Below, piece after piece: positions 1 through 64,000 of a stretch of DNA of 64,000 nucleotides (the stretch's first letter is position 1; each line of letters starts with the position of its first letter). The position numbers were made by a program, and so were the translations under genes. A model generated the notes under the pieces. That model saw only the letters and a list, made by a program, of their open reading frames with translations. It ran no database searches and had not been told where the DNA came from. Origin of the DNA: Halioglobus sp. (lineage in GTDB: Bacteria > Pseudomonadota > Gammaproteobacteria > Pseudomonadales > Halieaceae); the NCBI GenBank assembly GCA_002699145.1, contig PABK01000060.1:62001-126000 (forward strand), given 5' to 3'.

Positions 1-309
1 GCGCCGGGACTACTGCGACCCAGGTCTCAAAGCGGACAAATAGATCGGCTGCCAGTACGGCTCGCGGCGGCTGCGCCACGGGCTATTGCAGCGCTGCGAA
101 TGGAGATATAATCCATTGATATTTATAATAAAAATGGAGTTTGTCGGGGCTGGCCGCGAGCTGCGCGGGCCCTGCGCCGGCGCGATATCCTGTGCGGCAT
201 GAGATTGGCAGCGCATTGCCAGCACCGCCCCGCACTGGAAAGGAGCCCGGGCCTTGAATAGCGGCCTGACAGGCCTGGAGCGGGTGCCGGGAGTCCAGGG
301 ACGTACCGC
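1..309. other. Intergenic left edge, no gene supported
   Basis: I see no convincing coding sequence here. An AT-rich patch around 104-134 contains two TATAAT hexamers (107-112 and 124-129) in otherwise GC-rich DNA. The first has a possible -35 TTGCAG at 86-91, but the spacer is only 15 bases. A 22-codon reading frame opening at 134 has no recognisable content. The patch may be the promoter of something short or of a decayed gene. Confidence 0.4.
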
Positions 310-528
310 CTACCAGCTGATTTCGATTTCCAGGCTGGATTTCTTTTTCTTCAGTTCGACCTCGAACTCGACCTCTACCCGGTCCGGTACTCGCACCTGG
401 ACCTTCATACCGCCCTGCATAAGGTCCACCCCGTTGTGCCGCGCCAGGGAGTCGGCCAGTTCACGCAGGAGCCCGGCTGCCTGTTCGCGCGACATGTCGC
501 GTTTTTCCTCGATGTCCAGTAGTTTCAT
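310..528 (-). CDS. amphi-Trp domain-containing protein
   Basis: This small 72-residue protein resembles the amphi-Trp family: short proteins with an amphipathic beta-strand segment that ends in Trp. The C-terminal part alternates charged and hydrophobic residues (VQVRVPDRVEVEFEVELKKK) and the protein ends in EISW, as the family does. The N-terminal half is helical and charged (MSREQAAGLLRELADSL). I start it at the ATG at 528, preceded by AAGGGT, and not at an upstream codon at 570 that only adds a stretch unlike the family. The molecular function of the family is not known. It is divergent from the phosphotransferase gene that follows. Confidence 0.75.
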   Translation of the reverse strand: MKLLDIEEKRDMSREQAAGLLRELADSLARHNGVDLMQGGMKVQVRVPDRVEVEFEVELKKKKSSLEIEISW

Positions 529-609
529 AGCGGCTACCCTTACCTGAATCTGCGCTGGCCAAACTAGCATGTTTACACGGCCGGCCCAATCGTCCGGGAG
601 GGTACAGGC

Positions 610-1734
610 GTGCTTTCCTTGACCGGGCGCAGTTTACAGGCACATTCTGACGGGAAGATACTGGATGGCTATGCAGCTGACAGACCGCGCGGCCCTATGA
701 ACGCGCCACAGGCCAGGGCGCTGGCAGAAAACCCCTCGCACCTCGAGCAGCTCTGTACGGTGTTCGCCCTAGGCAGCGCCCTGGAGGCGCCCGCCCGTGT
801 GAGCGGCGGTTTTCACCATCGCATGTGGCGCCTGGATACGCCTGCCGGGCGCTACGCGGTCAAGCAAATTGCCGCTGACCTGGACCTGCGGGACACGGCC
901 ACCGTCCGGCGCCTGAACGCCACGGAGACCGCCGCCCGGCGTTTTGCCGACAGCGGTATCCCGGCGCTTGTATCGCTAGCACGCGACGGACAGCACCTGC
1001 GCGTGCTCGATGACAGCGGTTACCTCGTCTTTCCCTGGACGGACAGCAAGGCCCGCGGTGAGAGTGAAATCGACGCTACGCACGCACGGACCGTGGCGCG
1101 CATACTGGCGCGCATGCATCGCGCGGATATCCGCGTACCGGGTCTGGGTCGACCGGTCACATGGCCGCTGACGACAGCGCGGGTTGACGAGCTGCTGGCG
1201 CGCGCGCAGAAGCACAATGCCCGCGATGCCGGCTACCTGCTGCAGCGCCGCAACGACATTCTCACCGTGGTGCAGCGCCAGGACGCTGCAGGCACAGTGC
1301 TGGCGCAACAGCAGGTGGTAAGCCACGGCGACCTGGATCACAAGAACGTGTTGTGGAGTGCAGGGGGCGAGCCGTTGGTGATCGACTGGGAATCCGCCAG
1401 GCCGCTGAATCCCACCTATGAGCTGCTGCTGGAGGCGCTGGACTGGAGCGGGATTACCGCGAACTTCGAGCTGGCTCCCTTCGACGACTTTCTGCAGGCT
1501 TACATCGACGCCGGTGGTGTAATCGTCGGGGACACGCTGCCGGCCGCGTTTGACGCGGTCCTGGGCTCATGGGTCGAGTGGCTGTTGTTCAACGTGGCGC
1601 GGGCGGCGGGGGTACGCGACCTGCGCCAGCGCGCCCTCGGCTCGAAGCTGGTGGACCTGTCTGTGGGCGCGCTGTTGCGCCTGGAGCGCAACAGCTCCAG
1701 GATAACGGCTGTCGCCGCCGGGTACGCGACGTGA
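610..1734 (+). CDS. APH/choline-kinase-like phosphotransferase
   Basis: This is a 374-residue protein of the aminoglycoside phosphotransferase / choline kinase superfamily, which moves phosphate from ATP to a small-molecule hydroxyl group. The Brenner-type catalytic motif SHGDLDHKNVLW lies near residues 238-249 with catalytic Asp about 241, and the metal-binding motif VIDWESA follows about 17 residues later. The N-terminal lobe carries a conserved Lys in RYAVKQIA. I use the GTG at 610 because GGGAGGG lies 7 bases upstream. An ATG at 697 would give 345 residues but lacks a ribosome site. It lies 18 bases before the phosphatase gene, so the two are probably co-transcribed. The substrate cannot be told from sequence. 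Confidence 0.8.
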   Translation: MLSLTGRSLQAHSDGKILDGYAADRPRGPMNAPQARALAENPSHLEQLCTVFALGSALEAPARVSGGFHHRMWRLDTPAGRYAVKQIAADLDLRDTATVRRLNATETAARRFADSGIPALVSLARDGQHLRVLDDSGYLVFPWTDSKARGESEIDATHARTVARILARMHRADIRVPGLGRPVTWPLTTARVDELLARAQKHNARDAGYLLQRRNDILTVVQRQDAAGTVLAQQQVVSHGDLDHKNVLWSAGGEPLVIDWESARPLNPTYELLLEALDWSGITANFELAPFDDFLQAYIDAGGVIVGDTLPAAFDAVLGSWVEWLLFNVARAAGVRDLRQRALGSKLVDLSVGALLRLERNSSRITAVAAGYAT

Positions 1735-1752
1735 CACTGTCGGGAGAGGGGA

Positions 1753-2775
1753 ATGTTTGACCTTGCCGCATGTCACGTGGAACGCACAGCCGCACAGGAC
1801 TACCTGGTGCACTGGCACAGCCTGCACCCCGGGCAGAAGGTCTCTGTGTACATGTCGGAGGACCCGGAGCATTTCTATCAGCACCGGGAGCTGGAGAATC
1901 CCGTGGTGGAAACCACCGCCGAGCAGGCGGTGGTCGCCAACCCCGACCAGGGTGTAAGACACTATTTCTACCTGCTGTCCGAGCACGGCGAGGGCGTGGT
2001 CCTGGCCGAGCGCGAGTTGTCTTTGCAGGGAGCGAAGAACTTCCGTGACCTGGGCGGATACTCCACGCAGGAGGGAGCGAGGCTGAAGTGGGGCAAGCTG
2101 TACCGCTCCAGCAAACTGTCCACGCTTACCGAAGAAGATATGAACAGGGTGCGCAGGCTCGGCCTCACACTGGTGTGCGACTTTCGCCAGGCGGTGGAAC
2201 AGGAACTGGACCCGACCAACCTCGGCGCAAATCCCATGCACCAGCACGCCAGCCTCCCGGTCAATCCCGGCAGTGCGCATAATTTCATGGAGAACCTGCA
2301 CAATGGCGTCATCGTCGTCGACGACCCGTCGCAGTTCATGCTTGAGATGAACCGCGAGTTCGTCGCCTCGGAGCTGCCGCGTTACGCGGAGATGTTCCAG
2401 TTGTTATTGATGGGCAATCAGCAGGTGCTTATCCACTGCGCCTCGGGAAAGGATCGCACGGGCTTTGGCTCGGCGCTGATTCTGGATGTGCTGGGTGTGC
2501 CCGAGGAGGCGATCGTCGAGGACTACCTGCTAACCAACAAGTACCTGCCGATCGACGAGGAAGCGGCCAGGCTCGCCGGCCAGTTCACCGACCAGTCAGG
2601 CAAGGCGGTGAGCAACGAGGTATTGCGGGCGCTGCTGGAAGTGCGGCCGGAATACATCCGCGCCTGCTTCGAGGAAATCGCCAGGCACTATCGTTCGAAA
2701 GACCACTTCTACCAGGCGGCGTTGAACCTGGACCGGGAGAAGATCGGGAAACTGAAGGACAAGTATCTGCACTAA
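1753..2775 (+). CDS. Tyrosine-protein phosphatase family protein
   Basis: This 340-residue protein belongs to the bacterial tyrosine/serine phosphatase family (Y_phosphatase3 type). The P-loop HCASGKDRTG gives the CX5R signature with nucleophile Cys229 and Arg235. The family landmark NFRDLGGY appears near residue 97, followed by the GAKLYRSSKL-like segment KWGKLYRSSKL. About 90 N-terminal residues precede the catalytic domain and look like a small beta-rich domain. No signal peptide is seen. A strong purine-rich ribosome site (GGGAGAGGGG) precedes the ATG. Pairing with the upstream kinase-like gene suggests a phosphorylation/dephosphorylation couple, but the shared substrate is unknown. Confidence 0.88.
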   Translation: MFDLAACHVERTAAQDYLVHWHSLHPGQKVSVYMSEDPEHFYQHRELENPVVETTAEQAVVANPDQGVRHYFYLLSEHGEGVVLAERELSLQGAKNFRDLGGYSTQEGARLKWGKLYRSSKLSTLTEEDMNRVRRLGLTLVCDFRQAVEQELDPTNLGANPMHQHASLPVNPGSAHNFMENLHNGVIVVDDPSQFMLEMNREFVASELPRYAEMFQLLLMGNQQVLIHCASGKDRTGFGSALILDVLGVPEEAIVEDYLLTNKYLPIDEEAARLAGQFTDQSGKAVSNEVLRALLEVRPEYIRACFEEIARHYRSKDHFYQAALNLDREKIGKLKDKYLH

Positions 2776-2814
2776 TGCTGATAGTTGCGGCCTCGCGCTT
2801 CCCGCTATGCGGCT

Positions 2815-3948
2815 CTATACCATCCTCCAGACATTCGGCCAGCCGTGGCGTACCGGCTTCCTTCTGCGCGCCTCGTTCTCCGGCGCGATGCCATCGAGGC
2901 TTTGTCGTATGTCGTCATTGACCTTACCGCACAGGTAGTAGCTGTGCTCTACCAGCCCGGTGACGATCGGGCTGCAGTCCACCTGGTGAACCCGCCCGTC
3001 CAGTTCGGCCGGACGGTTCGCGCCACCCCAGCCGAGGCGATCGGTATTCCCCTTGGTGTAGTCGGACACGGGCATCGCCATGTCGCCACGGTTGTGATAC
3101 ACGGTAACCTGCTGCCCGAGTTCGGGCAGGCGACGCATGGGGCCGTCGGGTTCGAATACGTTGTCCGCCACATCCGCGGCACACAGGAACACCTGGTCGA
3201 AGATGCGTGGTGGTTTGCCGCCGGATGAAAACTCGCGGGTGCGTTCCAGCGCCTTCTGCAGTACGAAATTGCCCATGGAGTGACACAACAGGTGGATGGA
3301 CTGGCGGCAGGGCTCCACGCCGGCCCTGGCGTCCTCGCGCCGTGCCTGGATGAGAAAATCGCGCAGCTTGAGAATGCCCCGGCCCATCGCGGCGCCGGAG
3401 TACGTCGCATCGCTGCGGTCGGAAAAATACGACCAGTAGGGAATCGCCTTGCCGTCCGAGGGCCAGGAAAACAGCACCACCAGCAGGTCCCGGTCGCGGT
3501 CGCGGTTCAGCATCATCTGCAGGCTGGCGGCGGCGCTGACCGCTTCCCACCAGTCGACATTGAAACCGTGGATGTATATAAGCACCTCGCAGCCCGCTTG
3601 CATCTTGTCGCGCAGCTCATTGAAGGCGCGGCTCGAGCCGAACTTCTTCCTGTCCTGCTCCGTGTCCGCGACGTCGGTCTGCAGTTGCTCCCGGAACGCC
3701 TCGATGGATGCCTGGCCACGCTTCCTGTACAGGTAGGCGGCCAGCTCCTCCCCGTCGCCGACGCCAAAGCCCGAGCCCTTGGTCAGGTACTTGTCGGCTT
3801 TCTCCTTGTCGTACTTCAGGGAGACCTTGCCAAAGCGCAGGTTTTCGCTACCGCTTTTGCTTGGGTCATAGCCGTAACCTCTGGGTCGCCACTGGTCCTT
3901 GCCCCTGTGGCGCCGGTTGGTCGCGTAGTAGAGAGTTAGCTCCGCCAT
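2815..3948 (-). CDS. Alpha/beta hydrolase, DUF900 family
   Basis: This 377-residue alpha/beta hydrolase opens with the DUF900-type segment LTLYYATNRRH. It contains YIHGFNVDW (oxyanion region, about residues 124-132) and the nucleophile elbow CHSMGN, a GxSxG variant with Cys at the first position. A later Asp and His are available for a triad. Members of this family are serine hydrolases of unknown substrate. There is no signal peptide, so it is probably cytoplasmic. The start is well supported by AAGGAGG upstream of the ATG at 3948. It faces the phosphatase gene convergently across a 39-base gap. Confidence 0.85.
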   Translation of the reverse strand: MAELTLYYATNRRHRGKDQWRPRGYGYDPSKSGSENLRFGKVSLKYDKEKADKYLTKGSGFGVGDGEELAAYLYRKRGQASIEAFREQLQTDVADTEQDRKKFGSSRAFNELRDKMQAGCEVLIYIHGFNVDWWEAVSAAASLQMMLNRDRDRDLLVVLFSWPSDGKAIPYWSYFSDRSDATYSGAAMGRGILKLRDFLIQARREDARAGVEPCRQSIHLLCHSMGNFVLQKALERTREFSSGGKPPRIFDQVFLCAADVADNVFEPDGPMRRLPELGQQVTVYHNRGDMAMPVSDYTKGNTDRLGWGGANRPAELDGRVHQVDCSPIVTGLVEHSYYLCGKVNDDIRQSLDGIAPENEARRRKPVRHGWPNVWRMV

Positions 3949-4056
3949 ACCGTTTCCTCCTTCTGCGGCCCTTGTTGCCTCCCTGTTCGAGCTTACAGCA
4001 AGGCATGGCCGCCTGCTGTTACAGCCTGCTGCCGCGGCGCGGATGAGGCCGGGAAG

Positions 4057-4686
4057 TCACGCGTACGCGAGGTGTCGCACGTCATCGAGTGGCGCTGTCC
4101 TGTCCACCAGCTCCAGCACGTTGCGCGCCTCCATTTTCTCCATGACCCGGCCCCTGTGCACCTCCACGGTGCGACTGCTGATGCCCAGGATGCGCGCGAT
4201 CTCCTTGTTGGATTTGCCCTTGACCATCCAGTCCATGACCTCGCGTTCGCGCCGGGTCAGCAGGCGTCTCTTCAGCTCCGCCTCGCAGCGCCGCGACTTT
4301 ACATAGCGCCGCTCGAGATCCAGTTGCACGGCGTACTGCACGCACCGCTTTATGCGTGTGGCATTGAGGGGCTTTTCGATAAAATCGATTGCGCCCGCCT
4401 TCAGCGCCCTCACGGCGGTACGGACTTCCGCCGTGCCGGAGAGGAAGATAATGGGAATATCGCTGCCCAGCTCATCCAGCGTTCGCTGCAGTTCCAGGCC
4501 ATCCATGCCCGGCATGACTACGTCCAGCAGCAGGCACCCGGGCCGCTCGGGGCTGTAGGCGAGCAGGAACGACTCGGCGGACTCGTAGGTTTCAACCTGC
4601 ACGTCTGCATCGGCGAGCAGTGCCCTGAGCAGGGTCAGCGTGGTCGGGTCGTCGTCTACCGCGTAGACGGTGGTCATGTTTTGCAT
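4057..4686 (-). CDS. FixJ/LuxR-type response regulator
   Basis: This 209-residue two-domain response regulator has an N-terminal receiver domain with the acidic cluster DDD at 11-13, phospho-acceptor Asp55 in LLLDVVMPGMDG, a conserved Ser in FLSG and the Lys of the EKP motif. A C-terminal LuxR/FixJ helix-turn-helix follows (LTRREREVMDWMVKGKSNKE, then ISSRTVEVHRGRV). This is the architecture of FixJ/TtrR/TodT-type regulators. AAGGA precedes the start. No histidine kinase gene is adjacent, so it is an orphan within this window. It may control the divergent protease gene, which is inference from position only. Confidence 0.9.
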   Translation of the reverse strand: MQNMTTVYAVDDDPTTLTLLRALLADADVQVETYESAESFLLAYSPERPGCLLLDVVMPGMDGLELQRTLDELGSDIPIIFLSGTAEVRTAVRALKAGAIDFIEKPLNATRIKRCVQYAVQLDLERRYVKSRRCEAELKRRLLTRREREVMDWMVKGKSNKEIARILGISSRTVEVHRGRVMEKMEARNVLELVDRTAPLDDVRHLAYA

Positions 4687-5187
4687 CGGCTACGTCCTTG
4701 TAGGCTGTGCTTGGTAGGGGGACAGGTAAACCTGCACGTGCCCACAGAGTCCGGTGTGTGAGCCGATTGGTGGGTGCAGGGCGTAGGTCGGCGTGCCCGT
4801 GGCCGGGCCGTAATGGGGCAAACTGGTCGTTCTGTCGCCGTTGCGTTCCATGTCTGTCGCGAGAGAATCCGGTCACGCTGTATCCGCGTCCAACCGGCGT
4901 TGGTACGGGCCGCGCATTTTATGGTTATTCCATGCAATGTAGACGAGGCTCGGCACTTTGCAAGTCGCCCGTACGCCCGTTCTCGAAATAGGGCGGGGCG
5001 CGGCTTCGATGCGTGGGGTCCCTCGACAGGAAATGCTTGCGGCGCGCGGGGCTGCGGGCGAGATCCCGGGTGTCGCCACCGCCGGTAGACGCCCAGGTGA
5101 TGCAGGTCTATTCTTCTGGTGCGACCGCCCAGGAGGCCGCCCGTGCCCGGCAGGCCGTGCTGTTCCCGCAATGAAGGAGAGTTTCCT
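4687..5187. other. 500-base intergenic region between divergent genes
   Basis: This stretch lies between the response regulator and the large protease, which point away from each other. Open frames exist on both strands, as expected at this GC content, but their translations are Arg/Pro/Gly-rich and show no family features. The only local structure I note is a short inverted repeat, ATGG-TTATT-CCAT, around 4921-4933. It probably holds both promoters, but I cannot assign -10/-35 elements with confidence. Confidence 0.4.
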
Positions 5188-8100
5188 ATGAAGTTCAACG
5201 CACGGAACCGTCGTTGCGCGCGCCGGGTAGCGTCCTTGCCGAGGCTGGCGCGGTCGCTGCTGCTGGGCCTGCTGGTCGCCAGTCCCCTGATGGCCGATCC
5301 GGATGCCGACGCGAGCAAGCGTTTGCAGGAGCAGATCAACCAGCGCCTGGAACAGATTGCACAGAAGCACAACCCTGACCCCTCCACCCTGGCGTCCGAC
5401 GTCGGCGCGATCCTGCACGATGCCAGGCAGTGGCGTGGGTACGGTAGCGACTGCAACATGGAGCACCTGGGTGTGCGCCAGCGCAAGGTCGCCGAGGCGC
5501 ACATGAACCTGGTCGCCATGCGCGCCTCCACCATGGGCACCATCATGGAGATGGCGGCGAACCTGCGCGAGATATTCGCCGGCATGGAGTCCATGTTCCC
5601 CGGCGGGCCCACCGCCTATGACGCGCTGATGAAACCCACCCAGGCGGCGCTGGGCAAGCTCGGCCCCTACGGACAAATCGCCAAGGGCGTGACCGAGGTG
5701 CTGGACAACTACAAGGACTGGCATAACTCCGAGGTGGCCAAGGATCTCGCGGCTGACGTGAAGGCGGCGGCCAAGCGGCAGATGGACGCACTGAAAGAGG
5801 CGCTGGACCTGCTCGAGGATATCGAGACCGCCACCGACGAGGTCGAGCGCATGCTCGATACGATCCAGCAGCTCATGCAGACCTACCCGCAGCGCTGCCT
5901 GAAGGGCCAGCCGATCACGCCGCAGCTGCTGCGCGTGGGTGAGACCTCGAGCTGGTCCGATATCGAGGGCGACCTGTTCAGCGAGTTGAACAAGCCCATC
6001 GACGACTGTGACCTGGAGGCCCTGATCAACCGTCTGGCCTACCTGAACCAGATGCGCGGCCTGCTGGAGAGCCAGCTGGAGGCGACCACCGGTGAGATGA
6101 TCGCCGCCTTCAACGCCCTCAATGCGGAACTGGCGAAGTTCGAGGGTCAGTTGCCCAAGTACGAGATGAAGGATTTCGTCAAGCTACTGAAGAGCGGGGA
6201 GGGCATCGCCAAGGGCATGATCGGCCTGGACAAGGCGACCCAGGGCGCGATGAACGCCGAAACCGGCGAGTACACGCCGTTCACCGGCGGGGCGGACTTC
6301 AGCGGTTCCACGCCGAGTGAATTCCTGCCGCTGGAAGAGATCAAGGGCGCCATGGACAAGGCCAAGGCCGCCGACAAGCTGAAGCAGGACGCGAACAAGA
6401 AGCTCGAGGCGCTGAAAGAGCTGATCAAGAAGCGCGACGCCATCATGAGCACCCTGTTGCTGGCCTGGGCGGAGCAGCGCCGCATCCAGCGTCTGATAGA
6501 AACCTGGGAGGAGCGTTGCCTGAAGGAGGATGACGACAGCGCTATCGGCATGGGTTCGGACGGGCGCCCGGTGACCGGGTCGACCGGTACCACCGGCACC
6601 CTGGTCGGCGGCACGGGTATTCCCGTGGCGACGGACTCGCCGCTGTGGTGCACTTACCGCGAGGGCAACCCGGAGACCACCACGCCCGGTGGCGGGACCA
6701 CGCCCCCGGGCAGCTCTTCCGGCACCACGCCGCCGCCGGGCAGCTCCTCGGGCAGTGCGCCGCCCCCGGGCAGTTCCTCGGGCACCACGCCGCCGGGCGG
6801 GGGTACGCCGCCCGGCAGTACGCCGCGCAAGGGCCCCTGCCCGGACGAGCTGCGCACCATCAACCAGTTCCTCGAGGAGCACGGCGCGCAACTGCGCGAG
6901 GAGGCGCGCACAAATACGCAGAAACAGCAGGACCTCGACGAGATCATGCGGCGCAAGCGCGAGCTGGAAACCGAGTGCCCGGAGGGTTCGGATCCCCGCG
7001 ATACCGGCGGTCCGGGCAGCACGACCACCGGCGGCCCGACCATCACCTCCGTGCCCAGGGACCCGGACGACGAGGACCCGCGCGACACCGGCGAGCCCAC
7101 CGTGGTCATCTACGTCAAGGCCAAAGCGGCGGTGAGCATTACCGCCCAGGTGACCTCGGGCCAGCAGATCAAGCTGTTCGCCCGCTCCACCACCGGCAAT
7201 GCGCTGCCCGGCCCGGGTGTGGCCAGGGCACAGACGGACCACGACCAGGATCCCATACAGGGCGTCACCGACGGCAATGGCAACGCCACGCTGCGCGCCA
7301 CGCCAACGGCGCTGGGGATCACCGTCAACCCCAACGCAAGCGGGACCGCGTTTGAAATCGCCGTGGACACCACCGCCCAGAGCAGCCTGAACGCGCGCAC
7401 CGCCGGTGACCCGAACGCGGTGGCGAGCCGCTTGCCGGGCGGCGTTGCAGTGTTTGTCTCCGACGTGACCTCGATCAACGGGCAGGGCTTCATCACTTTC
7501 ACCTTCCCCTCGTCGATGCTCGGCACCATGCAGACCGTGCTGGTCAATATCCCGGGCATTGTCTCCGTGCAGATCAACTTCTGCCGCGACAAGCAGGCCT
7601 CCCCGGACGACCCGCTGTTCCAGGGCAACCGCGCCTGGGGGCAGAAGTATGACAACCAGTGGGCGCTCAAGCGCGTGGGCGTGGACAGGGCCTGGAACAA
7701 GCTGGGCAGGAGCCCGCAACCGGTGACGGTCGCCGTGATCGACACCGGGCTGGACTGGAACCACCTGGATATTAACTGGGACAACCTGTGGCAGAACCCG
7801 GGCGAGGTGCGCGACAACGGTATCGACGATGACGGCAACGGCTTTGTCGACGACATCATCGGCTGGGATTTCTTCGGTCGCCACAACAACCCCTGGGATC
7901 ACGACGGCCACGGCACCTTTGTCGCCGGGGTGATCGCCGCCGCTACCGACAACGGCGTCGGCATCGCGGGGATCAACCCGCATGCGCGCATCATGGTGCT
8001 CAAGGCGCTGAACAGCTTCGGCCACTCGCGCGCCTCCTACCTCGCCAGGGCCATCGTCTACGCGGTGGACAACGGCGCGCAGGTGATCAACATGAGTGTC

Positions 8101-8934
8101 GGCGGCAAGGAGATGTCGGACATGGAGATCGCGGCGATCGAGTACGCCAACGAGAAGGATGTGCTGGTTATCGTGGCGGCCGGCAACGAGGGCCTGGATG
8201 TCAGCAACTACGGCATTGCCGGACTGCCCGGCGTAATCACGGTTGCGGCCACCGACCTGGACGACAGGCGCGCGGGCTTTTCCAACTGGGGGGCGCCCAT
8301 CGATATCGCCGCGCCGGGCCTGGAGGTGCTCAGCCTGCGCGCGCGGCGCACCGACACCATGCGCGATATACCGGGTGTGGAGTATGTCGATGGCGCCAAC
8401 TACGTCGGCGAGGACAGGCGTTACTACCGCGCCAGCGGCACCTCGTTCTCCGCGCCCATCGTCGCCGGCGTGGCGTCCATGCTGCTCAGCCGTGACCCGC
8501 AGCTGGGCGCCGCGCAGGTCAAGCAGATCCTGCTGCAGAGCGCGCAGGACCTGGAGGTGCCCGGCATCGACCAGTACACCGGCTACGGCATGGTCGATGC
8601 GCTGGCGGCGTTGCAGGCCGATGCGGACTACTTCATCGAGAGCGGCATCGAGCGTGTGGAAGTCGTGCAGGAGGGCGGCGCCACCCTGGTGCGTGTACTG
8701 GGCACGGCGGACGCGGACCGCTTCGACGGCGCACGGCTGGAGCTGGGCCAGGGCGAGGCACCGACGAGCTGGAAACCCGTGGCGCAGCCGTTGCGCCGGG
8801 CCGTGGAGTCCGGGGTGCTGGGCGACATCGACGCGGCCAACTTCGCCGGCGCGGTGAAGTGGACCATCCGCGTTATTACCACGCACAAAAACGGCAAGAC
8901 GCGTGAAGCCTGGTACCTGCTTGAGCTGGGCTAG
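5188..8934 (+). CDS. Large secreted subtilisin-like (S8) serine protease
   Basis: This 1248-residue protein carries a subtilase domain at its C-terminal end. The catalytic triad is Asp852 (AVIDTGLDWNH), His908 (DHDGHGTFVAGV) and Ser1086 (GTSFSAPIVAGVAS). An N-terminal signal peptide (LARSLLLGLLVASPLMADP) is followed by roughly 450 residues of charged, helical, coiled-coil-like sequence. A PPPGSSSG repeat linker (about 505-550), another helical piece and a beta-rich Ig-like region (about 650-800) come next, and then the protease. This is far longer than a typical subtilisin, and the protease domain is unusually placed behind a long helical module. AAGGAG sits 8 bases before the ATG at 5188. 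An upstream in-frame ATG at 5119 would spoil the signal peptide. It is probably exported and self-processed. Confidence 0.92.
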   Translation: MKFNARNRRCARRVASLPRLARSLLLGLLVASPLMADPDADASKRLQEQINQRLEQIAQKHNPDPSTLASDVGAILHDARQWRGYGSDCNMEHLGVRQRKVAEAHMNLVAMRASTMGTIMEMAANLREIFAGMESMFPGGPTAYDALMKPTQAALGKLGPYGQIAKGVTEVLDNYKDWHNSEVAKDLAADVKAAAKRQMDALKEALDLLEDIETATDEVERMLDTIQQLMQTYPQRCLKGQPITPQLLRVGETSSWSDIEGDLFSELNKPIDDCDLEALINRLAYLNQMRGLLESQLEATTGEMIAAFNALNAELAKFEGQLPKYEMKDFVKLLKSGEGIAKGMIGLDKATQGAMNAETGEYTPFTGGADFSGSTPSEFLPLEEIKGAMDKAKAADKLKQDANKKLEALKELIKKRDAIMSTLLLAWAEQRRIQRLIETWEERCLKEDDDSAIGMGSDGRPVTGSTGTTGTLVGGTGIPVATDSPLWCTYREGNPETTTPGGGTTPPGSSSGTTPPPGSSSGSAPPPGSSSGTTPPGGGTPPGSTPRKGPCPDELRTINQFLEEHGAQLREEARTNTQKQQDLDEIMRRKRELETECPEGSDPRDTGGPGSTTTGGPTITSVPRDPDDEDPRDTGEPTVVIYVKAKAAVSITAQVTSGQQIKLFARSTTGNALPGPGVARAQTDHDQDPIQGVTDGNGNATLRATPTALGITVNPNASGTAFEIAVDTTAQSSLNARTAGDPNAVASRLPGGVAVFVSDVTSINGQGFITFTFPSSMLGTMQTVLVNIPGIVSVQINFCRDKQASPDDPLFQGNRAWGQKYDNQWALKRVGVDRAWNKLGRSPQPVTVAVIDTGLDWNHLDINWDNLWQNPGEVRDNGIDDDGNGFVDDIIGWDFFGRHNNPWDHDGHGTFVAGVIAAATDNGVGIAGINPHARIMVLKALNSFGHSRASYLARAIVYAVDNGAQVINMSVGGKEMSDMEIAAIEYANEKDVLVIVAAGNEGLDVSNYGIAGLPGVITVAATDLDDRRAGFSNWGAPIDIAAPGLEVLSLRARRTDTMRDIPGVEYVDGANYVGEDRRYYRASGTSFSAPIVAGVASMLLSRDPQLGAAQVKQILLQSAQDLEVPGIDQYTGYGMVDALAALQADADYFIESGIERVEVVQEGGATLVRVLGTADADRFDGARLELGQGEAPTSWKPVAQPLRRAVESGVLGDIDAANFAGAVKWTIRVITTHKNGKTREAWYLLELG
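6700..6810 (+). repeat. In-frame PPPGSSSG-encoding repeats
   Basis: About three imperfect copies of a roughly 30-base unit encode PPGSSSGT / PPPGSSSGS / PPPGSSSGT in the linker of the S8 protease. They form a flexible Pro/Gly/Ser hinge between the helical N-terminal module and the rest of the protein. Tandem units like this can vary in copy number between strains. Confidence 0.8.
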
Positions 8935-9024
8935 CACGCCGCCCGCGACGGCCGCGCATGGTAGCGTGAGCGCCGCGGGCAGGCGCCGCGCGACCGGCTG
9001 GCGGGCGGTGGTGCGGCGGGACGC

Positions 9025-9033
9025 TGGTACAAT
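9025..9033 (+). promoter_or_regulatory. Extended -10 promoter element for the MFS gene
   Basis: The sequence TGGTACAAT matches an extended -10 element (TG-n-TACAAT). No good -35 is visible, as is usual for extended -10 promoters. It would start transcription about 40 bases before the TTG start codon, so the transcript would include the hairpin at 9055-9075. Confidence 0.45.
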
Positions 9034-9054
9034 CTGCTGACGCGGGGGTCACTG

Positions 9055-9075
9055 CTCCCGGGAATTTTCCGGGAG
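9055..9075 (+). promoter_or_regulatory. Hairpin covering the ribosome-binding site of the MFS gene
   Basis: CTCCCGG (9055-9061) pairs perfectly with CCGGGAG (9069-9075) across a 7-base loop. The 3' arm contains GGGAG, the likely Shine-Dalgarno sequence 6 bases before the TTG start, so folding would hide the ribosome site. Confidence 0.5.
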
Positions 9076-9081
9076 TACCCC

Positions 9082-10311
9082 TTGGACCGCCAGAAATCCC
9101 TGCTCGCCTTCCTCTTCGCCACCTTGCTGCTGGACTCCATCGGCTTTGGCATCATCCTGCCGGTAATGCCGCAGCTCATCATGGAGGTCACCGGTCAGGA
9201 CCTGTCGCGCGCCGCGGTCTACGGTGGCCTGCTGCTGTTCCTGTACGCCGCGGTGCAGTTCTTCTCTGCGCCGCTGATGGGCAACCTGTCGGACCGCTAC
9301 GGCCGGCGGCGGGTGCTGCTGCTGTCGCTGCTGGCTTTCGGCCTGGACTACCTGTTGATGGGCTGGGCGCCGACCTTCGGCTGGCTGGTGCTGGGGCGGA
9401 TGATCGCCGGCTGTGTCTCCTCCACCTGGTCCGTGGCCAATGCGGCCATCGCCGATTCCTTCGAGCCGGAGCATCGCGCCAAGCAGTTCGCGCTGCTCGG
9501 CGCTGCCTTTGGCGGTGGCTTCATCGTCGGCCCGGTGCTCGGTGGCTTTCTGGGGGAACTGGGCTCGCGGGTGCCGTTTTACGCCACGGCGGCGCTGGCG
9601 CTGGCCAACGCATTGTTCGGCGCGCTGTACTTTCCTGAGACCCTGGCGCGCGAGCGGCGCAGGCCTTTCCGCTGGAGGCGTGCAAACCCCTTCGGCGCAT
9701 TCGTACAGTTGCGTCGTTACCCGATGGTCGGCGGACTCATCGTCGCCTGGTTTTTTTTCCTCGTCGCCCACCACGCGTTGCCCTCGACCTGGAGCTATTT
9801 CACCATGGAGCGTTTTGGCTGGAGCGAGAGCCAGATCGGCTACTCGCTGGGATTTGTCGGCGTGCTGATGATGATCGTGCAGGCGGGGCTCATCCGCGTG
9901 GTGCTGGACAGTTACGGGCCGGCGGTCACCGCCGTGCTGGGACTGCTCGGCGCGATGACCAGTTTCGCCGGCTACGCCTTTGCCTCCCAGGGCTGGGTGA
10001 TCTACCTGTTCCTGATGCTGGGCGCGACCCAGGGATTCCTGTCACCGGCGGTACAGGGCCTGATGTCCGCGCGTATCCCGCCGGACGCCCAGGGCGAACT
10101 GCAGGGCGCCCTCGGTTCGGTGATGAGCCTGGCGACCATTATCAGCCCGCTGATCATGACCAACCTGTTCGGCTATTTCACCGCCGCAAGCGCGCCGTTG
10201 TACTTCCCCGGCGCGCCCTACCTGCTGGCCTTCGGCCTGTGCGTGGTGAGCCTGCTGTTATTCTTGCCGCAGCTGCGGCGCGCCGGTGATGCAGCGGGCG
10301 ACAGCGGCTAG
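9082..10311 (+). CDS. MFS transporter, TetA-like drug:H+ antiporter family
   Basis: This 409-residue major facilitator protein has about 12 membrane segments. The N-terminus [19 protein letters not shown] is typical of the TCR/Tet (DHA1) group, and the loop 2-3 signature [16 protein letters not shown] is intact. It is probably an inner-membrane proton-driven exporter, and its substrate cannot be assigned (tetracycline is only one possibility). The start is TTG at 9082 with GGGAG 6 bases upstream, and no ATG lies near the first helix. Its stop codon overlaps the stop of the convergent TrkA-like gene (CTAG, 10308-10311). Confidence 0.9.
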
Positions 10312-11555
10312 GGTCGCAGCCAGTGCGGTGGCAGGTTTTCCTCTACCAGTTGCGTGATGCTCACGCTGGTGATGTTGTGCTCCCGCCCGACCTCGCTGGC
10401 GAACAGGGATTCCCGCGTCGTGCGTGATATCACCATGGCGCCGGGGTATTTCTGCCGCAGCCACAGGCTCATGCGCAGGTTCTCCTCTTCGCGCCCGGTA
10501 CCCAGGACAAACACCGTGTTATCGCCGGATATGTCCACCGTGCGCTGCACGCGTTCCCACACCTCCGGGTGTGCGATATCGCCCTCGAACAGCTCGCGGC
10601 GGTAGGCGCCGGAAAACTCCATCTGCTCGTCCGCGACAAGGACGCGGCGGTGCGCATCGCGGTCGATGATGACCACGGTGTCCAGCTCTCCCAGCGCGCT
10701 CTTCTGCAACTCTTCCAGTACCGTTTGCCCGAAGCGGCCAAAGCCGGCGAGAATCACCACATCCTTGGCGCTGGTGTCGCGGAACTGTGGCAGCATTTGA
10801 CTGCGTACCAGGCCCGATGCGGCCAGGTGGTAGGTATTGAAGATCTCGCAGCGCTGTGCCACCGCGGTGTTGTCCATGGAACGCATGAAGCGCAGGCTCG
10901 CGCAGTGGATGATCACCCGGTCGCCGATGCCCGGCGCGCGCTCCAGCAGGCCGGCGGCGGCCTCGTAGCTGCGCAGGCTGTTGTCCTCCAGCAGAAAGAT
11001 CCTGCGCGCGAATTTGGCGCGCAACTGCTCGATGAAAAAGGCGTTGCTGATGTCGCCGGTCACCACCATCGCGCCGAAGTTCTGCTTCAATTCGTCAGCC
11101 ACGATGCGCTCGCCGCTATTGCTTACCACCACCACCGGCACGTGGCTGCCCTGCTTGCGCAGCGCGCGCAGCGTGCTCATGGTCAGCTCGCCGTCGCCGA
11201 CCAGGATGATATGGTCGCGCAGCCGCCGCAGGTACCAGGTCTGCGGGTCGAGGGCGCGCAGCAGGGCGGTGATCAGCGTTGACGCGGCCAGGATGGGCGC
11301 GCCGAAATAGGCTGTCCACACCAGGGCGCGGCCGATAAACGACCCGCCGTAGGGTGTGCCCAGGTCGACGCCGCCGACCACGAACAGGCTCAGGCTGTAG
11401 TAGGCCTTGGTGAGAAATCCCGAGTCGACGATCTCCGGGCGTTCGCTGACCGCCACGCCCATCTCGAAGCCGACCATGGCGCTGACCAGGAAGAACAGCG
11501 CGCCGGCGGTGCGCCAGGGAAATTTTCTCTGCGGGGAGTACGGTTCGTGCGGCAT
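10308..11555 (-). CDS. Ion-channel-like membrane protein with TrkA-N NAD-binding domains
   Basis: This 415-residue protein has two or more N-terminal membrane segments (about 15-35 and 60-100) followed by two Rossmann/RCK-type domains. Nucleotide-binding stretches are DHIILVGDGELTMSTLRAL (near 140) and DVVILAGFGRFGQTVLEEL (near 270). This resembles prokaryotic RCK-gated potassium channels. However, the pore loop region reads VVGGVDLGTPYGG, without the TVGYGD selectivity filter, so potassium conduction is doubtful. Alternatives are a channel of other selectivity or a redox/NAD sensor in the membrane. It runs convergently into the MFS gene. Confidence 0.75.
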   Translation of the reverse strand: MPHEPYSPQRKFPWRTAGALFFLVSAMVGFEMGVAVSERPEIVDSGFLTKAYYSLSLFVVGGVDLGTPYGGSFIGRALVWTAYFGAPILAASTLITALLRALDPQTWYLRRLRDHIILVGDGELTMSTLRALRKQGSHVPVVVVSNSGERIVADELKQNFGAMVVTGDISNAFFIEQLRAKFARRIFLLEDNSLRSYEAAAGLLERAPGIGDRVIIHCASLRFMRSMDNTAVAQRCEIFNTYHLAASGLVRSQMLPQFRDTSAKDVVILAGFGRFGQTVLEELQKSALGELDTVVIIDRDAHRRVLVADEQMEFSGAYRRELFEGDIAHPEVWERVQRTVDISGDNTVFVLGTGREEENLRMSLWLRQKYPGAMVISRTTRESLFASEVGREHNITSVSITQLVEENLPPHWLRP

Positions 11556-11619
11556 GCGCCCATGATACCGGAAACAGGGGGCGGGCGGCCCGCTTGCGAG
11601 AGCGGGCGGGCGCCTGTCG

Positions 11620-12864
11620 TCAGTCGCGCAACTGGTAGCGTACCGGCAGCGACTTCAGTCCGCCGACGAAGTTCGCCTGGATCCACTGCGGCTCCCCGGC
11701 CAGCTCGATGCCCTGCAGCCGCGGTAGCAGTTCGCGGTAGAAGCGCGCGACCTCCAGTACCGCCAGGTGCATGCCCAGGCACATATGCTCGCCGTAACCA
11801 AAGGCGATGTGCTGCTTCGGGTTGCGCGTGATGTCCAGCTCGTGCGGCCTGTCGAACACCTCCGGATCGCGGTTGGCGGCCGGGAACCAGATGGCGAGGT
11901 TGTCGCCGGCCCTGATTTGCTTGCCGCGCAGCTCAAAGTCTTCGGTGGCGGTGCGCATCATGTGCCGCACCGGCGAGACATAGCGCATCAGCTCCTTGCT
12001 CGCGCCGTCGTCCAGGTCCGGGTTGTCGCGCCACAGCGCCATCTGCCCGGGATTCTCCAGCAATGCTTTCATGCCCGCGCCGAGCACTGAGGAGGTGGTG
12101 TCGTGCCCGGCGGTGGCAGTGATGATGAAGTAGCTCATCTGGTCCATCTTGTCCATGGGCTGGCCGTCGACCTCGGCATTGGCCAGCACTGTCGCCAGGT
12201 CATCGCTCGGGTTCTTTTTCCTGTCCTCGACGATTTCGGTGAAATACTCCCCCAGCTCGACCAGTGTGCCCATGGATATGTCGTCGCTGCCGGGATCACG
12301 CTGCAGGTCCGGATCGCTGGGTCCGAATATTTCCTGGGTCAGTTTCAGCATGGTGGCCTCGGATTGCCGCGGCAGGCCGAGGATGGACATGATGATGCGC
12401 AGCGGGTAGAGCAGGGTGATGTCCTTGATGAAATCGCACTCGCCGTCCATGTCGCGCATGCGGTCGACGTACTCCTTGCACAGGGTCTGCACCTCCGCGT
12501 CCAGCTTGGCGATGGAGCGCGGCAGGAACCAGTCGCGGGTGACGCGGCGCAGCTTCAGGTGCTTGGGCTTGTCCATGTGGATGAGTGTTTCCAGGCCGTT
12601 CCTGTTGCCGAACTGCGCCGTGAGCATGTCCTCGACCTCGATGGGCAGCAGCACCGTGCGCGGCGCGTTGAGGAGCTTGTCATTGCTGCTGCCGACGCGC
12701 TTGATGTCCTCGTACTTGCTCAGCGTCCAGAAAGGGTGGTACTCGGGGTCGTCGACCCAGGCCACCGGGTCGTGCTCGCGCAGGTGGTCGAACAGGCCGT
12801 GCATGGTCTGTTCATTTCCCATGATCTTAACGTTGAGAACGTCGGCGGGCTTGTACTGGGTCAC
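11620..12864 (-). CDS. Cytochrome P450
   Basis: This 414-residue soluble bacterial cytochrome P450 has the heme-thiolate motif FGYGEHMCLGMHLAV (Cys about residue 360), the I-helix oxygen-activation motif AGHDTTSS and the K-helix E-x-x-R in KELMRYVSP. The overall length fits class I bacterial P450s that hydroxylate terpenoids, steroids or fatty acids with electrons from a separate ferredoxin and reductase. No dedicated redox partner is nearby. I choose the GTG at 12864, since AAGGAA lies 7 bases upstream. An ATG at 12918 lacks such a site. It may be transcribed with the sugar dehydrogenase gene 164 bases upstream, but the gap is long. Confidence 0.93.
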   Translation of the reverse strand: MTQYKPADVLNVKIMGNEQTMHGLFDHLREHDPVAWVDDPEYHPFWTLSKYEDIKRVGSSNDKLLNAPRTVLLPIEVEDMLTAQFGNRNGLETLIHMDKPKHLKLRRVTRDWFLPRSIAKLDAEVQTLCKEYVDRMRDMDGECDFIKDITLLYPLRIIMSILGLPRQSEATMLKLTQEIFGPSDPDLQRDPGSDDISMGTLVELGEYFTEIVEDRKKNPSDDLATVLANAEVDGQPMDKMDQMSYFIITATAGHDTTSSVLGAGMKALLENPGQMALWRDNPDLDDGASKELMRYVSPVRHMMRTATEDFELRGKQIRAGDNLAIWFPAANRDPEVFDRPHELDITRNPKQHIAFGYGEHMCLGMHLAVLEVARFYRELLPRLQGIELAGEPQWIQANFVGGLKSLPVRYQLRD

Positions 12865-13028
12865 GTAGGGGTTCCTTCCACGGCTGTGTAGTTGTGCCGG
12901 AATCCTATCAGGCCGCAAGCGCTCTTGATAAGGTGCATGATGGCCGAAACGTGGTCTGCACTGGCCAGCCTGCGCCGTCCGCGGCGCCCGGCTGCAGCGC
13001 CGGAGCCGCGCCTGCGTCGCGCGCGGCT

Positions 13029-14207
13029 TTACCGTGGCTGCGCGGGGCCCAGCCTGACAATGCCGCCGTTCTCGGTCAGCAGGTACAGCAGCCCGTCGGG
13101 CCCCTGCGCCAGGTTGCGCGCGCGGAAACCGAAATCTTCCAGCAGGCGTTCATCGGCCATGCCGTCGCCCTGCGGGTAGACCCGGCTGATGGAAAAGGAG
13201 CGCAGGCCGGCGACGAAGAAGCTGCCGCGCCAGCCGGGCAGGGCCGCGCCGTCGTACCAGACGATGCCGCCGGTGGCGATGGACGGCAGGTAGTAGTGCA
13301 GGGGTTGCTCCATGCCCTCCTTGTGCGTGCCCTCGCCGATCTTGCCGCCGCCGTATTCCTCGCCGTAGGTGATCACCGGCCAGCCGTAATTGGCGCCGGG
13401 CCGCAGCAGGTTGATCTCGTCGCCGCCCTGGGGGCCGTGCTCGACGGTCCACACACGGCCGCTGGCGCGATCGATGGTGATGCCCTGGGGATTCCTGTGG
13501 CCCCGGCTATAGATCTCCGGCAGGGCGCCGGGGGTGTCCACGAAGGGGTTGTCTGCCGGGATGCGGCCGTCGTCGTGGTAGCGCATCACCTTGCCCATCG
13601 AGGCGCCCAGGTCCTGGGCGAGATTTCGTTTGCCGCGCTCGCCCATGGTGATGAACAGGTAGCCGTCGTTGTCGAACAACAGCGCGCCGCCGTAGTGCTT
13701 GCTCGTATCCTGCGCCGGCCGCGCCTCGAAGATGAGGCGCTGGTCGCGCAGTTGCTCACCCTCCAGGTGAAAACGCCACACGCGGGTGGTGCGCTGTTCC
13801 TCGCCCACCTCGACCGCGGCGCTGAGGTAGATCCAGCCGTTGCTGGCGAAGTCCGGGTGCACCGCCACATCGAGCAGGCCGCCCTGGCCTTTGTAGGCCA
13901 CGGCGGGTACGCCGCTGATCATGACGCTCTGGCGGGTCTCCGTGTCGAAGTAGCGCAGGCGGCCGGGTTTTTCCGTCACCAGCAGGCGGCCGTCCGGCAG
14001 GAAGGCGAAGCCCCAGGGGAACTCCAGTTCATCGGTCAGGGCCTCGACACGGAAGTCCTGCACCTCGGTGCGGACCGTCACGGCGCCGGATTCCGGGGTG
14101 AGGCCCTTGCTCACGGCCATGTAGGACTTCAGCGCCTGGTACTGCACGGCGTCACAGCCGCCCGCCAGGGCGATGCAGGCGGCGATGGCCAGGATCATGC
14201 GAGACAC
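13029..14207 (-). CDS. PQQ-dependent sugar dehydrogenase (Glc/sorbosone type)
   Basis: This 392-residue periplasmic beta-propeller dehydrogenase oxidises aldose-type sugars with PQQ and calcium. Family landmarks are KGQGGLLDVAVHPDF (catalytic His region), HYGGALLFDNDGYLFITMGE, IYSRGHRNPQGI and EHGPQGGDEINLL. The N-terminus MILAIAACIALAGGC looks like a lipoprotein or secretion signal with Cys at the cleavage point. The GTG at 14207 fits the upstream GAGGAA better than the ATG nine bases later. The frame stays open to 14363, but that part lies over the bfd promoter and is not likely translated. PQQ biosynthesis genes are not in the window. Confidence 0.88.
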   Translation of the reverse strand: MSRMILAIAACIALAGGCDAVQYQALKSYMAVSKGLTPESGAVTVRTEVQDFRVEALTDELEFPWGFAFLPDGRLLVTEKPGRLRYFDTETRQSVMISGVPAVAYKGQGGLLDVAVHPDFASNGWIYLSAAVEVGEEQRTTRVWRFHLEGEQLRDQRLIFEARPAQDTSKHYGGALLFDNDGYLFITMGERGKRNLAQDLGASMGKVMRYHDDGRIPADNPFVDTPGALPEIYSRGHRNPQGITIDRASGRVWTVEHGPQGGDEINLLRPGANYGWPVITYGEEYGGGKIGEGTHKEGMEQPLHYYLPSIATGGIVWYDGAALPGWRGSFFVAGLRSFSISRVYPQGDGMADERLLEDFGFRARNLAQGPDGLLYLLTENGGIVRLGPAQPR

Positions 14208-14312
14208 GGGGTATTTCCTCGGGATGGCGATGCTCACAGGATACCGTCCCGGCCCGGTGCAGTTAAGCCCGGCGGCGGGGTGTTCAACCGGTCTGAATAA
14301 TTTAACCAGAAT

Positions 14313-14331
14313 ACTATTGACAATCATTCTC
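14313..14331 (+). promoter_or_regulatory. Fur box overlapping the bfd promoter
   Basis: This 19-base stretch matches the Fur consensus GATAATGATAATCATTATC at 14 positions by my count. It lies across the -35 hexamer and spacer of the bfd promoter, a classic position for iron-dependent repression. Confidence 0.65.
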
Positions 14332-14345
14332 ATTCGCCATAGATT
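14317..14345 (+). promoter_or_regulatory. bfd: Sigma70-type promoter of bfd
   Basis: A perfect -35 TTGACA (14317-14322) is separated by 17 bases from a -10 TAGATT (14340-14345). Transcription would start about 17 bases before the bfd GTG codon. It overlaps the Fur-box-like site. Confidence 0.65.
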
Positions 14346-14368
14346 AGTCTCCCGTAAGGACAATTAGT

Positions 14369-14584
14369 GTGGTGACGCCGATGTACGTCTGCCTCTGCAA
14401 ACAGATTACCGATACCCAGATCCGCGCCGCGGTTCAGGACGGCGCGAGTTCCTTCAAGGACGTGCGCAATACCCTCGGCGTGGCCAGCCAGTGCGGCAAG
14501 TGCGGCACCCTGACCCGGGAGATACTGCGCGAGGCCCTGGTCGATCACGTCGATGACGATTCGCTCTTCTACGCGGTCAGCTAG
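14369..14584 (+). CDS. bfd: Bacterioferritin-associated ferredoxin Bfd
   Basis: This 71-residue [2Fe-2S] ferredoxin is of the Bfd type. The four cluster ligands are Cys8 and Cys10 (YVCLCKQIT) and Cys42 and Cys45 (SQCGKCG). Bfd docks on bacterioferritin and passes electrons to the ferric core so iron can be released. The GTG at 14369 is favoured because AAGGA ends 8 bases before it. The ATG at 14381, giving MYVCLC, is the alternative. It is followed by bfr. The Fur-like site over its promoter fits induction under iron limitation, as known for bfd in other gammaproteobacteria. Confidence 0.93.
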   Translation: MVTPMYVCLCKQITDTQIRAAVQDGASSFKDVRNTLGVASQCGKCGTLTREILREALVDHVDDDSLFYAVS

Positions 14585-14595
14585 GCGCCGCGAAT

Positions 14596-14614
14596 CACAC
14601 TGATTCTCATTCTT
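14596..14614 (+). promoter_or_regulatory. Possible Fur box upstream of bfr
   Basis: This site matches the Fur consensus at 12 of 19 positions by my count, with the core TGATTCTCATTCT. It is centred about 37 bases upstream of the -35 of the bfr promoter, so it does not block the core promoter directly. Confidence 0.45.
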
Positions 14615-14641
14615 TTTTACCTTTAAAAACAATTACTTAGC

Positions 14642-14670
14642 TTGATCTGCGCCGCGCGCAGCGGTATCAT
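14642..14670 (+). promoter_or_regulatory. bfr: Sigma70-type promoter of bfr
   Basis: The -35 TTGATC (14642-14647) and -10 TATCAT (14665-14670) are spaced by exactly 17 bases. They are followed by a short leader with the GAGGAG ribosome site of bfr. An AT-rich tract (14609-14640) precedes the promoter. Confidence 0.6.
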
Positions 14671-14697
14671 TCGCTCTCAGCAATGAGGAGAGCAGTC

Positions 14698-15174
14698 ATG
14701 AAGGGCGACCCGAAAGTTATCGAGTACCTGAACAAGGTGCTGGGCAACGAACTCGTAGCCATCAACCAGTATTTCCTGCATGCCAAGATGTACCAGGACT
14801 GGGGCCTGAAAGAGCTCTACGAGCACGAGTACCACGAGTCCATCGACGAGATGAAGCACGCGGACAAGCTCACCGAGCGCATCCTCTTCCTGGAGGGTCT
14901 GCCCAACCTGCAGGACCTGGGCAAGCTGCTGATCGGCGAGAACACCGAGGAGATGCTGCGCTGTGACCTGAAGCTGGAGATGATCGCCCACCAGGACCTG
15001 AAGGACGCCGTCGCCTACTGCGAGTCGGCCGGCGACTACGTGTCCCGCGAGCTGTTCGAGGACATCCTGGAGTCGGAAGAGGAACACATCGACTGGCTGG
15101 AAACCCAGCTCGGCCTGATCGACAAGGTCGGCATCCAGAACTACCTGCAAAGCCAGATGGACGACGCATCCTAG
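14698..15174 (+). CDS. bfr: Bacterioferritin Bfr
   Basis: This 158-residue bacterioferritin is the subunit of the 24-mer iron store. All ferroxidase ligands are present at the standard numbers: Glu18, Glu51, His54, Glu94, Glu127 and His130. The heme ligand Met52 is also there (IDEMKHAD), so this is a heme-binding, ferroxidase-competent subunit. The ATG at 14698 has GAGGAG 7 bases upstream and gives the canonical N-terminus [15 protein letters not shown]. An in-frame ATG at 14683 lies before that ribosome site and is rejected. A strong terminator follows. Confidence 0.97.
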
Positions 15175-15196
15175 GGCGCGGCCGTCGCGTTGCACG

Positions 15197-15226
15197 AACC
15201 CCGGGCCCTGTCCCGGGGTTTTTTTT
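15197..15226 (+). terminator. Rho-independent terminator after bfr
   Basis: A perfect 9-base stem (AACCCCGGG / CCCGGGGTT) with a 6-base loop is followed by an unbroken run of eight T (15219-15226). It lies 23 bases after the bfr stop codon. Confidence 0.9.
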
Positions 15227-15291
15227 GCCCGCGCTGTCATACAGGTGTTCCCGCCCGGCCACTAATGCACAGGCACAGGGAGAATGACACC

Positions 15292-17064
15292 ATGCTCACA
15301 CCCGGTTTAGTGCAGTCGCGGCCCTTCCTGGCAGTGCTGTTGGCACTGTCGCTGTACGCCTGTGGCGGCGGGGGCGGCGGTTCGGGCGCCGCCGGGGAAC
15401 CCGCTCCCCCGACGGCGCCGCCACAGGAACCGGCGCCGCCGGTGCAGCCCCTGGGCGAGGCCGAAGCGGTACGATTTCTCAGCCAGGCCACGTTCGGGCC
15501 CAGCCCGGCGTCGGTGGCGGAGGTCGTGGACGTCGGGCTGGAGAACTGGTTTCTCGCCGAGCTGGACAAGCCCGCCTCCCTGCACCTGGCGACGGTGCTC
15601 GAGGGTTTCCCCGACGACGGCCAGTTTCTCGACGACAACGGCATGCCCCTGCCCGGCCTGATTTTCCTGCCTTCCAATTCTTTCTGGCGTACCGCCATCG
15701 AAGCCGACGACCAGCTGCGCCAGCGCATGGCCTTCGCGCTGTCGCAAATCCTGGTGGTGTCGGCGGACAGCAACGTGGGGCGCGCGCCGCAGACCCTGGC
15801 CCACTACGCCGACATACTCACCGCCGGGGCTTTCGGCAACTACCGCGACCTGCTGGAGGCGGTGACCTACTCGCCGGCCATGGCGGTGTACCTGACCTAC
15901 CTGCGCAACGAGAAGGCAGACCCGCAGACCGGCCGTGTACCGGACGAGAACTACGCCCGGGAACTGCTGCAGCTGTTCACCGTGGGGCTGGTGGCGCTGA
16001 ACCCGGACGGTACGCCGCTCACCGATGCTCAGGGGCAGGAGGCGGAGCTGTACGACAACCAGGACATTACCGAGCTGGCCAAGGTGTTTACCGGGCTCAG
16101 CTTCGCCGGCACCGCGTTCAACGCGCCGCTGCGCTTCATCCCCTTCGAGTCCTTCCACTCGCCCCTGGACACTTTCGAGGCGTTCCACTCCAGTGCGGCG
16201 AAAAATTTCCTCGGCACGAGCATACCCGCGGGCACGGGCGCGGCAGACAGTATCGACATGGCCCTGGACGCGATCTTCAACCATCCCAATGTCGGGCCTT
16301 TCATCGGCCGCCAGTTGATCCAGCGCTTCGTCACCAGCGCACCGCAGCCCGCCTACGTGGAGCGGGTCGCAGCGGCTTTCGACAGCGGCAGCTACGCGCT
16401 GCCCTCCGGGGCGACAGTGGGCAGTGGCCAGCGCGGCGACCTCGCCGCGACCCTGGCCGCGGTACTGTTCGACGCGCGGGCCAGGGACGCGGCGCCGCGG
16501 CAAGAGGCGGGCTTCGGCAAACTGCGCGAGCCGGTGTTGCGCTTCACCCACTGGGCGCGGGCTTTCCAGGTCAACAGCGCCGACGCCGGTAACGAGCTGG
16601 CCTTGCGCAATACCTCCGGCGCGGAAGCGCTGAACCAGCACCCCTACCTGTCCCCCTCGGTGTTCAACTTCTACCGTCCAGGTTACATCGCGCCGGGGAC
16701 CCATACAGGCGACGCGGGGCTGACCGCCCCGGAACTGCAGATCACCAATGCCACCAGCCTGGTCGGCTACCCGAACTTTCTCACGGTCTATGCATTGGGC
16801 CTGTCGCCCAAGGAACGCCAGGGCCTGCCCGCGGCTTTTGTGGCCGATTACAGCGCCGAGGTCGCCCTGGCGGCTGACCCACAGGCGCTGGTGGCTCACC
16901 TGGACGCCAGGCTCGCCCACGACACTCTGCGCCAGGCCACCCGCGACAGAATCGCCGATCTCATCGCGCGACTGGACGGCAGCACCGAGCAGGGGCGCGA
17001 CCTTCGCGCGCGGGTCGCCAGCGTACTGGTGATGACATCGCCTGAATACATTGTGCTGCGCTGA
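15292..17064 (+). CDS. DUF1800 family lipoprotein
   Basis: This 590-residue exported protein of the DUF1800 family is usually encoded beside a DUF1501 protein, as here. It has a lipoprotein signal (LAVLLALSLYAC) whose Cys is followed by an unusual GGGGGG run and a Pro/Ala-rich tether. The DUF1800 body begins near residue 55 with VRFLSQATFGPS and includes RQRMAFALSQILVVS and NYARELLQLFTVGL. AGGGAGA supports the ATG at 15292. The function of the family is unknown, and an envelope role with its partner is likely. The partner starts 21 bases downstream, so the two form an operon. Confidence 0.9.
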   Translation: MLTPGLVQSRPFLAVLLALSLYACGGGGGGSGAAGEPAPPTAPPQEPAPPVQPLGEAEAVRFLSQATFGPSPASVAEVVDVGLENWFLAELDKPASLHLATVLEGFPDDGQFLDDNGMPLPGLIFLPSNSFWRTAIEADDQLRQRMAFALSQILVVSADSNVGRAPQTLAHYADILTAGAFGNYRDLLEAVTYSPAMAVYLTYLRNEKADPQTGRVPDENYARELLQLFTVGLVALNPDGTPLTDAQGQEAELYDNQDITELAKVFTGLSFAGTAFNAPLRFIPFESFHSPLDTFEAFHSSAAKNFLGTSIPAGTGAADSIDMALDAIFNHPNVGPFIGRQLIQRFVTSAPQPAYVERVAAAFDSGSYALPSGATVGSGQRGDLAATLAAVLFDARARDAAPRQEAGFGKLREPVLRFTHWARAFQVNSADAGNELALRNTSGAEALNQHPYLSPSVFNFYRPGYIAPGTHTGDAGLTAPELQITNATSLVGYPNFLTVYALGLSPKERQGLPAAFVADYSAEVALAADPQALVAHLDARLAHDTLRQATRDRIADLIARLDGSTEQGRDLRARVASVLVMTSPEYIVLR

Positions 17065-17085
17065 GGCCCGGCCGGGGAGAACAAC

Positions 17086-18486
17086 ATGCAAAACAGACGC
17101 AAATTTCTCAGGTCCATGCTGTCGATGCCGCTGGCGCTGGCCGGTGGCTCCATGCTCAGTCCGCTGACCGTTACCCCGGCACTGGGCGCGGACGTATCGG
17201 GCTACCGCGCCCTGGTATGCGTGTTCCTGTTCGGCGGCATGGATTGCCACGATACCGTGCTGCCCTACGACCAGGCGTCCTACGACAGCTACGCGCAGAT
17301 CCGCGCCTCGCTGCTGCAGTCCTACGCGGCGCTGCCCGGCGGCTCGACGCGCACCCGCGACAGCCTGCTCGAACTCGATCCCGCCACGCCCAGCGCCGAC
17401 GGGCGTCGCTTCGCGCTGCCGCCGGAGCTGGCCGGCCTGCACAGCCTGTTCGAACAGGGGCGCGCGGCCATCGTGGGCAATGTCGGGCCGCTGCTGGAAC
17501 CGACCCAGCGCGCCGCTTTTCTCGACGGCACTGCCGCCCTGCCGGCGCGCCTGTTCTCGCACAACGACCAGCAGTCCACCTGGATGTCCTTCGCCCCGGA
17601 GGGTTCGCAGCTGGGCTGGGGCGGCCTGTTCAGCGATGCGGCGGTGCAGGCCGGCGCCAACACCCAGAGTATCTTTTCCCAGGTTTCCCTGGCCGGCAAC
17701 GCCGTGTTCCTCACCGGGAACCAGGTGTCGCCCTACCAGATCAGCGCCGACGGTGTGCCGAGCATCCTGCTCATCGACGCCGCCGGGGACCGCCTGTCGC
17801 CCCAGGCGCAGGCCGCCATGCGCGACCATTTCGCCGCTACCGCCAGCGCGCCATTCAACCTGTTCGAGCGCGACTTCGTCGATCTCAGCCGGGTCTCGCT
17901 GGACGCCAACGACACCCTGGAGGCCGCCCTGGCGTCCGCCACGACGGTGACGACACCGTTTCCCGCCAGTGCGCTGGGCGCGCAACTGGCCGCGGTGGCG
18001 CGCACCATCGCCGTGCGCGAGACCCTGGGCGCTGGTCGCCAGGTGTTCTTCGTTGCCCAGGGCGGCTTTGACACCCACTCCGCCCAGGCCCAGGACCTGC
18101 CCGGCCTGCAGCAGGGTATCGGCGACGCGATCGCCGCGTTCTACGCGGCCACCGAGGAGCTGGGCGTGGCCGAACAGGTGACCACTTTCACCGCCGCGGA
18201 CTTCGGCCGCACACTCACCGTCAATGGCGACGGTACGGACCACGGCTGGGGTGGTCACCACTTTGTCGTTGGCGGCGCGGTGCGTGGCGGCGATATCTAC
18301 GGCGATATACCCGTGGCGGAACTGGGCCATGCCCAGGACGCCGGCAACGGCCGGCTCATCCCCACCACCGCGGTGGAACAGTTCGCCGCGCCACTGGGCA
18401 GCTGGTTCGGGCTCGACGCGGGGGAACTGGCCGGCGCGCTGCCCGGCCTGGGGGCCTTCGGTGCGCCAGCCCTGGATTTCATCTGA
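17086..18486 (+). CDS. DUF1501 family protein with Tat-type signal
   Basis: This 466-residue protein is of the DUF1501 family, related to the sulfatase/alkaline phosphatase-like fold. Its N-terminus NRRKFLRSMLSMPLALAGG is a twin-arginine-type export signal ending near ALGA. Conserved stretches include LVCVFLFGGMDCHDT, VAQGGFDTHSAQ (FDTH) and GTDHGWGGHHFVVGG near the C-terminus, which carry the His/Asp residues typical of the family. It probably acts folded in the periplasm together with the DUF1800 partner. The biochemical activity is not established. Confidence 0.9.
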   Translation: MQNRRKFLRSMLSMPLALAGGSMLSPLTVTPALGADVSGYRALVCVFLFGGMDCHDTVLPYDQASYDSYAQIRASLLQSYAALPGGSTRTRDSLLELDPATPSADGRRFALPPELAGLHSLFEQGRAAIVGNVGPLLEPTQRAAFLDGTAALPARLFSHNDQQSTWMSFAPEGSQLGWGGLFSDAAVQAGANTQSIFSQVSLAGNAVFLTGNQVSPYQISADGVPSILLIDAAGDRLSPQAQAAMRDHFAATASAPFNLFERDFVDLSRVSLDANDTLEAALASATTVTTPFPASALGAQLAAVARTIAVRETLGAGRQVFFVAQGGFDTHSAQAQDLPGLQQGIGDAIAAFYAATEELGVAEQVTTFTAADFGRTLTVNGDGTDHGWGGHHFVVGGAVRGGDIYGDIPVAELGHAQDAGNGRLIPTTAVEQFAAPLGSWFGLDAGELAGALPGLGAFGAPALDFI

Positions 18487-18559
18487 GCCCGCCACAGGCT
18501 CCGCAGCGGGCGGCAGCGGTGCTGGCGGGACGCTACAATGCAAGTCCCCGCACAGGAGA

Positions 18560-19081
18560 ATGCCCAAGTTGCCAGCCCTGCTCGAGGAACTGCGCGACCA
18601 GCACCAGCGCGCCCACGGCTGGTCCCTGGCCTGTTGCGCCTGGCAGCAGGACCTGGCCGAGGACGTGCTGCAGGAAGCCTACCTGCGCGTGCTCGACGGT
18701 CGGGCGACGTTCTCCGGCGGGTCGGCGCTGACCACCTGGTTCTACGCCGTCATTCGGCGTGTGGCGAGTGAACAGCGCCGGGGAGCGGCGCGCCGCGCGG
18801 CGCTCAACCTGCGCCTGGTCACGGAAGAGCCGGCGTCGACCGCGGCGGAGGACGCCGCCGGCGCCCTGTCGGTTGAGGCGCGGGCAGACTCGCTGCGCGC
18901 GGCACTGCTGCAGCTGTCAGAGCGCCAGCGCGAGGTGCTGCACCTGGTTTTTTACGCCGAGTTCACCCTGGAGGAGGCCGCCCAGACCCTGGATATCACG
19001 GTGGGTTCGGCGCGCACTCATTATCACCGCGGCAAGCGGCGCCTGGCTGAATTGCTGCAACTGGAACAGGACGATGACTGA
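18560..19081 (+). CDS. ECF-type RNA polymerase sigma factor
   Basis: This 173-residue sigma factor has a region 2 (QDLAEDVLQEAYLRVLDG, then LTTWFYAVIRRVASEQRR) and a region 4 (LSERQREVLHLVFYAEFTLE, then ITVGSARTHYHRGKRRL), and it lacks regions 1 and 3, so it is an ECF sigma. The AGGAG ribosome site lies only one base from the ATG at 18560. The TTG at 18569 has better spacing and may be the true start. A TACAAT -10-like hexamer lies at 18534-18539. The next gene overlaps its end by 8 bases, which is typical of sigma/anti-sigma translational coupling. Confidence 0.88.
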   Translation: MPKLPALLEELRDQHQRAHGWSLACCAWQQDLAEDVLQEAYLRVLDGRATFSGGSALTTWFYAVIRRVASEQRRGAARRAALNLRLVTEEPASTAAEDAAGALSVEARADSLRAALLQLSERQREVLHLVFYAEFTLEEAAQTLDITVGSARTHYHRGKRRLAELLQLEQDDD

Positions 19082-19454
19082 CTTGCCCGACAAGCCCACG
19101 GCCCTGGAGCGAGCCCTGGCCGCCCGTTTTCAACACCAGCGCGAACAGGAGGCGGCGCACGCGCCGCCCTTTCCCCGGCAAGAGTTGTCGGCGCAGCCGG
19201 TGCCCTCGCCACCCGCGGCGCGGCGCGCGGCGCCCGGAGCCGCGGCGGCGCTGGCGGCGGCCATCCTGGTCGCCCTGCTGTTCCTGCCCGAGCGCGAGGC
19301 GCCGGACGTCGTCTACCTTGAGGTGATCGGCGCCAGCGCCATGCTGACCGACGGCCTGCTCGAGGTCTCCGCCGGGGTGCTGCCCGAAAACGGGTCGCTA
19401 CCGCACCTGTACCATGTCGAAACGGGTCCCGCGAGCCCCGGGCAATTCAACTGA
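19074..19454 (+). CDS. Small single-pass membrane protein, probable anti-sigma factor
   Basis: This 126-residue protein has a charged N-terminal cytoplasmic segment (about 1-60), one membrane helix (AAALAAAILVALLFLP, about 60-76) and a short periplasmic tail. It overlaps the ECF sigma gene by 8 bases and precedes a Spy/CpxP-like periplasmic gene. The topology and position fit a membrane anti-sigma factor, though no ZAS zinc motif is visible. The assignment is from context, not from family recognition. Confidence 0.6.
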   Translation: MTDLPDKPTALERALAARFQHQREQEAAHAPPFPRQELSAQPVPSPPAARRAAPGAAAALAAAILVALLFLPEREAPDVVYLEVIGASAMLTDGLLEVSAGVLPENGSLPHLYHVETGPASPGQFN

Positions 19455-19471
19455 CAATGAGGGAATTGCGC

Positions 19472-19921
19472 ATGTATACCGTGAGAATCACTCTGGCCCT
19501 CCTGCTGCTGGCAGTCGGGAGCGGTGTCCTGGCCCAGGGGGTGAGCGGGCAGGATGCCCGTCCAAATCACCGCGAGGTGCTGGCCATGGGCCTGTACCCG
19601 CCGGACATCATCATGCGGCACCAGCAAACCCTGGGTATCACCGATGTCCAGCGCGGCAGGATGCTGAAGCTGGTGCGCGCCTTCCAGGACGAGGTCGCCG
19701 AGCTGCAGTGGAACCTGCAGAGCGAACAGCAGTTGTTGCGACAGTCGCTGGTGCAGGACGAGGTGGACGCCCAGGCGGTCCTGCCGCGGGTGGAGCGTGT
19801 GCTGCAGATGGAGAGCGAGTTCAAGCTGGCGCATTTCAGGCTGCTCATCGCCGTCAAGAACGAACTGAGCCAGGAGCAGATTGCGATGATCAAGCGGCGC
19901 CTGTCGCAACGGCGCAAGTGA
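19472..19921 (+). CDS. Periplasmic Spy/CpxP/CnrX-like helical protein
   Basis: This 149-residue exported protein has a clear signal peptide (ITLALLLLAVGSGVLAQ). The mature part is long-helix sequence with the pattern of the Spy/CpxP/heavy-metal sensor group: PDIIMRHQQTLGITDVQRGR near the start and LSQEQIAMIKRRL at the end, each resembling the LTxxQ repeat. Such proteins are periplasmic chaperones or metal sensors, and CnrX-type members hold an anti-sigma complex. GAGGGA supports the ATG at 19472, 17 bases after the anti-sigma-like gene. It probably senses the stress that frees the ECF sigma. Confidence 0.75.
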   Translation: MYTVRITLALLLLAVGSGVLAQGVSGQDARPNHREVLAMGLYPPDIIMRHQQTLGITDVQRGRMLKLVRAFQDEVAELQWNLQSEQQLLRQSLVQDEVDAQAVLPRVERVLQMESEFKLAHFRLLIAVKNELSQEQIAMIKRRLSQRRK

Positions 19922-19931
19922 GCGCAGGACG

Positions 19932-20555
19932 ATGCAGCTGAACAGGCAGAAACTGTTGCAAGCCGAAGCGCGCTTTCTCGCGCGCTACCCGGGCGGGTTC
20001 GAGGACCCAGGGCTGGCGGCCGTCAGAAAAAAACACAACGTCGACAGGCTGGTGGATTTCGCGCGCGACAACCTGGGCAGAGGCTGCTTCAACCGCCCCG
20101 CCCAGGTGGCCGACAGTGTGCTCAAACTGGTCAGCCGCTCGTCCATGGTGTCCCGCTTCGAGAAACCGCGCTTGCGCGACTTTATCGCCTGCCTCAACAG
20201 CAGGGAGAAGGAGGCATTCGCCCTGGCCATGGAGAAGCGTCTGTACGGGCGCAGCAAAAAACAGGGCTTCGACGAACTGGTGGGGATGTTGCAACCCTTC
20301 GGGTTGGCGAAGTGGTCCGTGGTGTCGGCGGTGCCGTTCTACCTGGCACCGCAGGCCGAGGCTTTCGTCAAGCCGACCACTGCCAAAGGCATCATTGCCA
20401 ACCTGGAGGTGCAGGGCCTGGAATACCTGCCGACGCCGACCTGGGCGTTTTACCAGGGTTACCGCCGCCTGTTGCGCGAGGTTCGCGCGACGATCTCGCC
20501 GGCCTTGTCGCCCAACTACGCGGCGCTGACCGGTTTCCTGATGAGTAGTTTCTAG
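19932..20555 (+). CDS. Conserved-looking protein of unknown function
   Basis: I do not recognise this 207-residue protein. It has no signal peptide or strong membrane segment. It is basic and helical in the first half (KLLQAEARFLARYPGGFEDP, KLVSRSSMVSRFEKPRLRDF) and ends in YAALTGFLMSSF. It starts 10 bases after the Spy-like gene and is the last gene of the sigma operon, so it is probably expressed with it. A short AGGA lies just before the ATG. Confidence 0.7.
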   Translation: MQLNRQKLLQAEARFLARYPGGFEDPGLAAVRKKHNVDRLVDFARDNLGRGCFNRPAQVADSVLKLVSRSSMVSRFEKPRLRDFIACLNSREKEAFALAMEKRLYGRSKKQGFDELVGMLQPFGLAKWSVVSAVPFYLAPQAEAFVKPTTAKGIIANLEVQGLEYLPTPTWAFYQGYRRLLREVRATISPALSPNYAALTGFLMSSF

Positions 20556-20561
20556 GGGTCG

Positions 20562-23500
20562 CTACCCGCCCTGGTCGGAGTGCAGCTCGCGCACGCGGAT
20601 ATTGCGGTACCACACCGGGTCGCCGTGGTCCTGCAGCACGATGTAGCCCTCGTCGGCCTTGCCGAAGCGTGGCATGTCGGCGAACTTGCTCGCCGCAACC
20701 AGTTCGTTCCAGTGCGGCGAGCCGCGGGTCACCTCCACCACCTTGACGCCATTCAGCCAGTGCTCGATGCGGTTGTCCTGTATGCGCAGCAGCACCTCGT
20801 TCCACTGTCCCGGCGGGCGCACTGTCTCGGGGTCGGCGGCGATGAGGTCGTAGAGGTCGCCGGCGCGGTGGGTCTCGATCTGGCCGTCGCGGTGCCCCTC
20901 GTTGTGCAGCACCTGCATCTCGATGCCGGTCAGCCACGGCGTCTTTTCCGTCTCGTCCGCCACCAGGTAGAAAATGCCGCTGTTTCCGCCCTCGGAAATT
21001 TTCCATTCCAGGCTCAGTTCGAAGTCGCGAAATTTCTTGCGGTGGTAGATCAGGTCGCTGCTGCCGCCGCCGAAGACGGCGCTTTTGACCAGGTCCCACA
21101 TGGGGATGGCGCCGTCCTGCAGCAGCGCGAGGCTGCCGTCCTGCACTGTCCACTTGCGCACGTCGTCGACGTCGCCGCCGTAGTTGCGCCAGCCGTCCAG
21201 GCTGTGGCCGTCGAACAGCGGTTGCCAGCCGTCGCCTGCGGGGGTCGCCGCGGCGGCGCTGACGGGGGCGCCGCGGGTGACCTGCGCGCCACCGGGGATC
21301 GCGTTGAGGGTGTACCAGGACTCCGCCGTCCACAGCGCGCGACCCTCGTCATCGCGCAGCCGCTCGTCCAGGCGCAGGTAGACGATGTAGCCCGCGCGCA
21401 GGCCGGGAATGCGCGCGCTGATGCGGCGCCGGTCCGCGGACAAGGTCAGTGCGCTGGGCAGCAGCGTCGCCTCGTCGTATTTCGGGCCGCCGTACTGTTC
21501 GTTGGGATGGTAGAACCACTGCTTGACCAGCAGGTCCGACGGCGACAGCTCGATGTCCTGCGCCAGCGGCTGCGTCAGCTCCAGCTCGAAGCCGTCGGCT
21601 TGCGCGCGCACGGCGAGTATCTCGAAGGCGTTGTTGCCGCTAAAGCGCATGCGCTCCAGGCCATACCAGGGCTTGCCGTACTCGCCCCAGTTCGGCGGGT
21701 TGCCCGTCTCGCCGATGTAGATGGCGCCATCAGGGCCGCGCTCCAGGCGATTGACGGAACCCTGGAAGCCGGCGCTGAAGTGGAACACGGCGCCCTGTTC
21801 GCGGCCATCCACGGTCTCCAGGAACACGCGCTTGATGCCGCCGTTGTAGACATCGCCGTGAATCAACTGTCCGACGTACGGCGCCTCGACCAGTTCCAGC
21901 GGTTGCGTGGGCGAGTTGCCCACCTCGTCCTGGGGCAGCCACACCGCCGGGGGCGCCTCTTGCAAGGCCATGACGCCCTCGTTGGGGACGGCGCGGGAGC
22001 CGTAGAAGTCGCCCTCGCGCACGCGCACCAGCTTGCTGGCCGGCAGCCAGTCGCCCTGGTTGTCGGTCACGTAGATGCCGCCGTCGCGGGCGAAGCTGAT
22101 GCCGTTGGGTGTGCGGAAGCCGGAGGCGTAGACACTGGTATTGCCCTGGGTGTCGGCGCGCAACAGTTTGCCCTGGGTCGGCAACTGCTCCGGGCAGCTC
22201 GCGCCCCCGGGCAGCACGCAGATGGACAACAGGAAATAGAAGGCGTCGTCGCGATGCAGCAGGCCGAAGGCGAAGGAGTGGAAGTTGGCGTTGCTCGGCC
22301 AGTCGTACGAGACCGCGGCATAGCGGTCGATGACACCGTCGCCGTCGCGGTCGATGAGCTCGGTCAGCTCCTGTTTCTGCATGACGAAGATGCGCTCGTC
22401 GACCACGGTCAGGCCCAGGGGCTCGTGCAGGCCCTCGGCGATGCGCCGTACGCGCGTCTCGGCGGGGGCGTCTGTGTCAATCAGGTAGACCGCGCCGTCC
22501 AGGTCCCAGCTGGCCAGCGCCAGGGTGCCGTCGTCGAGGAAATCCATGCCGCCAACCTTGGGCTCGAAGCCCCGCGGCGCGACATTGTCCAGCGCAAAGG
22601 ACGGGTGCGGATCTGCCAGCCGCGGCAGGATGTCGTACTCCAGGGTGGCCGTGTAGGGCTTGCCCTGGGGATCCAGGGGCGGGTCGCGTTCCTGCTCCGG
22701 CTCGCCGATGCTGAGTATATAGACGACCGCGTCGCGGGCGTCCTGCTCTGACATCTGCGGGTGGGGCGGCATGGGCACCTGGCCCCAGGTGCCGACGCTG
22801 CCCTCGAGCACGCTGCGCGTGAGGGCCTGCACCACCTCGTCCTGGATCTTGCCGCGGAACTTGCCCGACACCTGGGTCCAGGCCGGGCCCGCCACGCGGT
22901 GCGTTTCCGCGTGGCAACCCAGGCAGTCGCTGCCGGCGATGACCGCGGCGCCGTGCTCGAGTTCGCCGGCCTCGGCGTCGCGGCCGCGCCTGGGCCCCTC
23001 GATCGGCGTGATGGGCGTCGTCCCGGCCAGGGTGATATCGATATTGCCCGACGCCAGGTAGCGCCTGCCGCCGCCGTCGCGAAAACCGGCGACCAGGCTC
23101 GGGTCGTCCTGGCTGAAGCTGCGCCGGAAGATGCGCTCTTCACCCTGCTGCACCAGTTCGGGCTCCTCGGTCAGCACCAGGTTGTGCTCACCGGCGTTCA
23201 GCGCGAAGCGCATCTGCGCACTGGCGCGTCCCGGGCCGTAGTCGTGTCCCAGCCAGCTGACCGTCGCGGGGAGTTCGCGGCCATCCACCTCGATGAACCA
23301 GCGTGTGTCCGCCTCGTCGCGCAGGTACCACTCGCCCCGGCTGGAAGGCTGCGGGCCGTGCTGGTAGTTGTAGGCCGCTCCCTCGAACAGCACCTCCCCG
23401 TCCCAGACCTGGTACAGCGACAGGCTTTCGGTGCGGTAGGCCGCCCAGAGGCCGGGCGCCAGGGCGAATTTGATCATGCGCGGGTGCCCGTCGAGGTTGC

Positions 23501-23768
23501 CGCGCACCACCCAGGGTGCGTGGCCGCGCCCGGGCACCGCTTCGCGGCCGTAGGACGGGTCCGCGGCGTTGTCCTCGTCCACGCCGTAGATCTCCGCCTT
23601 AATGACCGAGTACACCGCCGCCAGGCCATCGCGGCGGCCCAGGTCGACCAGGAAAGCGAGGTCTGAGCGCGACACCATCTTGGTCTGCACGGCAATGCCC
23701 ACCACCAGCGCCACTACCAGGGCGAGGGTGAGCGCAACTGCGAGCAGGGTCAGTGTGATTCTTTTCAT
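20562..23768 (-). CDS. Membrane-anchored cytochrome c / beta-propeller / DUF1080 fusion protein
   Basis: This is a 1068-residue periplasm-facing protein. One N-terminal membrane helix (LLAVALTLALVVALVVGIAV) anchors it. A beta-rich domain of about 230 residues follows, then a mono-heme cytochrome c domain with CLGCH near residue 281 and a later Met region (PMPPHPQMSEQDARDAVVYI). A propeller of the PQQ/sorbosone-dehydrogenase or PVC-type class comes next (about 390-800). The C-terminal DUF1080 domain (3-keto-disaccharide hydrolase / LamG-like fold) starts near 846 (PLFDGHSLDGWRNYGG). The arrangement suggests oxidation or cleavage of a carbohydrate with electrons passed to the heme, which is inference. 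It converges on the sigma operon with a 6-base gap. Confidence 0.85.
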   Translation of the reverse strand: MKRITLTLLAVALTLALVVALVVGIAVQTKMVSRSDLAFLVDLGRRDGLAAVYSVIKAEIYGVDEDNAADPSYGREAVPGRGHAPWVVRGNLDGHPRMIKFALAPGLWAAYRTESLSLYQVWDGEVLFEGAAYNYQHGPQPSSRGEWYLRDEADTRWFIEVDGRELPATVSWLGHDYGPGRASAQMRFALNAGEHNLVLTEEPELVQQGEERIFRRSFSQDDPSLVAGFRDGGGRRYLASGNIDITLAGTTPITPIEGPRRGRDAEAGELEHGAAVIAGSDCLGCHAETHRVAGPAWTQVSGKFRGKIQDEVVQALTRSVLEGSVGTWGQVPMPPHPQMSEQDARDAVVYILSIGEPEQERDPPLDPQGKPYTATLEYDILPRLADPHPSFALDNVAPRGFEPKVGGMDFLDDGTLALASWDLDGAVYLIDTDAPAETRVRRIAEGLHEPLGLTVVDERIFVMQKQELTELIDRDGDGVIDRYAAVSYDWPSNANFHSFAFGLLHRDDAFYFLLSICVLPGGASCPEQLPTQGKLLRADTQGNTSVYASGFRTPNGISFARDGGIYVTDNQGDWLPASKLVRVREGDFYGSRAVPNEGVMALQEAPPAVWLPQDEVGNSPTQPLELVEAPYVGQLIHGDVYNGGIKRVFLETVDGREQGAVFHFSAGFQGSVNRLERGPDGAIYIGETGNPPNWGEYGKPWYGLERMRFSGNNAFEILAVRAQADGFELELTQPLAQDIELSPSDLLVKQWFYHPNEQYGGPKYDEATLLPSALTLSADRRRISARIPGLRAGYIVYLRLDERLRDDEGRALWTAESWYTLNAIPGGAQVTRGAPVSAAAATPAGDGWQPLFDGHSLDGWRNYGGDVDDVRKWTVQDGSLALLQDGAIPMWDLVKSAVFGGGSSDLIYHRKKFRDFELSLEWKISEGGNSGIFYLVADETEKTPWLTGIEMQVLHNEGHRDGQIETHRAGDLYDLIAADPETVRPPGQWNEVLLRIQDNRIEHWLNGVKVVEVTRGSPHWNELVAASKFADMPRFGKADEGYIVLQDHGDPVWYRNIRVRELHSDQGG

Positions 23769-23917
23769 GGGCTACCCTGGTAAAAAGTTAGGGGTCGCTA
23801 TGATATACGACCTCATTAGGCGCGCAAGCGCCGCGGTTTTTATTGCAAGACGCTTGACCTATGATACTGGACCCCAGTACTGATTGTCGCCGACCGGGCG
23901 CGCCGAGGAATCCGTGC

Positions 23918-24895
23918 ATGACCACGCTGTTCTATGAAGAAGACGCCGACCCGTGCGCGCTCGATGGGCAGAGCCTGGCCATTGTCGGTTACGGCAACCA
24001 GGGGCGTCCCTGGGCACTGAACCTGCGCGATTCCGGCCTGGACCCGCGGGTCTGTGTGCGCAACGACGAGAGCAGGGCGCAGGCCGCCGCCGATGGCTTC
24101 GTCGTGGGCGACATAGCCGACGCGGATGCGGCGGACGTGGTCTGCCTGCTCGTCCCCGATGACGCCATTCCGCAGCTCGGCCTGGCGCGGCGCGAGGGCG
24201 CGCTGACCATCATTGCCAGCGGCTACAGCTACGCCTTCGGGCGCTACGATCCGCGCGGCGACCAGGCCATGATCGCGCCGCGTATGCTCGGCCCGGAAGT
24301 CCGCAACTGCTACACCCAGGGCGGCGGCTTCATCACCGCCCTGGGTATACAGCGGGACGCCAGCGGCACCGCACTGGCGCGCACCCTGGCCGTCGCCCGC
24401 GCGCTGGGCGGGCTGCGCGAGGGCGCCATCGAGATGACGCCGCACCAGGAAGCCTTGCTGGACCTGGCGGTGGAGCAGGTGTTGTCGCCGGCGCTGACCC
24501 ACGTCAACGGCAGTTTCGTCGCCACCCTGCTGGAACACGGTATCCCGCTGGAGGCGATTCTCACCGAGCTGTTCCTGTCCGGCGAGGTGGAGCGCAACTA
24601 CGGCCTGTTGCGCACCGAGGGTTTCGTCGCCCAGCTGGAGCACCACTCCCCGGCCAGTCAGTACGGCCAGTTGTCCCGCCGCGGTCGCTACGACAGCCTG
24701 GATGTCGGCGCGGTGATGAAGGAGATTGTCGCGGACATCGCCAGCGGCAGGTTCGCCGACGAATGGGATGCCGAAGCGGCGTCGGGTTACGCGCGCCTGC
24801 GGGAGCTGAAAGAGGAACACGCCGGGGAAATGGTCAAGGCGCTGGAAGACGATCTCATGCGCAAGCTGGGCCCCGGCGCCAGCCCGCGCGGCTGA
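23918..24895 (+). CDS. Ketol-acid reductoisomerase-like NADP-dependent protein
   Basis: This 325-residue protein resembles class I ketol-acid reductoisomerase. The nucleotide site is VGYGNQGRPWALNLRDSGLD, very close to the KARI pattern GYGsQGhAhAlNLrDSG. The DxxxE metal-ligand pair appears as LLDLAVEQVL, and SPASQYG parallels the SnTAeyG motif. However, the catalytic His segment FaHG is replaced by IASGYSYAFG, and PKGPG by PRMLGPE, so normal isomeroreductase activity is doubtful. It may reduce another 2-keto acid. GAGGAA supports the ATG at 23918. A BASS transporter gene follows 7 bases later. Confidence 0.78.
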   Translation: MTTLFYEEDADPCALDGQSLAIVGYGNQGRPWALNLRDSGLDPRVCVRNDESRAQAAADGFVVGDIADADAADVVCLLVPDDAIPQLGLARREGALTIIASGYSYAFGRYDPRGDQAMIAPRMLGPEVRNCYTQGGGFITALGIQRDASGTALARTLAVARALGGLREGAIEMTPHQEALLDLAVEQVLSPALTHVNGSFVATLLEHGIPLEAILTELFLSGEVERNYGLLRTEGFVAQLEHHSPASQYGQLSRRGRYDSLDVGAVMKEIVADIASGRFADEWDAEAASGYARLRELKEEHAGEMVKALEDDLMRKLGPGASPRG

Positions 24896-24902
24896 CCGGC
24901 CC

Positions 24903-25847
24903 GTGCTCGAGGCCATTTTCGACAGTTACGCCAGCTACGAGTATATCCTCGCCTCCTCGCAGTTATTCCTGGCCATGCTCGGTATGGGCGCCCTGCTCAC
25001 GCCGCAGGATTTCCTGCTGGAGCTGCGCAATCCCAGGGGGCTGGTAACGGGCCTGGCATTCCAGTGGGCGCTGGTGCCGCTGATCGCGCTGGGCCTGGGG
25101 GCGATCATGCCGATACCGGCGGGCATCGCGGTCGGCCTGATCCTGATCGCGGCGGTGCCAGGGGGTACGCTGTCCAACATTCTCACGCTGTTCGGTCGCG
25201 GCAACATCGCGTTGTCTATTTCACTGACGTCCATCACCACGGTCGCCGCCCTGGTCACCACGCCACTGCTGCTGCAGTTGCTGATATCCCAGTACCTGCC
25301 TCAGGGGTTCCGCATGCCGGCCGGTCGCCTGGCCCTGGATATCTTCGTCACGCTGGTGGTGCCGCTGGCCATCGGCATGCTCGTGCGCCAGCACGCCAAC
25401 GTGGTGCTCTGCGCCAACTTTTCCAAGTGGGTGATCCGCGTGAGCCTGTCGCTGATCGTGATTATGGCGGTGGGCGCCGGCGGCAGTGGGCGGCTGGACG
25501 CCAATGCCTACGGTAGCGCGGGCGTGGTGAGCCTGGTGCTGTTCTGCCTGGCGGTACAGGGCAGCGCGTTGCTGGTGTGCCGCCTCGGCGGGATGAAAGC
25601 CGTGGACAGCCTCGCCGTTATCATCGAGGTGGGCTTTCGCAATATGTCGCTGGCGGTGGCGGTCAAGGCGGTGGTTTTTCCCGCCCAGGCCGGCGTGCTG
25701 GACCCGCTCGGCGACGCGGTGTTGTTCACAGCCTTGCTGTACGGCGGGGTAAGCCTGTTCATGAGCCTGCCGGCCGTGTTGATCAATCGGCGCCTGACCC
25801 CCGCGTCGCCGGCGCCGGCGACAGCCGGGCAGGCGACTAGCGCGTGA
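24903..25847 (+). CDS. Bile acid:sodium symporter (BASS) family transporter
   Basis: This 314-residue inner-membrane protein has about nine or ten helices, of the SBF/BASS family. Landmarks are LAMLGMGALLTPQDF in helix 2, AAVPGGTLSNILTLFGRGN (the crossover motif with the conserved GG-SN), SLTSITTVAALVTTPLLLQL, and EVGFRNMSLAVAV in the second repeat. BASS members import organic anions, including 2-ketopantoate and pyruvate, with sodium. The GTG start at 24903 has no strong ribosome site, and translation may be coupled to the KARI-like gene that ends 7 bases before. The pairing suggests a 2-keto or 2-hydroxy acid substrate (inference). Its end overlaps the convergent acyltransferase by 11 bases. 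Confidence 0.88.
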   Translation: MLEAIFDSYASYEYILASSQLFLAMLGMGALLTPQDFLLELRNPRGLVTGLAFQWALVPLIALGLGAIMPIPAGIAVGLILIAAVPGGTLSNILTLFGRGNIALSISLTSITTVAALVTTPLLLQLLISQYLPQGFRMPAGRLALDIFVTLVVPLAIGMLVRQHANVVLCANFSKWVIRVSLSLIVIMAVGAGGSGRLDANAYGSAGVVSLVLFCLAVQGSALLVCRLGGMKAVDSLAVIIEVGFRNMSLAVAVKAVVFPAQAGVLDPLGDAVLFTALLYGGVSLFMSLPAVLINRRLTPASPAPATAGQATSA

Positions 25848-26715
25848 GATAGCGGCGCAGCGCGCTCTCGCCCGGCTTGTTCCGGGCGCGCAGCTGCAAC
25901 ATTTCGGCAATGAGTTGTTCCACACTGGCCGCGGTCTGCGCGCGAATGTCCGCCTGCAGCGCTTTGGGGATGCGTTTCCTGCCGCTGTAGTCGGGCACCT
26001 GCACGGGCTCCCCGAAGGCCAGGTAGCAGCGCTGCGGCCTGGGCAGCAACGTGTAGAACATACCGCGTGGAATCGGCGGCAACAGGTCTTCGCGGAAGTC
26101 CGGCTTGATTACGCCCATGCGCTTGAGCAACCGGAACAGGCCGCTGTTGCGCAGTGCCCTGCCCTCCAGGGCCTGCTCGTACCACTCATCGGGACCGACC
26201 AGTCCGAAGGGCGTGATGTTGTAGCCGTGGAGCGCGGCCATGCGTACAAAACCGTGGCGCTCCTTCCACTGCAGAGTGTACTTGTCCGCCGAGGGTTTGT
26301 TGGCTTCCGCCGCTCCGCCGGGGAATACCACCAGGTCCTGGCCGGTGGCCATCAGCGCGCTGCACACCCGTGGATGCGCCAGCACCAGCCCCTGCCTGGC
26401 GAGACGCTCGCCCACCCCGGTCTGGAAGAGAAGATTGTCGCCCATGCCGCGGGGGAATCGCCCCGTGGCCTGGTAGATGGCGGGCATCAGGATCAAGCCG
26501 TCCACGGCGAACATGGCGTGGTTGCCGACGAACAGGGTGGGCTCGTCGGGAATGTTGTCGACGCCGACCAGGGTCGGCTTGAAATAGCCTTCCAGCAGTC
26601 GGTAGAGGCCGCGGGTGAGGGCAGGCGAGGGTTTGTCGAAAGCCAGGAACAGCTCGATGAGCTGGTCGATTTCCGCCTCGCTAAAGACGTCTTTGCCGGG
26701 CTTGCGGGCCGCCAT
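25837..26715 (-). CDS. Lysophospholipid/DAGAT-like acyltransferase
   Basis: This 292-residue acyltransferase belongs to the PlsC/DAGAT superfamily. The active-site motif is VGNHAMFAVDG, with five residues between His and Asp, as seen in the TMEM68/phytyl-ester-synthase-like branch and unlike the usual HX4D. A second motif VVFPGGAAEANK corresponds to the glycerophosphate/acyl-CoA site (FPGGxxE). There is no clear signal peptide, but hydrophobic segments suggest membrane association. It probably acylates a lipid or alcohol acceptor. It lies convergent with the BASS gene. Confidence 0.85.
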   Translation of the reverse strand: MAARKPGKDVFSEAEIDQLIELFLAFDKPSPALTRGLYRLLEGYFKPTLVGVDNIPDEPTLFVGNHAMFAVDGLILMPAIYQATGRFPRGMGDNLLFQTGVGERLARQGLVLAHPRVCSALMATGQDLVVFPGGAAEANKPSADKYTLQWKERHGFVRMAALHGYNITPFGLVGPDEWYEQALEGRALRNSGLFRLLKRMGVIKPDFREDLLPPIPRGMFYTLLPRPQRCYLAFGEPVQVPDYSGRKRIPKALQADIRAQTAASVEQLIAEMLQLRARNKPGESALRRYLTR

Positions 26716-26956
26716 GTTTTAGTCTCCGGGGCAGCCCCGGTAGGGCCATGGAAGTGGGTGCGCTCGGGCACCGGGTGAATCAGGCGCGCGATTATACGCA
26801 GCGTCCCCGGTGTGCGCCAGCGTTCGCCGGCGAGATTTATATATGACCGATGGCATAAAAAATGCCGGCCGCGGCCACCTGTGTTAGTCTTTTTCCAGCC
26901 TGTGGTCGGCGCTCGCGACGCGCCACCGCGAGTCGAACCCCTGCAGAGGGCGCAGA

Positions 26957-27796
26957 ATGCCACTCAAAGCCATCGACCCCTGGGTCAACGTCAGCATGGG
27001 CGCTGTGGCCGATCTACCGTTCATGCGCCGGGTGAAGGAAGACTACTTCAAGGGCGGTGAGGATTTTTTCCGCAACATCGAGTCGCCGGAACTCGTCGCG
27101 CTCATGGATGAGATCGGGGTAGAGAAAGTGCTGCTCAGTTGCGATCCCTACCGGCCGGAACAGCGTCTGCTGGATTTCACCAGCGACTACCCGGGGCGCT
27201 TCTACCTGGCCCCGCAACCGAGAATCCAGAAGGGCATGAAGGCGCTGTGGGCGCTGGAAGACCTGGCGCGCGAGTATCCCGTGGTCATGGCCAGGGTGAC
27301 GCCCTTCGAACTGGACCGGCCGCCAACGGATCCGCTCTACTACCCGCTGTACGCCAAGTGCATCGAAATGGATATACCGGTGGGTATCAATACCGGTATC
27401 CCTGGGCCGCCCATGCCCGGCGAGTGCCAGCACCCCATGCACCTGGATCGGGTGTGCCTGCATTTCCCGCAGTTGAAGCTGATCATGCAGCACGGCGCCG
27501 ACCCCTGGTGGGACGTGGCCATACGGTTGATGATCAAGTACCGCAATCTGTACCTGATGACTTCCGCCTACGCGCCGCAATACCTGCCCGCGTCGCTGCT
27601 TCACTACATGAACACACGCGGCCAGCACAAGATCATGTTCGCCTCGGACCACCCTGTGCTGTCCATGCAGCGCTGCCTGGAAGAGGCAGCGGCGCTGGAC
27701 CTGCGCGAGGGTGTGCTGGAGAAGTACCTGTATGAAAACGCCAACGCGGTGCTGTTTGGCGAGCGCGAGCCGCGCTACGGTGAATTCAGGCGTTGA
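26957..27796 (+). CDS. Amidohydrolase 2-family metal-dependent hydrolase
   Basis: This 279-residue TIM-barrel protein is of the amidohydrolase-2 family (ACMSD/5-carboxyvanillate decarboxylase relatives). The pattern includes VEKVLLSCDPYRPEQ, IPVGINTGIPGPPMP, LKLIMQHGADPWWD (a metal-site His) and HKIMFASDHPVLSMQ (the family's terminal Asp-rich motif), ending in YENANAVLFG. The N-terminal HxH is replaced by DPWVN, so metal binding may be of the reduced type found in some members. AGAGGG precedes the ATG. It is followed 33 bases later by the DUF3604 gene, and the two probably form an operon. Substrate unknown. Confidence 0.85.
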   Translation: MPLKAIDPWVNVSMGAVADLPFMRRVKEDYFKGGEDFFRNIESPELVALMDEIGVEKVLLSCDPYRPEQRLLDFTSDYPGRFYLAPQPRIQKGMKALWALEDLAREYPVVMARVTPFELDRPPTDPLYYPLYAKCIEMDIPVGINTGIPGPPMPGECQHPMHLDRVCLHFPQLKLIMQHGADPWWDVAIRLMIKYRNLYLMTSAYAPQYLPASLLHYMNTRGQHKIMFASDHPVLSMQRCLEEAAALDLREGVLEKYLYENANAVLFGEREPRYGEFRR

Positions 27797-27829
27797 CGCA
27801 GCGCGCTGCCACGACGGGAGTGACCTACC

Positions 27830-29818
27830 ATGCGACGTACGCTTGGCACGATATTCGGGGCGCTGCTCACCGTGGCCGTACAGGCGCAGCCAGGGCAAGG
27901 GCAGCCAGCGTTTTCCCGCACGGAGCAGCGCCAGCCCTGCGCCGACTACGATCCGCTGCGCCGGGCGTTCTTTGGCGATACCCATGTGCACACGGCCTGG
28001 TCATTCGACGCCAGCGGTCAGGACACCCGCAACACGCCGACTGACGCCTACCGCTTCGCCGTCGGCGGACCCATGCGTATCCAGCCCTACGATGAGAACG
28101 GACGCGGTCTGCGCGAGATACGCATCGACCGGCCGCTGGACTTTGCCGCGGTAACCGATCACTCGGAGTTTTTCGGTGAAATGCGCCTGTGCGCCAGCGA
28201 GGGGGAGGCGGGCTACTCGCACCCGGTGTGCCGCGTACACCGGAACCTGCCGGCGCTGACGCAACTGATGTTTGGCGGTTACGGCCTGTCGATGAAGCGT
28301 CGCTGGGGGCTGTGCGGGGAGGATGGGTCGGTATGCCTGGATGCCGCCGGGGATACCTGGCGCGCCGTGCAGGACGCCGCCGAGGCGGCCTACGACCGCA
28401 GCGCGGACTGCAGTTTCACCAGTTTTGTCGGATACGAGTGGACGGCCACGGTGGGGCGCGGGCGCAACCTGCACCACAATGTCATCTTTCGCAACGACAA
28501 GGTACCCGACCACCCACTGAGCTGGATCGAGTCGCCGTCCCAGGTGCAATTGTGGGATTACCTGGAGCAGGATTGCGTGGCCGCGAACCCCGGGTGCGAC
28601 GCCATCGCCATTCCGCACAACACCAATCTCAGCGGCGGCCTGGCCTTCGAAACCGCGCGCCTGTCCAGCGCCGAGATACCGCCAGAACCGGTCAGCGCCG
28701 CGGAGGCCGCGCGGCGGGCGCACTGGAACCCGCTGCTGGAGTTGATGCAGCACAAGGGGTCCTCGGAATGCGACAGCCGGCTGCCGACCTGGTCGCGGGA
28801 CGAGTACTGCGCGTTCGAGAAGCTGCCCTACGATAATTTCGGCACCAAGAATACCGGTGAGGATGGCAGCGGGCTGCTCTACGTATTGAAGTTGCTGTTC
28901 GGCGGGCAGGAGTACCGCGAAGTGCGCCTCCCGGGGGAGTCGAGTTTTGTGCGCTACGCCCTGAAGCAGGGGCTGCAGCAGCAGCGGGAACTGGGCGTGA
29001 ACAGTTTCAAGTACGGACTGATCGCCAGTACCGACACGCATATCGCCGCGCCGGGCCTGGTCATGGAAAAGAACCACCCCGGGCACGGCGGCGCCGGTAT
29101 GGGCGCGCGCGACGACGTGTTGCCGCTGCCTGACGAACTGGAGTTCAATCCCGGCGGCCTGGCCGTGCTGTACGCCGAGGAAAACAGCCGCGACGCCCTG
29201 TTCGCGGCCATGCGTCGGCGCGAGGCCTACGCCACCAGTGGTACGCGTTCCACCTTGCGCTTCTTTGGCGGCTGGGACTATCCCGCGCAGGCCTGCGACG
29301 CGCCGGACATGGTCGCCCAGGGCTACGCGCGGGGTGTCCCCATGGGCGGCGACCTGCCGGCCGCACCCGGCCGCGCGGCGCCGCGCTTCCTGGTGTCGGT
29401 GCAGGCCGATGCGGGCACGCCGGAGTACCCGGGCAACCTGTTGCAGCGGGTGCAGATCGTCAAGGGCTGGTACGCCGACGGGGAGTTGCGCGAGCGCGTG
29501 CTGGACGTCGCCGGTGGCGACAACGGCGCGCGGGTCGATCCCGCGACCTGCGAACAGAGTGGCCCGGGGCACCAGCACCTGTGCGCTGTGTGGCAGGACC
29601 CGGATTTCGACCCGGCGGCCCCGGCGTTTTACTACGCGCGCGCGCTGGAGAATCCCGCCTGTCGCTGGAGCCAGCACGTGTGCGTCGACGCCGGCGTGGA
29701 TTGCGCCGACCCCTCCAGCGTGCCGGAGGCGCTGCAGCAGTGCTGCGCGGAACAGCACATCCGGGTGATCCAGGAGCGCGCCTGGAGCTCGCCAATCTGG
29801 TATACCCCACCGCCCTAG
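27830..29818 (+). CDS. DUF3604 family exported protein (PHP-like hydrolase)
   Basis: This 662-residue exported protein has a signal peptide (LGTIFGALLTVAVQAQP). The DUF3604 domain resembles PHP metal-dependent phosphoesterases: FGDTHVHTAWSFDA near residue 50, AVTDHSEFFGEM near 105, and IASTDTHIAAPG near 400, which supply the His/Asp metal ligands. Numerous Cys residues (for example CRWSQHVCVDAGVDC) suggest disulfides outside the cytoplasm. The family is common in marine gammaproteobacteria, and its substrate is not established. GGGAG lies 9 bases before the ATG. Confidence 0.88.
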   Translation: MRRTLGTIFGALLTVAVQAQPGQGQPAFSRTEQRQPCADYDPLRRAFFGDTHVHTAWSFDASGQDTRNTPTDAYRFAVGGPMRIQPYDENGRGLREIRIDRPLDFAAVTDHSEFFGEMRLCASEGEAGYSHPVCRVHRNLPALTQLMFGGYGLSMKRRWGLCGEDGSVCLDAAGDTWRAVQDAAEAAYDRSADCSFTSFVGYEWTATVGRGRNLHHNVIFRNDKVPDHPLSWIESPSQVQLWDYLEQDCVAANPGCDAIAIPHNTNLSGGLAFETARLSSAEIPPEPVSAAEAARRAHWNPLLELMQHKGSSECDSRLPTWSRDEYCAFEKLPYDNFGTKNTGEDGSGLLYVLKLLFGGQEYREVRLPGESSFVRYALKQGLQQQRELGVNSFKYGLIASTDTHIAAPGLVMEKNHPGHGGAGMGARDDVLPLPDELEFNPGGLAVLYAEENSRDALFAAMRRREAYATSGTRSTLRFFGGWDYPAQACDAPDMVAQGYARGVPMGGDLPAAPGRAAPRFLVSVQADAGTPEYPGNLLQRVQIVKGWYADGELRERVLDVAGGDNGARVDPATCEQSGPGHQHLCAVWQDPDFDPAAPAFYYARALENPACRWSQHVCVDAGVDCADPSSVPEALQQCCAEQHIRVIQERAWSSPIWYTPPP

Positions 29819-29990
29819 CCGAGAAACAACAGTCCGCGGACGGCCGCCCGCGGAGGTTCATCGGCCCGTAACGTTCGCGTCAACTGGCTGTCACAGGCCG
29901 GTGTGAGACTCCATCCAGATTCAATCAACCGTCCCCTCCGGGACGGCTTGCCCTGTTTACACCTGAAACTGACAAAAAGAGGGAACTGGT

Positions 29991-32255
29991 ATGGATAACT
30001 GCAAACCGAAACATCGCCGGTACAGGTTGCGTGCGGCGGTTCTGGCGGCCACCGCGGTCCTGGCCGCACCACTGGCCAGCGCTGGCTGGGGCGGCCACAA
30101 CAGGGACAACAACTTCCACTGGATCGGCAGCTTCGATGTCATGGCCGGTAATGGCTCGGGCGTGGCCGAGATCATCGATGTGACGCGCAACAACCGGCAG
30201 CTGGTGTACACCGACGCCGAGAAGCAGCAGATTGGTTTTGTCGACATCCGTTTTCCCTGGAAGCCCAGGGGCCAGGGCGTGGTGGACGTCGGCGGCGAGC
30301 CGACCAGCCTGGTCATCAAGGATCCCTACGTGCTGGTGGGTGTGAACACCTCCGCGAGCTTCACCGAACCCTCCGGCAAGCTCGTGGTGGTGCACAAGAA
30401 CACGCGCCAGGTCGTCGCCGAATACGACCTGGGCGGACAGCCGGACTCCATTGCCCTGGCGCCGGACCGCAAGCGCGCCGCCATCGTCATCGAGAACGAG
30501 CGCGACGAGGACCTCAACGACGGCCTGCTGCCGCAGTTGCCCTCCGGCGGCCTGAAAGTTGTCGAGTTGTGGGGCCCGGTCGACGCCTGGAACATTTTCG
30601 ATGTGGACCTCTCCCCGGTGACCGACAACGCGGTCGACGGCAGCGACCTGGAACCCGAGTACGTCGACATCAACCGCGAAAACGAGGCGGTGGTGTCCTT
30701 CCAGGAAAACAACCACCTGGCAGTCGTGGATATCGTCAGCGGCACCACACTCAGCGAGTTTTCCGCCGGCAGCGTCGCCCTGAGCAATGTCGACACGGCC
30801 GAGGAAGACCTGATTACCCTGGACTCCGATATTGTCCGGCGCCGTGAACCCGACGCCGTGACCTGGATCGACGACGATTCCTTCGCCACCGCCAACGAGG
30901 GCGACTACGAAGACATGTTCGGCGAGGAGGGCGGCAGCCGCGGTTTCACCATCTTCAACCAGGACGGCACGGTCGAGTTCGAGTCCGCGGAGAGCTTTGA
31001 GCACCTGCTGGTATCGGTGGGCCACTACAATGAGAGTCGCTCCGAGAACAAGGGTGTGGAACCCGAATCCGTCGAGAGCGCCCGGTTCTGGCGCGACAAG
31101 CTGCTGTTCGTCGGCTCCGAGCGTTCCAACGCCGTCGGCGTCTACGATGTCAGCGACGGTGAGCCCGAACTGAAGCAGGTCTTGCCCACCGGTATCGGGC
31201 CCGAGGGTATCAAGGCTATCCCCTGGCGCGGACTGCTGGCGGTGAGCACCGAGTCCGAGGTGGCCGACGCCGGTATTCCCACCATGATCAATCTCTACCA
31301 CTACTCGCGCGGTGAGTCGAACTACCCGATGATCCAGTCGGCCCAGGACGACCGTGGGCTGCCCATTCCCTGGGTGGCGCTGTCCGGCCTCGCCGGCGAC
31401 CCCTTTGACGCCGACACGCTGTACGCGGTCAGCGATTCCTTCCTGGGCTCGGGCTTTATCTACACGGTTGACGTCTCCAGCAAGCCGGCGAGCATCGTCG
31501 ATCGCCTGGAGGTCAGCGGCGCCAGCCAGGGCCTGGACCTGGAAGGTATTGCCGTGGGTCCCGACGGCAATTTCTGGCTCGGCAGCGAGGGCAACGCGGA
31601 CAGCCGCGAAAACCAGGTGCTCAAGGTCGACCCGCTCAGCGGCGAGGTCAGCGACGAGATCGAACTGCCCGCCGGCATGGTTGACCAGCGCCGCAGCAAC
31701 GGTATCGAGGGTATCGCGGTTACCGGCGCAGCCGGCGCGGAAGTGGTCTACGTGGCCATCCAGCGCGCCTGGCCCGAGGAGGGCGACACGGATGAGGTCA
31801 ACACCAAGATCGGTCGCTACGACGTGGCTACCGGGGAGTGGGGCTTCGTGCACTATCCGCTGCAGCCCGAGGGCAATGGCGACTGGATCGGCCTGTCCGA
31901 GCTGACGGCCATGCCCGACGGCAGTTTCGTGGTTATCGAGCGCGACAAGGGCTGGGGCCCGAGCACCGCGCCGAACGCGGAACTCAAGGCGCTGTACCGC
32001 ATCAAGCTGAAGGACGGTGACTTCCGCGCCTTCGACGACCCGCGTGGGCTGGTGACGATCCGCAAGCGCCTGTTCCGCGATGTCCTGCCGGAACTGGCCA
32101 GGAACAGCATCTGGAATACGGAGAAGCTGGAGGGCTTCGCGGTATCCGCGGATGAACGCATGTTCATCGTGACCGACAACGACGGCGTCGACGATGCGCC
32201 CGGCGAAACGGTGTTCCTGGAATTGCGCCGGCGGGGCCACTGGCGCGGCCGGTAA
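29991..32255 (+). CDS. Exported esterase-like-activity-of-phytase / propeller protein
   Basis: This 754-residue exported protein has a signal peptide (AAVLAATAVLAAPLASAGWG). The first half is repeat-rich propeller sequence with Asp-rich turns (choice-of-anchor/lactonase-like). The second half (from about 450) matches the esterase-like-activity-of-phytase domain: LDLEGIAVGPDGNFWLGSEG, NGIEGIAVTG and KLEGFAVSADERMFIVTDND. Such proteins act in the periplasm or outside and may release phosphate or split esters. A 172-base leader precedes it, including a 7-base-stem hairpin at 29929-29946. GAGGGAA lies 7 bases from the ATG. Two stem-loops follow the stop. Confidence 0.85.
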   Translation: MDNCKPKHRRYRLRAAVLAATAVLAAPLASAGWGGHNRDNNFHWIGSFDVMAGNGSGVAEIIDVTRNNRQLVYTDAEKQQIGFVDIRFPWKPRGQGVVDVGGEPTSLVIKDPYVLVGVNTSASFTEPSGKLVVVHKNTRQVVAEYDLGGQPDSIALAPDRKRAAIVIENERDEDLNDGLLPQLPSGGLKVVELWGPVDAWNIFDVDLSPVTDNAVDGSDLEPEYVDINRENEAVVSFQENNHLAVVDIVSGTTLSEFSAGSVALSNVDTAEEDLITLDSDIVRRREPDAVTWIDDDSFATANEGDYEDMFGEEGGSRGFTIFNQDGTVEFESAESFEHLLVSVGHYNESRSENKGVEPESVESARFWRDKLLFVGSERSNAVGVYDVSDGEPELKQVLPTGIGPEGIKAIPWRGLLAVSTESEVADAGIPTMINLYHYSRGESNYPMIQSAQDDRGLPIPWVALSGLAGDPFDADTLYAVSDSFLGSGFIYTVDVSSKPASIVDRLEVSGASQGLDLEGIAVGPDGNFWLGSEGNADSRENQVLKVDPLSGEVSDEIELPAGMVDQRRSNGIEGIAVTGAAGAEVVYVAIQRAWPEEGDTDEVNTKIGRYDVATGEWGFVHYPLQPEGNGDWIGLSELTAMPDGSFVVIERDKGWGPSTAPNAELKALYRIKLKDGDFRAFDDPRGLVTIRKRLFRDVLPELARNSIWNTEKLEGFAVSADERMFIVTDNDGVDDAPGETVFLELRRRGHWRGR

Positions 32256-32262
32256 TTGCCGT

Positions 32263-32289
32263 CCGCCGCCGCATCAGGCGGCGGTCTTT
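32263..32289 (+). terminator. Stem-loop after the phytase-like gene
   Basis: CCGCCGCC (32263-32270) pairs with GGCGGCGG (32277-32284) across a 6-base loop and is followed by TCTTT. The stem is strong but the T tract is short, so it is a probable but imperfect terminator. Confidence 0.6.
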
Positions 32290-32293
32290 CGCG

Positions 32294-32319
32294 ACGACGG
32301 GGGCCTGTGCCCCCGTCGT
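32294..32319 (+). terminator. Second strong stem-loop in tandem
   Basis: ACGACGGGGGC (32294-32304) and GCCCCCGTCGT (32309-32319) form a perfect 11-base stem with a 4-base loop, followed by TCGTTT. It sits directly between the first stem-loop and the -35 of the sulfotransferase promoter, and may insulate the two genes. Confidence 0.6.
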
Positions 32320-32322
32320 TCG

Positions 32323-32350
32323 TTTACAGCCGGGTGACCGCGTGTATACT
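32323..32350 (+). promoter_or_regulatory. Sigma70-type promoter of the sulfotransferase gene
   Basis: TTTACA (32323-32328) and TATACT (32345-32350) are spaced by 16 bases. Each differs from consensus at one position. The predicted start, about 32357, lies after a possible GTG start at 32353 and before the ATG at 32380, which favours the ATG. Confidence 0.65.
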
Positions 32351-32379
32351 GGGTGGCAAAACCAGCCCCGATCAACTCC

Positions 32380-33288
32380 ATGCCTCCCAGACCCCTCGTA
32401 CACATCGGCATGCCGAAGTGCGCCTCCACTTGGTTGCAGCGGCACCTGTTCATCGCCAGGAACGGCTACGGCAAGGCCCTGGCGACCAAGCCCGCGCATT
32501 TCGCGCTGATCTACCCCGACAGCTTCTGCATCAGCGACTGGAGCGAGGCGCGCAGCATGTTCGACTTCGACCTGGGCGACAAGGTCCCGGTCATTTCCCT
32601 GGAAGTGCTGGTGGGCAATCCGCTCACCGGCGGCGAGAACGGCGAGGGCAACCTGCACCGCCTGTCGCGGGTGGCGCCCGAGGCGCGCATCCTGCTGGTG
32701 ATTCGCGAGCAGCAGGCGATGCTGCGCTCCATCTACAAGACGCTGGTCAATTTCGGCTCGCCCCTGTCCATCCAGACCCTGCTCGACAACGATCTCACCG
32801 GCACCGTGCCCGCATTCAGCCTGAGCTACCTCTACTACGACAGGATCATCGCCGCCTACCGACACGTGTTTGGCGAGGACTCGGTGTTGGTACTGCCCAT
32901 GGAACTGTTGCAGGAGAACCCGGACGCCTTCGTGCAGTCCATCAATACGTTCAGCGGTATCGACAGCGAGCGCTATCCCCCGCACGCCAACCCCAACGTG
33001 CGCGAAAACGTCAACCGCAGCCTGCTCGATCTGGAGGTGAAGCGCCTGTACAACCGCTTCATCGCGCGCACGCGGTTGAGCCCGGGCGGTTTCTACAAAC
33101 CGACGATGATTGGCAACAGCGGCAACCTTCACATTCCGGCCCCGGCCGCCGTGCACCGCGCCATGGAGCGGCGCTTCGCCGACAAGGTGGCGGCGATGAC
33201 GGCGGGTCACTACGAGCAGAGCAACGCCGCCACGCGCGAGCTGACCGGACTGGACCTGGCGCGCTGGGGGTATGCGCTGCCCGCCTAG
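32380..33288 (+). CDS. Sulfotransferase family protein
   Basis: This 302-residue protein is related to PAPS-dependent sulfotransferases. The N-terminal P-loop-like 5'-phosphosulfate motif is HIGMPKCASTWLQ, at residues about 7-19. A second landmark, LLVIREQQAMLRSIYKTLV, contains the Arg/Ser of the 3'-phosphate binding site. It would move sulfate onto a hydroxyl or amine of a carbohydrate or small molecule. No signal or membrane segment is seen. There is little ribosome-site sequence. The start was set by the promoter position. It is flanked by an unrelated upstream gene and the convergent photolyase. Confidence 0.8.
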   Translation: MPPRPLVHIGMPKCASTWLQRHLFIARNGYGKALATKPAHFALIYPDSFCISDWSEARSMFDFDLGDKVPVISLEVLVGNPLTGGENGEGNLHRLSRVAPEARILLVIREQQAMLRSIYKTLVNFGSPLSIQTLLDNDLTGTVPAFSLSYLYYDRIIAAYRHVFGEDSVLVLPMELLQENPDAFVQSINTFSGIDSERYPPHANPNVRENVNRSLLDLEVKRLYNRFIARTRLSPGGFYKPTMIGNSGNLHIPAPAAVHRAMERRFADKVAAMTAGHYEQSNAATRELTGLDLARWGYALPA

Positions 33289-33315
33289 CCGGCGCAGCCC
33301 GCGCCGTGCTCCCCC

Positions 33316-34764
33316 TCAGGCCTCCGACCTGATCGAGCCGTAGGCGGCCAGCGCCGCCTCCCGCGCCTGGCCGTGGTCCACGATCGGTTCGGGATAGGTC
33401 TCCCCGAGAACCACGCCCGCGGCGGCCAGCACCTGCTGCGGCGCGCGTGCCGGTTCGTGGATATGCTTGTCCGGCAGCTGCGCCAGTTCCGGAACCCAGC
33501 GCCGCACGTATTCGCCCTGTGCGTCAAAGCGCTTGCCCTGCAGGGTGGGGTTGAAGATGCGGAAAAAAGGAGCGGCGTCGGCGCCGCTGCCGGCGACCCA
33601 CTGCCAGCCGCAGGTGTTGTTGGCCAGGTCCGCGTCCACCAGGGTGTCGTGGAACCAGCGCTCGCCACTGCGCCAGTGCACCAGCAGGTGTTTGGTCAGG
33701 AAAGAGGCGACGATCATCCGCACGCGGTTGTGCATGTAGCCAGTGCGCCACAGCTCGCGCATCCCGGCGTCCACCAGCGGGTAGCCCGTCATGCCGCGCT
33801 GCCAGGCGCGCAGCAACTGCTCGTTCCCAAGCCAGGGGAATTTGCTGAATTCCTCCTTGAACGGTTTTTCCACGATGTGCGGGAAGTGGTGCAGCAGGTA
33901 GTGGCTGAACTCGCGCCATCCCAGTTCCGAGAGAAACTTGTGCCGCTGGGCCTCCAGGTCCGGCTGTCCCTGGCAGTGGGCGGTCACCGCGTGCCACACC
34001 GCGCGCGGCGATATCTCACCGAAGTGCAGGTGCGGCGACAGTCGCGAGGTGGCCTCGCGCTGTGGGTGGTTGCGCCCCTCGTCGTAGTCGCCGATGGCGT
34101 TTTCGAGAAAGCGTTGCAGGGCGGCGCGCGCGCCAGCGGTCCCGGGTTGCCACAAGCGCGGCCAGTGCCCGGCCCAGTCGGGATCGCGTGGCAGCAGCGC
34201 CAGGTCGTCCAGCGACAGCGACCCGGGCAGCGTGGCGGGCGCCGCGGGCTTGTCCGGCGCGGCCGCGGGTGCGGCGGGCGCAGGTTCGCGCAGGCAGGCT
34301 TTCCAGAATGGGGTGAATACCTTGTACGCTGCGTCCGCCTGGGTGCGGATGGCCTCGGGTTCGAACAGCAGGCTCCCGGGGTAGCGCTTGAGCGTCACCC
34401 CGTCCGCTGCGAGGGCCTCGTGCAGCGTGCGCTCGCGCGCCGCCTCGGCCGGTTCCACCCGGCGACTGCAGTACACGGTCTGTGCGCCTGTCTGCGCGAC
34501 CAGTTGCGCCAGCTCGTCAGCGTGGGCGCCGCGGCGCAGCAGCAGCGGCAGGCCCAGCTTGCCCAGGTCCTGTGCCAGGGCCGCCAGGCTGTGGTGCAGC
34601 CACCAGCGGCTGGCGCCGCCGGGCCGTTCCCGCTCGGGCAGGGTGTCGTCGAGGATGAAGCAGGGCAGCACCGGGCGGCCGGCGCTGGCGGCCGCCGCCA
34701 GCCCGGGCAGGTCGTCCACGCGCAGGTCCTGGCGATACCAGTAAATGACAGGGGTTTCAGCCAC
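33316..34764 (-). CDS. phrB: Deoxyribodipyrimidine photolyase
   Basis: This 482-residue class I CPD photolyase repairs UV-induced pyrimidine dimers with light energy. The N-terminal antenna domain starts YWYRQDLRVDDLPGL. The FAD domain carries TSRLSPHLHFGEISPR, GYPLVDAGMRELWRTGYMHN, NRVRMIVASFLTKHLLVHW and the WQWVAGSG motif near the C-terminus. The GTG at 34764 is preceded by the strong site AAGGAGG with 4-base spacing, while an upstream start at 34809 is not supported. It is divergent from a PNPOx-like gene and heads a run of genes that includes a YbgA-type protein and a MerR regulator, a context linked to light-induced repair in other proteobacteria. Confidence 0.96.
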   Translation of the reverse strand: MAETPVIYWYRQDLRVDDLPGLAAAASAGRPVLPCFILDDTLPERERPGGASRWWLHHSLAALAQDLGKLGLPLLLRRGAHADELAQLVAQTGAQTVYCSRRVEPAEAARERTLHEALAADGVTLKRYPGSLLFEPEAIRTQADAAYKVFTPFWKACLREPAPAAPAAAPDKPAAPATLPGSLSLDDLALLPRDPDWAGHWPRLWQPGTAGARAALQRFLENAIGDYDEGRNHPQREATSRLSPHLHFGEISPRAVWHAVTAHCQGQPDLEAQRHKFLSELGWREFSHYLLHHFPHIVEKPFKEEFSKFPWLGNEQLLRAWQRGMTGYPLVDAGMRELWRTGYMHNRVRMIVASFLTKHLLVHWRSGERWFHDTLVDADLANNTCGWQWVAGSGADAAPFFRIFNPTLQGKRFDAQGEYVRRWVPELAQLPDKHIHEPARAPQQVLAAAGVVLGETYPEPIVDHGQAREAALAAYGSIRSEA

Positions 34765-34884
34765 GGTGCCTCCTTGAGCGTCCTTCCCAGTGTACGCGCA
34801 AAAGCCCACAGGGGATCAGCGACATCGCCTCTGGCTGCTATGGTTAAAGCACAGCACAGACGGCAGGCGACTACGGAGAGGGTG

Positions 34885-35328
34885 ATGACAGTGAAGATTA
34901 AGGGTCCCTGGGACCGGCGGGCAATCGATGACTACCTCGGCGCGGCGCACTTCCCGCTGCGCCTGGCCTGCGTCGGTGACGACGGGTTCCCGCGGGTGGT
35001 GTCGGTCTGGTATCACTACGACGACGGGGCGCTGTACTGCGTTTCGCACCGCGATTCGCTGCTGGTGACCCTGCTGGCGAAAATGCCCAAGGTGGGCTTC
35101 GAGGTAGCGCCCAACGAGCCGCCCTACCGCGGTGTGCGCGGTCGCGGCCTGGCCGCGGTGGCACCGGAGGGCGGCGGGGAGATGCTCGAGCGCCTGTTGC
35201 GGCACTACCTGGGTAGCACGGAGTCCTCACTGGCCCAGTGGCTGTTGTCCAGGGCGGAGGACGAGTTGTTGATCACGCTACGACCGCAGCACCTGTTCAG
35301 CTGGGACTACACCGAGCGTATGTCCTGA
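34885..35328 (+). CDS. Pyridoxamine 5'-phosphate oxidase-like FMN-binding protein
   Basis: This 147-residue protein shows the split-barrel fold of PNPOx-like proteins: FPLRLACVGDDGFPRVVSVW at the start, YYDDGALYCVSHRDSLLV-type central strands, and VGFEVAPNEPPYRGVRGRG for the FMN phosphate site. The C-terminus ends in HLFSWDYTERM. The reaction is unknown, and members reduce or bind flavin or heme. GGAGAGGG lies close to the ATG. A GTG two codons later has better spacing. It shares a 120-base intergenic region with the divergent photolyase and may be light- or stress-regulated with it. Confidence 0.83.
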   Translation: MTVKIKGPWDRRAIDDYLGAAHFPLRLACVGDDGFPRVVSVWYHYDDGALYCVSHRDSLLVTLLAKMPKVGFEVAPNEPPYRGVRGRGLAAVAPEGGGEMLERLLRHYLGSTESSLAQWLLSRAEDELLITLRPQHLFSWDYTERMS

Positions 35329-35338
35329 GCCGGCGGGC

Positions 35339-36172
35339 CTAGCAGAGCCGCTCCGCCGTGCGCGCCAGCAGGGGCCCGGCGGGCGATGTCAGCTTGAGGC
35401 GCGCCATGTCGTCGGCGCGGGTCAGTCCGGGATTGACCAGCACCACCGGTTTGCCCAGTTGTTGCGCACGGCGGCAGAAGCGGTAGCCCGAGTACACCTG
35501 CAGGGAACTGCCCACGCACAGCAGGGCGTCTGCCTGCTCGAGGCTATCCATGCAGGTCGCCACGCGTCGCCGCGGCACGCTGCCGCCAAAAAACACCACG
35601 TCCGGCATGAGATCGCCCTGGCACAGCTCGCAGCGGGGCAGTACCAGCCGCCGGCAAACGTCCTCGGGAATGTCCACGTCGCCGTCGGGCCGGGTGGCCA
35701 CCGGTCCGCGATAGGTCCAGCGGTTGCGCGCCTGTAGCAGTCCCTGGACGGTTTCGCGCGCATGCACACGCGTACAGGACAGGCAGCGCACCCGGTCGAT
35801 ACGCCCGTGCAGGTCGACGACGCGGCGGCTGCCCGCGCGCTGGTGCAGCCGGTCGATGTTCTGCGTGATCAGCAACTGCACGCTGCCCCCGGCCTCCAGC
35901 TGCGCCAGGGCGTAATGGGCCGGGTTGGGGATGGCGTCGCGCACTACCGGCCAGCCGAACCAGGAGCGCGCCCAGTAACGTCGCCGGGTGTTTTCGTCCT
36001 CCAGAAAGGCCTGTTGCTGGATGGGTTCCCGGTGCAGCCAGACACCTCGCCGGTCGCGGTAGGTGGGGATGCCGGAATCGGCGCTGATGCCGGCGCCGGT
36101 GAGCACCACGAGCCTGGGATGGTCGCGGATGAAGGCACACAGGGCGCGGCTGTCCTGGTCGACGCTGTCCAC
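35339..36172 (-). CDS. SIR2-family NAD-dependent protein deacylase (sirtuin)
   Basis: This 277-residue sirtuin has NAD-binding motifs VVLTGAGISADSGIPTYRDR and QNIDRLHQRAG, the catalytic His in DLHGRIDRVRC, and a structural zinc site with two Cys pairs (CLSC and CELC). VVFFGGSVPRRR and LCVGSSLQVYSG complete the Rossmann fold. It removes acyl groups from protein lysines using NAD. I choose the GTG at 36172. The frame is open far upstream, but that part lies antisense to the TIGR01777 gene. A TATAAT box ends only 6 bases before this GTG, so the mRNA would be nearly or fully leaderless. It is convergent with the PNPOx-like gene. Confidence 0.9.
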   Translation of the reverse strand: MDSVDQDSRALCAFIRDHPRLVVLTGAGISADSGIPTYRDRRGVWLHREPIQQQAFLEDENTRRRYWARSWFGWPVVRDAIPNPAHYALAQLEAGGSVQLLITQNIDRLHQRAGSRRVVDLHGRIDRVRCLSCTRVHARETVQGLLQARNRWTYRGPVATRPDGDVDIPEDVCRRLVLPRCELCQGDLMPDVVFFGGSVPRRRVATCMDSLEQADALLCVGSSLQVYSGYRFCRRAQQLGKPVVLVNPGLTRADDMARLKLTSPAGPLLARTAERLC

Positions 36173-36178
36173 GGGGTC

Positions 36179-36196
36179 ATTATACGCACACGTGTG
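36179..36196 (-). promoter_or_regulatory. Sirtuin -10 box and adjacent palindrome
   Basis: On the minus strand a perfect TATAAT lies at 36184-36179. Just upstream, CACACGTGTG (36187-36196) is a perfect 10-base palindrome between the -10 and where a -35 would be, and no good -35 is visible. The palindrome is well placed as an operator or activator site, perhaps acting on both divergent genes. Confidence 0.5.
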
Positions 36197-36234
36197 ACAT
36201 ACAGATGAAGCTGATCCGGGAGCGCTCACGGGCG

Positions 36235-36240
36235 TAGAAT
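36235..36240 (+). promoter_or_regulatory. -10 box for the TIGR01777 gene
   Basis: TAGAAT is one base from consensus and lies 25 bases before the ATG at 36266. The best -35 candidate (CTGATC, 36211-36216, spacer 18) is weak. Confidence 0.4.
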
Positions 36241-36265
36241 GAACACAGCAGAAGAGGGCGCGGAC

Positions 36266-37156
36266 ATGCATATCGTGGTCACCGGGGGTACGGGATTTAT
36301 CGGCACGCCGCTGTGCGCGGCGCTGCGCGCCAGCGGTCACCGGGTGACGGTACTGAGCCGCCGGTCGCGGCAGGATGCGGCGACTGTCGGCAGTCTGGAT
36401 GAAATCGACAGCGCCACCCGGGTCGATGCGTTGATCAACCTCGCCGGCGCGCCGCTGAACGGACGGCGCTGGAGCGCCGCCTACAAACAGGAGATTATCG
36501 ACAGCCGCCTGCGCACCACCCGCGCCGTACTCGACCTGGTGGAGCGCCTGGATGCGCCTCCCGCGGCGCTGCTCAGCGCCAGCGCCGTCGGTTACTACGG
36601 CCACCACGGCGACGAGATCCTCGATGAACAGGGCGCGACGGAACCGGGCTTCGCCCAGGACCTGTGCGCGCGCTGGGAGGAACTCGCCGGCCGCGCCGCC
36701 GCGCGCGGGGTGCGCGTCTGCCTGCTGCGCCTGGGGGTGGTGCTCGACGCCGGCGGGGGCGCGTTGCAGGAAATGGCCAACTCCTTCCGTTTTGGCGTGG
36801 GCAGCTGGATTGGTTCCGGCGAGCAGTGGTTGAGCTGGATACACCGCGACGACGTGGTGCGCGCCGTCGCCTTCCTGCTGCAGCGGGACGAGTTGCAGGG
36901 GCCGTTCAACCTCACCGCGCCGGCGCCGGTCACCAGCCAGCAACTGTGCGCTGCGCTCGCGCAACATCACCGGGTGCTGCTGCGCGCCGGCGTACCGGGG
37001 CCCGTGTTGCGCCTGCTGCTGGGTGAGGTGGCGCAGGAGTTGTTGCTCAATGGGCAACGGGTGGTGCCGGCGGCGCTGCAGGCGGCGGGTTTCCGCTTCG
37101 ACTACCCGGACGTCGAACGCGCCCTGGCGGCCATCTACGCGGACCAGGCGAGTTAA
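36266..37156 (+). CDS. TIGR01777-family NAD(P)-dependent epimerase/oxidoreductase
   Basis: This 296-residue extended short-chain dehydrogenase is of the TIGR01777/YfcH family. The N-terminal Rossmann motif is VVTGGTGFIGTPL, the active-site region is SASAVGYYGHHGD, and IHRDDVVRAVAFLL and APAPVTSQQLCAAL are family landmarks. The physiological substrate is unknown. GAGGG supports the ATG at 36266, nine codons inside the maximal frame. Members of this family often sit beside photolyase and YbgA-like genes, as here. Its stop overlaps the stop of the convergent DUF523/DUF1722 gene (TTAA). Confidence 0.9.
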   Translation: MHIVVTGGTGFIGTPLCAALRASGHRVTVLSRRSRQDAATVGSLDEIDSATRVDALINLAGAPLNGRRWSAAYKQEIIDSRLRTTRAVLDLVERLDAPPAALLSASAVGYYGHHGDEILDEQGATEPGFAQDLCARWEELAGRAAARGVRVCLLRLGVVLDAGGGALQEMANSFRFGVGSWIGSGEQWLSWIHRDDVVRAVAFLLQRDELQGPFNLTAPAPVTSQQLCAALAQHHRVLLRAGVPGPVLRLLLGEVAQELLLNGQRVVPAALQAAGFRFDYPDVERALAAIYADQAS

Positions 37157-38124
37157 ACCAGGCTGCGCAGGCGCGCCGCGTCGGGATAGGGGTCCATGAA
37201 CACCTGGCCGTTGATATAGGCGTCCGGGTTGTCGGCGAAGTGATGCTTGAGCAGGGTGATGGGCACGATCAGCGGCACCTGTCCGGTGCGGTAGTCCTCG
37301 ATCAGCTCGCTGAGCCGGCGCCGCTGCTCCGGCGAGATCCTGCGTTTCAGGTAGCCGGCGATATGGAACAGCACGTTACTGTGACTGCGCCGGGTCGCCG
37401 GGCGCGCCAGGGCGGTCATCAGGGTGCTGATGAACTCGTCGGCCAGCGGCTGCAGCGGCGCCTTGCCCGCCTGCGCCAGCAGCGGCCCGATGGCCTTGTA
37501 GGCGGGGACATGGTGAGCCATCACCAGGTACTTGTAGCGGCTCCAGAAATCGACCAGCAGGCGGGCGCTGACGCCGTCGGCGACACTGCGTTTCCAGTCG
37601 TGGTAGGCGCAGGCGCGGGTGACGAAACTCTCGCGCAGTCCCGGGTCATTGAGGCGGCCGTCGTCTTCCAGCGCCAGCAGGGGGTCCAGGCGCCGCAACT
37701 CTGCGGCGAAAATGCCGTCCTGGTCCGAGGCCACGAAATGCCCCGCCGGCGAGTAGCGCTTGACCCGCCCGTAGCCGCAACTCGGGCTGCCCTTGACGAG
37801 GATATAGCCGACCATCCCGGGCGCCTGCTGCACCACCTGTGCGGCATAGGCGCGGATCTGCTCCGTGTAGTCGTGCTCGTGGGTCTCGACGTCGACGATG
37901 CGCACCGCGTGTTCGTCGCCCACCAGGTGAATGGGAGGGCGGGGCACGCCCAGGCCGATGCCCATCTCCGGGCAGAACGCGCGCGTTTGGAAGCGTTCGC
38001 ACAGGTTGCGCACGTGGGTGTTCGGGCTCTTGGTCTGCCCGTTGTAGCGCACGGCGTTGCCGGCCAGGCAGGAGCCAATGCCCAGCAGCGGAAGCGCTTC
38101 GCTCGAATCGGTTGTCGTCGCCAT
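37153..38124 (-). CDS. DUF523 + DUF1722 (YbgA-type) protein
   Basis: This 323-residue two-domain protein has an N-terminal DUF523 (LGIGSCLAGNAVRYNG, then FCPEMGIGLGVPRPPIHL and KGSPSCGYGRVK, with conserved Cys residues) and a C-terminal DUF1722/YbgA (LVDFWSRYKYLVMAHHVPAY, then ISPEQRRRLSELIEDYRTGQ, VPITLLKHH). In Escherichia coli the YbgA gene lies next to phr, so presence in a photolyase neighbourhood is meaningful. The function is unproven, with links to thiouracil desulfuration or photolyase support. The start at 38124 has AGGAG 8 bases upstream and is preferred to the ATG at 38145. Confidence 0.9.
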   Translation of the reverse strand: MATTTDSSEALPLLGIGSCLAGNAVRYNGQTKSPNTHVRNLCERFQTRAFCPEMGIGLGVPRPPIHLVGDEHAVRIVDVETHEHDYTEQIRAYAAQVVQQAPGMVGYILVKGSPSCGYGRVKRYSPAGHFVASDQDGIFAAELRRLDPLLALEDDGRLNDPGLRESFVTRACAYHDWKRSVADGVSARLLVDFWSRYKYLVMAHHVPAYKAIGPLLAQAGKAPLQPLADEFISTLMTALARPATRRSHSNVLFHIAGYLKRRISPEQRRRLSELIEDYRTGQVPLIVPITLLKHHFADNPDAYINGQVFMDPYPDAARLRSLV

Positions 38125-38181
38125 GCTTGCCACTCCTGTTCTCACCCGGACCTCAACGCTACCCCTACCGCCGGCAAAGCG

Positions 38182-39474
38182 CTAGTGGCCCGTTTCCCTG
38201 TGCTCGCTGTAGACACCGGCCAGTTCCCGGTCGCCGCGCAGCTTGTCCAGCGCCGCCACCTCCACCTGGCGCACCCGCTCGGTGGATACGCCCAGCAGGG
38301 GGGCGACCTGTGCCCGCGACAGCGGTGGTGACTGTTCCAGGCCCCAGCGCATGGCGATCACACGTTGTTCGGTCGGTGACAGCGTGCGCATGCGCTTGTG
38401 TACCGTGCGCCGCAGCGAGTTGCCTTCGGCGCTGGCCGCGGTGTCGGGGAAGGGGCCGCCGGACAGGGTCGCGCCGAGCGTGGGGCTGTCTTCCTCTTCG
38501 CCCTGGGGCGTTTCCAGCGACACGCCGAAGTTGGCCAGCTGGCGCAGGCTTTCCACCTCGGCGCTGTCCAGTTGCAGGCGCTCGGCCAGGGTGCGCGTCG
38601 AGGGCTCCCTGCCGGTGTACTGCAGGTGCTGCAGGCGCTCGCGATGCAGGCGCTTGACGCGGTCCATCACCTGGGTGGGGTAGCGCAGGATGCCCTCCTG
38701 CTCGTTGAGTGCGCGCCGGATCGACTGGCTGACCCAGTTGTAGGCGTAGGTGCTGAAACGGTATCCGCGGCGGTGGTGAAACTTTTCCGCCGCGCGCAGC
38801 AGGCCGAACACGCCTTCCTGCACCAGGTCGCAGAACGACACATTGCTCGAGGGTGTGCGGCCGGCGATGGAAAACACCAGGCGCAGGTTGTGATGCACCA
38901 GTTGCTCGCGCGCGGCCAGGTAGCGCCCGAGCGGTTCCTCCAGTGCGCGTCGTGTCCGTTCGCCGGCGCGGGACGGCGTGTCCGCCTCGGGCCACTGCGC
39001 CCGCCAGTCGCGCAGTCCCGCGGCCACGCCGTCCCGCTCGTCGCGGTCCAGCGCCAGGGAGGCGATAGCCGCGACCAGCGCCGCCGGCATCTGCAGCTCC
39101 CGCAGGGCGGTCGCCGCCTGCGGTTTGTCGGGCGCGGCCAGGGCCGCGTGCAACGCGGTCAACGCGGCGTGGCCGGGCTTGCCCGGCAGGTAATCGCTGA
39201 TTTCGCGCCGCAGCAGGCCGTAGTGCGGCGAGTGCCCCAGGTCCCGGGCCGCGGGCGGGTTGCTCACGAGGTTCGTCACCAGCGCCCCCAGCAGCGCGCG
39301 GCACTGCGTGTCAGCCAGGAAGACGTCCTGCAAATCCCCGACCGCCCGCCACTTGCGCTGGTCGATGGCCAGCTCCTGCGCTGTGGTGAGCAGGGGATAT
39401 CGCCGCGCCTGGGCGAACAGCCAGTCCAGGCCCGTGTCGCCCTGCAGGCGCGCCCGGGTCAGTGAATTGTCCAT
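38182..39474 (-). CDS. Sigma-70 family factor (group 2/3-like) with long N-terminal insert
   Basis: This 430-residue sigma factor shows region 2 (HHNLRLVFSIAG, DLVQEGVFGLLRAAEKFHHR, RFSTYAYNWVSQSIRRAL), region 3 (DRVKRLHRERLQHLQ, then PSTRTLAERLQLD) and region 4 (LSPTEQRVIAMRWGLEQ, LLGVSTERVRQVEVAALDKL). A region 1.2-like start (LLTTAQELAIDQRKW) is separated from region 2 by about 150 residues of Ala/Leu-rich sequence that I do not recognise, a kind of non-conserved insert. GGAGGT lies 6 bases before the ATG at 39474. It is divergent from the MerR gene, which may control it. The regulon may include the photorepair genes (inference). Confidence 0.88.
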   Translation of the reverse strand: MDNSLTRARLQGDTGLDWLFAQARRYPLLTTAQELAIDQRKWRAVGDLQDVFLADTQCRALLGALVTNLVSNPPAARDLGHSPHYGLLRREISDYLPGKPGHAALTALHAALAAPDKPQAATALRELQMPAALVAAIASLALDRDERDGVAAGLRDWRAQWPEADTPSRAGERTRRALEEPLGRYLAAREQLVHHNLRLVFSIAGRTPSSNVSFCDLVQEGVFGLLRAAEKFHHRRGYRFSTYAYNWVSQSIRRALNEQEGILRYPTQVMDRVKRLHRERLQHLQYTGREPSTRTLAERLQLDSAEVESLRQLANFGVSLETPQGEEEDSPTLGATLSGGPFPDTAASAEGNSLRRTVHKRMRTLSPTEQRVIAMRWGLEQSPPLSRAQVAPLLGVSTERVRQVEVAALDKLRGDRELAGVYSEHRETGH

Positions 39475-39624
39475 ACGCTTACCTCCCGCTGGGTATACGC
39501 CCTGTCCGTACGGTCTGACCAGGCAGGCGCGGCGAATGTCCAGTTGCAGGCCGGGCAAATCCTGGGCAAGTCATCCGATTGCGCTGTCCCGTCGTAATAC
39601 CGCTGATCACAAGCGAGGTACACC

Positions 39625-40602
39625 ATGGGAGCCATACAGTTACAGTCTCGACCCCTCTACGGTATCGGCACGGTTGCCCGACTGACGGGTATAAAACCGG
39701 ACACATTGCGCATCTGGGAGCGACGCTACCAGCTCGGCGCCAGTCACAAGTCCGCTTCGGGTCGCCGCCAGTACACCCAGTCGGACCTGGAGCACCTGCA
39801 ACTGGTCGCCGCACTGGTGGCGGACGGCGCGCGCATCGGCGAGATCGCCGCCAGTGAGCGCCGCACGCTGGAGATGATGCTGCGCGCCCGCGATGAGTCC
39901 AGCCCCGCTGACATCCCGGCGCCCAAGCCGCGCGTGCTGTTCGTCGGGCGCGGCCTGTGCGACTGGCTGGACGAGCACCAGGGATGCCTGGTCAATGTCA
40001 ACGCCGTACTCGCTCCCTGCGCCCTGCAGGAGGTGGATGCGGAGCTGCTGGCGCAGCTCGAGACGGTGGACGCGATCGTGGTTGAGTGCAGCGGTGTCAA
40101 CGCGACGCGGGTGCAGGAGCTGGAGCAGGTCAGTGACGCACTGCAGGCGGATAGCGTCATGGTGCTGCAGCATTGTAGCGGCGAGCGCTGGCGCGACGCC
40201 CTGACCGCGAAGGGCTACCAGCATGCGCAGTTTCCGCCCGACCCGGCGCAGCTCGCCTTTCACCTGGCGCGCAGCGCGGCGGAGAAGGAGGCCAGCGTCG
40301 GCAGCAGCAACCTCGGCGAACTGATGCAGGGCAAGCCGCGGTTGTTCAGTGAAGCCGAGATATCGGCCGCGCGCGCCATCCAGGGCGCGCTCACCTGTGA
40401 GTGCCCGCGGCATATCAGTGACCTCGTGCGGTCGCTGGCGGCATTCGAGGAGTACTCCTCGAACTGTTCCGTGGAGAACTGGTCCGATGCCTCGGTGCAC
40501 GCCTGCGTCTACGCCTACGCTGGCCAGGCGCGCTGGCTGATGGAAAAGGCGCTGGGTCACGTGCTGGATGCGCACGGGGACGCGTTGCGCGGTGCAGATT
40601 GA
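39625..40602 (+). CDS. MerR-family regulator (LitR/BluR-like)
   Basis: This 325-residue regulator has an N-terminal MerR helix-turn-helix (YGIGTVARLTGIKPDTLRIW, then ERRYQL and RRQYTQSDLEHLQLV) and a C-terminal region of about 240 residues that resembles the sensory part of LitR/CarH-like proteins in length. I cannot find the cobalamin-binding DxHxxG signature, so it may be one of the B12-independent forms found in Pseudomonas-type light responses. GAGG lies 6 bases upstream of the ATG. It shares a 150-base promoter region with the divergent sigma gene. With photolyase, YbgA-like and epimerase genes nearby, control of a light or photo-oxidative response is the likely role. Confidence 0.85.
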   Translation: MGAIQLQSRPLYGIGTVARLTGIKPDTLRIWERRYQLGASHKSASGRRQYTQSDLEHLQLVAALVADGARIGEIAASERRTLEMMLRARDESSPADIPAPKPRVLFVGRGLCDWLDEHQGCLVNVNAVLAPCALQEVDAELLAQLETVDAIVVECSGVNATRVQELEQVSDALQADSVMVLQHCSGERWRDALTAKGYQHAQFPPDPAQLAFHLARSAAEKEASVGSSNLGELMQGKPRLFSEAEISAARAIQGALTCECPRHISDLVRSLAAFEEYSSNCSVENWSDASVHACVYAYAGQARWLMEKALGHVLDAHGDALRGAD

Positions 40603-40730
40603 GCCCGGCGCAGCCGCGCCCTGGTTTTGCAAGGCAGTTGTCCTGCGAAGTCCGCGGTAGTACCATAGGCCGGCGCTGTCGGCGGTGAGCAGGCCGTCCA
40701 CGGCACTTCGAGGCTGACGGGTAACCCGCC

Positions 40731-42602
40731 ATGATGCGCTTGTTCCTCGCCCTGGTTTGCACCGTGTTCCTGGCACTGCCGGCGTCCGCCGGCGAGCCCT
40801 CGCCGGGGCGCTTCTTTTACGGTCGCGTAAGCACCGACGGGCAGCCGGTGAAGGGCGCCATGGTGACCTTTTATCACGGTCGCCCGGTCCATTCGCTGAG
40901 TGTGTTCGCCGATGACCAGGGCCGCTTCCTGTCCCCCGACCTGCCCTGGGATTCGGGTTACCGGGTGCGCGTGCGCCGTCCGGGCTGGCGCGACGTGGTG
41001 ATCGAGCGGCAGTCACCCGTCCGCGGCGGGCAGTGGCTGGACGTGCGCATGCAGCGCATCGAGGACCCCGCCGAGATGATCCAGCAACTGCCGAGCAATT
41101 ACTGGATGAACCTCGTGCTGGAGGAGATGGACAATCGCGAGCACCTGCTGGAATTCAAGATGCAGTGTACCTACTGCCACCAACAGGGTTCGCCGCTGAC
41201 CTCGCGGCGCCAGTTCACGCGGCAGCAGTGGCTGGACATTATCATCGACATGGGCCGGCGCAGCGCCATCATCAGCAACAGCCTGCGCGCCAGGCTGCCG
41301 GACTACTATCTCGCGGCCTACGACCCGGGCAACGTACTGGACAAGCTGCCGCGCTACGACGGACCGGACGGCCCGCTGCCGGTGCCCTCGCCAGTGGTGC
41401 GCCGCGCCGTGGTGGAGGAGTGGGACCTGGGCGGGCCCACCTCGGGCCAGCACGACATGATGGTCTACCATCGCGACGGCTCCATCTGGAGCGTCGACGG
41501 TCCCATGGATACCCTGCACGTGATCCGCGTGGACGAGAACCCGGACGGCGTGCGCCGCAGCTACGCCATACCCCGCGGCGAGCACAAACCCGGTGGCGTG
41601 TACTGGAAGATGGAGCGCCGCAAGAAGAACGGCGTGGAGACCTACCTGGCGCCACACTCCCTGCAGACCGCGCCGGACGGTGTCATCTGGCTGACCCTGG
41701 CGTCGGGCAACCAGCTGGCCGGCTTCGACCCCGTCAGCGAGACCTGGGACATTGTCGACCTGGAACAGGGCATCAACCCGCACACCCTGCGCTTCGACTC
41801 GCGCGGCCGCCTCTGGTACACCGTGACCGCGACCAACCACGTGGGCATGTTCGACCCGCAAACCCGTGAACAAGAGTTCATCCGCCTCGACTTTCCCGAT
41901 TTCAGCACGCGCCTGATCACCTGGCTGACACCGCTGTTCATCGCCAACGCGGACCTGCTGGACCTGGACGATCGCTCCGCGCAGATGGACGGCGTCACCA
42001 TGCCCATGCCCTACGGCATCGACATCCACCCGCTCGATGGCAGCGTCTGGTTCAGCCAGCTCAACATGAGTCACATTGGCCGTATCGACCCGGACAACTT
42101 CGAGTTGACCTCCATTCCCACTCCCTTCGTCACCCCGCGCCGGCTGCGGTTCGATTCACGCGGCAACCTGTGGGTGCCATCCTACGCGGAGGGCACTCTG
42201 AACCGCTTTGACACCGTGGCCATGGACTGGAAGGAAAGCCACGAGATCCCGGTGGCGCCGCGCGGCAGCGAGGTGCCCTACGCGGTATTCGTGGATCGCG
42301 AGTCCGACCACGTGTGGATTACCGGCACGCAGAGCGATTCCATGATTCGCTTCGACCCGGACAGCGGCCGGTGGGACATCTATCCACTACCCACCCTGGT
42401 GACCTATACGCGCGAGCTGGACATGGACGCTCAGGGCAGGGTGTGGACCTCCCACTCCAGCAGTCCCGCCTGGCACGTGGAGGACGGGATTCCCAAGGTC
42501 ACGCGGCTGGATCCCGACGGCGCCCCCGATATCGAGGCCTCGGGCCTGTTCGACGGCACCGCGCCGGCGGCGCGCGTCGCCGATGGCGTCGCCGCGCGCT
42601 GA
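40731..42602 (+). CDS. Exported heme-c (CxxCH) and Vgb-like propeller protein
   Basis: This 623-residue periplasmic protein has a signal peptide (LFLALVCTVFLALPASAG). A CarboxypepD-reg/CNA-B-like beta domain follows (GRVSTDGQPVKGAMVTFYHG, about 25-105), then a short helical segment with one heme-c motif CTYCH near residue 146 and a candidate distal ligand in IIIDMGRR. The rest (about 230-600) is a virginiamycin-B-lyase-like propeller with repeated segments such as APDGVIWLTLASGNQLAGFD and DSRGNLWVPSYAEGTLNRFD. The quinoprotein dehydrogenase gene starts 27 bases downstream, so this may be its electron acceptor or subunit (inference). Confidence 0.87.
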   Translation: MMRLFLALVCTVFLALPASAGEPSPGRFFYGRVSTDGQPVKGAMVTFYHGRPVHSLSVFADDQGRFLSPDLPWDSGYRVRVRRPGWRDVVIERQSPVRGGQWLDVRMQRIEDPAEMIQQLPSNYWMNLVLEEMDNREHLLEFKMQCTYCHQQGSPLTSRRQFTRQQWLDIIIDMGRRSAIISNSLRARLPDYYLAAYDPGNVLDKLPRYDGPDGPLPVPSPVVRRAVVEEWDLGGPTSGQHDMMVYHRDGSIWSVDGPMDTLHVIRVDENPDGVRRSYAIPRGEHKPGGVYWKMERRKKNGVETYLAPHSLQTAPDGVIWLTLASGNQLAGFDPVSETWDIVDLEQGINPHTLRFDSRGRLWYTVTATNHVGMFDPQTREQEFIRLDFPDFSTRLITWLTPLFIANADLLDLDDRSAQMDGVTMPMPYGIDIHPLDGSVWFSQLNMSHIGRIDPDNFELTSIPTPFVTPRRLRFDSRGNLWVPSYAEGTLNRFDTVAMDWKESHEIPVAPRGSEVPYAVFVDRESDHVWITGTQSDSMIRFDPDSGRWDIYPLPTLVTYTRELDMDAQGRVWTSHSSSPAWHVEDGIPKVTRLDPDGAPDIEASGLFDGTAPAARVADGVAAR

Positions 42603-42629
42603 CCGAATGACCGCAGCCGGCGCCACCGC

Positions 42630-44570
42630 GTGAAACGCCCCGTACTGGCCGCGGTGCTACTGTGCGCCGCGTATGCGGCGGGTGCCGCGGACTGGCCCTA
42701 CTACGGTCGCGACCAGGGGGGGTCGAAGTATTCCCCCCTGGCCGATATACATCCTGGCAACGTGCGCGAACTGTCCCTGGCGTGGAGCTATCGCACCGGC
42801 GACTCCTCGGAGCTGCGACCCGCAGCCGTGCCCAGCTCCTTCCTGGCGACACCGGTGCTGCACGACAACACACTGTTTTTTTGCTCCGGCCTGGGCCGCG
42901 CCTTCGCCGTGGACGCAGAGAGCGGCCGGGAGCGCTGGGTTTACGACAGCCGCCCGAGCATGGACGGCGGCACCGGCAAATGCCGCGGCGTGGCCCTGTG
43001 GCACGACGCCACGGCGGCGGCGACGGTCTGCCGCTCGCGGGTGTTCATGGGCACGATAGACGGTCGCCTGGTCGCGCTGGACGCGGACAGTGGCCGACCT
43101 TGCGGCGATTTCGGCGAGGGCGGCAGTATCGACCTGGGTCAGGGCATGGGGCCGCTGTACCGCAACGAGTTGGCCATGACATCGCCGCCGGTGGTGGTCG
43201 ATGACCTGGTCATCCAGGGCGCGGCGGTGCGCGACAACCAGCGGGTGGATGCGCCGCCGGGGGTGATCCGCGCCTGGGATGCGCGCAGCGGGGCGCTGCG
43301 CTGGGCCTTCGACCCGGTGCCCGCCGACGCCCCCTCGCCACAGGCCGTGGGCGCGCCGCCGGGGCAGCGCTATCACGCCGGGACCGCCAACGCCTGGAGC
43401 CTGCTGTCGGCGGACGAGGAACTGGGCCTGGTGTACGTGCCCTTCGGCAGCCCCGGCCTGGACTTCATCGGCGGCCATCGAGGGCGCAACGGCGTGGACG
43501 TGGACCACTTCGCCAACTCGGTGGTCGCCCTGCGCGTCGCCAGCGGCGAGGTGGCCTGGTCCTTCCAGGCGGTGCACCACGACCTGTGGGACTACGACCT
43601 GCCGGCCCAGCCCCTGCTGATCGACATCGAAAAAGACGGCGCGCTGCGGTCGGCATTGGTGCAGGCCACCAAGATGGGGCATTTGTTCATCCTCGACCGC
43701 GCCAGCGGCGAGCCACTGTACCCGGTACAGGAGCGCGCCGTGCCGCAGACCGACGTGCCCGGGGAGTACACCGCGCCGACGCAACCCTTCCCGACCTTTC
43801 CCGCCCCCCTGCACCCGGCTGGCCTGGGCGCGCAGGACGCCTGGGGCTTCACCTTCTACGACCGCCGCGCCTGCCGCGAGAAGATCGCCGCGGCGCGCAG
43901 CGAGGGTATCTTCACGCCACCGACACTCGACGGTTACTACATCCAGTATCCCGGCGTGGCCGGCGGCCAGAACTGGGGCGGCCTGGCCTTTGACGCGCGC
44001 AACAACACGCTGATACTGCCGCAGAATCACGTGGTGGTGCACAACCGCCTGCTGCGCCGCGAGGATCTGCCGGCGGACGCCGGCGCCAGCGACACCGGAG
44101 GCTACTCGCTGTCACAGGGCAGTCCCTACATCGTACAGCACGGCATCCTGCTCTCGCCCTTCGGTACACCGTGCATCGCGCCGCCCTGGGGCACCCTAGT
44201 CGCGGTCAGTCTCGACAGTGGCGGCAAGCGCTGGGAGGTCCCCCTGGGCACACCCCGCGACATGCTGCCGGGCCTGTCCTGGTTCCCGTTCTTCCCCGCG
44301 CTGGGACTGCCCAGCGCCGGCGGTGCAATGGTGACCGCCGGCGGGCTGGTCTTCATTGGCGCGGCCATGGACAACTACCTGCGCGCCTTCGATGCGGACA
44401 GCGGCGCCGAGCTGTGGCGCGCCCGCCTTCCCGCCGGTGGCCAGGCCACGCCCATGACCTATCGCGGTGCGCGCAGCGGTCGCCAGTTCGTGGTAATAGC
44501 CGCCGGCGGGCACGCCTACATGCGCACGGCCCTGGGCGACTCACTGGTCGCTTTCAGCCTGCGCGAGTGA
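42630..44570 (+). CDS. PQQ-dependent (quinoprotein) dehydrogenase, membrane-GDH-like, exported
   Basis: This 646-residue periplasmic eight-bladed quinoprotein has a signal peptide (MKRPVLAAVLLCAAYAAGA) followed directly by DWPYYGRDQGGSKYSPL, the conserved start of the PQQ domain. Further landmarks are AVHHDLWDYDLPAQPLLID and QNWGGLAFDARNNTLILP, as in the PQQ domain of membrane glucose dehydrogenase. It lacks the five-helix membrane domain of Gcd, so electrons must leave by another route, perhaps the heme protein upstream. The start is GTG at 42630. The substrate could be a sugar, polyol or alcohol and cannot be fixed from sequence. Confidence 0.9.
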   Translation: MKRPVLAAVLLCAAYAAGAADWPYYGRDQGGSKYSPLADIHPGNVRELSLAWSYRTGDSSELRPAAVPSSFLATPVLHDNTLFFCSGLGRAFAVDAESGRERWVYDSRPSMDGGTGKCRGVALWHDATAAATVCRSRVFMGTIDGRLVALDADSGRPCGDFGEGGSIDLGQGMGPLYRNELAMTSPPVVVDDLVIQGAAVRDNQRVDAPPGVIRAWDARSGALRWAFDPVPADAPSPQAVGAPPGQRYHAGTANAWSLLSADEELGLVYVPFGSPGLDFIGGHRGRNGVDVDHFANSVVALRVASGEVAWSFQAVHHDLWDYDLPAQPLLIDIEKDGALRSALVQATKMGHLFILDRASGEPLYPVQERAVPQTDVPGEYTAPTQPFPTFPAPLHPAGLGAQDAWGFTFYDRRACREKIAAARSEGIFTPPTLDGYYIQYPGVAGGQNWGGLAFDARNNTLILPQNHVVVHNRLLRREDLPADAGASDTGGYSLSQGSPYIVQHGILLSPFGTPCIAPPWGTLVAVSLDSGGKRWEVPLGTPRDMLPGLSWFPFFPALGLPSAGGAMVTAGGLVFIGAAMDNYLRAFDADSGAELWRARLPAGGQATPMTYRGARSGRQFVVIAAGGHAYMRTALGDSLVAFSLRE

Positions 44571-44688
44571 CCGCCACCACGCGGCGCGGCGCCGGGATGC
44601 GACTTGTAAACCGGGATAAATCACCGCATGCTGCGCCTGAGCCGGATGCCCGGCGCAATTTCCATGAATACGCTGCGGTTACATTGCG

Positions 44689-45468
44689 ATGGTAACGCTC
44701 GACGATGCGGATTTCCCGGCATCGACAGACACCGACCTGATCTGCTCCAGTGCCCTGGATGTCGAGTGCCTGGGCTGTAAGCTCCGCCTGCTTTGCCTGC
44801 CGGCCGGACTGACGGCCGATGAAGTGGGCAAGCTCGAGGCGAGCGTGGAGCAAAGCGTCAGTATCGCGGCGGGTGAGTCCCTGTACGAGGCGGGCGACGC
44901 CTTCACCTCCCTCTACGCGGTACTGCGTGGCGGTATCAAGAAATATCGCCTGGCCCCGGACGGTGAGATCGATATCACTGGCTTCCACCTCCCCGGCGAG
45001 ATATTCGGCTACTCCGGTATCGACAGCGGCCACTACCTGGAACATGCGCTGGCGTTCGCCGACAGCGTGGTGTGCGAGATACCTTTCGAGGACATCGAGG
45101 CGCTCAGCCGCGACATTCCCAATCTGCAGCGCCGCCTGTTGCACCTGATGAGCCAGCGCATCGTGGAAGATCACGAACTCATGTGCCAGCTGGTCGACCA
45201 GACGCCCTCGCGCAAGCGCATCTGTGCCTTCCTGCTGGGCCTGTCCTCGCGCGCGGCGCGGCGCGGCGAGTCCAGCACGCGCATCGAGATACCGGTCACG
45301 CTGGTGGACATCGGCAACTACCTCGGTGTGCGACCGGAAACCGTCAGTCGACTCCTGACGCAGCTGGCCGCCGAGGGCGCCATCCGACGGGACAAGCGCA
45401 GCGTGACGATCCTCGACATGGAGAAGCTGCGCAAACCCGTGTGCGGGGCGGGCGCCGGGACTGGCTAG
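44689..45468 (+). CDS. fnr: FNR/ANR-type oxygen-sensing transcription regulator
   Basis: This 259-residue Crp/Fnr-family regulator has an oxygen-labile [4Fe-4S] cluster. The N-terminal ligands form CLGCKLRLLC (Cys27, Cys30, Cys36) and the fourth is Cys129 in DSVVCEIPFEDIE, the same arrangement as E. coli FNR. The cyclic-nucleotide-type beta roll follows, and the C-terminal helix-turn-helix recognition helix GVRPETVSRLL keeps the E-x-x-S-R residues that read TTGAT half sites. It switches gene expression between oxygen-rich and oxygen-poor conditions. The ATG at 44689 has no clear ribosome site. It lies 118 bases after the quinoprotein gene. Confidence 0.95.
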   Translation: MVTLDDADFPASTDTDLICSSALDVECLGCKLRLLCLPAGLTADEVGKLEASVEQSVSIAAGESLYEAGDAFTSLYAVLRGGIKKYRLAPDGEIDITGFHLPGEIFGYSGIDSGHYLEHALAFADSVVCEIPFEDIEALSRDIPNLQRRLLHLMSQRIVEDHELMCQLVDQTPSRKRICAFLLGLSSRAARRGESSTRIEIPVTLVDIGNYLGVRPETVSRLLTQLAAEGAIRRDKRSVTILDMEKLRKPVCGAGAGTG

Positions 45469-45604
45469 CAGGCGGCACTACCTGCTAAGCTGGCGCGGCG
45501 CGGAGCGTGAGTTGCCTGGCCTGCCTTCGCTGACACCATCCTGGAACTACCCTGGCCTCACGCAGGCCGACTGCCATAGGGAACGTGGTCGAGTCACCGC
45601 AACG

Positions 45605-46663
45605 ATGTATCAGCTCTTCGCCGAAATACCCCACCAGGGGCCGGGTTGCCTGTCACCCGAGGTCGCTTTCCGCCCCGACGGGCAGCAGTTCGCCGTCAGC
45701 TACCTCGATTATGACGAGGTGCGCATCTACAACTCGGCGGAATGCACACTGGCCCGGACCTACGGCAACCCGGAAGCGCAACTGGACAGGCCCCACGGTG
45801 TACTCCTGACGGACAAGCACCTGATTGTCGCCAACCGGCACCGCGAGAAGTGCCCCGCGACCTACACGGTGTACCGGCTGGGAAGCGAGTCATCCGCCCC
45901 GGTGTTCACCCTGCAGACACCGGTAGACCACCTGCTCGAGGCGCACAGCCTGGCGATGCGCGATGACCTGCTGGTGGCCACGCATTGCGAACACGACAGT
46001 TCCCTGGGCGCCCTGTTGTCCTATCGCTTCGATGACGACACGGGTGAGATTCACGGCCCGCTGGACTGCCGGGAAGACGCCTTCGATGACCTCGGCATGG
46101 CCAAGGGCGTGGCATTTGCGGCTGACCGTGAGGGAATCCTCGTCAGCTTCAACTCGGACAAGCGCATTTCACGGCGACAAAAACTGGCGTTTCGCCTGTT
46201 CAAGGCCTGGAATATTGTCGCCACCGGCGGCCTGCGCGGGGTCGCCAACAGGCTGGACCCGCAGAGGCAGTTGCGTACTCGGGAGAAGGCATATGCCGGC
46301 AACGGTATCGCCTTGTTTGACGTGGACGGCAAAGGGCGTTTCTCCGCCGGTCCACGGCGCGTCATGCTGCGCGCGGAGTTCTGCCGGTTGGAAAACGTCG
46401 CGGTCAGCCAGGACGCGGTGGCGCTTACCGATACCGTCAATCACCAGGTGCAGATATTCGATGCCGGGCGCGATCCCGAACTGCAGCACCCCATGCAATG
46501 CATTACCCGGGACCTGTCCCTGCCTCACGGCGTCAAGTTTTCACCGGACGGGCAGTTGCTGGTGGTCACCAACTACGGGCTGCGCAGTTACAACCAGCTG
46601 ATTCACTGGCAGCACTTCCGCAACCCCCGCGGGGACAAGGTGATGGTGTACAAACGTCAATGA
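45605..46663 (+). CDS. Beta-propeller protein of unknown function
   Basis: This 352-residue protein has six or seven propeller-like repeats (for example AFRPDGQQFAVSYLDYDEVR, LDRPHGVLLTDKHLIVANRH, LSLPHGVKFSPDGQLLVVTN), similar to NHL/SMP-30-like or lactonase propellers. There is no signal peptide, so it appears to be cytoplasmic. The start is uncertain. I use the ATG at 45605, where family-like sequence begins, since the open frame upstream to 45512 gives unlikely sequence. It is convergent with the molybdopterin oxidoreductase gene. The ligand or reaction is unknown. Confidence 0.7.
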   Translation: MYQLFAEIPHQGPGCLSPEVAFRPDGQQFAVSYLDYDEVRIYNSAECTLARTYGNPEAQLDRPHGVLLTDKHLIVANRHREKCPATYTVYRLGSESSAPVFTLQTPVDHLLEAHSLAMRDDLLVATHCEHDSSLGALLSYRFDDDTGEIHGPLDCREDAFDDLGMAKGVAFAADREGILVSFNSDKRISRRQKLAFRLFKAWNIVATGGLRGVANRLDPQRQLRTREKAYAGNGIALFDVDGKGRFSAGPRRVMLRAEFCRLENVAVSQDAVALTDTVNHQVQIFDAGRDPELQHPMQCITRDLSLPHGVKFSPDGQLLVVTNYGLRSYNQLIHWQHFRNPRGDKVMVYKRQ

Positions 46664-46735
46664 CGTCGCCTTGCCGGTAGGGCCGGCCCGGCGGCGCGGC
46701 CTGTCCGCGGCTGAGAACCTGCCGGGCAGCCGCGG

Positions 46736-48904
46736 CTAGTGCGAGCTGCCCACGATGTCGACAAAAATCCCGGACAGGTGTGACATACCCGACAGCGCTT
46801 CAATATTGTCCGCCCCGTCGCCGGCGAGGTAGTTGGAGTTCACCCCGGGGTGCTGGCGCGCATGGCTCAGGCCGTCAGCATTCTTGTGGCCCCAGCACTG
46901 GGGAATCGCCACCGTGCGCGGCATCATCTCGTCGCTGACTTTCACCGGGATGCGGATACTGCCGAAAGCGGAACGCACGGTGACCTCGTCACCAGTGCCC
47001 ACGCCGATGCTGTGCGCGTCCTCGGGATTCAGGTAGGCGTAGTTGGTCTCGTCCTTCACCAGTCGCGGCACGTTGGCGGAGGCCGTGTTCATGCGCTTGA
47101 TCTCGCGCTTGCCGATCAGCTTGAACTCCTGGCGCCTGGCGCGTTCCTCCTCGAACAGCTCCGGCGCGCTCGCGGCGAGGGTCGCCACGTAGTCTGCCGG
47201 GGCCAGGTGGACGCGACCGTCCTGCGTCAGTACGCGATCGGTGCCGAGAAAGTTGCCGCCGCGATTCGGCGACAACAGCAGCCCGTGGCGGTGTTGTTGC
47301 AGGAAGGCCTTGCGCCCGGGCAGGCCGCCCTTCTTCAGCATGCCGTCGATCATTTTTTCCGGGGTCAGTGCGAGTCTGCGCAGCCAGCGGCGCGGCGCAT
47401 ACGCCAGCCGTGTATTCAAGCGCAGCAGCTGCGCCAGCCAGCGCTTGCCGAACATGGTCAGCCCGGCGGCTTCGGCCAGGCGGCTGTAAATCCACCATTC
47501 GTGGCGCACGTTCTGGGGTGGCTCGACAACCGCGTCGCTGTAGCTCATGTACGGCACCGGTGTACAGGCGGTGAAACTCTGCAGCGCGTAGGGCAGTTCG
47601 GCGCGCTCCAGCCAGGTCGGCGCCGGCAGTATGTAGTGAGCGAGATTGCCCACCTCGTTGCGAAACAGGTCTATGCATACCAGCAGCTCCAGGTCGGCGA
47701 AGGCGCGGTCCAGCCGTCCGTCCGGGTTGGAGCAGGCCAGTAGCGGGTTGCTCGCCTCGACGATCATGCCGCGCACCCGGCCGCTCTCCATGTCCGCCGC
47801 GAGCATGCCCGAGGGCTGCAGGCCTACCACGCTGACCAGCCCGTCCTCGCGGTCGACGCGTGCGGTGAGCTGTCCCTCCTCCTTGATCTGCCGCGCCATG
47901 TCGAACAGCCCCTCACCCATGAGCATGCCGCCGGGCCGGTCGAGATTGCCGGAGATGGCATTGATCGCCTCGAGCAGCCAGAAGCAGAGAGTGCCGCTGC
48001 GGCCCTGGTTGACGCCTGTCGCCATGTACAGGCAGGCACCAGTCGACTGGCGATGGGATGTCACCAGGTCACGCAGCGTGGCCGCGTCGACCCCCGTGAC
48101 CTGCGCCTGCCTTTCGGCTGTCCAGGGAGCGACGGCCTCCCGCAGTGCCTCGAAACCGACCATGTGCCGCTCGACAATCTCCTGGTCTGCCGCGCCCTGT
48201 TGTATCAGCTCGCGACAGAAAGCGGCGAGAAAGTACAGGTCCGTGTCGGGGCGAATGAACAGGTGCTCTCCCGCCTGCGCGGTCTCGATGCGCCGGGGAT
48301 TGACGAACACGACGCGGCCACCGCGTTTCACCACCGCCTTGAAACGCTGCACAGCGCCGGGCAGGTGGTACAGGGTGTTGCCGGACACCGCCGGGTTGGC
48401 TCCAAGCACCATGACGAATTGCGTATTGTCGATATCCGGGTAGGCCAGGCGGAACGGCGAGCCGTACATGTCCTCGCAGACGCGAAACTTGTTGGTGGTA
48501 TCGCAGGTGCCGGTGCCGTACATGCGGCGCGACCCCAGCGCCTGGTAGAACGCGTTGCGGAACATCGGCGCCAGCAGGTTGGCGCCGCCGGCGGAACCGA
48601 CCAGGTGGGCGAAGCTCTGTGCCCCGTGGCGGTCCACGAGGGCGCGAATCTTCGCGCCGATTTCCGCCAGCGCCTGGTCCCAGCTGATGGTTTGCCAGCT
48701 GTCGCCGACGCGCTTCTGCGGCGCGGTGAGGCGGTCCGGGCTGTTTTGTACCTTGTCGAAATGTATGCCCTTGACGCAGGAGTAGCCCTTGCTGACCACG
48801 TGCGCCTTGTCCGGCCGGATTTTCACCACCCGGTTGTCCTGGACATCGACTTCCAGGCCGCAGGTGGCCTCGCAGGTACGGCAGAAGGTGTAGCGGGTTT
48901 CCAT
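46736..48904 (-). CDS. Molybdopterin-dependent oxidoreductase (formate dehydrogenase/DMSO-reductase family)
   Basis: This 722-residue protein is of the DMSO reductase superfamily. The N-terminal [4Fe-4S] ligands are Cys8, Cys11, Cys15 and Cys43 (FCRTCEATC and KGYSCVKG). Cofactor regions include VGSAGGANLLAPMF, ANPAVSGNTLYHLPG, TGVNQGRSGTLCFWLLEAIN and the C-terminal aspartate-decarboxylase-like domain (LNPEDAHSIGVGTGDEVTVR, VAIPQCWGHKNADGL). There is no Tat signal, so it is cytoplasmic. Electron-transfer partner subunits are not adjacent. The substrate is unknown, and the gene is sometimes annotated as anaerobic dehydrogenase. It is divergent from the acyl-CoA ligase gene. Confidence 0.92.
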   Translation of the reverse strand: METRYTFCRTCEATCGLEVDVQDNRVVKIRPDKAHVVSKGYSCVKGIHFDKVQNSPDRLTAPQKRVGDSWQTISWDQALAEIGAKIRALVDRHGAQSFAHLVGSAGGANLLAPMFRNAFYQALGSRRMYGTGTCDTTNKFRVCEDMYGSPFRLAYPDIDNTQFVMVLGANPAVSGNTLYHLPGAVQRFKAVVKRGGRVVFVNPRRIETAQAGEHLFIRPDTDLYFLAAFCRELIQQGAADQEIVERHMVGFEALREAVAPWTAERQAQVTGVDAATLRDLVTSHRQSTGACLYMATGVNQGRSGTLCFWLLEAINAISGNLDRPGGMLMGEGLFDMARQIKEEGQLTARVDREDGLVSVVGLQPSGMLAADMESGRVRGMIVEASNPLLACSNPDGRLDRAFADLELLVCIDLFRNEVGNLAHYILPAPTWLERAELPYALQSFTACTPVPYMSYSDAVVEPPQNVRHEWWIYSRLAEAAGLTMFGKRWLAQLLRLNTRLAYAPRRWLRRLALTPEKMIDGMLKKGGLPGRKAFLQQHRHGLLLSPNRGGNFLGTDRVLTQDGRVHLAPADYVATLAASAPELFEEERARRQEFKLIGKREIKRMNTASANVPRLVKDETNYAYLNPEDAHSIGVGTGDEVTVRSAFGSIRIPVKVSDEMMPRTVAIPQCWGHKNADGLSHARQHPGVNSNYLAGDGADNIEALSGMSHLSGIFVDIVGSSH

Positions 48905-49109
48905 GGCGCGGGTCCTGTGGCTTCCGGTACTGCGGGCATTTCATCACCACGCCGGGGAGATTTGAAGAACGGCGGTTCAGCAATCCGCACCGTCACCGTT
49001 CTACTGTGGTTTTCGACGGCAACGCCGTGCTGGCCTATTATTGTTCCAGTGCCGCGCTGTCGCGCGGACAGTACCGGTAATCATAACAATACCCCTGGAG
49101 ACCTGTAGC

Positions 49110-50729
49110 ATGAGCCTGAGCGAATCCTGCGCCGTGGGTACCGACGACCCTGTTGTGCGCGACCTGACCATCGGCGACGCACTGCGCGAGGCGGCCGCCG
49201 CCGCGCCGCAGCGACCGGCACTGGTCGCCGGCAGCGCGGACCCCGCGGCCCGGCGGCAGTGGAGCTACAGCGAGCTGCTGGCGCAGTCGGAGGAGGTGGC
49301 GCACGCGTTGCTCGCGCGCTTCCGGCCCGGCGAGCGGGTCGCCGTGTGGGCGCCGAATATCCCCGAGTGGGTGTTGCTGGAGTACGGCGCGGCCCTCGCC
49401 GGTGTCGTGCTGGTTACCGTCAACCCGTCCTACCAAGCCGAGGAGCTCGCCTACGTGCTCAACCAGTCACGTGCGGCGGGCATCTTCCTGCTGCGCGAGT
49501 TTCGCGGCAATCCCATGGGGGAACATCTGCAGGCCGCCCGCGACCGCTGCCCGCACCTGCGCGAGGTCCTGTACATCGAGGCCTGGGAGGCGTTCCTGCA
49601 GGACGCGACTGCCGCTAGCGCCCTGCCGGCGGTCGCGCCGGGAGATGCGTGCATGATCCAGTACACCTCGGGCACAACGGGCTTCCCGAAAGGCGCGCTG
49701 CTGCACCACCGCGGCCTGGTCAACAACGGCGCTCACACCATGGCGACGAACGGCGCGCGCGACGGCTGTGTGTATGTGGGTATCATGCCCCTGTTCCACA
49801 CGGCCGGCTGCGTGCTGGCGGTACTGGGTGCCCTGGCCTGCCGCGGCACGCTGGTGCTGGTGGAAATGTTCGAGCCGGGCCTGGTACTGGAACTCATGGA
49901 AGCGTATCGCGCCAACGCAATGCTCGGTGTGCCGACCATGCTGGTGGCGCTGCTGGAACACCCGGACTTTAGCCGGCGCGACCTGTCCAGCGTGGAAGTG
50001 ATCTGTTCCGGCGGTTCCACCGTGCCGGCGGCACTGGTACAGCGCCTGGAGCAGGTCCTGGACGCGCCCTTTACCATTGTGTTCGGGCAAACCGAGTGCT
50101 CGCCGGTCGCCTGCATGACGCGGCCCGACGACAGCATCGAGGACAAGGCGCACACCCTGGGCCGGCCCATGCCCAACGTGGAAGTGAAAATCGTCGACCC
50201 GCAGAGCGGGGCGACGCTGCCCGTGGGGCAGCTCGGCGAGTTCCTGACCCGGGGTTACCACGTGATGCTCGAGTACTTCGACAACCCGGAAGCCACGGCC
50301 AAGACCATCGACGCGCAGGGATGGCTGCATACCGGCGATCTCTGCTCAATGGACGAACGCGGTTACTGCAGGATCGAGGGACGCTTGAAGGACATGATCA
50401 TCCGCGGCGGAGAGAATATCTATCCGCGCGAGATCGAGGAGTTGCTGTTCAAACACCCGCAGGTCGGTGAGGTGGCGGTGGTCGGCCTGCCCGACGAGCG
50501 TATGGGAGAGGAGGTCGGCGCGTTCCTGCGTCCGGCGCCAGGGCAGTCCCTGGAGCGCGATGAGCTGTTCGCCTACCTGCGCGAGCACCTGTCGCCGCAG
50601 AAGACGCCGCGCCTGTGGTTTGAAGTCGACGCCTTCCCGCTAACCGGCTCCGGCAAGATCCAGAAGTTCGCCCTGCGCGAGCAGTGGCAGGCGGGGCAGT
50701 GCCGTGAGCTGACGGCCGCGTCCGCGTGA
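49110..50729 (+). CDS. Acyl-CoA ligase (AMP-binding, fatty-acid/aryl type)
   Basis: This 539-residue adenylate-forming enzyme activates a carboxylic acid to its CoA thioester with ATP. The P-loop is YTSGTTGFPKGALL, the A5 motif is VFGQTECSP, the A7 motif WLHTGDLCSMDERG, the A8 hinge RLKDMIIRGGENIYP and the A10 lysine GSGKIQKFALRE. All core motifs are intact. The ATG at 49110 is preceded by CTGGAG at 9 bases. The divergent molybdo-enzyme and the second, interrupted ligase nearby place it in a catabolic region, and the carboxylic-acid substrate may be branched or aromatic (inference). Confidence 0.92.
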   Translation: MSLSESCAVGTDDPVVRDLTIGDALREAAAAAPQRPALVAGSADPAARRQWSYSELLAQSEEVAHALLARFRPGERVAVWAPNIPEWVLLEYGAALAGVVLVTVNPSYQAEELAYVLNQSRAAGIFLLREFRGNPMGEHLQAARDRCPHLREVLYIEAWEAFLQDATAASALPAVAPGDACMIQYTSGTTGFPKGALLHHRGLVNNGAHTMATNGARDGCVYVGIMPLFHTAGCVLAVLGALACRGTLVLVEMFEPGLVLELMEAYRANAMLGVPTMLVALLEHPDFSRRDLSSVEVICSGGSTVPAALVQRLEQVLDAPFTIVFGQTECSPVACMTRPDDSIEDKAHTLGRPMPNVEVKIVDPQSGATLPVGQLGEFLTRGYHVMLEYFDNPEATAKTIDAQGWLHTGDLCSMDERGYCRIEGRLKDMIIRGGENIYPREIEELLFKHPQVGEVAVVGLPDERMGEEVGAFLRPAPGQSLERDELFAYLREHLSPQKTPRLWFEVDAFPLTGSGKIQKFALREQWQAGQCRELTAASA

Positions 50730-50798
50730 TCGCAGCGACGCTCGGTGCTCGCGCCGCGTCGCGCCCGCAACTCGGGTCGTGCCGCTGGCGAGCTTGAT

Positions 50799-51074
50799 TC
50801 AGCCGCCGACAAAACGCATCAGTGACAGCTGGAACATGCGTTGCCGCCTGCTTTCTTCGGCCTTGAACACGCGCAGTTGCTGGTTGTAGGCGTCCGCCAG
50901 CAGTTGCAGGTAGTCGATAATCTCGTTGTGTCGCGAGACGTCCTGGACAGCGGGCAGCGCCTGTTCCTGTTCCCTGATGAACTGTTGCAGGATCTCTCCG
51001 TAGCTTTGCATGTCCGCGAAGGTGGCGGTCCTGCCGTCCGGTAACTGGACGGAAATCGATTGCCCGTTGTGCAC
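50799..51074 (-). CDS. Small helical protein of unknown function
   Basis: This 91-residue soluble protein starts at GTG with GAGGAA 6 bases upstream, a convincing initiation region. The first 20 residues look beta (ISVQLPDGRTATF). The rest is helical and Gln/Glu-rich (ILQQFIREQEQALP, IIDYLQLLADAYNQQLRVFK) and likely forms a coiled coil. I do not recognise a family. It lies convergent with the acyl-CoA ligase, and no partner is evident. Confidence 0.6.
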   Translation of the reverse strand: MHNGQSISVQLPDGRTATFADMQSYGEILQQFIREQEQALPAVQDVSRHNEIIDYLQLLADAYNQQLRVFKAEESRRQRMFQLSLMRFVGG

Positions 51075-51365
51075 TGGTTGTTCCTCACGGTTGGACCGGG
51101 TAGCGGTAAGCGATGAGAGAAACAGGGTCGGCTGGTTCTCCCTCGCAGGGGTTCAAGCAATAACAGTGCCAACGTGAGCGATACCGCGCCCTGACGGGTG
51201 AATTACGGGGTCGCGGGGAGTACGGTCCCTGTTGTGTGCTGGCGCAGGGCCGCCGGGAGCGCCAACGATGGCGCCGCCGTGGTGCGCCGGCGCACCAGAA
51301 TGTGCTCGCCCGACGGCCGGCGCCGCCGGTGTCCCGAGTCGATGGCGCGGGGAGCGCGGCTGCGC

Positions 51366-53036
51366 CTATTCCTCCACCAGGCGCATGTCCGCGTCGCCGC
51401 GCAGCACATTTTTCAGCACCTTGCCCGCCGCGTTGCGCGGTAGTGGCTGCGCCTGGATTTGCCAGGCAGTGGGAACCTTGAATGCCGCGAGCCTGGCGCT
51501 GCAGTGGGCGTGCAGCGCATCGACCTCGACGCTGCCGCCCGCAGCGACCACCACGACCGCCTTCACCTCCTCTCCCCAATCGCTGTGCGGGACGCCGAAT
51601 ACCGCCGCTTCCACGACCGCGCGGTGGGTCTCCAGGCAGTGCTCGACCTCCACCGGGTAGACATTCTCCGCGTTGCGCAGGATCAGGTCCCGGGCGCGCG
51701 TGTTGATATAGAGAAGCTCGTCCTCGAAGTGGCCGATATCGCCGGTCTTCAGTCAGCCGCCCGGGGCCATGGTCGCCGCGGTGGCCTCGGGGTTGCGCCA
51801 GTAGCCCAGCATGACGCAACTGCCGCGTATGCAGATCTCGCCCTGTTCTCCCGCCGGCAGGTCCCTGTTTTGCTCGTCGCGGATGCTCATCTCGATACCG
51901 GGAAAGACGCGACCCACGGCTTCCGGGTGCTGCCGCAACAGGTCGCCCCAGTTGTGCGTGCCGACGCCGGTGGATTCGGTAAGGCCGTACCCTATCGTCA
52001 TCTGTCCCGCGCTGCCGCAGAAACCGCGGGTCATACGCTGCTGTTGTCGTTTCGAGGTGGGGGCGCCACCCGACCCCAGGCGCTGCACGCTGGAAACGTC
52101 GTACTGCTGGAAGTCCGGGTGGTCCAGCACGCGCGCCGCCATGCTGCCCAGTGACGGCCAGGTGGTGACCTTTTCCGCCTCGATCAGCTGCAGGATTCTG
52201 GCCGGATCGAAACGGCCCAGTGTCCACACGGTTTTCATACCCACACCCAGGCTGGTGATAGCCCCGGTGAACAGCCCCGACAGGTGAAACAGCGGCGCGG
52301 AAAACAGTCCGCAGTGGGGCAGGCCGGCACTGTCGCCGGCCTTGCCCGACTCCATCTCCAGCAGCATCATGCGCAGGCCGCTGAAGACGGTGGAGGAATA
52401 AAAAGTGAGCAGGTTGCGGTGACTGAGCAGTGCGCCCCTGGCGTTGCCGGTGGTGCCGCTGGTGTAGAGAATCACCGCCGGGTCGTCCTCGGCGATGTCC
52501 ACCGCGGGAAGGCCGTCGTCCCGGGTAGTTTCCAGCGCGGCGAAGTCGTCCTCGATACAGACGGTGGGGCAGGGCAGTGTATCGCCGGCGATGCGCGCCA
52601 GGCGCTTGCGGTCGCCCAGCAGCAGCCTGGGCTCGCTGTTGCCGATGCCGTAGAGAATTTCCTCGCGCTGCCACCAGCCGTTGAGCGCGACGCAGATCGC
52701 GCCGATGCTGACCGTCGCCCAGAACGTGATGATCCACTCGGGGTGATTGTCCGCGAGGATGGCCACGCGGTCGCCCCTGGCCACCCCGTACTTATCGCGC
52801 AGTGTATTGGCCACTGCGCAGACCCGTTGGTAGTGCGCGGCAAAGGTGATGCGCTGGTCCTGGCAGACTATATACTCGCCGTCCGCGTGGTGTAGCGAGT
52901 TCTGCACCAGCTCGCGCAGGCAGCGGTGGCGCTCCCTGAAGACCTTGATGGTCTCGCCCAGGACTTCCTCCTGCACGATCTCGAAGGCGCCGCCGGGGGC
53001 GATGAGTTCCTGTTCGATCTGCGCGACGGTCTTCAT
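51366..53036 (-). pseudogene. Acyl-CoA ligase interrupted by an in-frame TGA
   Basis: The frame encodes an AMP-binding ligase of 556 codons, but a TGA at 51755-51753 splits it after the motif MAPGG. The sequence continues in the same frame as LKTGDIGHFEDELLYIN, RARDLILRNAENVYP and NAAGKVLKNVLRG. The intact ligase at 49110 has GWLHTGD at this place, so the TGA replaces the Trp codon TGG by one base. The P-loop YTSGTTGNARGALL and A5 motif GYGLTESTG are intact. Without read-through the product lacks the C-terminal hinge and lysine domain and should be inactive or only half-reactive. A recent nonsense mutation or a sequencing error are both possible. GGGAGG precedes the ATG at 53036. Confidence 0.85.
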
Positions 53037-53053
53037 CCTTTGCCTCCCATGGA

Positions 53054-53209
53054 TCAGGCGCCGGGCGGCCCGAGCAGCTTTTCCGCCGCGGCGCCGTCCA
53101 GCGCCAGGCGCGACAGCTCGCGGCAACCGAACACGTCGCGGTAGAACGCGAGCGAGCGCTGCAGGTCGCTGACGCAGAGCCCGAAGTGTGACAGTCGCTG
53201 TACCTGCAT
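53054..53209 (-). pseudogene. Truncated VOC/glyoxalase-fold protein (N-terminal half module)
   Basis: This 51-codon frame reads RLSHFGLCVSDLQRSLAFYR, the start of a vicinal-oxygen-chelate protein, with the usual metal-ligand His and the SxxFYRDVFG signature. VOC proteins normally need about 120-145 residues with two such modules. Here the frame ends after GPPGA, 17 bases before the ligase start. It begins 13 bases after the stop of the fusion gene, so it lies within the operon. Either the 3' part was deleted or a half-size protein pairs with itself. I favour deletion. Confidence 0.65.
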
Positions 53210-53222
53210 GACGGTCGGCGAC

Positions 53223-56200
53223 TCAGGCGACGATGTCGCCGAGTTGGCGAAAATGGGCGGCGTCCTGCGCGGGCAGCACCGGGGGTTCCTTGCCCAGGGC
53301 GTAGCAGCCGAGCATGATTTCCGCGGAGCGCTCGATGATCTCCACCATGTCGGCGGCGCGGCGCAGCGTGCGCCCGCCGACGATGAGGCCGTGATTCACC
53401 AGCAGCGCCGCCCACTCGTCCTGCATCGCCTCGCCTACCAGGTCCGCCAGCTCCACGGTGCCGGGCATGGTGAAGGGAATGCGCGGGATGTTGCCGAAGA
53501 AGGCCGCCTCGGTGGAGATGGGCAGGAAGGGCAGGCCGGCGTTGGCCAGGATGGTGGCGTTCGGCGCGTGGGCGTGGATGACCGCCGTCGCCTCGGGCTT
53601 CACCTGCAGTATGCGCGTGTGCATGCACCACTCGCTCGATGGCGAGCGCGCGCCGGTATCCAGGCTCTCTCCCTGCATATTGATACGCACCAGGACTTCC
53701 GGCCGCAGGTCGCCCTTGAACAACCGGCTCGGCGTGATCCACAGTTGGTCCTCGCTGTCGGGAATGCGCACGCTGATGTTGCCGCCGGTGGCGGTGATGA
53801 CCTGCGCCTCGTACAGTTCCTGCATGATGGCGACCAGTTCCTCGCGAATATCGCCGGGCTTTAGCGGCGCCGGGGCGGCGGCGCTGCCGGGGCGGGGAAT
53901 GGCGGCGAGGTCGCCGGGGTCGCCCACCGCTGCGCGCGCGGCGGTGTACAGGCGCTGCATGTCCTGGTTCATATGCTGCAGGGTCATGGCCTTGGCCGCG
54001 TCACCCATGAAGGATATCTCGCCGTTCATGGCGCATTCCATGGTGTCGATTGTGCCGCTGAACATGCCGTCGAGGATCTCGCCGCGCATCTCCAGGTGCA
54101 CCTCGGCGCCGTGTGCGGGCGCGCCCAGGCCGCTGTGCACCTCCCCCTGGTCGAGCTGGAAGTAGAACTGCAGGCCCAGGTCGTAGGCGTTGAAGTGCAG
54201 CGTGACCTCCTGGCCGGCGCTGAAAGCGCGCACCGCGGGATCCGCCGCCAGGCCGGCGCAGAACTCCGCGAGAACGGCGCGCATGTTGGCCACGATCTCA
54301 GCGGATGCGGTGGCGCGTTCGCCGCTGTCGGCCCGCTGCGCCTGTGCCGGCCTGGCGTCGCGCTGCAGGTCCGTGACCGCCGGGCCGCCTCGCTGCGCCA
54401 GTTGCGCCAGTTCCTGCGCCGTGGGCTCGCGGCGCGGGCCACTCCAGCTGAAGTTTTCCAGCGTCTGCGGGTTGAGCACGTTGTGCGGTCGCCCGCCATC
54501 CAGCAATTGCAACAGGGCCGCGGACACGCAGTCGCCCTGGTGGGCGGCGACCTCGCGGGTATTGCCCGCGGAGTGGGGGGTGGTAATGACCCCGGGGTGT
54601 TGTACCAGGGGGTGGTCAAAGCCGGGCGGCTCGACGGCGAAGGTGTCCAGCGCGGCGCCGCCGATGCGCTCCTGTTGCAGCGCCTCCACCAGGGCCTGCT
54701 CATCGACCAGGGCGGCGCGCGCGGTGTTGATGAAGAAGGCCCCGGGCTTCATTTTCGCCAGCTGCTGCGCGCCTATCATGCCGGTAGTCTTTGCGGTCAC
54801 CGCCGCGTGCAGGCTGACAAAATCCGCCTGCGCCAGCAGCGTGTCCAGGTCGGTGAGGCGGCAGCCCGCCAGGGCCGCCTGCTCCGGGCTGACGAAGGGG
54901 TCATGGACCAGTATCTCCACGTCGAAGCCCGCCAGGCGCCGGGCAACCGCGCGTCCGACCGCGCCCAGGCCGACCAGGCCTACGGTCTTGCCCCACAGCT
55001 CCACGCCCTGTAACTGGTTGAAGGCCTGGCCCATCTTGCCCATGTTGCCCGCCGTGCAGTCCGGCTGGCGCAGGAACTGGCCTGCTGCGGGCAGCTTGCG
55101 CGCCAGGCTGAGCATGAACGCCACGGCCAGGTCGGCCACCGCGATGGCGTTGCGGCCGGGGGCGAAGAGCACGGGAATGCCGAATGCGCTGCAGGCCTCG
55201 ACGTCGACGTTCACCGCGTCGCCGCGGCAGGCGGCGACCACGCGCAACTGCGGCAGCTGCTGCAGCGCCGCCAGGTCCAGTACGTCCACCTCGGTGACGA
55301 AGACCTGCCGGTCCGCCAGCGCGGCGACCAGGTCCGGCCCGGTGAGCAGGCGGTGATGGTCGCGGAAACTGGCGTACTCCACGTCCATGCGCGCTCCCAG
55401 GCGCTGCAGGGACGCCTCGTCGAAAGAGGCGGACACCAGCGCGACGGGCCGCTCCCGGGGCGGCGAGTGCGCGACGGCGGCAGGCGCGGGTTCGCGCAGC
55501 ATGCGCGGCAGCAGGTGCTCCGCGGCCAGCGGCGCGGTGCTCTCCCGCGCCCGCTCGCGGAAGCGGTTCCAGGTGTCGTAGAGCTGTGCGTTGGCCGCCG
55601 CGTTGTCGCGGTCGGGTGTAAAGTGTCGCCGGTTCGCGCACAGGGCTGCGCCTGCTGCCGCGAAATCCGCGTAGTGGCCCGCGCCGACACCGGCGCACAG
55701 CACGGCGCCCAGGGCGCTGGTCTGCCAGGGGGCCGCCGCCACGACCTCGCGGCCTGTGATATCCGCCACCAGCTGCGTGAAGACGTCGCTGCGCGACAGC
55801 CCGCCGGACAGGGCGATGGCGCCACTATCCAGCTGTGCGCCCTGTGCCGCCAGGCTTGCCTGCAAGCGTTCCAGGTTGGCGCGCAGGGCGCAGGCGCTGC
55901 CCTCCACGGCGGCGCGCGCGACATGGCGGCCGGGGCGCGCATCCTCCGTGCAGGTCATGTGGCTGAGGGTGAGGTGGCCCAGCGGCACGGTCGGCGCGGA
56001 CATGTCCAGCAAATCGGCGCCGAGGGTGGAGAGCATGCCGGCGGCGCCGGGCTCGGACAGTTGCGCCTCGGCGAACAGGCGCGACTCGGGCTGGGGTGCG
56101 TCCGGGAACAGTGTCCTGGCCAGCATGCCCAGGGAGTGTCCCATGGCGCCGCCGTTGCTCTCCAGCACCCAGGCTCCGGGCAGCGCGTGGTGCGCGGTCT

Positions 56201-57053
56201 GCATTGCGCCGGTCGCGTCGACCAGCGGCGTATCCAGCACCACCTGCAGCGGCACGGTGGTGCCGCCGACCACCCCCGCCTGACCCGGCGCGGTCACACC
56301 GCTGCCCAGCAGGCTCATCTGCGAATCGCCGCCCCCCATAACCACCTGCACCGCGCTGTGCAGGCCCAGGTGCGCGGCGGCCTCGTCGGTGAGTGCGCCC
56401 AGCCGGGCGCCGGCCGGCGCGATAGCGGGGAAGATCGCGCGCGGCAGGGCGAGTTCGTCGATGAGCTCCAGGGCCCAGTCCGCCCGCGCAACCTGCAGCA
56501 GGCCGGTGGCGCTGCCCTGGGAGGGGTCGACGGCGCGCGCGCCGCACAGCCGCTGGTTCAGCCATTCGCCGACGCCATACAGGGTCGCGACGCGGCCGAA
56601 GCGCTGCGGGTCCTGTTTGCGCAGCCAGGCAAGGCGCGCCGCCGCGTGCAGCGGCAGGGCGCAGGAACCCGTGGTCGCCGACAGCGTTTCACCGAGGCGT
56701 TCGGCCAGTTCGAAGCTCTCGCCCGCGGCGCGCGCGTCGGTGTTGGGTACGGCGAGTAACACCGCCCCGGCGTCATCGGTCAGCACCGTGCTGAAGCGGA
56801 TGGCGGAAACCGCCAGGGCGCTGACCGCGGCGCCGTCGATGCCGGCGCCAGCCAGCGCCTCGCGGGAGGCCTCGCCGACCGCCCGCCACAGGCTCGCCAG
56901 GTCCAGGTCGAAGCCGGTGCCGAAGGTGCCGTGCGCCGGTATGAAACGCCAGGGCCTGGCGCTGGCGGCACTGGCCCCGGTCTCGGTATCGACCAGCAGG
57001 CAGCGCACGCCGCTGCCGCCGAGATCGAAACCCATCAACCATGGATTTGCCAT
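53223..57053 (-). CDS. Four-domain fusion: FGGY kinase / D-2-hydroxyacid dehydrogenase / SCP2-like / class II aldolase
   Basis: This single 1276-residue frame holds four parts. Residues 1-520 are an FGGY sugar kinase (MGFDLGGSGVRCLLVD, VVGGTTVPLQVVL, ALSGGLSRSDVFTQLVADI). Residues about 535-865 are a D-isomer 2-hydroxyacid dehydrogenase (GLVGLGAVGRAVARRLAGFD, catalytic Arg in AACRGDAVN, Glu in TFAVEPPG, His in TPHSAGNTRE). Residues about 915-1035 look like an SCP2 sterol-carrier domain (LDGMFSGTIDTMECAMNGEI). Residues about 1065-1276 are a class II aldolase/adducin domain (ATGGNISVRI, VIHAHAPNATILA, LLVNHGLIVGG). These are usually separate operon genes. All key residues I can check are present. 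The ATG at 57053 follows AGGGA. It probably oxidises, phosphorylates and splits a hydroxy acid. Confidence 0.85.
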   Translation of the reverse strand: MANPWLMGFDLGGSGVRCLLVDTETGASAASARPWRFIPAHGTFGTGFDLDLASLWRAVGEASREALAGAGIDGAAVSALAVSAIRFSTVLTDDAGAVLLAVPNTDARAAGESFELAERLGETLSATTGSCALPLHAAARLAWLRKQDPQRFGRVATLYGVGEWLNQRLCGARAVDPSQGSATGLLQVARADWALELIDELALPRAIFPAIAPAGARLGALTDEAAAHLGLHSAVQVVMGGGDSQMSLLGSGVTAPGQAGVVGGTTVPLQVVLDTPLVDATGAMQTAHHALPGAWVLESNGGAMGHSLGMLARTLFPDAPQPESRLFAEAQLSEPGAAGMLSTLGADLLDMSAPTVPLGHLTLSHMTCTEDARPGRHVARAAVEGSACALRANLERLQASLAAQGAQLDSGAIALSGGLSRSDVFTQLVADITGREVVAAAPWQTSALGAVLCAGVGAGHYADFAAAGAALCANRRHFTPDRDNAAANAQLYDTWNRFRERARESTAPLAAEHLLPRMLREPAPAAVAHSPPRERPVALVSASFDEASLQRLGARMDVEYASFRDHHRLLTGPDLVAALADRQVFVTEVDVLDLAALQQLPQLRVVAACRGDAVNVDVEACSAFGIPVLFAPGRNAIAVADLAVAFMLSLARKLPAAGQFLRQPDCTAGNMGKMGQAFNQLQGVELWGKTVGLVGLGAVGRAVARRLAGFDVEILVHDPFVSPEQAALAGCRLTDLDTLLAQADFVSLHAAVTAKTTGMIGAQQLAKMKPGAFFINTARAALVDEQALVEALQQERIGGAALDTFAVEPPGFDHPLVQHPGVITTPHSAGNTREVAAHQGDCVSAALLQLLDGGRPHNVLNPQTLENFSWSGPRREPTAQELAQLAQRGGPAVTDLQRDARPAQAQRADSGERATASAEIVANMRAVLAEFCAGLAADPAVRAFSAGQEVTLHFNAYDLGLQFYFQLDQGEVHSGLGAPAHGAEVHLEMRGEILDGMFSGTIDTMECAMNGEISFMGDAAKAMTLQHMNQDMQRLYTAARAAVGDPGDLAAIPRPGSAAAPAPLKPGDIREELVAIMQELYEAQVITATGGNISVRIPDSEDQLWITPSRLFKGDLRPEVLVRINMQGESLDTGARSPSSEWCMHTRILQVKPEATAVIHAHAPNATILANAGLPFLPISTEAAFFGNIPRIPFTMPGTVELADLVGEAMQDEWAALLVNHGLIVGGRTLRRAADMVEIIERSAEIMLGCYALGKEPPVLPAQDAAHFRQLGDIVA

Positions 57054-57113
57054 GAGCAATGTCCCTGAACGTTTGCGGGGGCCTTAGCGCGAAGAGGCGA
57101 GCATGTTATCATC

Positions 57114-57125
57114 AGACACTTGTCT
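57114..57125. promoter_or_regulatory. Inverted repeat in the divergent promoter region
   Basis: AGACA-CT-TGTCT is a short inverted repeat in an AT-rich patch between the fusion gene and the Rieske gene. The size and place suit a regulator operator (TetR-like sites have this form), but no regulator gene adjoins. Confidence 0.35.
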
Positions 57126-57156
57126 TATAAAGATAGTCGCTGCCGGGTCGTTCGGC

Positions 57157-57162
57157 TATACT
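57157..57162 (+). promoter_or_regulatory. -10 box for the Rieske oxygenase gene
   Basis: TATACT, one base from consensus, lies 72 bases before the ATG at 57234. The best -35 candidate, TAGTCG with a 17-base spacer, is poor, so an activator may be needed. Confidence 0.4.
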
Positions 57163-57233
57163 TTTGCGCACCACGCCGGGGGCGTTGCGCACTCCCGCCG
57201 ACCCGTTCCCACCGCGTATGACGAGGCTGCCCC

Positions 57234-58172
57234 ATGAGTGATCGAATTCCGCTGCCCATGCCCTTCGGCTGGTTCCGCGTCGCCGAGTCCAGCGACCTGG
57301 CCGCCGGGGAGGTGCAGTCCATTCACTACCTGGGCAAGGACTTCGTACTGTTTCGCACTGCGCAGGGCGAGGCCAGCGTGATGGATGCCTACTGCCCGCA
57401 CCTCGGGGCGCACCTGGGCTACGGCGGCGAGGTGGTGGGCGACAGCATTCGCTGCCCCTTCCACCACTGGCGCTTCGACTGCAGTGGCGCCTGTGTCGAG
57501 GTGCCCTACGCTAAACGCATACCGCCGAAGGCGCGCATCAAGACCTACCCGACCTGTGAGAAGAACGGCATCATTTTCATCTGGCACCACCCCCACGACG
57601 AGGCGCCGCGCTGGGAGGTTCCGGAGATTCCCGAGTTGACCGCCGAGGTGGGCTGGCTGGACATTGTCTATCACACCGCGCGCGTGCGCAGCCACCCGCA
57701 GGAAATGGCGGAAAACGTCGTCGACTCCGCCCACTTCCGCTACGTGCACGGCACGCCGGACATTCCGGAAAAGACCTTTACCTTCGATGGCCATATCATG
57801 CGCGCCTTCCAGGGGCTGACCTTCAGCACGCCGGACGGCGAACTCAAGGGCAGCGTGAACATCGAGTCCCACGGCGGCAGCATCGGCATCACGCGCTTCG
57901 AGGGCATCGGCGAGACCTTGCTGGTGATTACCGGCACGCCGGTGGACGAGGAGCTGCACGAGTCGGTGATCCGCTTCCGCTTCCGCGTGGTGGACGGTGA
58001 CGAGGCCACCGCGCAGGCGCTGGGCGACGCCTTCATCGCCGAGGTTACGCGCCAGCACAGCCAGGACGTGCCCATCTGGGAGCACAAGAAGTTCCACGAA
58101 ACCCCGGTGCTGTGCGACGGCGACGGGCCGATACACTCCATCCGCAAGTACTACCAGCAGTTTTACGCCTAA
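57234..58172 (+). CDS. Rieske non-heme iron oxygenase (KshA/DAF-36-like)
   Basis: This 312-residue oxygenase component has Rieske [2Fe-2S] ligands Cys54, His56, Cys74 and His77 (YCPHLGAHLG and RCPFHHW). The mononuclear iron site is ENVVDSAHFRYVHG, with the Asp-x2-His-x4-His arrangement. The overall form recalls 3-ketosteroid 9-alpha-hydroxylase and cholesterol 7-desaturase (DAF-36/Neverland) enzymes, so a steroid- or terpenoid-like substrate is likely but unproven. No ferredoxin reductase is adjacent. It is divergent from the four-domain fusion gene, with a 180-base shared promoter region. Confidence 0.9.
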   Translation: MSDRIPLPMPFGWFRVAESSDLAAGEVQSIHYLGKDFVLFRTAQGEASVMDAYCPHLGAHLGYGGEVVGDSIRCPFHHWRFDCSGACVEVPYAKRIPPKARIKTYPTCEKNGIIFIWHHPHDEAPRWEVPEIPELTAEVGWLDIVYHTARVRSHPQEMAENVVDSAHFRYVHGTPDIPEKTFTFDGHIMRAFQGLTFSTPDGELKGSVNIESHGGSIGITRFEGIGETLLVITGTPVDEELHESVIRFRFRVVDGDEATAQALGDAFIAEVTRQHSQDVPIWEHKKFHETPVLCDGDGPIHSIRKYYQQFYA

Positions 58173-58201
58173 GCTTCCTGCGCGCCCGCTGCCGGCGTGG
58201 C

Positions 58202-61200
58202 CTAGCAGCCCGGCGGCACCTGGGTGACGCTGATCCCCGGGTCTTCGCTGGTTACGCCGGTCAGGACCGCGTTGGTATAAAACAGCTTGTCGCGACTCTG
58301 TGCGGAGACGCCGCGCTCGCCCAGTGCGGCGTTGCTGTTGATGAGCGCGGCGCTGGCAGCTGCAAGATCGGCGGGCGACTGGCCCGCGTAGGTGTCCAGC
58401 GCGAAAAACTGGCCGTCGACGATAAAACTCACCCTGCCGCCTGCTCCACTGCCCGTGTACAACTGGAAACTCTCCGTCTGGCACCGTGCCGAGCAACCAT
58501 CGCCATCCGTGGCGTTGCCATCGTCGCACTGTTCCGCGGGGTCCACCAGGCCGTTCTGGCAAATGTTGCAGCGCGGAGTGCCGGGCACGCACAGGGCCGT
58601 CAGCGGCGAGGGTGTACCGGCGGCGATGTCTGAGGGCCCGCTGCCGGTGCGGGTGCGGGTGCCTATGCCGCCGCCTACGAGCAGCAGGCCATCGACGAAC
58701 GCCGGGGCCGAGGCCAGGGCGGAATTGCCCAGGTTGTAACGGCTCAGTAGCGTGCCGTCATCGCCTTCGGTGTTATAGGCGCGCAGGATAGCGAAGGGCA
58801 CCTGCCCGGCGAAGACGAGGCCGGGTACGGCGCTGGTCGGGGCGAAGCTGGCGAATGCGTCGGTGTCCGCGGCGTTGTCCCAGACCACGGCGCCGCTGTC
58901 CATGTCCAGCGCGTGCATGGTCGGGCGCTGTGGCGCTGACGGGGGGCCGTTGGCGGCGTTGCTGCCGGGAGCGGTGGAGAAATAGATGCGGCGCCTGTCC
59001 TGGTCGACGGCGGCGGTGGCGATGATGCCGCCGATGTCGCCGCCGGGCACCACGTTGCGGGTCCAGTAGGGCAGGGCGGAGGGGTCGGTATCGTTCCAGG
59101 CGACGCCGTTGACCTCGTTCACGCCGTCGCGGGCGAGCACATAGTAGGTGCCGTCCTTGTTGCCCACGCCCAACACCTCGCGCTCGGCGCCAGCGAAATC
59201 GATGCTGAACAGGTTGGGCGCGGCGCCGAAGGCCAGGTCCTCGTTGTCCACTTCTCGCGGGCGCCAGCGCCAGGCCGGGTCGCCGTCGTAGTCCAGGGCG
59301 ATGATGGCCTCGTCGAAGGGTGGCATCTGCGGCCCGGGTGCGGGCGTGGCGGGGTCATCGTCCGTGTCGCAGTTGGAGCTGGCGAAATAAAGCAGGCCCC
59401 GGCTCTCGTCCACCGCCGGCGATGACCAGACGTTGCCGCAGCCCGTGGTGCTGCGGTCGAAATCGCAGCCCGGCCGTGAGGCGAGAAAGCCGGCGGGCAG
59501 GTCCAGTTCCGTCTCCGTGTGGTAGCCGTCGAATTTGCGAATATCGTCGCCCGGCAGCGGTCGACAGGTGGCGCCGGTCTCCAGGTCGAAGTACCAGTCC
59601 ATACGTCCACTGCGCGCGTCCAGGCCGTAGAAACCACCCTTGCCGGTGGCGACGTCGTTCACGTCCATGCTGAAGAACACCCGTCCGTCGACCACGGCGG
59701 GTGAACTTTCTATCTGGTTGCGCTCACCGGAGAATCCGCACAGGCCCGGGTGGTTGCCGTACCTGTCATGGCAGCCGCTGCCGGCGGTGAAACGCCAGAT
59801 TTCCTCGCCGTCGACCGCGTCCAGGGCGTACATGATCTGTCCCGCGCCGACAAAGACCACATCGCGGCCGTCGATGCGTGTGACATCTACCGAGCCGGAA
59901 CTGGGGAAGGAAGCGCCCGGTTGTTCCACCGTCTGCACTTCCCAGACCAGGCTGCCGTCGAGCAGGCGCAGCGCGTAAACAGAATAATCCCAGGACTGGA
60001 AGTAGACCACCTGGGTTGGCCCTTCCCCGGGGAGGTTCACGGCGGCGACGCTGGGCGAAGCGGTAATGATGGCGTCGGTGGGGAACTGCCAGGCCCGTTG
60101 CAGCAGGTGCACGTTGGCCTGGGTGATCACCTGCTCGTCGGGATTGTAGAAAAGGCGGTCGTAGGAACCGGCGTAGGTGCGCCACTCGCTCAACGGCTCC
60201 AGGTTGCCGGGCAGGATGGCCACGCCGTCGGGGAATGCCAGGCCCTCGCGTACGATCTGTGGCGGGTTGGGTGCCTCGCCGTCAGAGAAGGTGATGCGCC
60301 GTACCTTGCCGTTCGGCCCCGGGCCCACGGCGGGCAGCGTGCCCTGCAGGTCCAGGTCGGCGTAGTAGATCGTGCCGTCCGGGGCGACGGCGAGGCTCTG
60401 CGGGTTGCCGCTGGCGATTGGCAGTCCGGCAAAGGGGCCGGGGTCGAGAATCTTGCGCACCCGGGTGCCGTCCGGATTGTACTCGGCGATGGTGCCGGTC
60501 AGGTTGGTGGCGATGTACAGGTTGCCGTTGGGCGCCAGCGCGATGCCAGAGTACGTCGACAGCCCGTCCGGGGGCAGGAACACCTCGCGTGTGACCTGTT
60601 CCGCCAGCGGCGACCCCTGGGCGTCGCTGGCGCCGCAACCGCCCTGCGCATCGGGGCCTGTGGGGAAGGGGGGTGAAAAGCGCAGCACCGACAGGCCGCC
60701 GGAGGAGGTGACGTAGACGCGGCCCTGGTCGTCGATGACCGGCTGGCCGGCGGTGCCGATGTCCACGGCGATCTTGCAAAAATTGTTGGAGATTTCCGCG
60801 TTGGGATAAGCCAGCGGTTCCCCCGGGAACACGTCGTAGGGCGGAAACCAGAGAATGAGCTGGCCGTTTGCCGAGCCGACAGCCTGGCTGCCCACGTCCG
60901 TGGTGAACAGGCGCGCGCGGTCGTCGAAGGCACAGCCGAAAGGCTCCGCGCCACTGGTCTGGTAGGTGGCGGTCAGCTTGCCTTCCTGCACGCCGTCGGC
61001 GGAAAACACGCCCCAGCCAGCCGGTGTGTCCGGTTGGCCGGTGTCCTCGCCGAGGACGAAGCGGCCGCTGCCGTCGGGTATGGCACAGATAATGCCATTG
61101 CTGTCGCGGCCGGTGACCGGGTCCAGGGACGCGCGTTCGATGAGAATGTCCTCGACCAGCGTGCTGCCAATGGTGTCCACGTCGTAGCGACGCAGGCGGT

Positions 61201-61351
61201 TGCCCTCGGTGGAGTAGAGCAGCAGGCCGGAGTCGAAAGGGCCTGCCGCGTGGGCGGGGCCAGCGGGTGCCAGTACGGCGGGCAGCGATGCGGCGCAGAG
61301 TGCCAGCGCGGCCGCCAGCGCTGTGCGTGGCGCGAAACGGGTGGGGAACAT
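58202..61351 (-). CDS. Large exported PQQ-like propeller protein with Cys-rich DUF4215 repeat
   Basis: This 1049-residue secreted protein has a signal peptide (ALAAALALCAASLPAVLAPA) ending at HAA. Its first part is NHL/SMP-30-like (GLSTYSGIALAPNGNLYIAT). A PQQ-type eight-bladed propeller follows (about 390-900; GEEIWRFTAGSG, DGRVFFSMDVNDVATGKGGF, CGNVWSSPAVDESRGLLYFA). Near the C-terminus a myxobacterial-type cysteine repeat reads NGLVDPAEQCDDGNATDGDG, with several Cys around it. No heme motif was found. It may bind PQQ outside the cell or only use the fold structurally. GGAGG lies before the ATG. It is convergent with the Rieske gene. Confidence 0.82.
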   Translation of the reverse strand: MFPTRFAPRTALAAALALCAASLPAVLAPAGPAHAAGPFDSGLLLYSTEGNRLRRYDVDTIGSTLVEDILIERASLDPVTGRDSNGIICAIPDGSGRFVLGEDTGQPDTPAGWGVFSADGVQEGKLTATYQTSGAEPFGCAFDDRARLFTTDVGSQAVGSANGQLILWFPPYDVFPGEPLAYPNAEISNNFCKIAVDIGTAGQPVIDDQGRVYVTSSGGLSVLRFSPPFPTGPDAQGGCGASDAQGSPLAEQVTREVFLPPDGLSTYSGIALAPNGNLYIATNLTGTIAEYNPDGTRVRKILDPGPFAGLPIASGNPQSLAVAPDGTIYYADLDLQGTLPAVGPGPNGKVRRITFSDGEAPNPPQIVREGLAFPDGVAILPGNLEPLSEWRTYAGSYDRLFYNPDEQVITQANVHLLQRAWQFPTDAIITASPSVAAVNLPGEGPTQVVYFQSWDYSVYALRLLDGSLVWEVQTVEQPGASFPSSGSVDVTRIDGRDVVFVGAGQIMYALDAVDGEEIWRFTAGSGCHDRYGNHPGLCGFSGERNQIESSPAVVDGRVFFSMDVNDVATGKGGFYGLDARSGRMDWYFDLETGATCRPLPGDDIRKFDGYHTETELDLPAGFLASRPGCDFDRSTTGCGNVWSSPAVDESRGLLYFASSNCDTDDDPATPAPGPQMPPFDEAIIALDYDGDPAWRWRPREVDNEDLAFGAAPNLFSIDFAGAEREVLGVGNKDGTYYVLARDGVNEVNGVAWNDTDPSALPYWTRNVVPGGDIGGIIATAAVDQDRRRIYFSTAPGSNAANGPPSAPQRPTMHALDMDSGAVVWDNAADTDAFASFAPTSAVPGLVFAGQVPFAILRAYNTEGDDGTLLSRYNLGNSALASAPAFVDGLLLVGGGIGTRTRTGSGPSDIAAGTPSPLTALCVPGTPRCNICQNGLVDPAEQCDDGNATDGDGCSARCQTESFQLYTGSGAGGRVSFIVDGQFFALDTYAGQSPADLAAASAALINSNAALGERGVSAQSRDKLFYTNAVLTGVTSEDPGISVTQVPPGC

Positions 61352-61633
61352 GTCGCCTCCGGCGACGCGAGGTCGCGAATCTTATATAGTTGCTTCGGGC
61401 GCGTACCCCTGATGCTAGACAAGGTATTGACGCTATGTCAAAAAACGCGGGGCTGTTGTGAGCGGTGTCACAGAATCATGCGCAATGCCGCGCTGGCCGG
61501 GCCCGGCCGGTGGTGCGCCTGCCCGTGGAGCACTGGACTGGCCGGTATCTCCCGGCGATCGTGATGCACGGCGCCGGCACCGGGCTCGGACGATGCGCCT
61601 GCCAGGTATCGATGCAGACACAAGGAGAACCCA

Positions 61634-63043
61634 ATGACACAACCGTTTCCCGACAACGTCTTCCTGCGTGGACCCATGGGGCCCAGCGGCGTGGAGTGCG
61701 ACGCCCCGGACCTCGTCATCCAGGGGGAGCTACCGGCGGATCTGGAGGGCGTGTACTTTCGCAACGGCCCCGACCCCCTCTACCCGCCGCGGGACGGCGA
61801 CGAGTACCACTGGTTTCACGGAGACGGCATGATCCAGCGTTTCGAGTTCGCCGCTGGGCGGGTGTCCTGGCGCAACCGCTGGGTGCGCACGGAAAAGTAC
61901 GCGCTGGAGCGCGCCGCCGGTGAGTCCCTGTTCGGTGTGCTGGGCAACCCGCTGAAGGCCGACCCGGCGGTGGCCAGTGAACACTACAACACGGCGAACA
62001 CCCACGTGGTCTGGCACGGCGGGCGCCTGCTGGCCCTGATGGAGGGCACCATCGCTGTCGAGCTGCAGGCGGACACGCTGGACACGGTGGGCAACTTCGA
62101 TTTCGACGGGCAGGTCGACGGCCCGATCACTGCCCACCCCAAGTTCGACCACGCTACGGGCGAGATGATTTTCTTCGGCAACCAGGCGCGCGGCCCGTTC
62201 AGCGAGTTCCTGCGCCTGAACATCGCCGACCGCGACGGCAGGCTGGTGAAGAGCGAAATGATCCAGGCGCCCTTTCCGTCCTTCGCCCACGACTTTTTCG
62301 TCACCGAACACTACGTGGTGTTTCCGGTCTACCCGCTGGTGTTCAGCCTCGAGCGCGCCATGAAAGGCGGCCTGCCCATGGCCTGGGAACCCGAGCGCGG
62401 TGCGCACTTCGGCGTCCTGCCGCGCAACGGCAGCGCGGCGGACGTGCAATGGTTCGACATGGAGGCGCGCTGGAGCTTTCACATGGTCAATGCCTGGGAG
62501 GACAACGGCGTCATCAAGGTCGACGTGTGCGCCTCCAACGGCACCAACTTCGCCCCCATGGCGGATGGCAGGATGGCGGACCCCGCGATCGGCCTGCAGC
62601 CGCGCCTGCGGCGCTGGACCATCGACCCCGCCGCCGGCAGCAAGGCGGTGTCCGAGGAGATACTGGATGGCGACAGCAGCGGCGAGTTCCCGCGCACCGA
62701 TGACCGCTATATGACGCGGCCCTACCGGCACGCCTACCTTGCCGGCAGCAGTGGCGAGGCCATGGCGTTCGACCAGCTACTGCACTACGACGTGCAGAGC
62801 GGCCGTTGCGTTCGCTGGGGCGACGGCAGTTACCTGCTGGGAGAGCCGATCCTGGCGCCTCGCGGCGAGGACGCCGATGAGGGGGAGGGCTACCTGCTCA
62901 ACCTGGCCTACAACCGGTCCACCGCGCTGTCTGAGCTGCTGGTGCTGGATGCGACGGACGTCGCCGCCGGGCCGCTGGCGCGCGTGATGCTGCCGTTGCG
63001 CATCCCCATGGGCTTCCACGGCTCCTGGATCGGGGCGAGCTGA
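61634..63043 (+). CDS. Carotenoid oxygenase (RPE65/CCD) family protein
   Basis: This 469-residue non-heme iron dioxygenase cleaves a double bond in carotenoids, retinoids or stilbene/lignin-like compounds. The four iron-binding His lie in ITAHPKFD, FAHDFFVTEHYVVF, WSFHMVNAWED and GFHGSWIGAS, as expected for the seven-bladed propeller. The N-terminus PADLEGVYFRNGPDPLYPP is typical. AAGGAGA lies 6 bases before the ATG. There is no signal peptide. It ends 6 bases before the convergent HAD gene. Carotenoid production would be usual in a light-exposed marine bacterium, but biosynthesis genes are not in this window. Confidence 0.93.
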   Translation: MTQPFPDNVFLRGPMGPSGVECDAPDLVIQGELPADLEGVYFRNGPDPLYPPRDGDEYHWFHGDGMIQRFEFAAGRVSWRNRWVRTEKYALERAAGESLFGVLGNPLKADPAVASEHYNTANTHVVWHGGRLLALMEGTIAVELQADTLDTVGNFDFDGQVDGPITAHPKFDHATGEMIFFGNQARGPFSEFLRLNIADRDGRLVKSEMIQAPFPSFAHDFFVTEHYVVFPVYPLVFSLERAMKGGLPMAWEPERGAHFGVLPRNGSAADVQWFDMEARWSFHMVNAWEDNGVIKVDVCASNGTNFAPMADGRMADPAIGLQPRLRRWTIDPAAGSKAVSEEILDGDSSGEFPRTDDRYMTRPYRHAYLAGSSGEAMAFDQLLHYDVQSGRCVRWGDGSYLLGEPILAPRGEDADEGEGYLLNLAYNRSTALSELLVLDATDVAAGPLARVMLPLRIPMGFHGSWIGAS

Positions 63044-63049
63044 CCTGGC

Positions 63050-63700
63050 CTAGTTGCCGCCGAGCAGGGCGTCCAGTTCGGCGATGGTGGCCGCCAAATC
63101 CGGCACCACGGTGAGCGCCTGCATGCCGACGGCGCGCGCCGCCTCGACATTGGCGTGGTAGTCGTCGAGGAACACGGTCTCTTCCGGGGCAATACCCTCA
63201 AGCTGCTCCAGTGCGATGGCGAAGATACGTGGGTCGGGCTTGCGCACCCCGACGGCGCTGGAGTCGACGACGAAGTCGAACAGTTCGTCTACCGGGATGA
63301 GCCCGCGCCAGCCATCGCCGAATTCCGCCACGTTGTTGGTGACCAGGCCGGTGGGGTAGCCGTCGCGTTTCAGCTCGCGCACGCGCTCCACCAGGGCCTG
63401 CCGTTCACCGGCGCCGGCGTTGTTGCCCGCCATGCGCATGAACAGGTCGTAGATATCGATCTCAAGGTCCCGCGCCCGGCCCTGCTCGAGGATGAGCTCC
63501 CGGGCGCGCTCCATGCTGATCTCCCCCCGCTCGAGCTGGTGCCAGGGGTGGTCGCCGTCGTTCTCGTAGGAGCCGAAGACAATCTCGGTGACCTGTGCGG
63601 CGCCGATACCCAGGTCCTCGCCGTAGGCGTTGACCGCGTGGAACGGCGAGTCGGTAAAGACACCGCCAAAGTCGAACAGTACGGCGCGGATGGCGCTCAT
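63050..63700 (-). CDS. HAD-superfamily hydrolase (epoxide-hydrolase N-terminal-like)
   Basis: This 216-residue haloacid-dehalogenase-fold hydrolase has nucleophile Asp10 in VLFDFGGVFTDS. The usual second Asp is Gly, as in the ACAD10/soluble epoxide hydrolase N-terminal group. Later motifs are GLVTNNVAEF, VGVRKPDPRIF (Lys) and VFLDDYHANVEAA (acidic pair). It probably acts as a phosphatase on an organic phosphate. AAGGAG upstream overlaps the stop region of the TonB-dependent receptor gene, so the two form an operon. Confidence 0.9.
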   Translation of the reverse strand: MSAIRAVLFDFGGVFTDSPFHAVNAYGEDLGIGAAQVTEIVFGSYENDGDHPWHQLERGEISMERARELILEQGRARDLEIDIYDLFMRMAGNNAGAGERQALVERVRELKRDGYPTGLVTNNVAEFGDGWRGLIPVDELFDFVVDSSAVGVRKPDPRIFAIALEQLEGIAPEETVFLDDYHANVEAARAVGMQALTVVPDLAATIAELDALLGGN

Positions 63701-63713
63701 CTTCAGTTTCTCC

Positions 63714-64000
63714 TTACAGCGCGCCGAAACGATAACTGATGTCCACCCCGTAGGTGCGCGGCGGCGCGTAGATATAGCCGGTAGTGCGCGCCACGCCGAC
63801 GGTGGGCACGCCGCCGCGCAGGTGGTCGTCGATGTCGGTGATGTTCTTCACCCAGGCGACGACGGTGGTGCGCTCATCAGGTGCCCGCCAGGTCAGGCGC
63901 GCGTCGTAGAAAGTTTCGGAGGGGATGGTCACCTTGTCCGCCACCTCGAAGCTGGGTCGGTCGAAGCCGCCGTAAATTTCGTCGGAGTAGCGTAGCACGA
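63714..64000 (-). CDS. TonB-dependent receptor, C-terminal fragment (runs off the window)
   Basis: The last 95 or so residues of an outer-membrane TonB-dependent receptor are present, and the start lies beyond the window. The beta-barrel pattern of alternating residues (DARLTWRAPDERTTVVAWVK, then NITDID) and the final strand YGVDISYRF are characteristic. It imports an iron chelate or other large ligand through the outer membrane. Its stop codon overlaps the ribosome site of the HAD hydrolase gene. Confidence 0.88.
   Translation of the reverse strand, partial: VLRYSDEIYGGFDRPSFEVADKVTIPSETFYDARLTWRAPDERTTVVAWVKNITDIDDHLRGGVPTVGVARTTGYIYAPPRTYGVDISYRFGAL

Follow-up and report, generated by a model that had tools for sequence, protein, structure and literature searches.

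A four-domain gene and its conservation

The window considered here, a 64,000-nucleotide stretch of Halioglobus DNA, carries on its minus strand an open frame (53223..57053) that runs from an ATG at 57053 to a stop codon at 53225-53223 and encodes 1276 residues with no internal stops. A TTG two codons 5′ of this ATG gives the 1278-residue version P0001; Pfam positions are quoted below in P0001 numbering, and catalytic residues are numbered from the ATG. An earlier reading of the sequence alone had recognized four enzymes or domains in this uninterrupted frame, with the expected catalytic residues, and knew of no described protein with their order. Pfam finds all four in the order then named, namely FGGY kinase, D-2-hydroxyacid dehydrogenase, SCP2 and class II aldolase; the kinase, dehydrogenase and aldolase residues are conserved in an aligned set of homologues; and no description of the combination was found in the open-access literature.

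Counting the window's own genome, 15 of the 18 genomes of this genus contain the gene, 11 at full length in one frame and four in part. In a scan of named genomes, 31 of the 80 loci kept encode the complete set of four domains in a single frame. L044, with its kinase split over two frames, was set aside, and the remaining 30 comprise 11 from the genus and 19 from outside it, in Mycobacterium, Myxococcota, Chloroflexota and others; in three of the 30 (L027, L033 and L036) the contig end falls within a domain. In a class-wide sample of 274 genomes, only the window's own matched at E 1e-100, which makes this a rare gene there. The dehydrogenase pieces of the fusions and of fusion fragments form one clade (35 rows, support 100/99). 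Long stop-to-stop frames in two Myxococcota loci (L038 and L039) were considered as an N-terminal extension or P450 fusion, and were judged to be a spurious upstream frame because a P450 open reading frame overlaps that region in another frame.

The fusion is a real gene and not an assembly error, since the same open frame is conserved in 11 genus members (the window's own included) and at 19 loci outside the genus, which rules out a frameshift or misassembly. The sequence-only reading had allowed for a missing base, which the 11 full-length copies contradict, and for separate genes in close relatives, whereas separate genes were seen only in distant ones. An assembly artefact or chance fusion, in favor of which nothing was found, has a negligible probability given the conserved frame and the single dehydrogenase clade.

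Catalytic domains

The N and C domains of the FGGY kinase (56304..57035 and 55683..56273, minus strand) both score above the Pfam cut-off, FGGY_N at residues 9-252 (E 8e-35, 121 bits) and FGGY_C at 263-459 (E 3e-14, 53.5 bits). Asp243, in the motif GGGDSQ, is conserved in all 26 aligned sequences and is presumably the catalytic Asp of the family. The usual target of FGGY kinases is a terminal CH2OH.

The dehydrogenase (54471..55427, minus strand) has both the catalytic and the NAD domain of the D-2-hydroxyacid family (2-Hacid_dh, residues 545-863; 2-Hacid_dh_C, residues 646-831, E 8e-57) and a GxGxxG motif (GLGAVG). Arg779, Glu808, His827 and an extra substrate-loop arginine, Arg610, are each found in 26 of 26 aligned sequences, the usual glycine loop being replaced by CRG with the invariant Arg. 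Enzymes of this family usually act next to a carboxylate, their normal substrates being 2-hydroxy acids, and we know of none that oxidizes a polyol phosphate.

The aldolase (53310..53843, minus strand; Aldolase_II at residues 1073-1250, E 4e-45) belongs with the class II DHAP aldolases FucA and DrdA, having what we take to be the catalytic Glu (Glu1141), three metal-binding His (His1160, His1162 and His1221) and the phosphate-site residues Asn1092, Ser1139 and Ser1140, the last three kept as in FucA. The Glu and His residues are conserved in all 26 sequences, His1221 in 25 with the remaining row cut short. Among solved structures the closest to the window's domain is DrdA (6btd, 97.7 bits), followed by L-fuculose-phosphate aldolase (4c24, 92.7 bits) and 1fua (72.0 bits). 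DrdA is also closest to a Mycobacterium copy (98.4 versus 89.5 bits) and an archaeal copy (134.9 versus 129.8 bits), a narrow margin of only 5 to 9 bits over the next aldolase, and comes second for Bellilinea (86.5 bits, after 6voq at 95.1). A passage of PMC6079011 gives DrdA as 5-deoxyribulose-1-phosphate aldolase.

The SCP2 domain

Between dehydrogenase and aldolase lies the SCP2 sterol-carrier domain (53904..54317, Pfam core 53973-54206, minus strand). The match in the window alone is weak (residues 952-1029, 22.7 bits against a cut-off of 21.3), and the segment searched by itself scores 27.0 bits. The SCP2-like call of the sequence-only reading is borne out by its homologues: the Pfam SCP2 model recognizes every one of the 28 homologous segments at E ≤ 0.01 (best 5.6e-30), and the PDB matches of a profile built from them include sterol carrier protein 2 (1c44, E 2e-9). 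In structure models, the domains are mostly confident and their placement is unreliable (pTM 0.46 and 0.64); the helix-strand pattern over the segment is compatible with an SCP2 fold. Nearly all of the 50 Foldseek matches listed for the dehydrogenase-SCP2-aldolase model are dehydrogenases or their relatives, and say nothing on SCP2.

Across the 80 loci the three enzymes are never joined in one frame without SCP2, which is present in 31 of 31 such frames, and two loci outside the window's genus have two copies. Six archaeal genomes encode SCP2, dehydrogenase and kinase side by side as individual genes, and in the four of them where the contig extends further the aldolase gene comes next.

Gene neighborhood

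Directly downstream of the fusion is a CoA ligase (51753..53126, minus strand) whose nearest match is the steroid-24-oyl-CoA synthetase CasG; the open frame ends early in the window, and relatives have longer counterparts. CasG is the top NCBIfam match of this ligase and of six of the ten neighbor ligases scanned, the other four belonging to other groups. The six score 607-706 bits, with the next best family at 353-377, and the window's short frame scores 456; as all lie below the curated cut-off of 750 bits, they are near relatives of CasG and not filed as such. All the CasG-like ligases lie on the strand of the fusion and at most about 1.1 kb downstream. CasG selects for side-chain length rather than steroid nucleus, according to a passage of PMC8399759. 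A second AMP-forming ligase in the window (49041..50729, plus strand) is of the general fatty-acid type and is a possible partner only.

The divergent neighbor on the other side is a KshA-like Rieske oxygenase (57234..58172, plus strand; KshA 4qdf, E 1e-49) whose residues 6-311 align with KshA structures; its homologue at locus L041 has a Rieske domain and a KshA_C domain (140 bits). In a comparison across the family that scored just the most promising candidates of each genome, nine of the 15 fusion carriers in the genus had the ligase at no less than 66% identity, against none of the 125 other family members, and the same nine had the KshA-like gene at no less than 72%; the other six carriers had neither at these levels. 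At E 1e-30, there was no match to the ligase in 16 of the 24 loci searched and none to the KshA-like gene in 15, and the three loci from Mycobacterium, like the three from Chloroflexota, gave neither match. Neighbors at several loci are of steroid type, comprising CasG-like and KshA-like proteins, P450s and acyl-CoA dehydrogenases.

Squalene-hopene cyclase was found in one of the 28 genomes examined, so a hopanoid substrate would be foreign food. A biosynthetic role, in hopanoid synthesis by the carriers themselves, was set aside on the same count.

A proposed route for polyol tail removal

The tail of bacteriohopanetetrol (BHT) is a 5-substituted 5-deoxyribitol. Its origin lies in a 5′-deoxyadenosyl radical, by way of ribosylhopane, as outlined in part of PMC12583986. 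We propose, with a probability of roughly 0.43, that the fused protein is a catabolic enzyme that would strip a steroid-like lipid of its polyol tail, the likeliest substrate being BHT or another free-tetrol hopanoid. Every reaction, the order of the steps and the substrate are what we infer. The SCP2 domain would hold the hydrophobic ring body while the FGGY domain transfers phosphate to the hydroxyl at the end of the tail, on C35; the dehydrogenase, with NAD, would oxidize the adjoining C34 hydroxyl to give a 5-substituted 5-deoxyribulose-1-phosphate; and the aldolase would cut between C33 and C32, releasing DHAP and bishomohopan-32-al. Oxidation of this C32 aldehyde would yield an acid with the same side chain as cholan-24-oic acid, and a CasG-like ligase could then activate it for β-oxidation. 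An aldehyde dehydrogenase gene adjoins the archaeal module at L073.

In support of the proposal are the four domains, the conservation of their key residues, the separate archaeal genes, the steroid-like neighbors at part of the loci, DrdA as closest solved aldolase, the choice of substrates by side-chain length in CasG, and the failure to find squalene-hopene cyclase in most carriers examined. Counting against it, the oxidation of hopanoid rings by a KshA-like enzyme is conjecture, the dehydrogenase family usually acts beside a carboxylate, many loci gave no match to the CasG-like and KshA-like genes, the lead of DrdA is narrow and lost in Bellilinea, and the ligases fall short of the CasG cut-off. 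A scan of window genes turned up no aldehyde dehydrogenase, and the one in Mycobacterium matches Aldedh only in part (70 bits, residues 183-348).

Alternative readings

The same chemistry may act on another polyol-bearing lipid, such as an unusual steroid, a glycolipid core or a long-chain polyol. The steroid-type neighbors at several loci do not name the ring system, and the Chloroflexota and Mycobacterium fusions have no CasG-like or KshA-like matches; BHT is nonetheless the lipid known to us to have the required tail, and we know of no steroid that bears a straight-chain tetrol. We consider this alternative unlikely, though it deserves to be kept in mind.

Less probable still is a small soluble substrate (a 5-deoxypentitol, methylthioribitol or a sugar acid), with SCP2 being structural or binding something else. 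Three-gene modules without SCP2 do have transporter genes as neighbors, of the sugar ABC kind in Shinella and Klebsiella and of the CbiQ type in L069, the closest relative with separate genes, and in Bellilinea a regulator with a sugar-binding domain is encoded upstream of the fusion. Against this stand the constant presence of SCP2 where the three enzymes are joined, its separate gene beside the archaeal module, the loci with two copies, and the CoA-ligase and acyl-CoA dehydrogenase neighbors at several loci.

The sequence-only reading had suggested that the protein may channel a hydrophobic hydroxy acid through oxidation, phosphorylation and cleavage. Part of the neighborhood backs its hydrophobic substrate and its combination of phosphorylation, oxidation and carbon-carbon cleavage; the 2-hydroxy acid itself is a poor prospect, even though the dehydrogenase belongs to a family that normally uses such acids and keeps the catalytic Arg, Glu and His. 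A lipid ending in a carboxylate offers the FGGY kinase no terminal hydroxyl, and both the altered substrate loop and the retained aldolase phosphate site argue against it. A hydrophobic polyol that passes through kinase, dehydrogenase and aldolase in that order fits better, given that FGGY kinases normally act on a terminal CH2OH and that the phosphate site of FucA is retained in the aldolase.

Significance and relation to known systems

Hopanoids are very abundant lipids of sediments, and the acids that result when their side chain is shortened serve as biomarkers. The C30-C34 hopanoic acids typically arise by oxidative cleavage of the vicinal diols of bacteriohopanoids, according to part of PMC4339782. 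The open-access passages found on the topic name no enzyme for cleavage of the hopanoid tail, and the one found on hopanoid degradation uses the term for a chemical method; no description of BHT degradation was found in that literature. A lipid DHAP shunt of the kind proposed may, at somewhat less than even odds, be the first enzyme of bacteriohopanepolyol catabolism, linking hopanoid breakdown to a side-chain pathway of the bile-acid type and providing an enzymatic, oxygen-independent origin for the C32 hopanoic acids found in sediments. If so, BHT turnover could be read from a gene in marine, soil and anaerobic microbes and would leave a well-defined product, and a sugar-phosphate pathway would have been turned into a lipid pathway by the addition of a sterol-carrier domain.

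The nearest precedent is the DHAP shunt for disposal of 5-deoxyribose by DrdK, DrdI and DrdA, as given in a passage of PMC6079011. It has in common with our proposal phosphorylation, a 5-deoxyketopentose-1-phosphate and class II aldol cleavage to DHAP and an aldehyde. It differs in consisting of separate proteins with a kinase resembling MTR kinase and no lipid-binding domain, and in starting from a sugar and using an isomerase where the fused protein has a dehydrogenase. Pfam finds no isomerase in the fused protein, and none was found among the ten L041 neighbors scanned; a dehydrogenase in its place would be expected if the starting compound is an alditol.

The kinase is closest to LsrK, the autoinducer-2 kinase, both among solved structures (5ya0, 174 bits; next 96.5) and as top NCBIfam match of the whole fused protein, although the score of 233 bits is far from the cut-off of 528 and LsrK works in AI-2 handling as a stand-alone enzyme. 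The same three enzyme families lie side by side in modules of Shinella, Klebsiella, Paracoccus and Sagittula plasmids, unfused, with no annotated SCP2 gene and with sugar-type or other transporters. Bile-acid side-chain degradation (PMC8399759), with CasG, acyl-CoA dehydrogenases and the steroid aldolase Sal, resembles the proposed route in its ligase and in the idea of retro-aldol removal of a side chain from a ring system; Sal is thiolase-like and uses CoA thioesters, whereas the enzyme proposed here would be a metal aldolase acting on a ketose-phosphate before CoA activation. Lastly, peroxisomal MFE-2 is a multidomain lipid enzyme in which an SCP2 domain presents the substrate, a role that we predict here too, with other catalytic domains and in another pathway.

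The four-domain protein

The fused gene runs from 57053 to 53223 on the minus strand and encodes 1276 residues from an ATG start, uninterrupted by stops. On this frame Pfam places FGGY_N, FGGY_C, two 2-hydroxyacid dehydrogenase domains, SCP2 and Aldolase_II, bearing out both the four domains and the order in which the sequence-only reading had named them. The weakest match is SCP2, at 22.7 bits against a cut-off of 21.3. Pfam recognises SCP2, with E values of 0.01 or lower, in all 28 homologous segments, 26 of them from fusions and two from archaeal genes, and a profile built from the SCP2 segments retrieves sterol carrier protein 2 and alkylsulfatases from the PDB; the SCP2-like character proposed for the middle segment is thus upheld. 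Its modelled secondary structure is compatible with SCP2. In the AlphaFold models (pTM 0.46 and 0.64), the relative placement of the domains is unreliable. The four-domain enzyme is real, conserved and rare, with a coherent predicted role in the removal of a lipid tail; a search of the open-access literature found no description of such a protein.

Distribution and origin of the fusion

The fusion is present in 15 of the 18 genomes of the window's genus, the window's own included, where most named relatives are labelled Halioglobus. At E 1e-100 it was found in none of the 122 remaining family genomes examined, and in a class-wide sample of 274 genomes the window's own was the sole carrier. Of the genus copies, eleven are full length in a single frame and the other four partial, two of them filling nearly all of a short contig and one starting at a contig end. 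A scan of named genomes gave 109 candidate stretches encoding a relative, and among the best 80, which were retained, 31 have all four domains matched in one frame. Leaving aside L044, whose kinase is split across two frames, and counting three truncated by a contig end (L027, L033 and L036), 30 fusion loci remain, 11 from the window's genus and 19 from elsewhere: three species of Mycobacterium, one other Pseudomonadales, one Spongiibacteraceae, two labelled Proteobacteria, six labelled Myxococcota, Myxococcales or Deltaproteobacteria, one Actinomycetes and five Chloroflexi, among them Bellilinea caldifistulae. The possibility that a missing base or assembly error had joined separate genes is not borne out, the frame being uninterrupted in 11 genus genomes and 19 loci outside the genus.

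The other 49 of the best 80 loci are fragments, broken or early-ending frames (for example L055, L057, L059), separate-gene modules or a dehydrogenase alone. Within the best 80 of 109, every frame that unites kinase, dehydrogenase and aldolase also holds SCP2; the single frame of L057 holds kinase and dehydrogenase, with no SCP2 or aldolase match in the remaining 0.8 kb of the stretch. Tandem SCP2 pairs occur in the fusions of a Pseudomonadales (L037, 10001-14293) and an Anaerolineales genome (L053, 109-4533), both outside the window's genus.

In a dehydrogenase tree of 82 sequences, a single clade of 35 rows (support 100/99) unites the fusions with their fragments, and its sister is a separate-gene relative from Bacillota, L069 (98/92); archaeal genes branch next, with weak support (89/56). 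The simple reading would be a single origin followed by transfer between phyla.

The same parts as separate genes

Adjacent genes for SCP2, dehydrogenase and kinase, in that order, occur in 6 of 52 archaeal genomes from the taxonomic order to which a Thermoplasmatales MAG belongs. The aldolase comes next in four; in the other two the contig stops just past or within the kinase, and in one of these (L113) the dehydrogenase frame is interrupted. Because this order is unlike that of the fusion, the common set of four carries more weight than a mere joining of genes would. Plasmids of Shinella, Paracoccus, Klebsiella and Sagittula carry three-gene modules without SCP2. The L069 module (7732-14668), which also has no SCP2 match, stands together with genes for a CbiQ-type transporter and a hydrophobic 266-residue protein with no Pfam match; it perhaps serves a small molecule. 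Pairs of FGGY and dehydrogenase genes with no aldolase or SCP2 match (L062, L064, L068, L070-L072 and L074) belong to Nanopelagicaceae, other Actinomycetota and a Spirochaetales bacterium.

Active sites and nearest solved structures

Kinase Asp243, dehydrogenase Arg779, Glu808 and His827, and aldolase Glu1141, His1160 and His1162 are each conserved in 26 of 26 aligned fusions, and aldolase His1221 in 25, the odd row being truncated. Aldolase Asn1092, Ser1139 and Ser1140 are likewise invariant, and Thr1107 is present in 25, with one Ser; these four correspond to the residues that bind phosphate in FucA. The dehydrogenase has an additional Arg610, invariant in the 26, within a CRG motif common to the archaeal module genes and some separate-gene relatives; in ordinary relatives (e.g. 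L088, L091 and L097) a glycine loop replaces it. We read this arginine as a sign that the substrate may differ from a plain hydroxy acid.

Among solved kinases the nearest is 5ya0, an autoinducer-2 kinase (174 bits; runner-up 96.5). The nearest solved aldolase is 5-deoxyribulose-1-phosphate aldolase, DrdA (PDB 6btd), whose lead over the next solved structure is narrow: 97.7 against 92.7 bits (4c24) for the window, 98.4 against 89.5 for Mycobacterium and 134.9 against 129.8 for an archaeal copy. For Bellilinea, 6voq leads (95.1 bits) and DrdA is second (86.5).

Genomic neighbourhood

In the window, the fusion is followed downstream by a ligase gene (within 51369-53126, minus strand) whose frame stops early at 51753; its 457-residue frame is nearest to the steroid-24-oyl-CoA synthetase CasG (456 bits; next 206). 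Another frame holds an ORF of 95 residues (51369-51653) that is related to sequences in L038, L039 and L044, and the early stop reflects either a sequencing error or a decaying gene. Six of ten neighbouring ligases scanned are CasG-like (607-706 bits), all on the fusion's strand and at most about 1.1 kb downstream; four belong to other ligase groups. The window also encodes a protein whose top PDB matches are structures of the 3-ketosteroid 9alpha-hydroxylase KshA, and in L038 and L039 a KshA-like gene sits between fusion and ligase. Among the ten neighbours scanned in L041 are genes for three acyl-CoA dehydrogenases, one enoyl-CoA hydratase and two CoA ligases, together with a TetR regulator, a P450 with BLAST relatives in seven other compared loci, and a KshA_C Rieske oxygenase with relatives in eight, the window among them.

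In a direct search of 24 loci at E 1e-30, the window not counted, 8 have kin of the window's ligase and 9 have the KshA-like gene; neither was found in the stretches read of the three Mycobacterium and three Chloroflexota loci, or in 4 of 9 further loci of the window's genus. Across 140 family genomes, the ligase (at least 66% identity) and the KshA-like gene (at least 72%) co-occur in the same nine, all fusion carriers; since these belong to one genus, they are not nine independent events. At these identities both are missing from six carriers, and neither occurs in any fusion-free genome. Remoter ligase kin (39-40%) occur in three fusion-free genomes, at most 11 candidates having been scored per genome, so that weaker copies may escape; remoter KshA-like kin (36-50%) are widespread.

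An aldehyde dehydrogenase gene adjoins the archaeal module of L073 (304 bits), with a BLAST relative at the matching position in L066; the gene 3' of the Mycobacterium fusion L032 is a partial Aldedh match (70 bits), and in L050 such a gene lies 5.5 kb off. The scan of window neighbours identified no aldehyde dehydrogenase. A large conserved gene lies close to the KshA-like gene in L046 (14891-17917), L041 (17977-19998) and L059 (18038-21022), the L041 and L046 copies being without a Pfam match. The Bellilinea fusion is preceded, at a distance of about 24 bases, by the gene of a regulator with sugar-binding domain PF04198 (L045, 8973-9977). Elsewhere the window encodes a PQQ-type alcohol dehydrogenase propeller (42630-44570), a molybdopterin oxidoreductase (46736-48904, minus), a 1049-residue protein that combines PQQ repeats with a DUF4215 motif (58202-61351) and an RPE65-family dioxygenase nearest to lignostilbene dioxygenases (61634-63043, plus).

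A predicted role in hopanoid tail removal

Our leading candidate for the substrate is a hopanoid, bacteriohopanetetrol (BHT), a tentative assignment to which we give a probability of roughly 0.4. SCP2, a sterol-binding fold, would suit the pentacyclic body of such a lipid. Squalene-hopene cyclase (PF13249) was found in just 1 of 28 genomes, some incomplete (22 with the fusion, two with the archaeal set, three genus members without the fusion and one with a separate-gene module), so the lipid would come from outside. PMC5790920 records cholesterol-growing isolates of Halieaceae, Spongiibacteraceae and Mycobacterium, and names sterol- and hopanoid-like matter of the deep ocean as a potential growth substrate.

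In BHT synthesis as described in PMC12583986, a 5'-deoxyadenosyl radical is added to diploptene, adenine is removed and ribosylhopane is converted, the last enzyme being unknown there. The tail is therefore a 5-substituted 5-deoxyribitol. The kinase domain would place a phosphate on its terminal hydroxyl, and the dehydrogenase domain would oxidise the adjacent hydroxyl to give a 5-substituted 5-deoxyribulose-1-phosphate, a DrdA-type substrate; a polyol phosphate would be unusual for this dehydrogenase family. The aldolase domain would then cut the ketose phosphate into DHAP and bishomohopan-32-al, an aldol route that needs no oxygen, and the aldehyde would be oxidised to the acid. This acid shares with cholan-24-oic acid an identical side chain, -CH(CH3)-CH2-CH2-COOH, attached to a five-membered ring. 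What appears decisive for CasG and its orthologue StdA1 is the length of the side chain, with the nucleus less important (PMC8399759); a CasG-like ligase is thus the predicted next step.

DrdA itself, as described in PMC6079011, converts 5-deoxyribulose-1-phosphate to DHAP and acetaldehyde and tolerates various aldehydes; its aldehyde pocket is larger than that of FucA. Its equilibrium lies toward condensation, so later steps would have to pull the proposed pathway, which would amount to a lipid version of the DHAP shunt.
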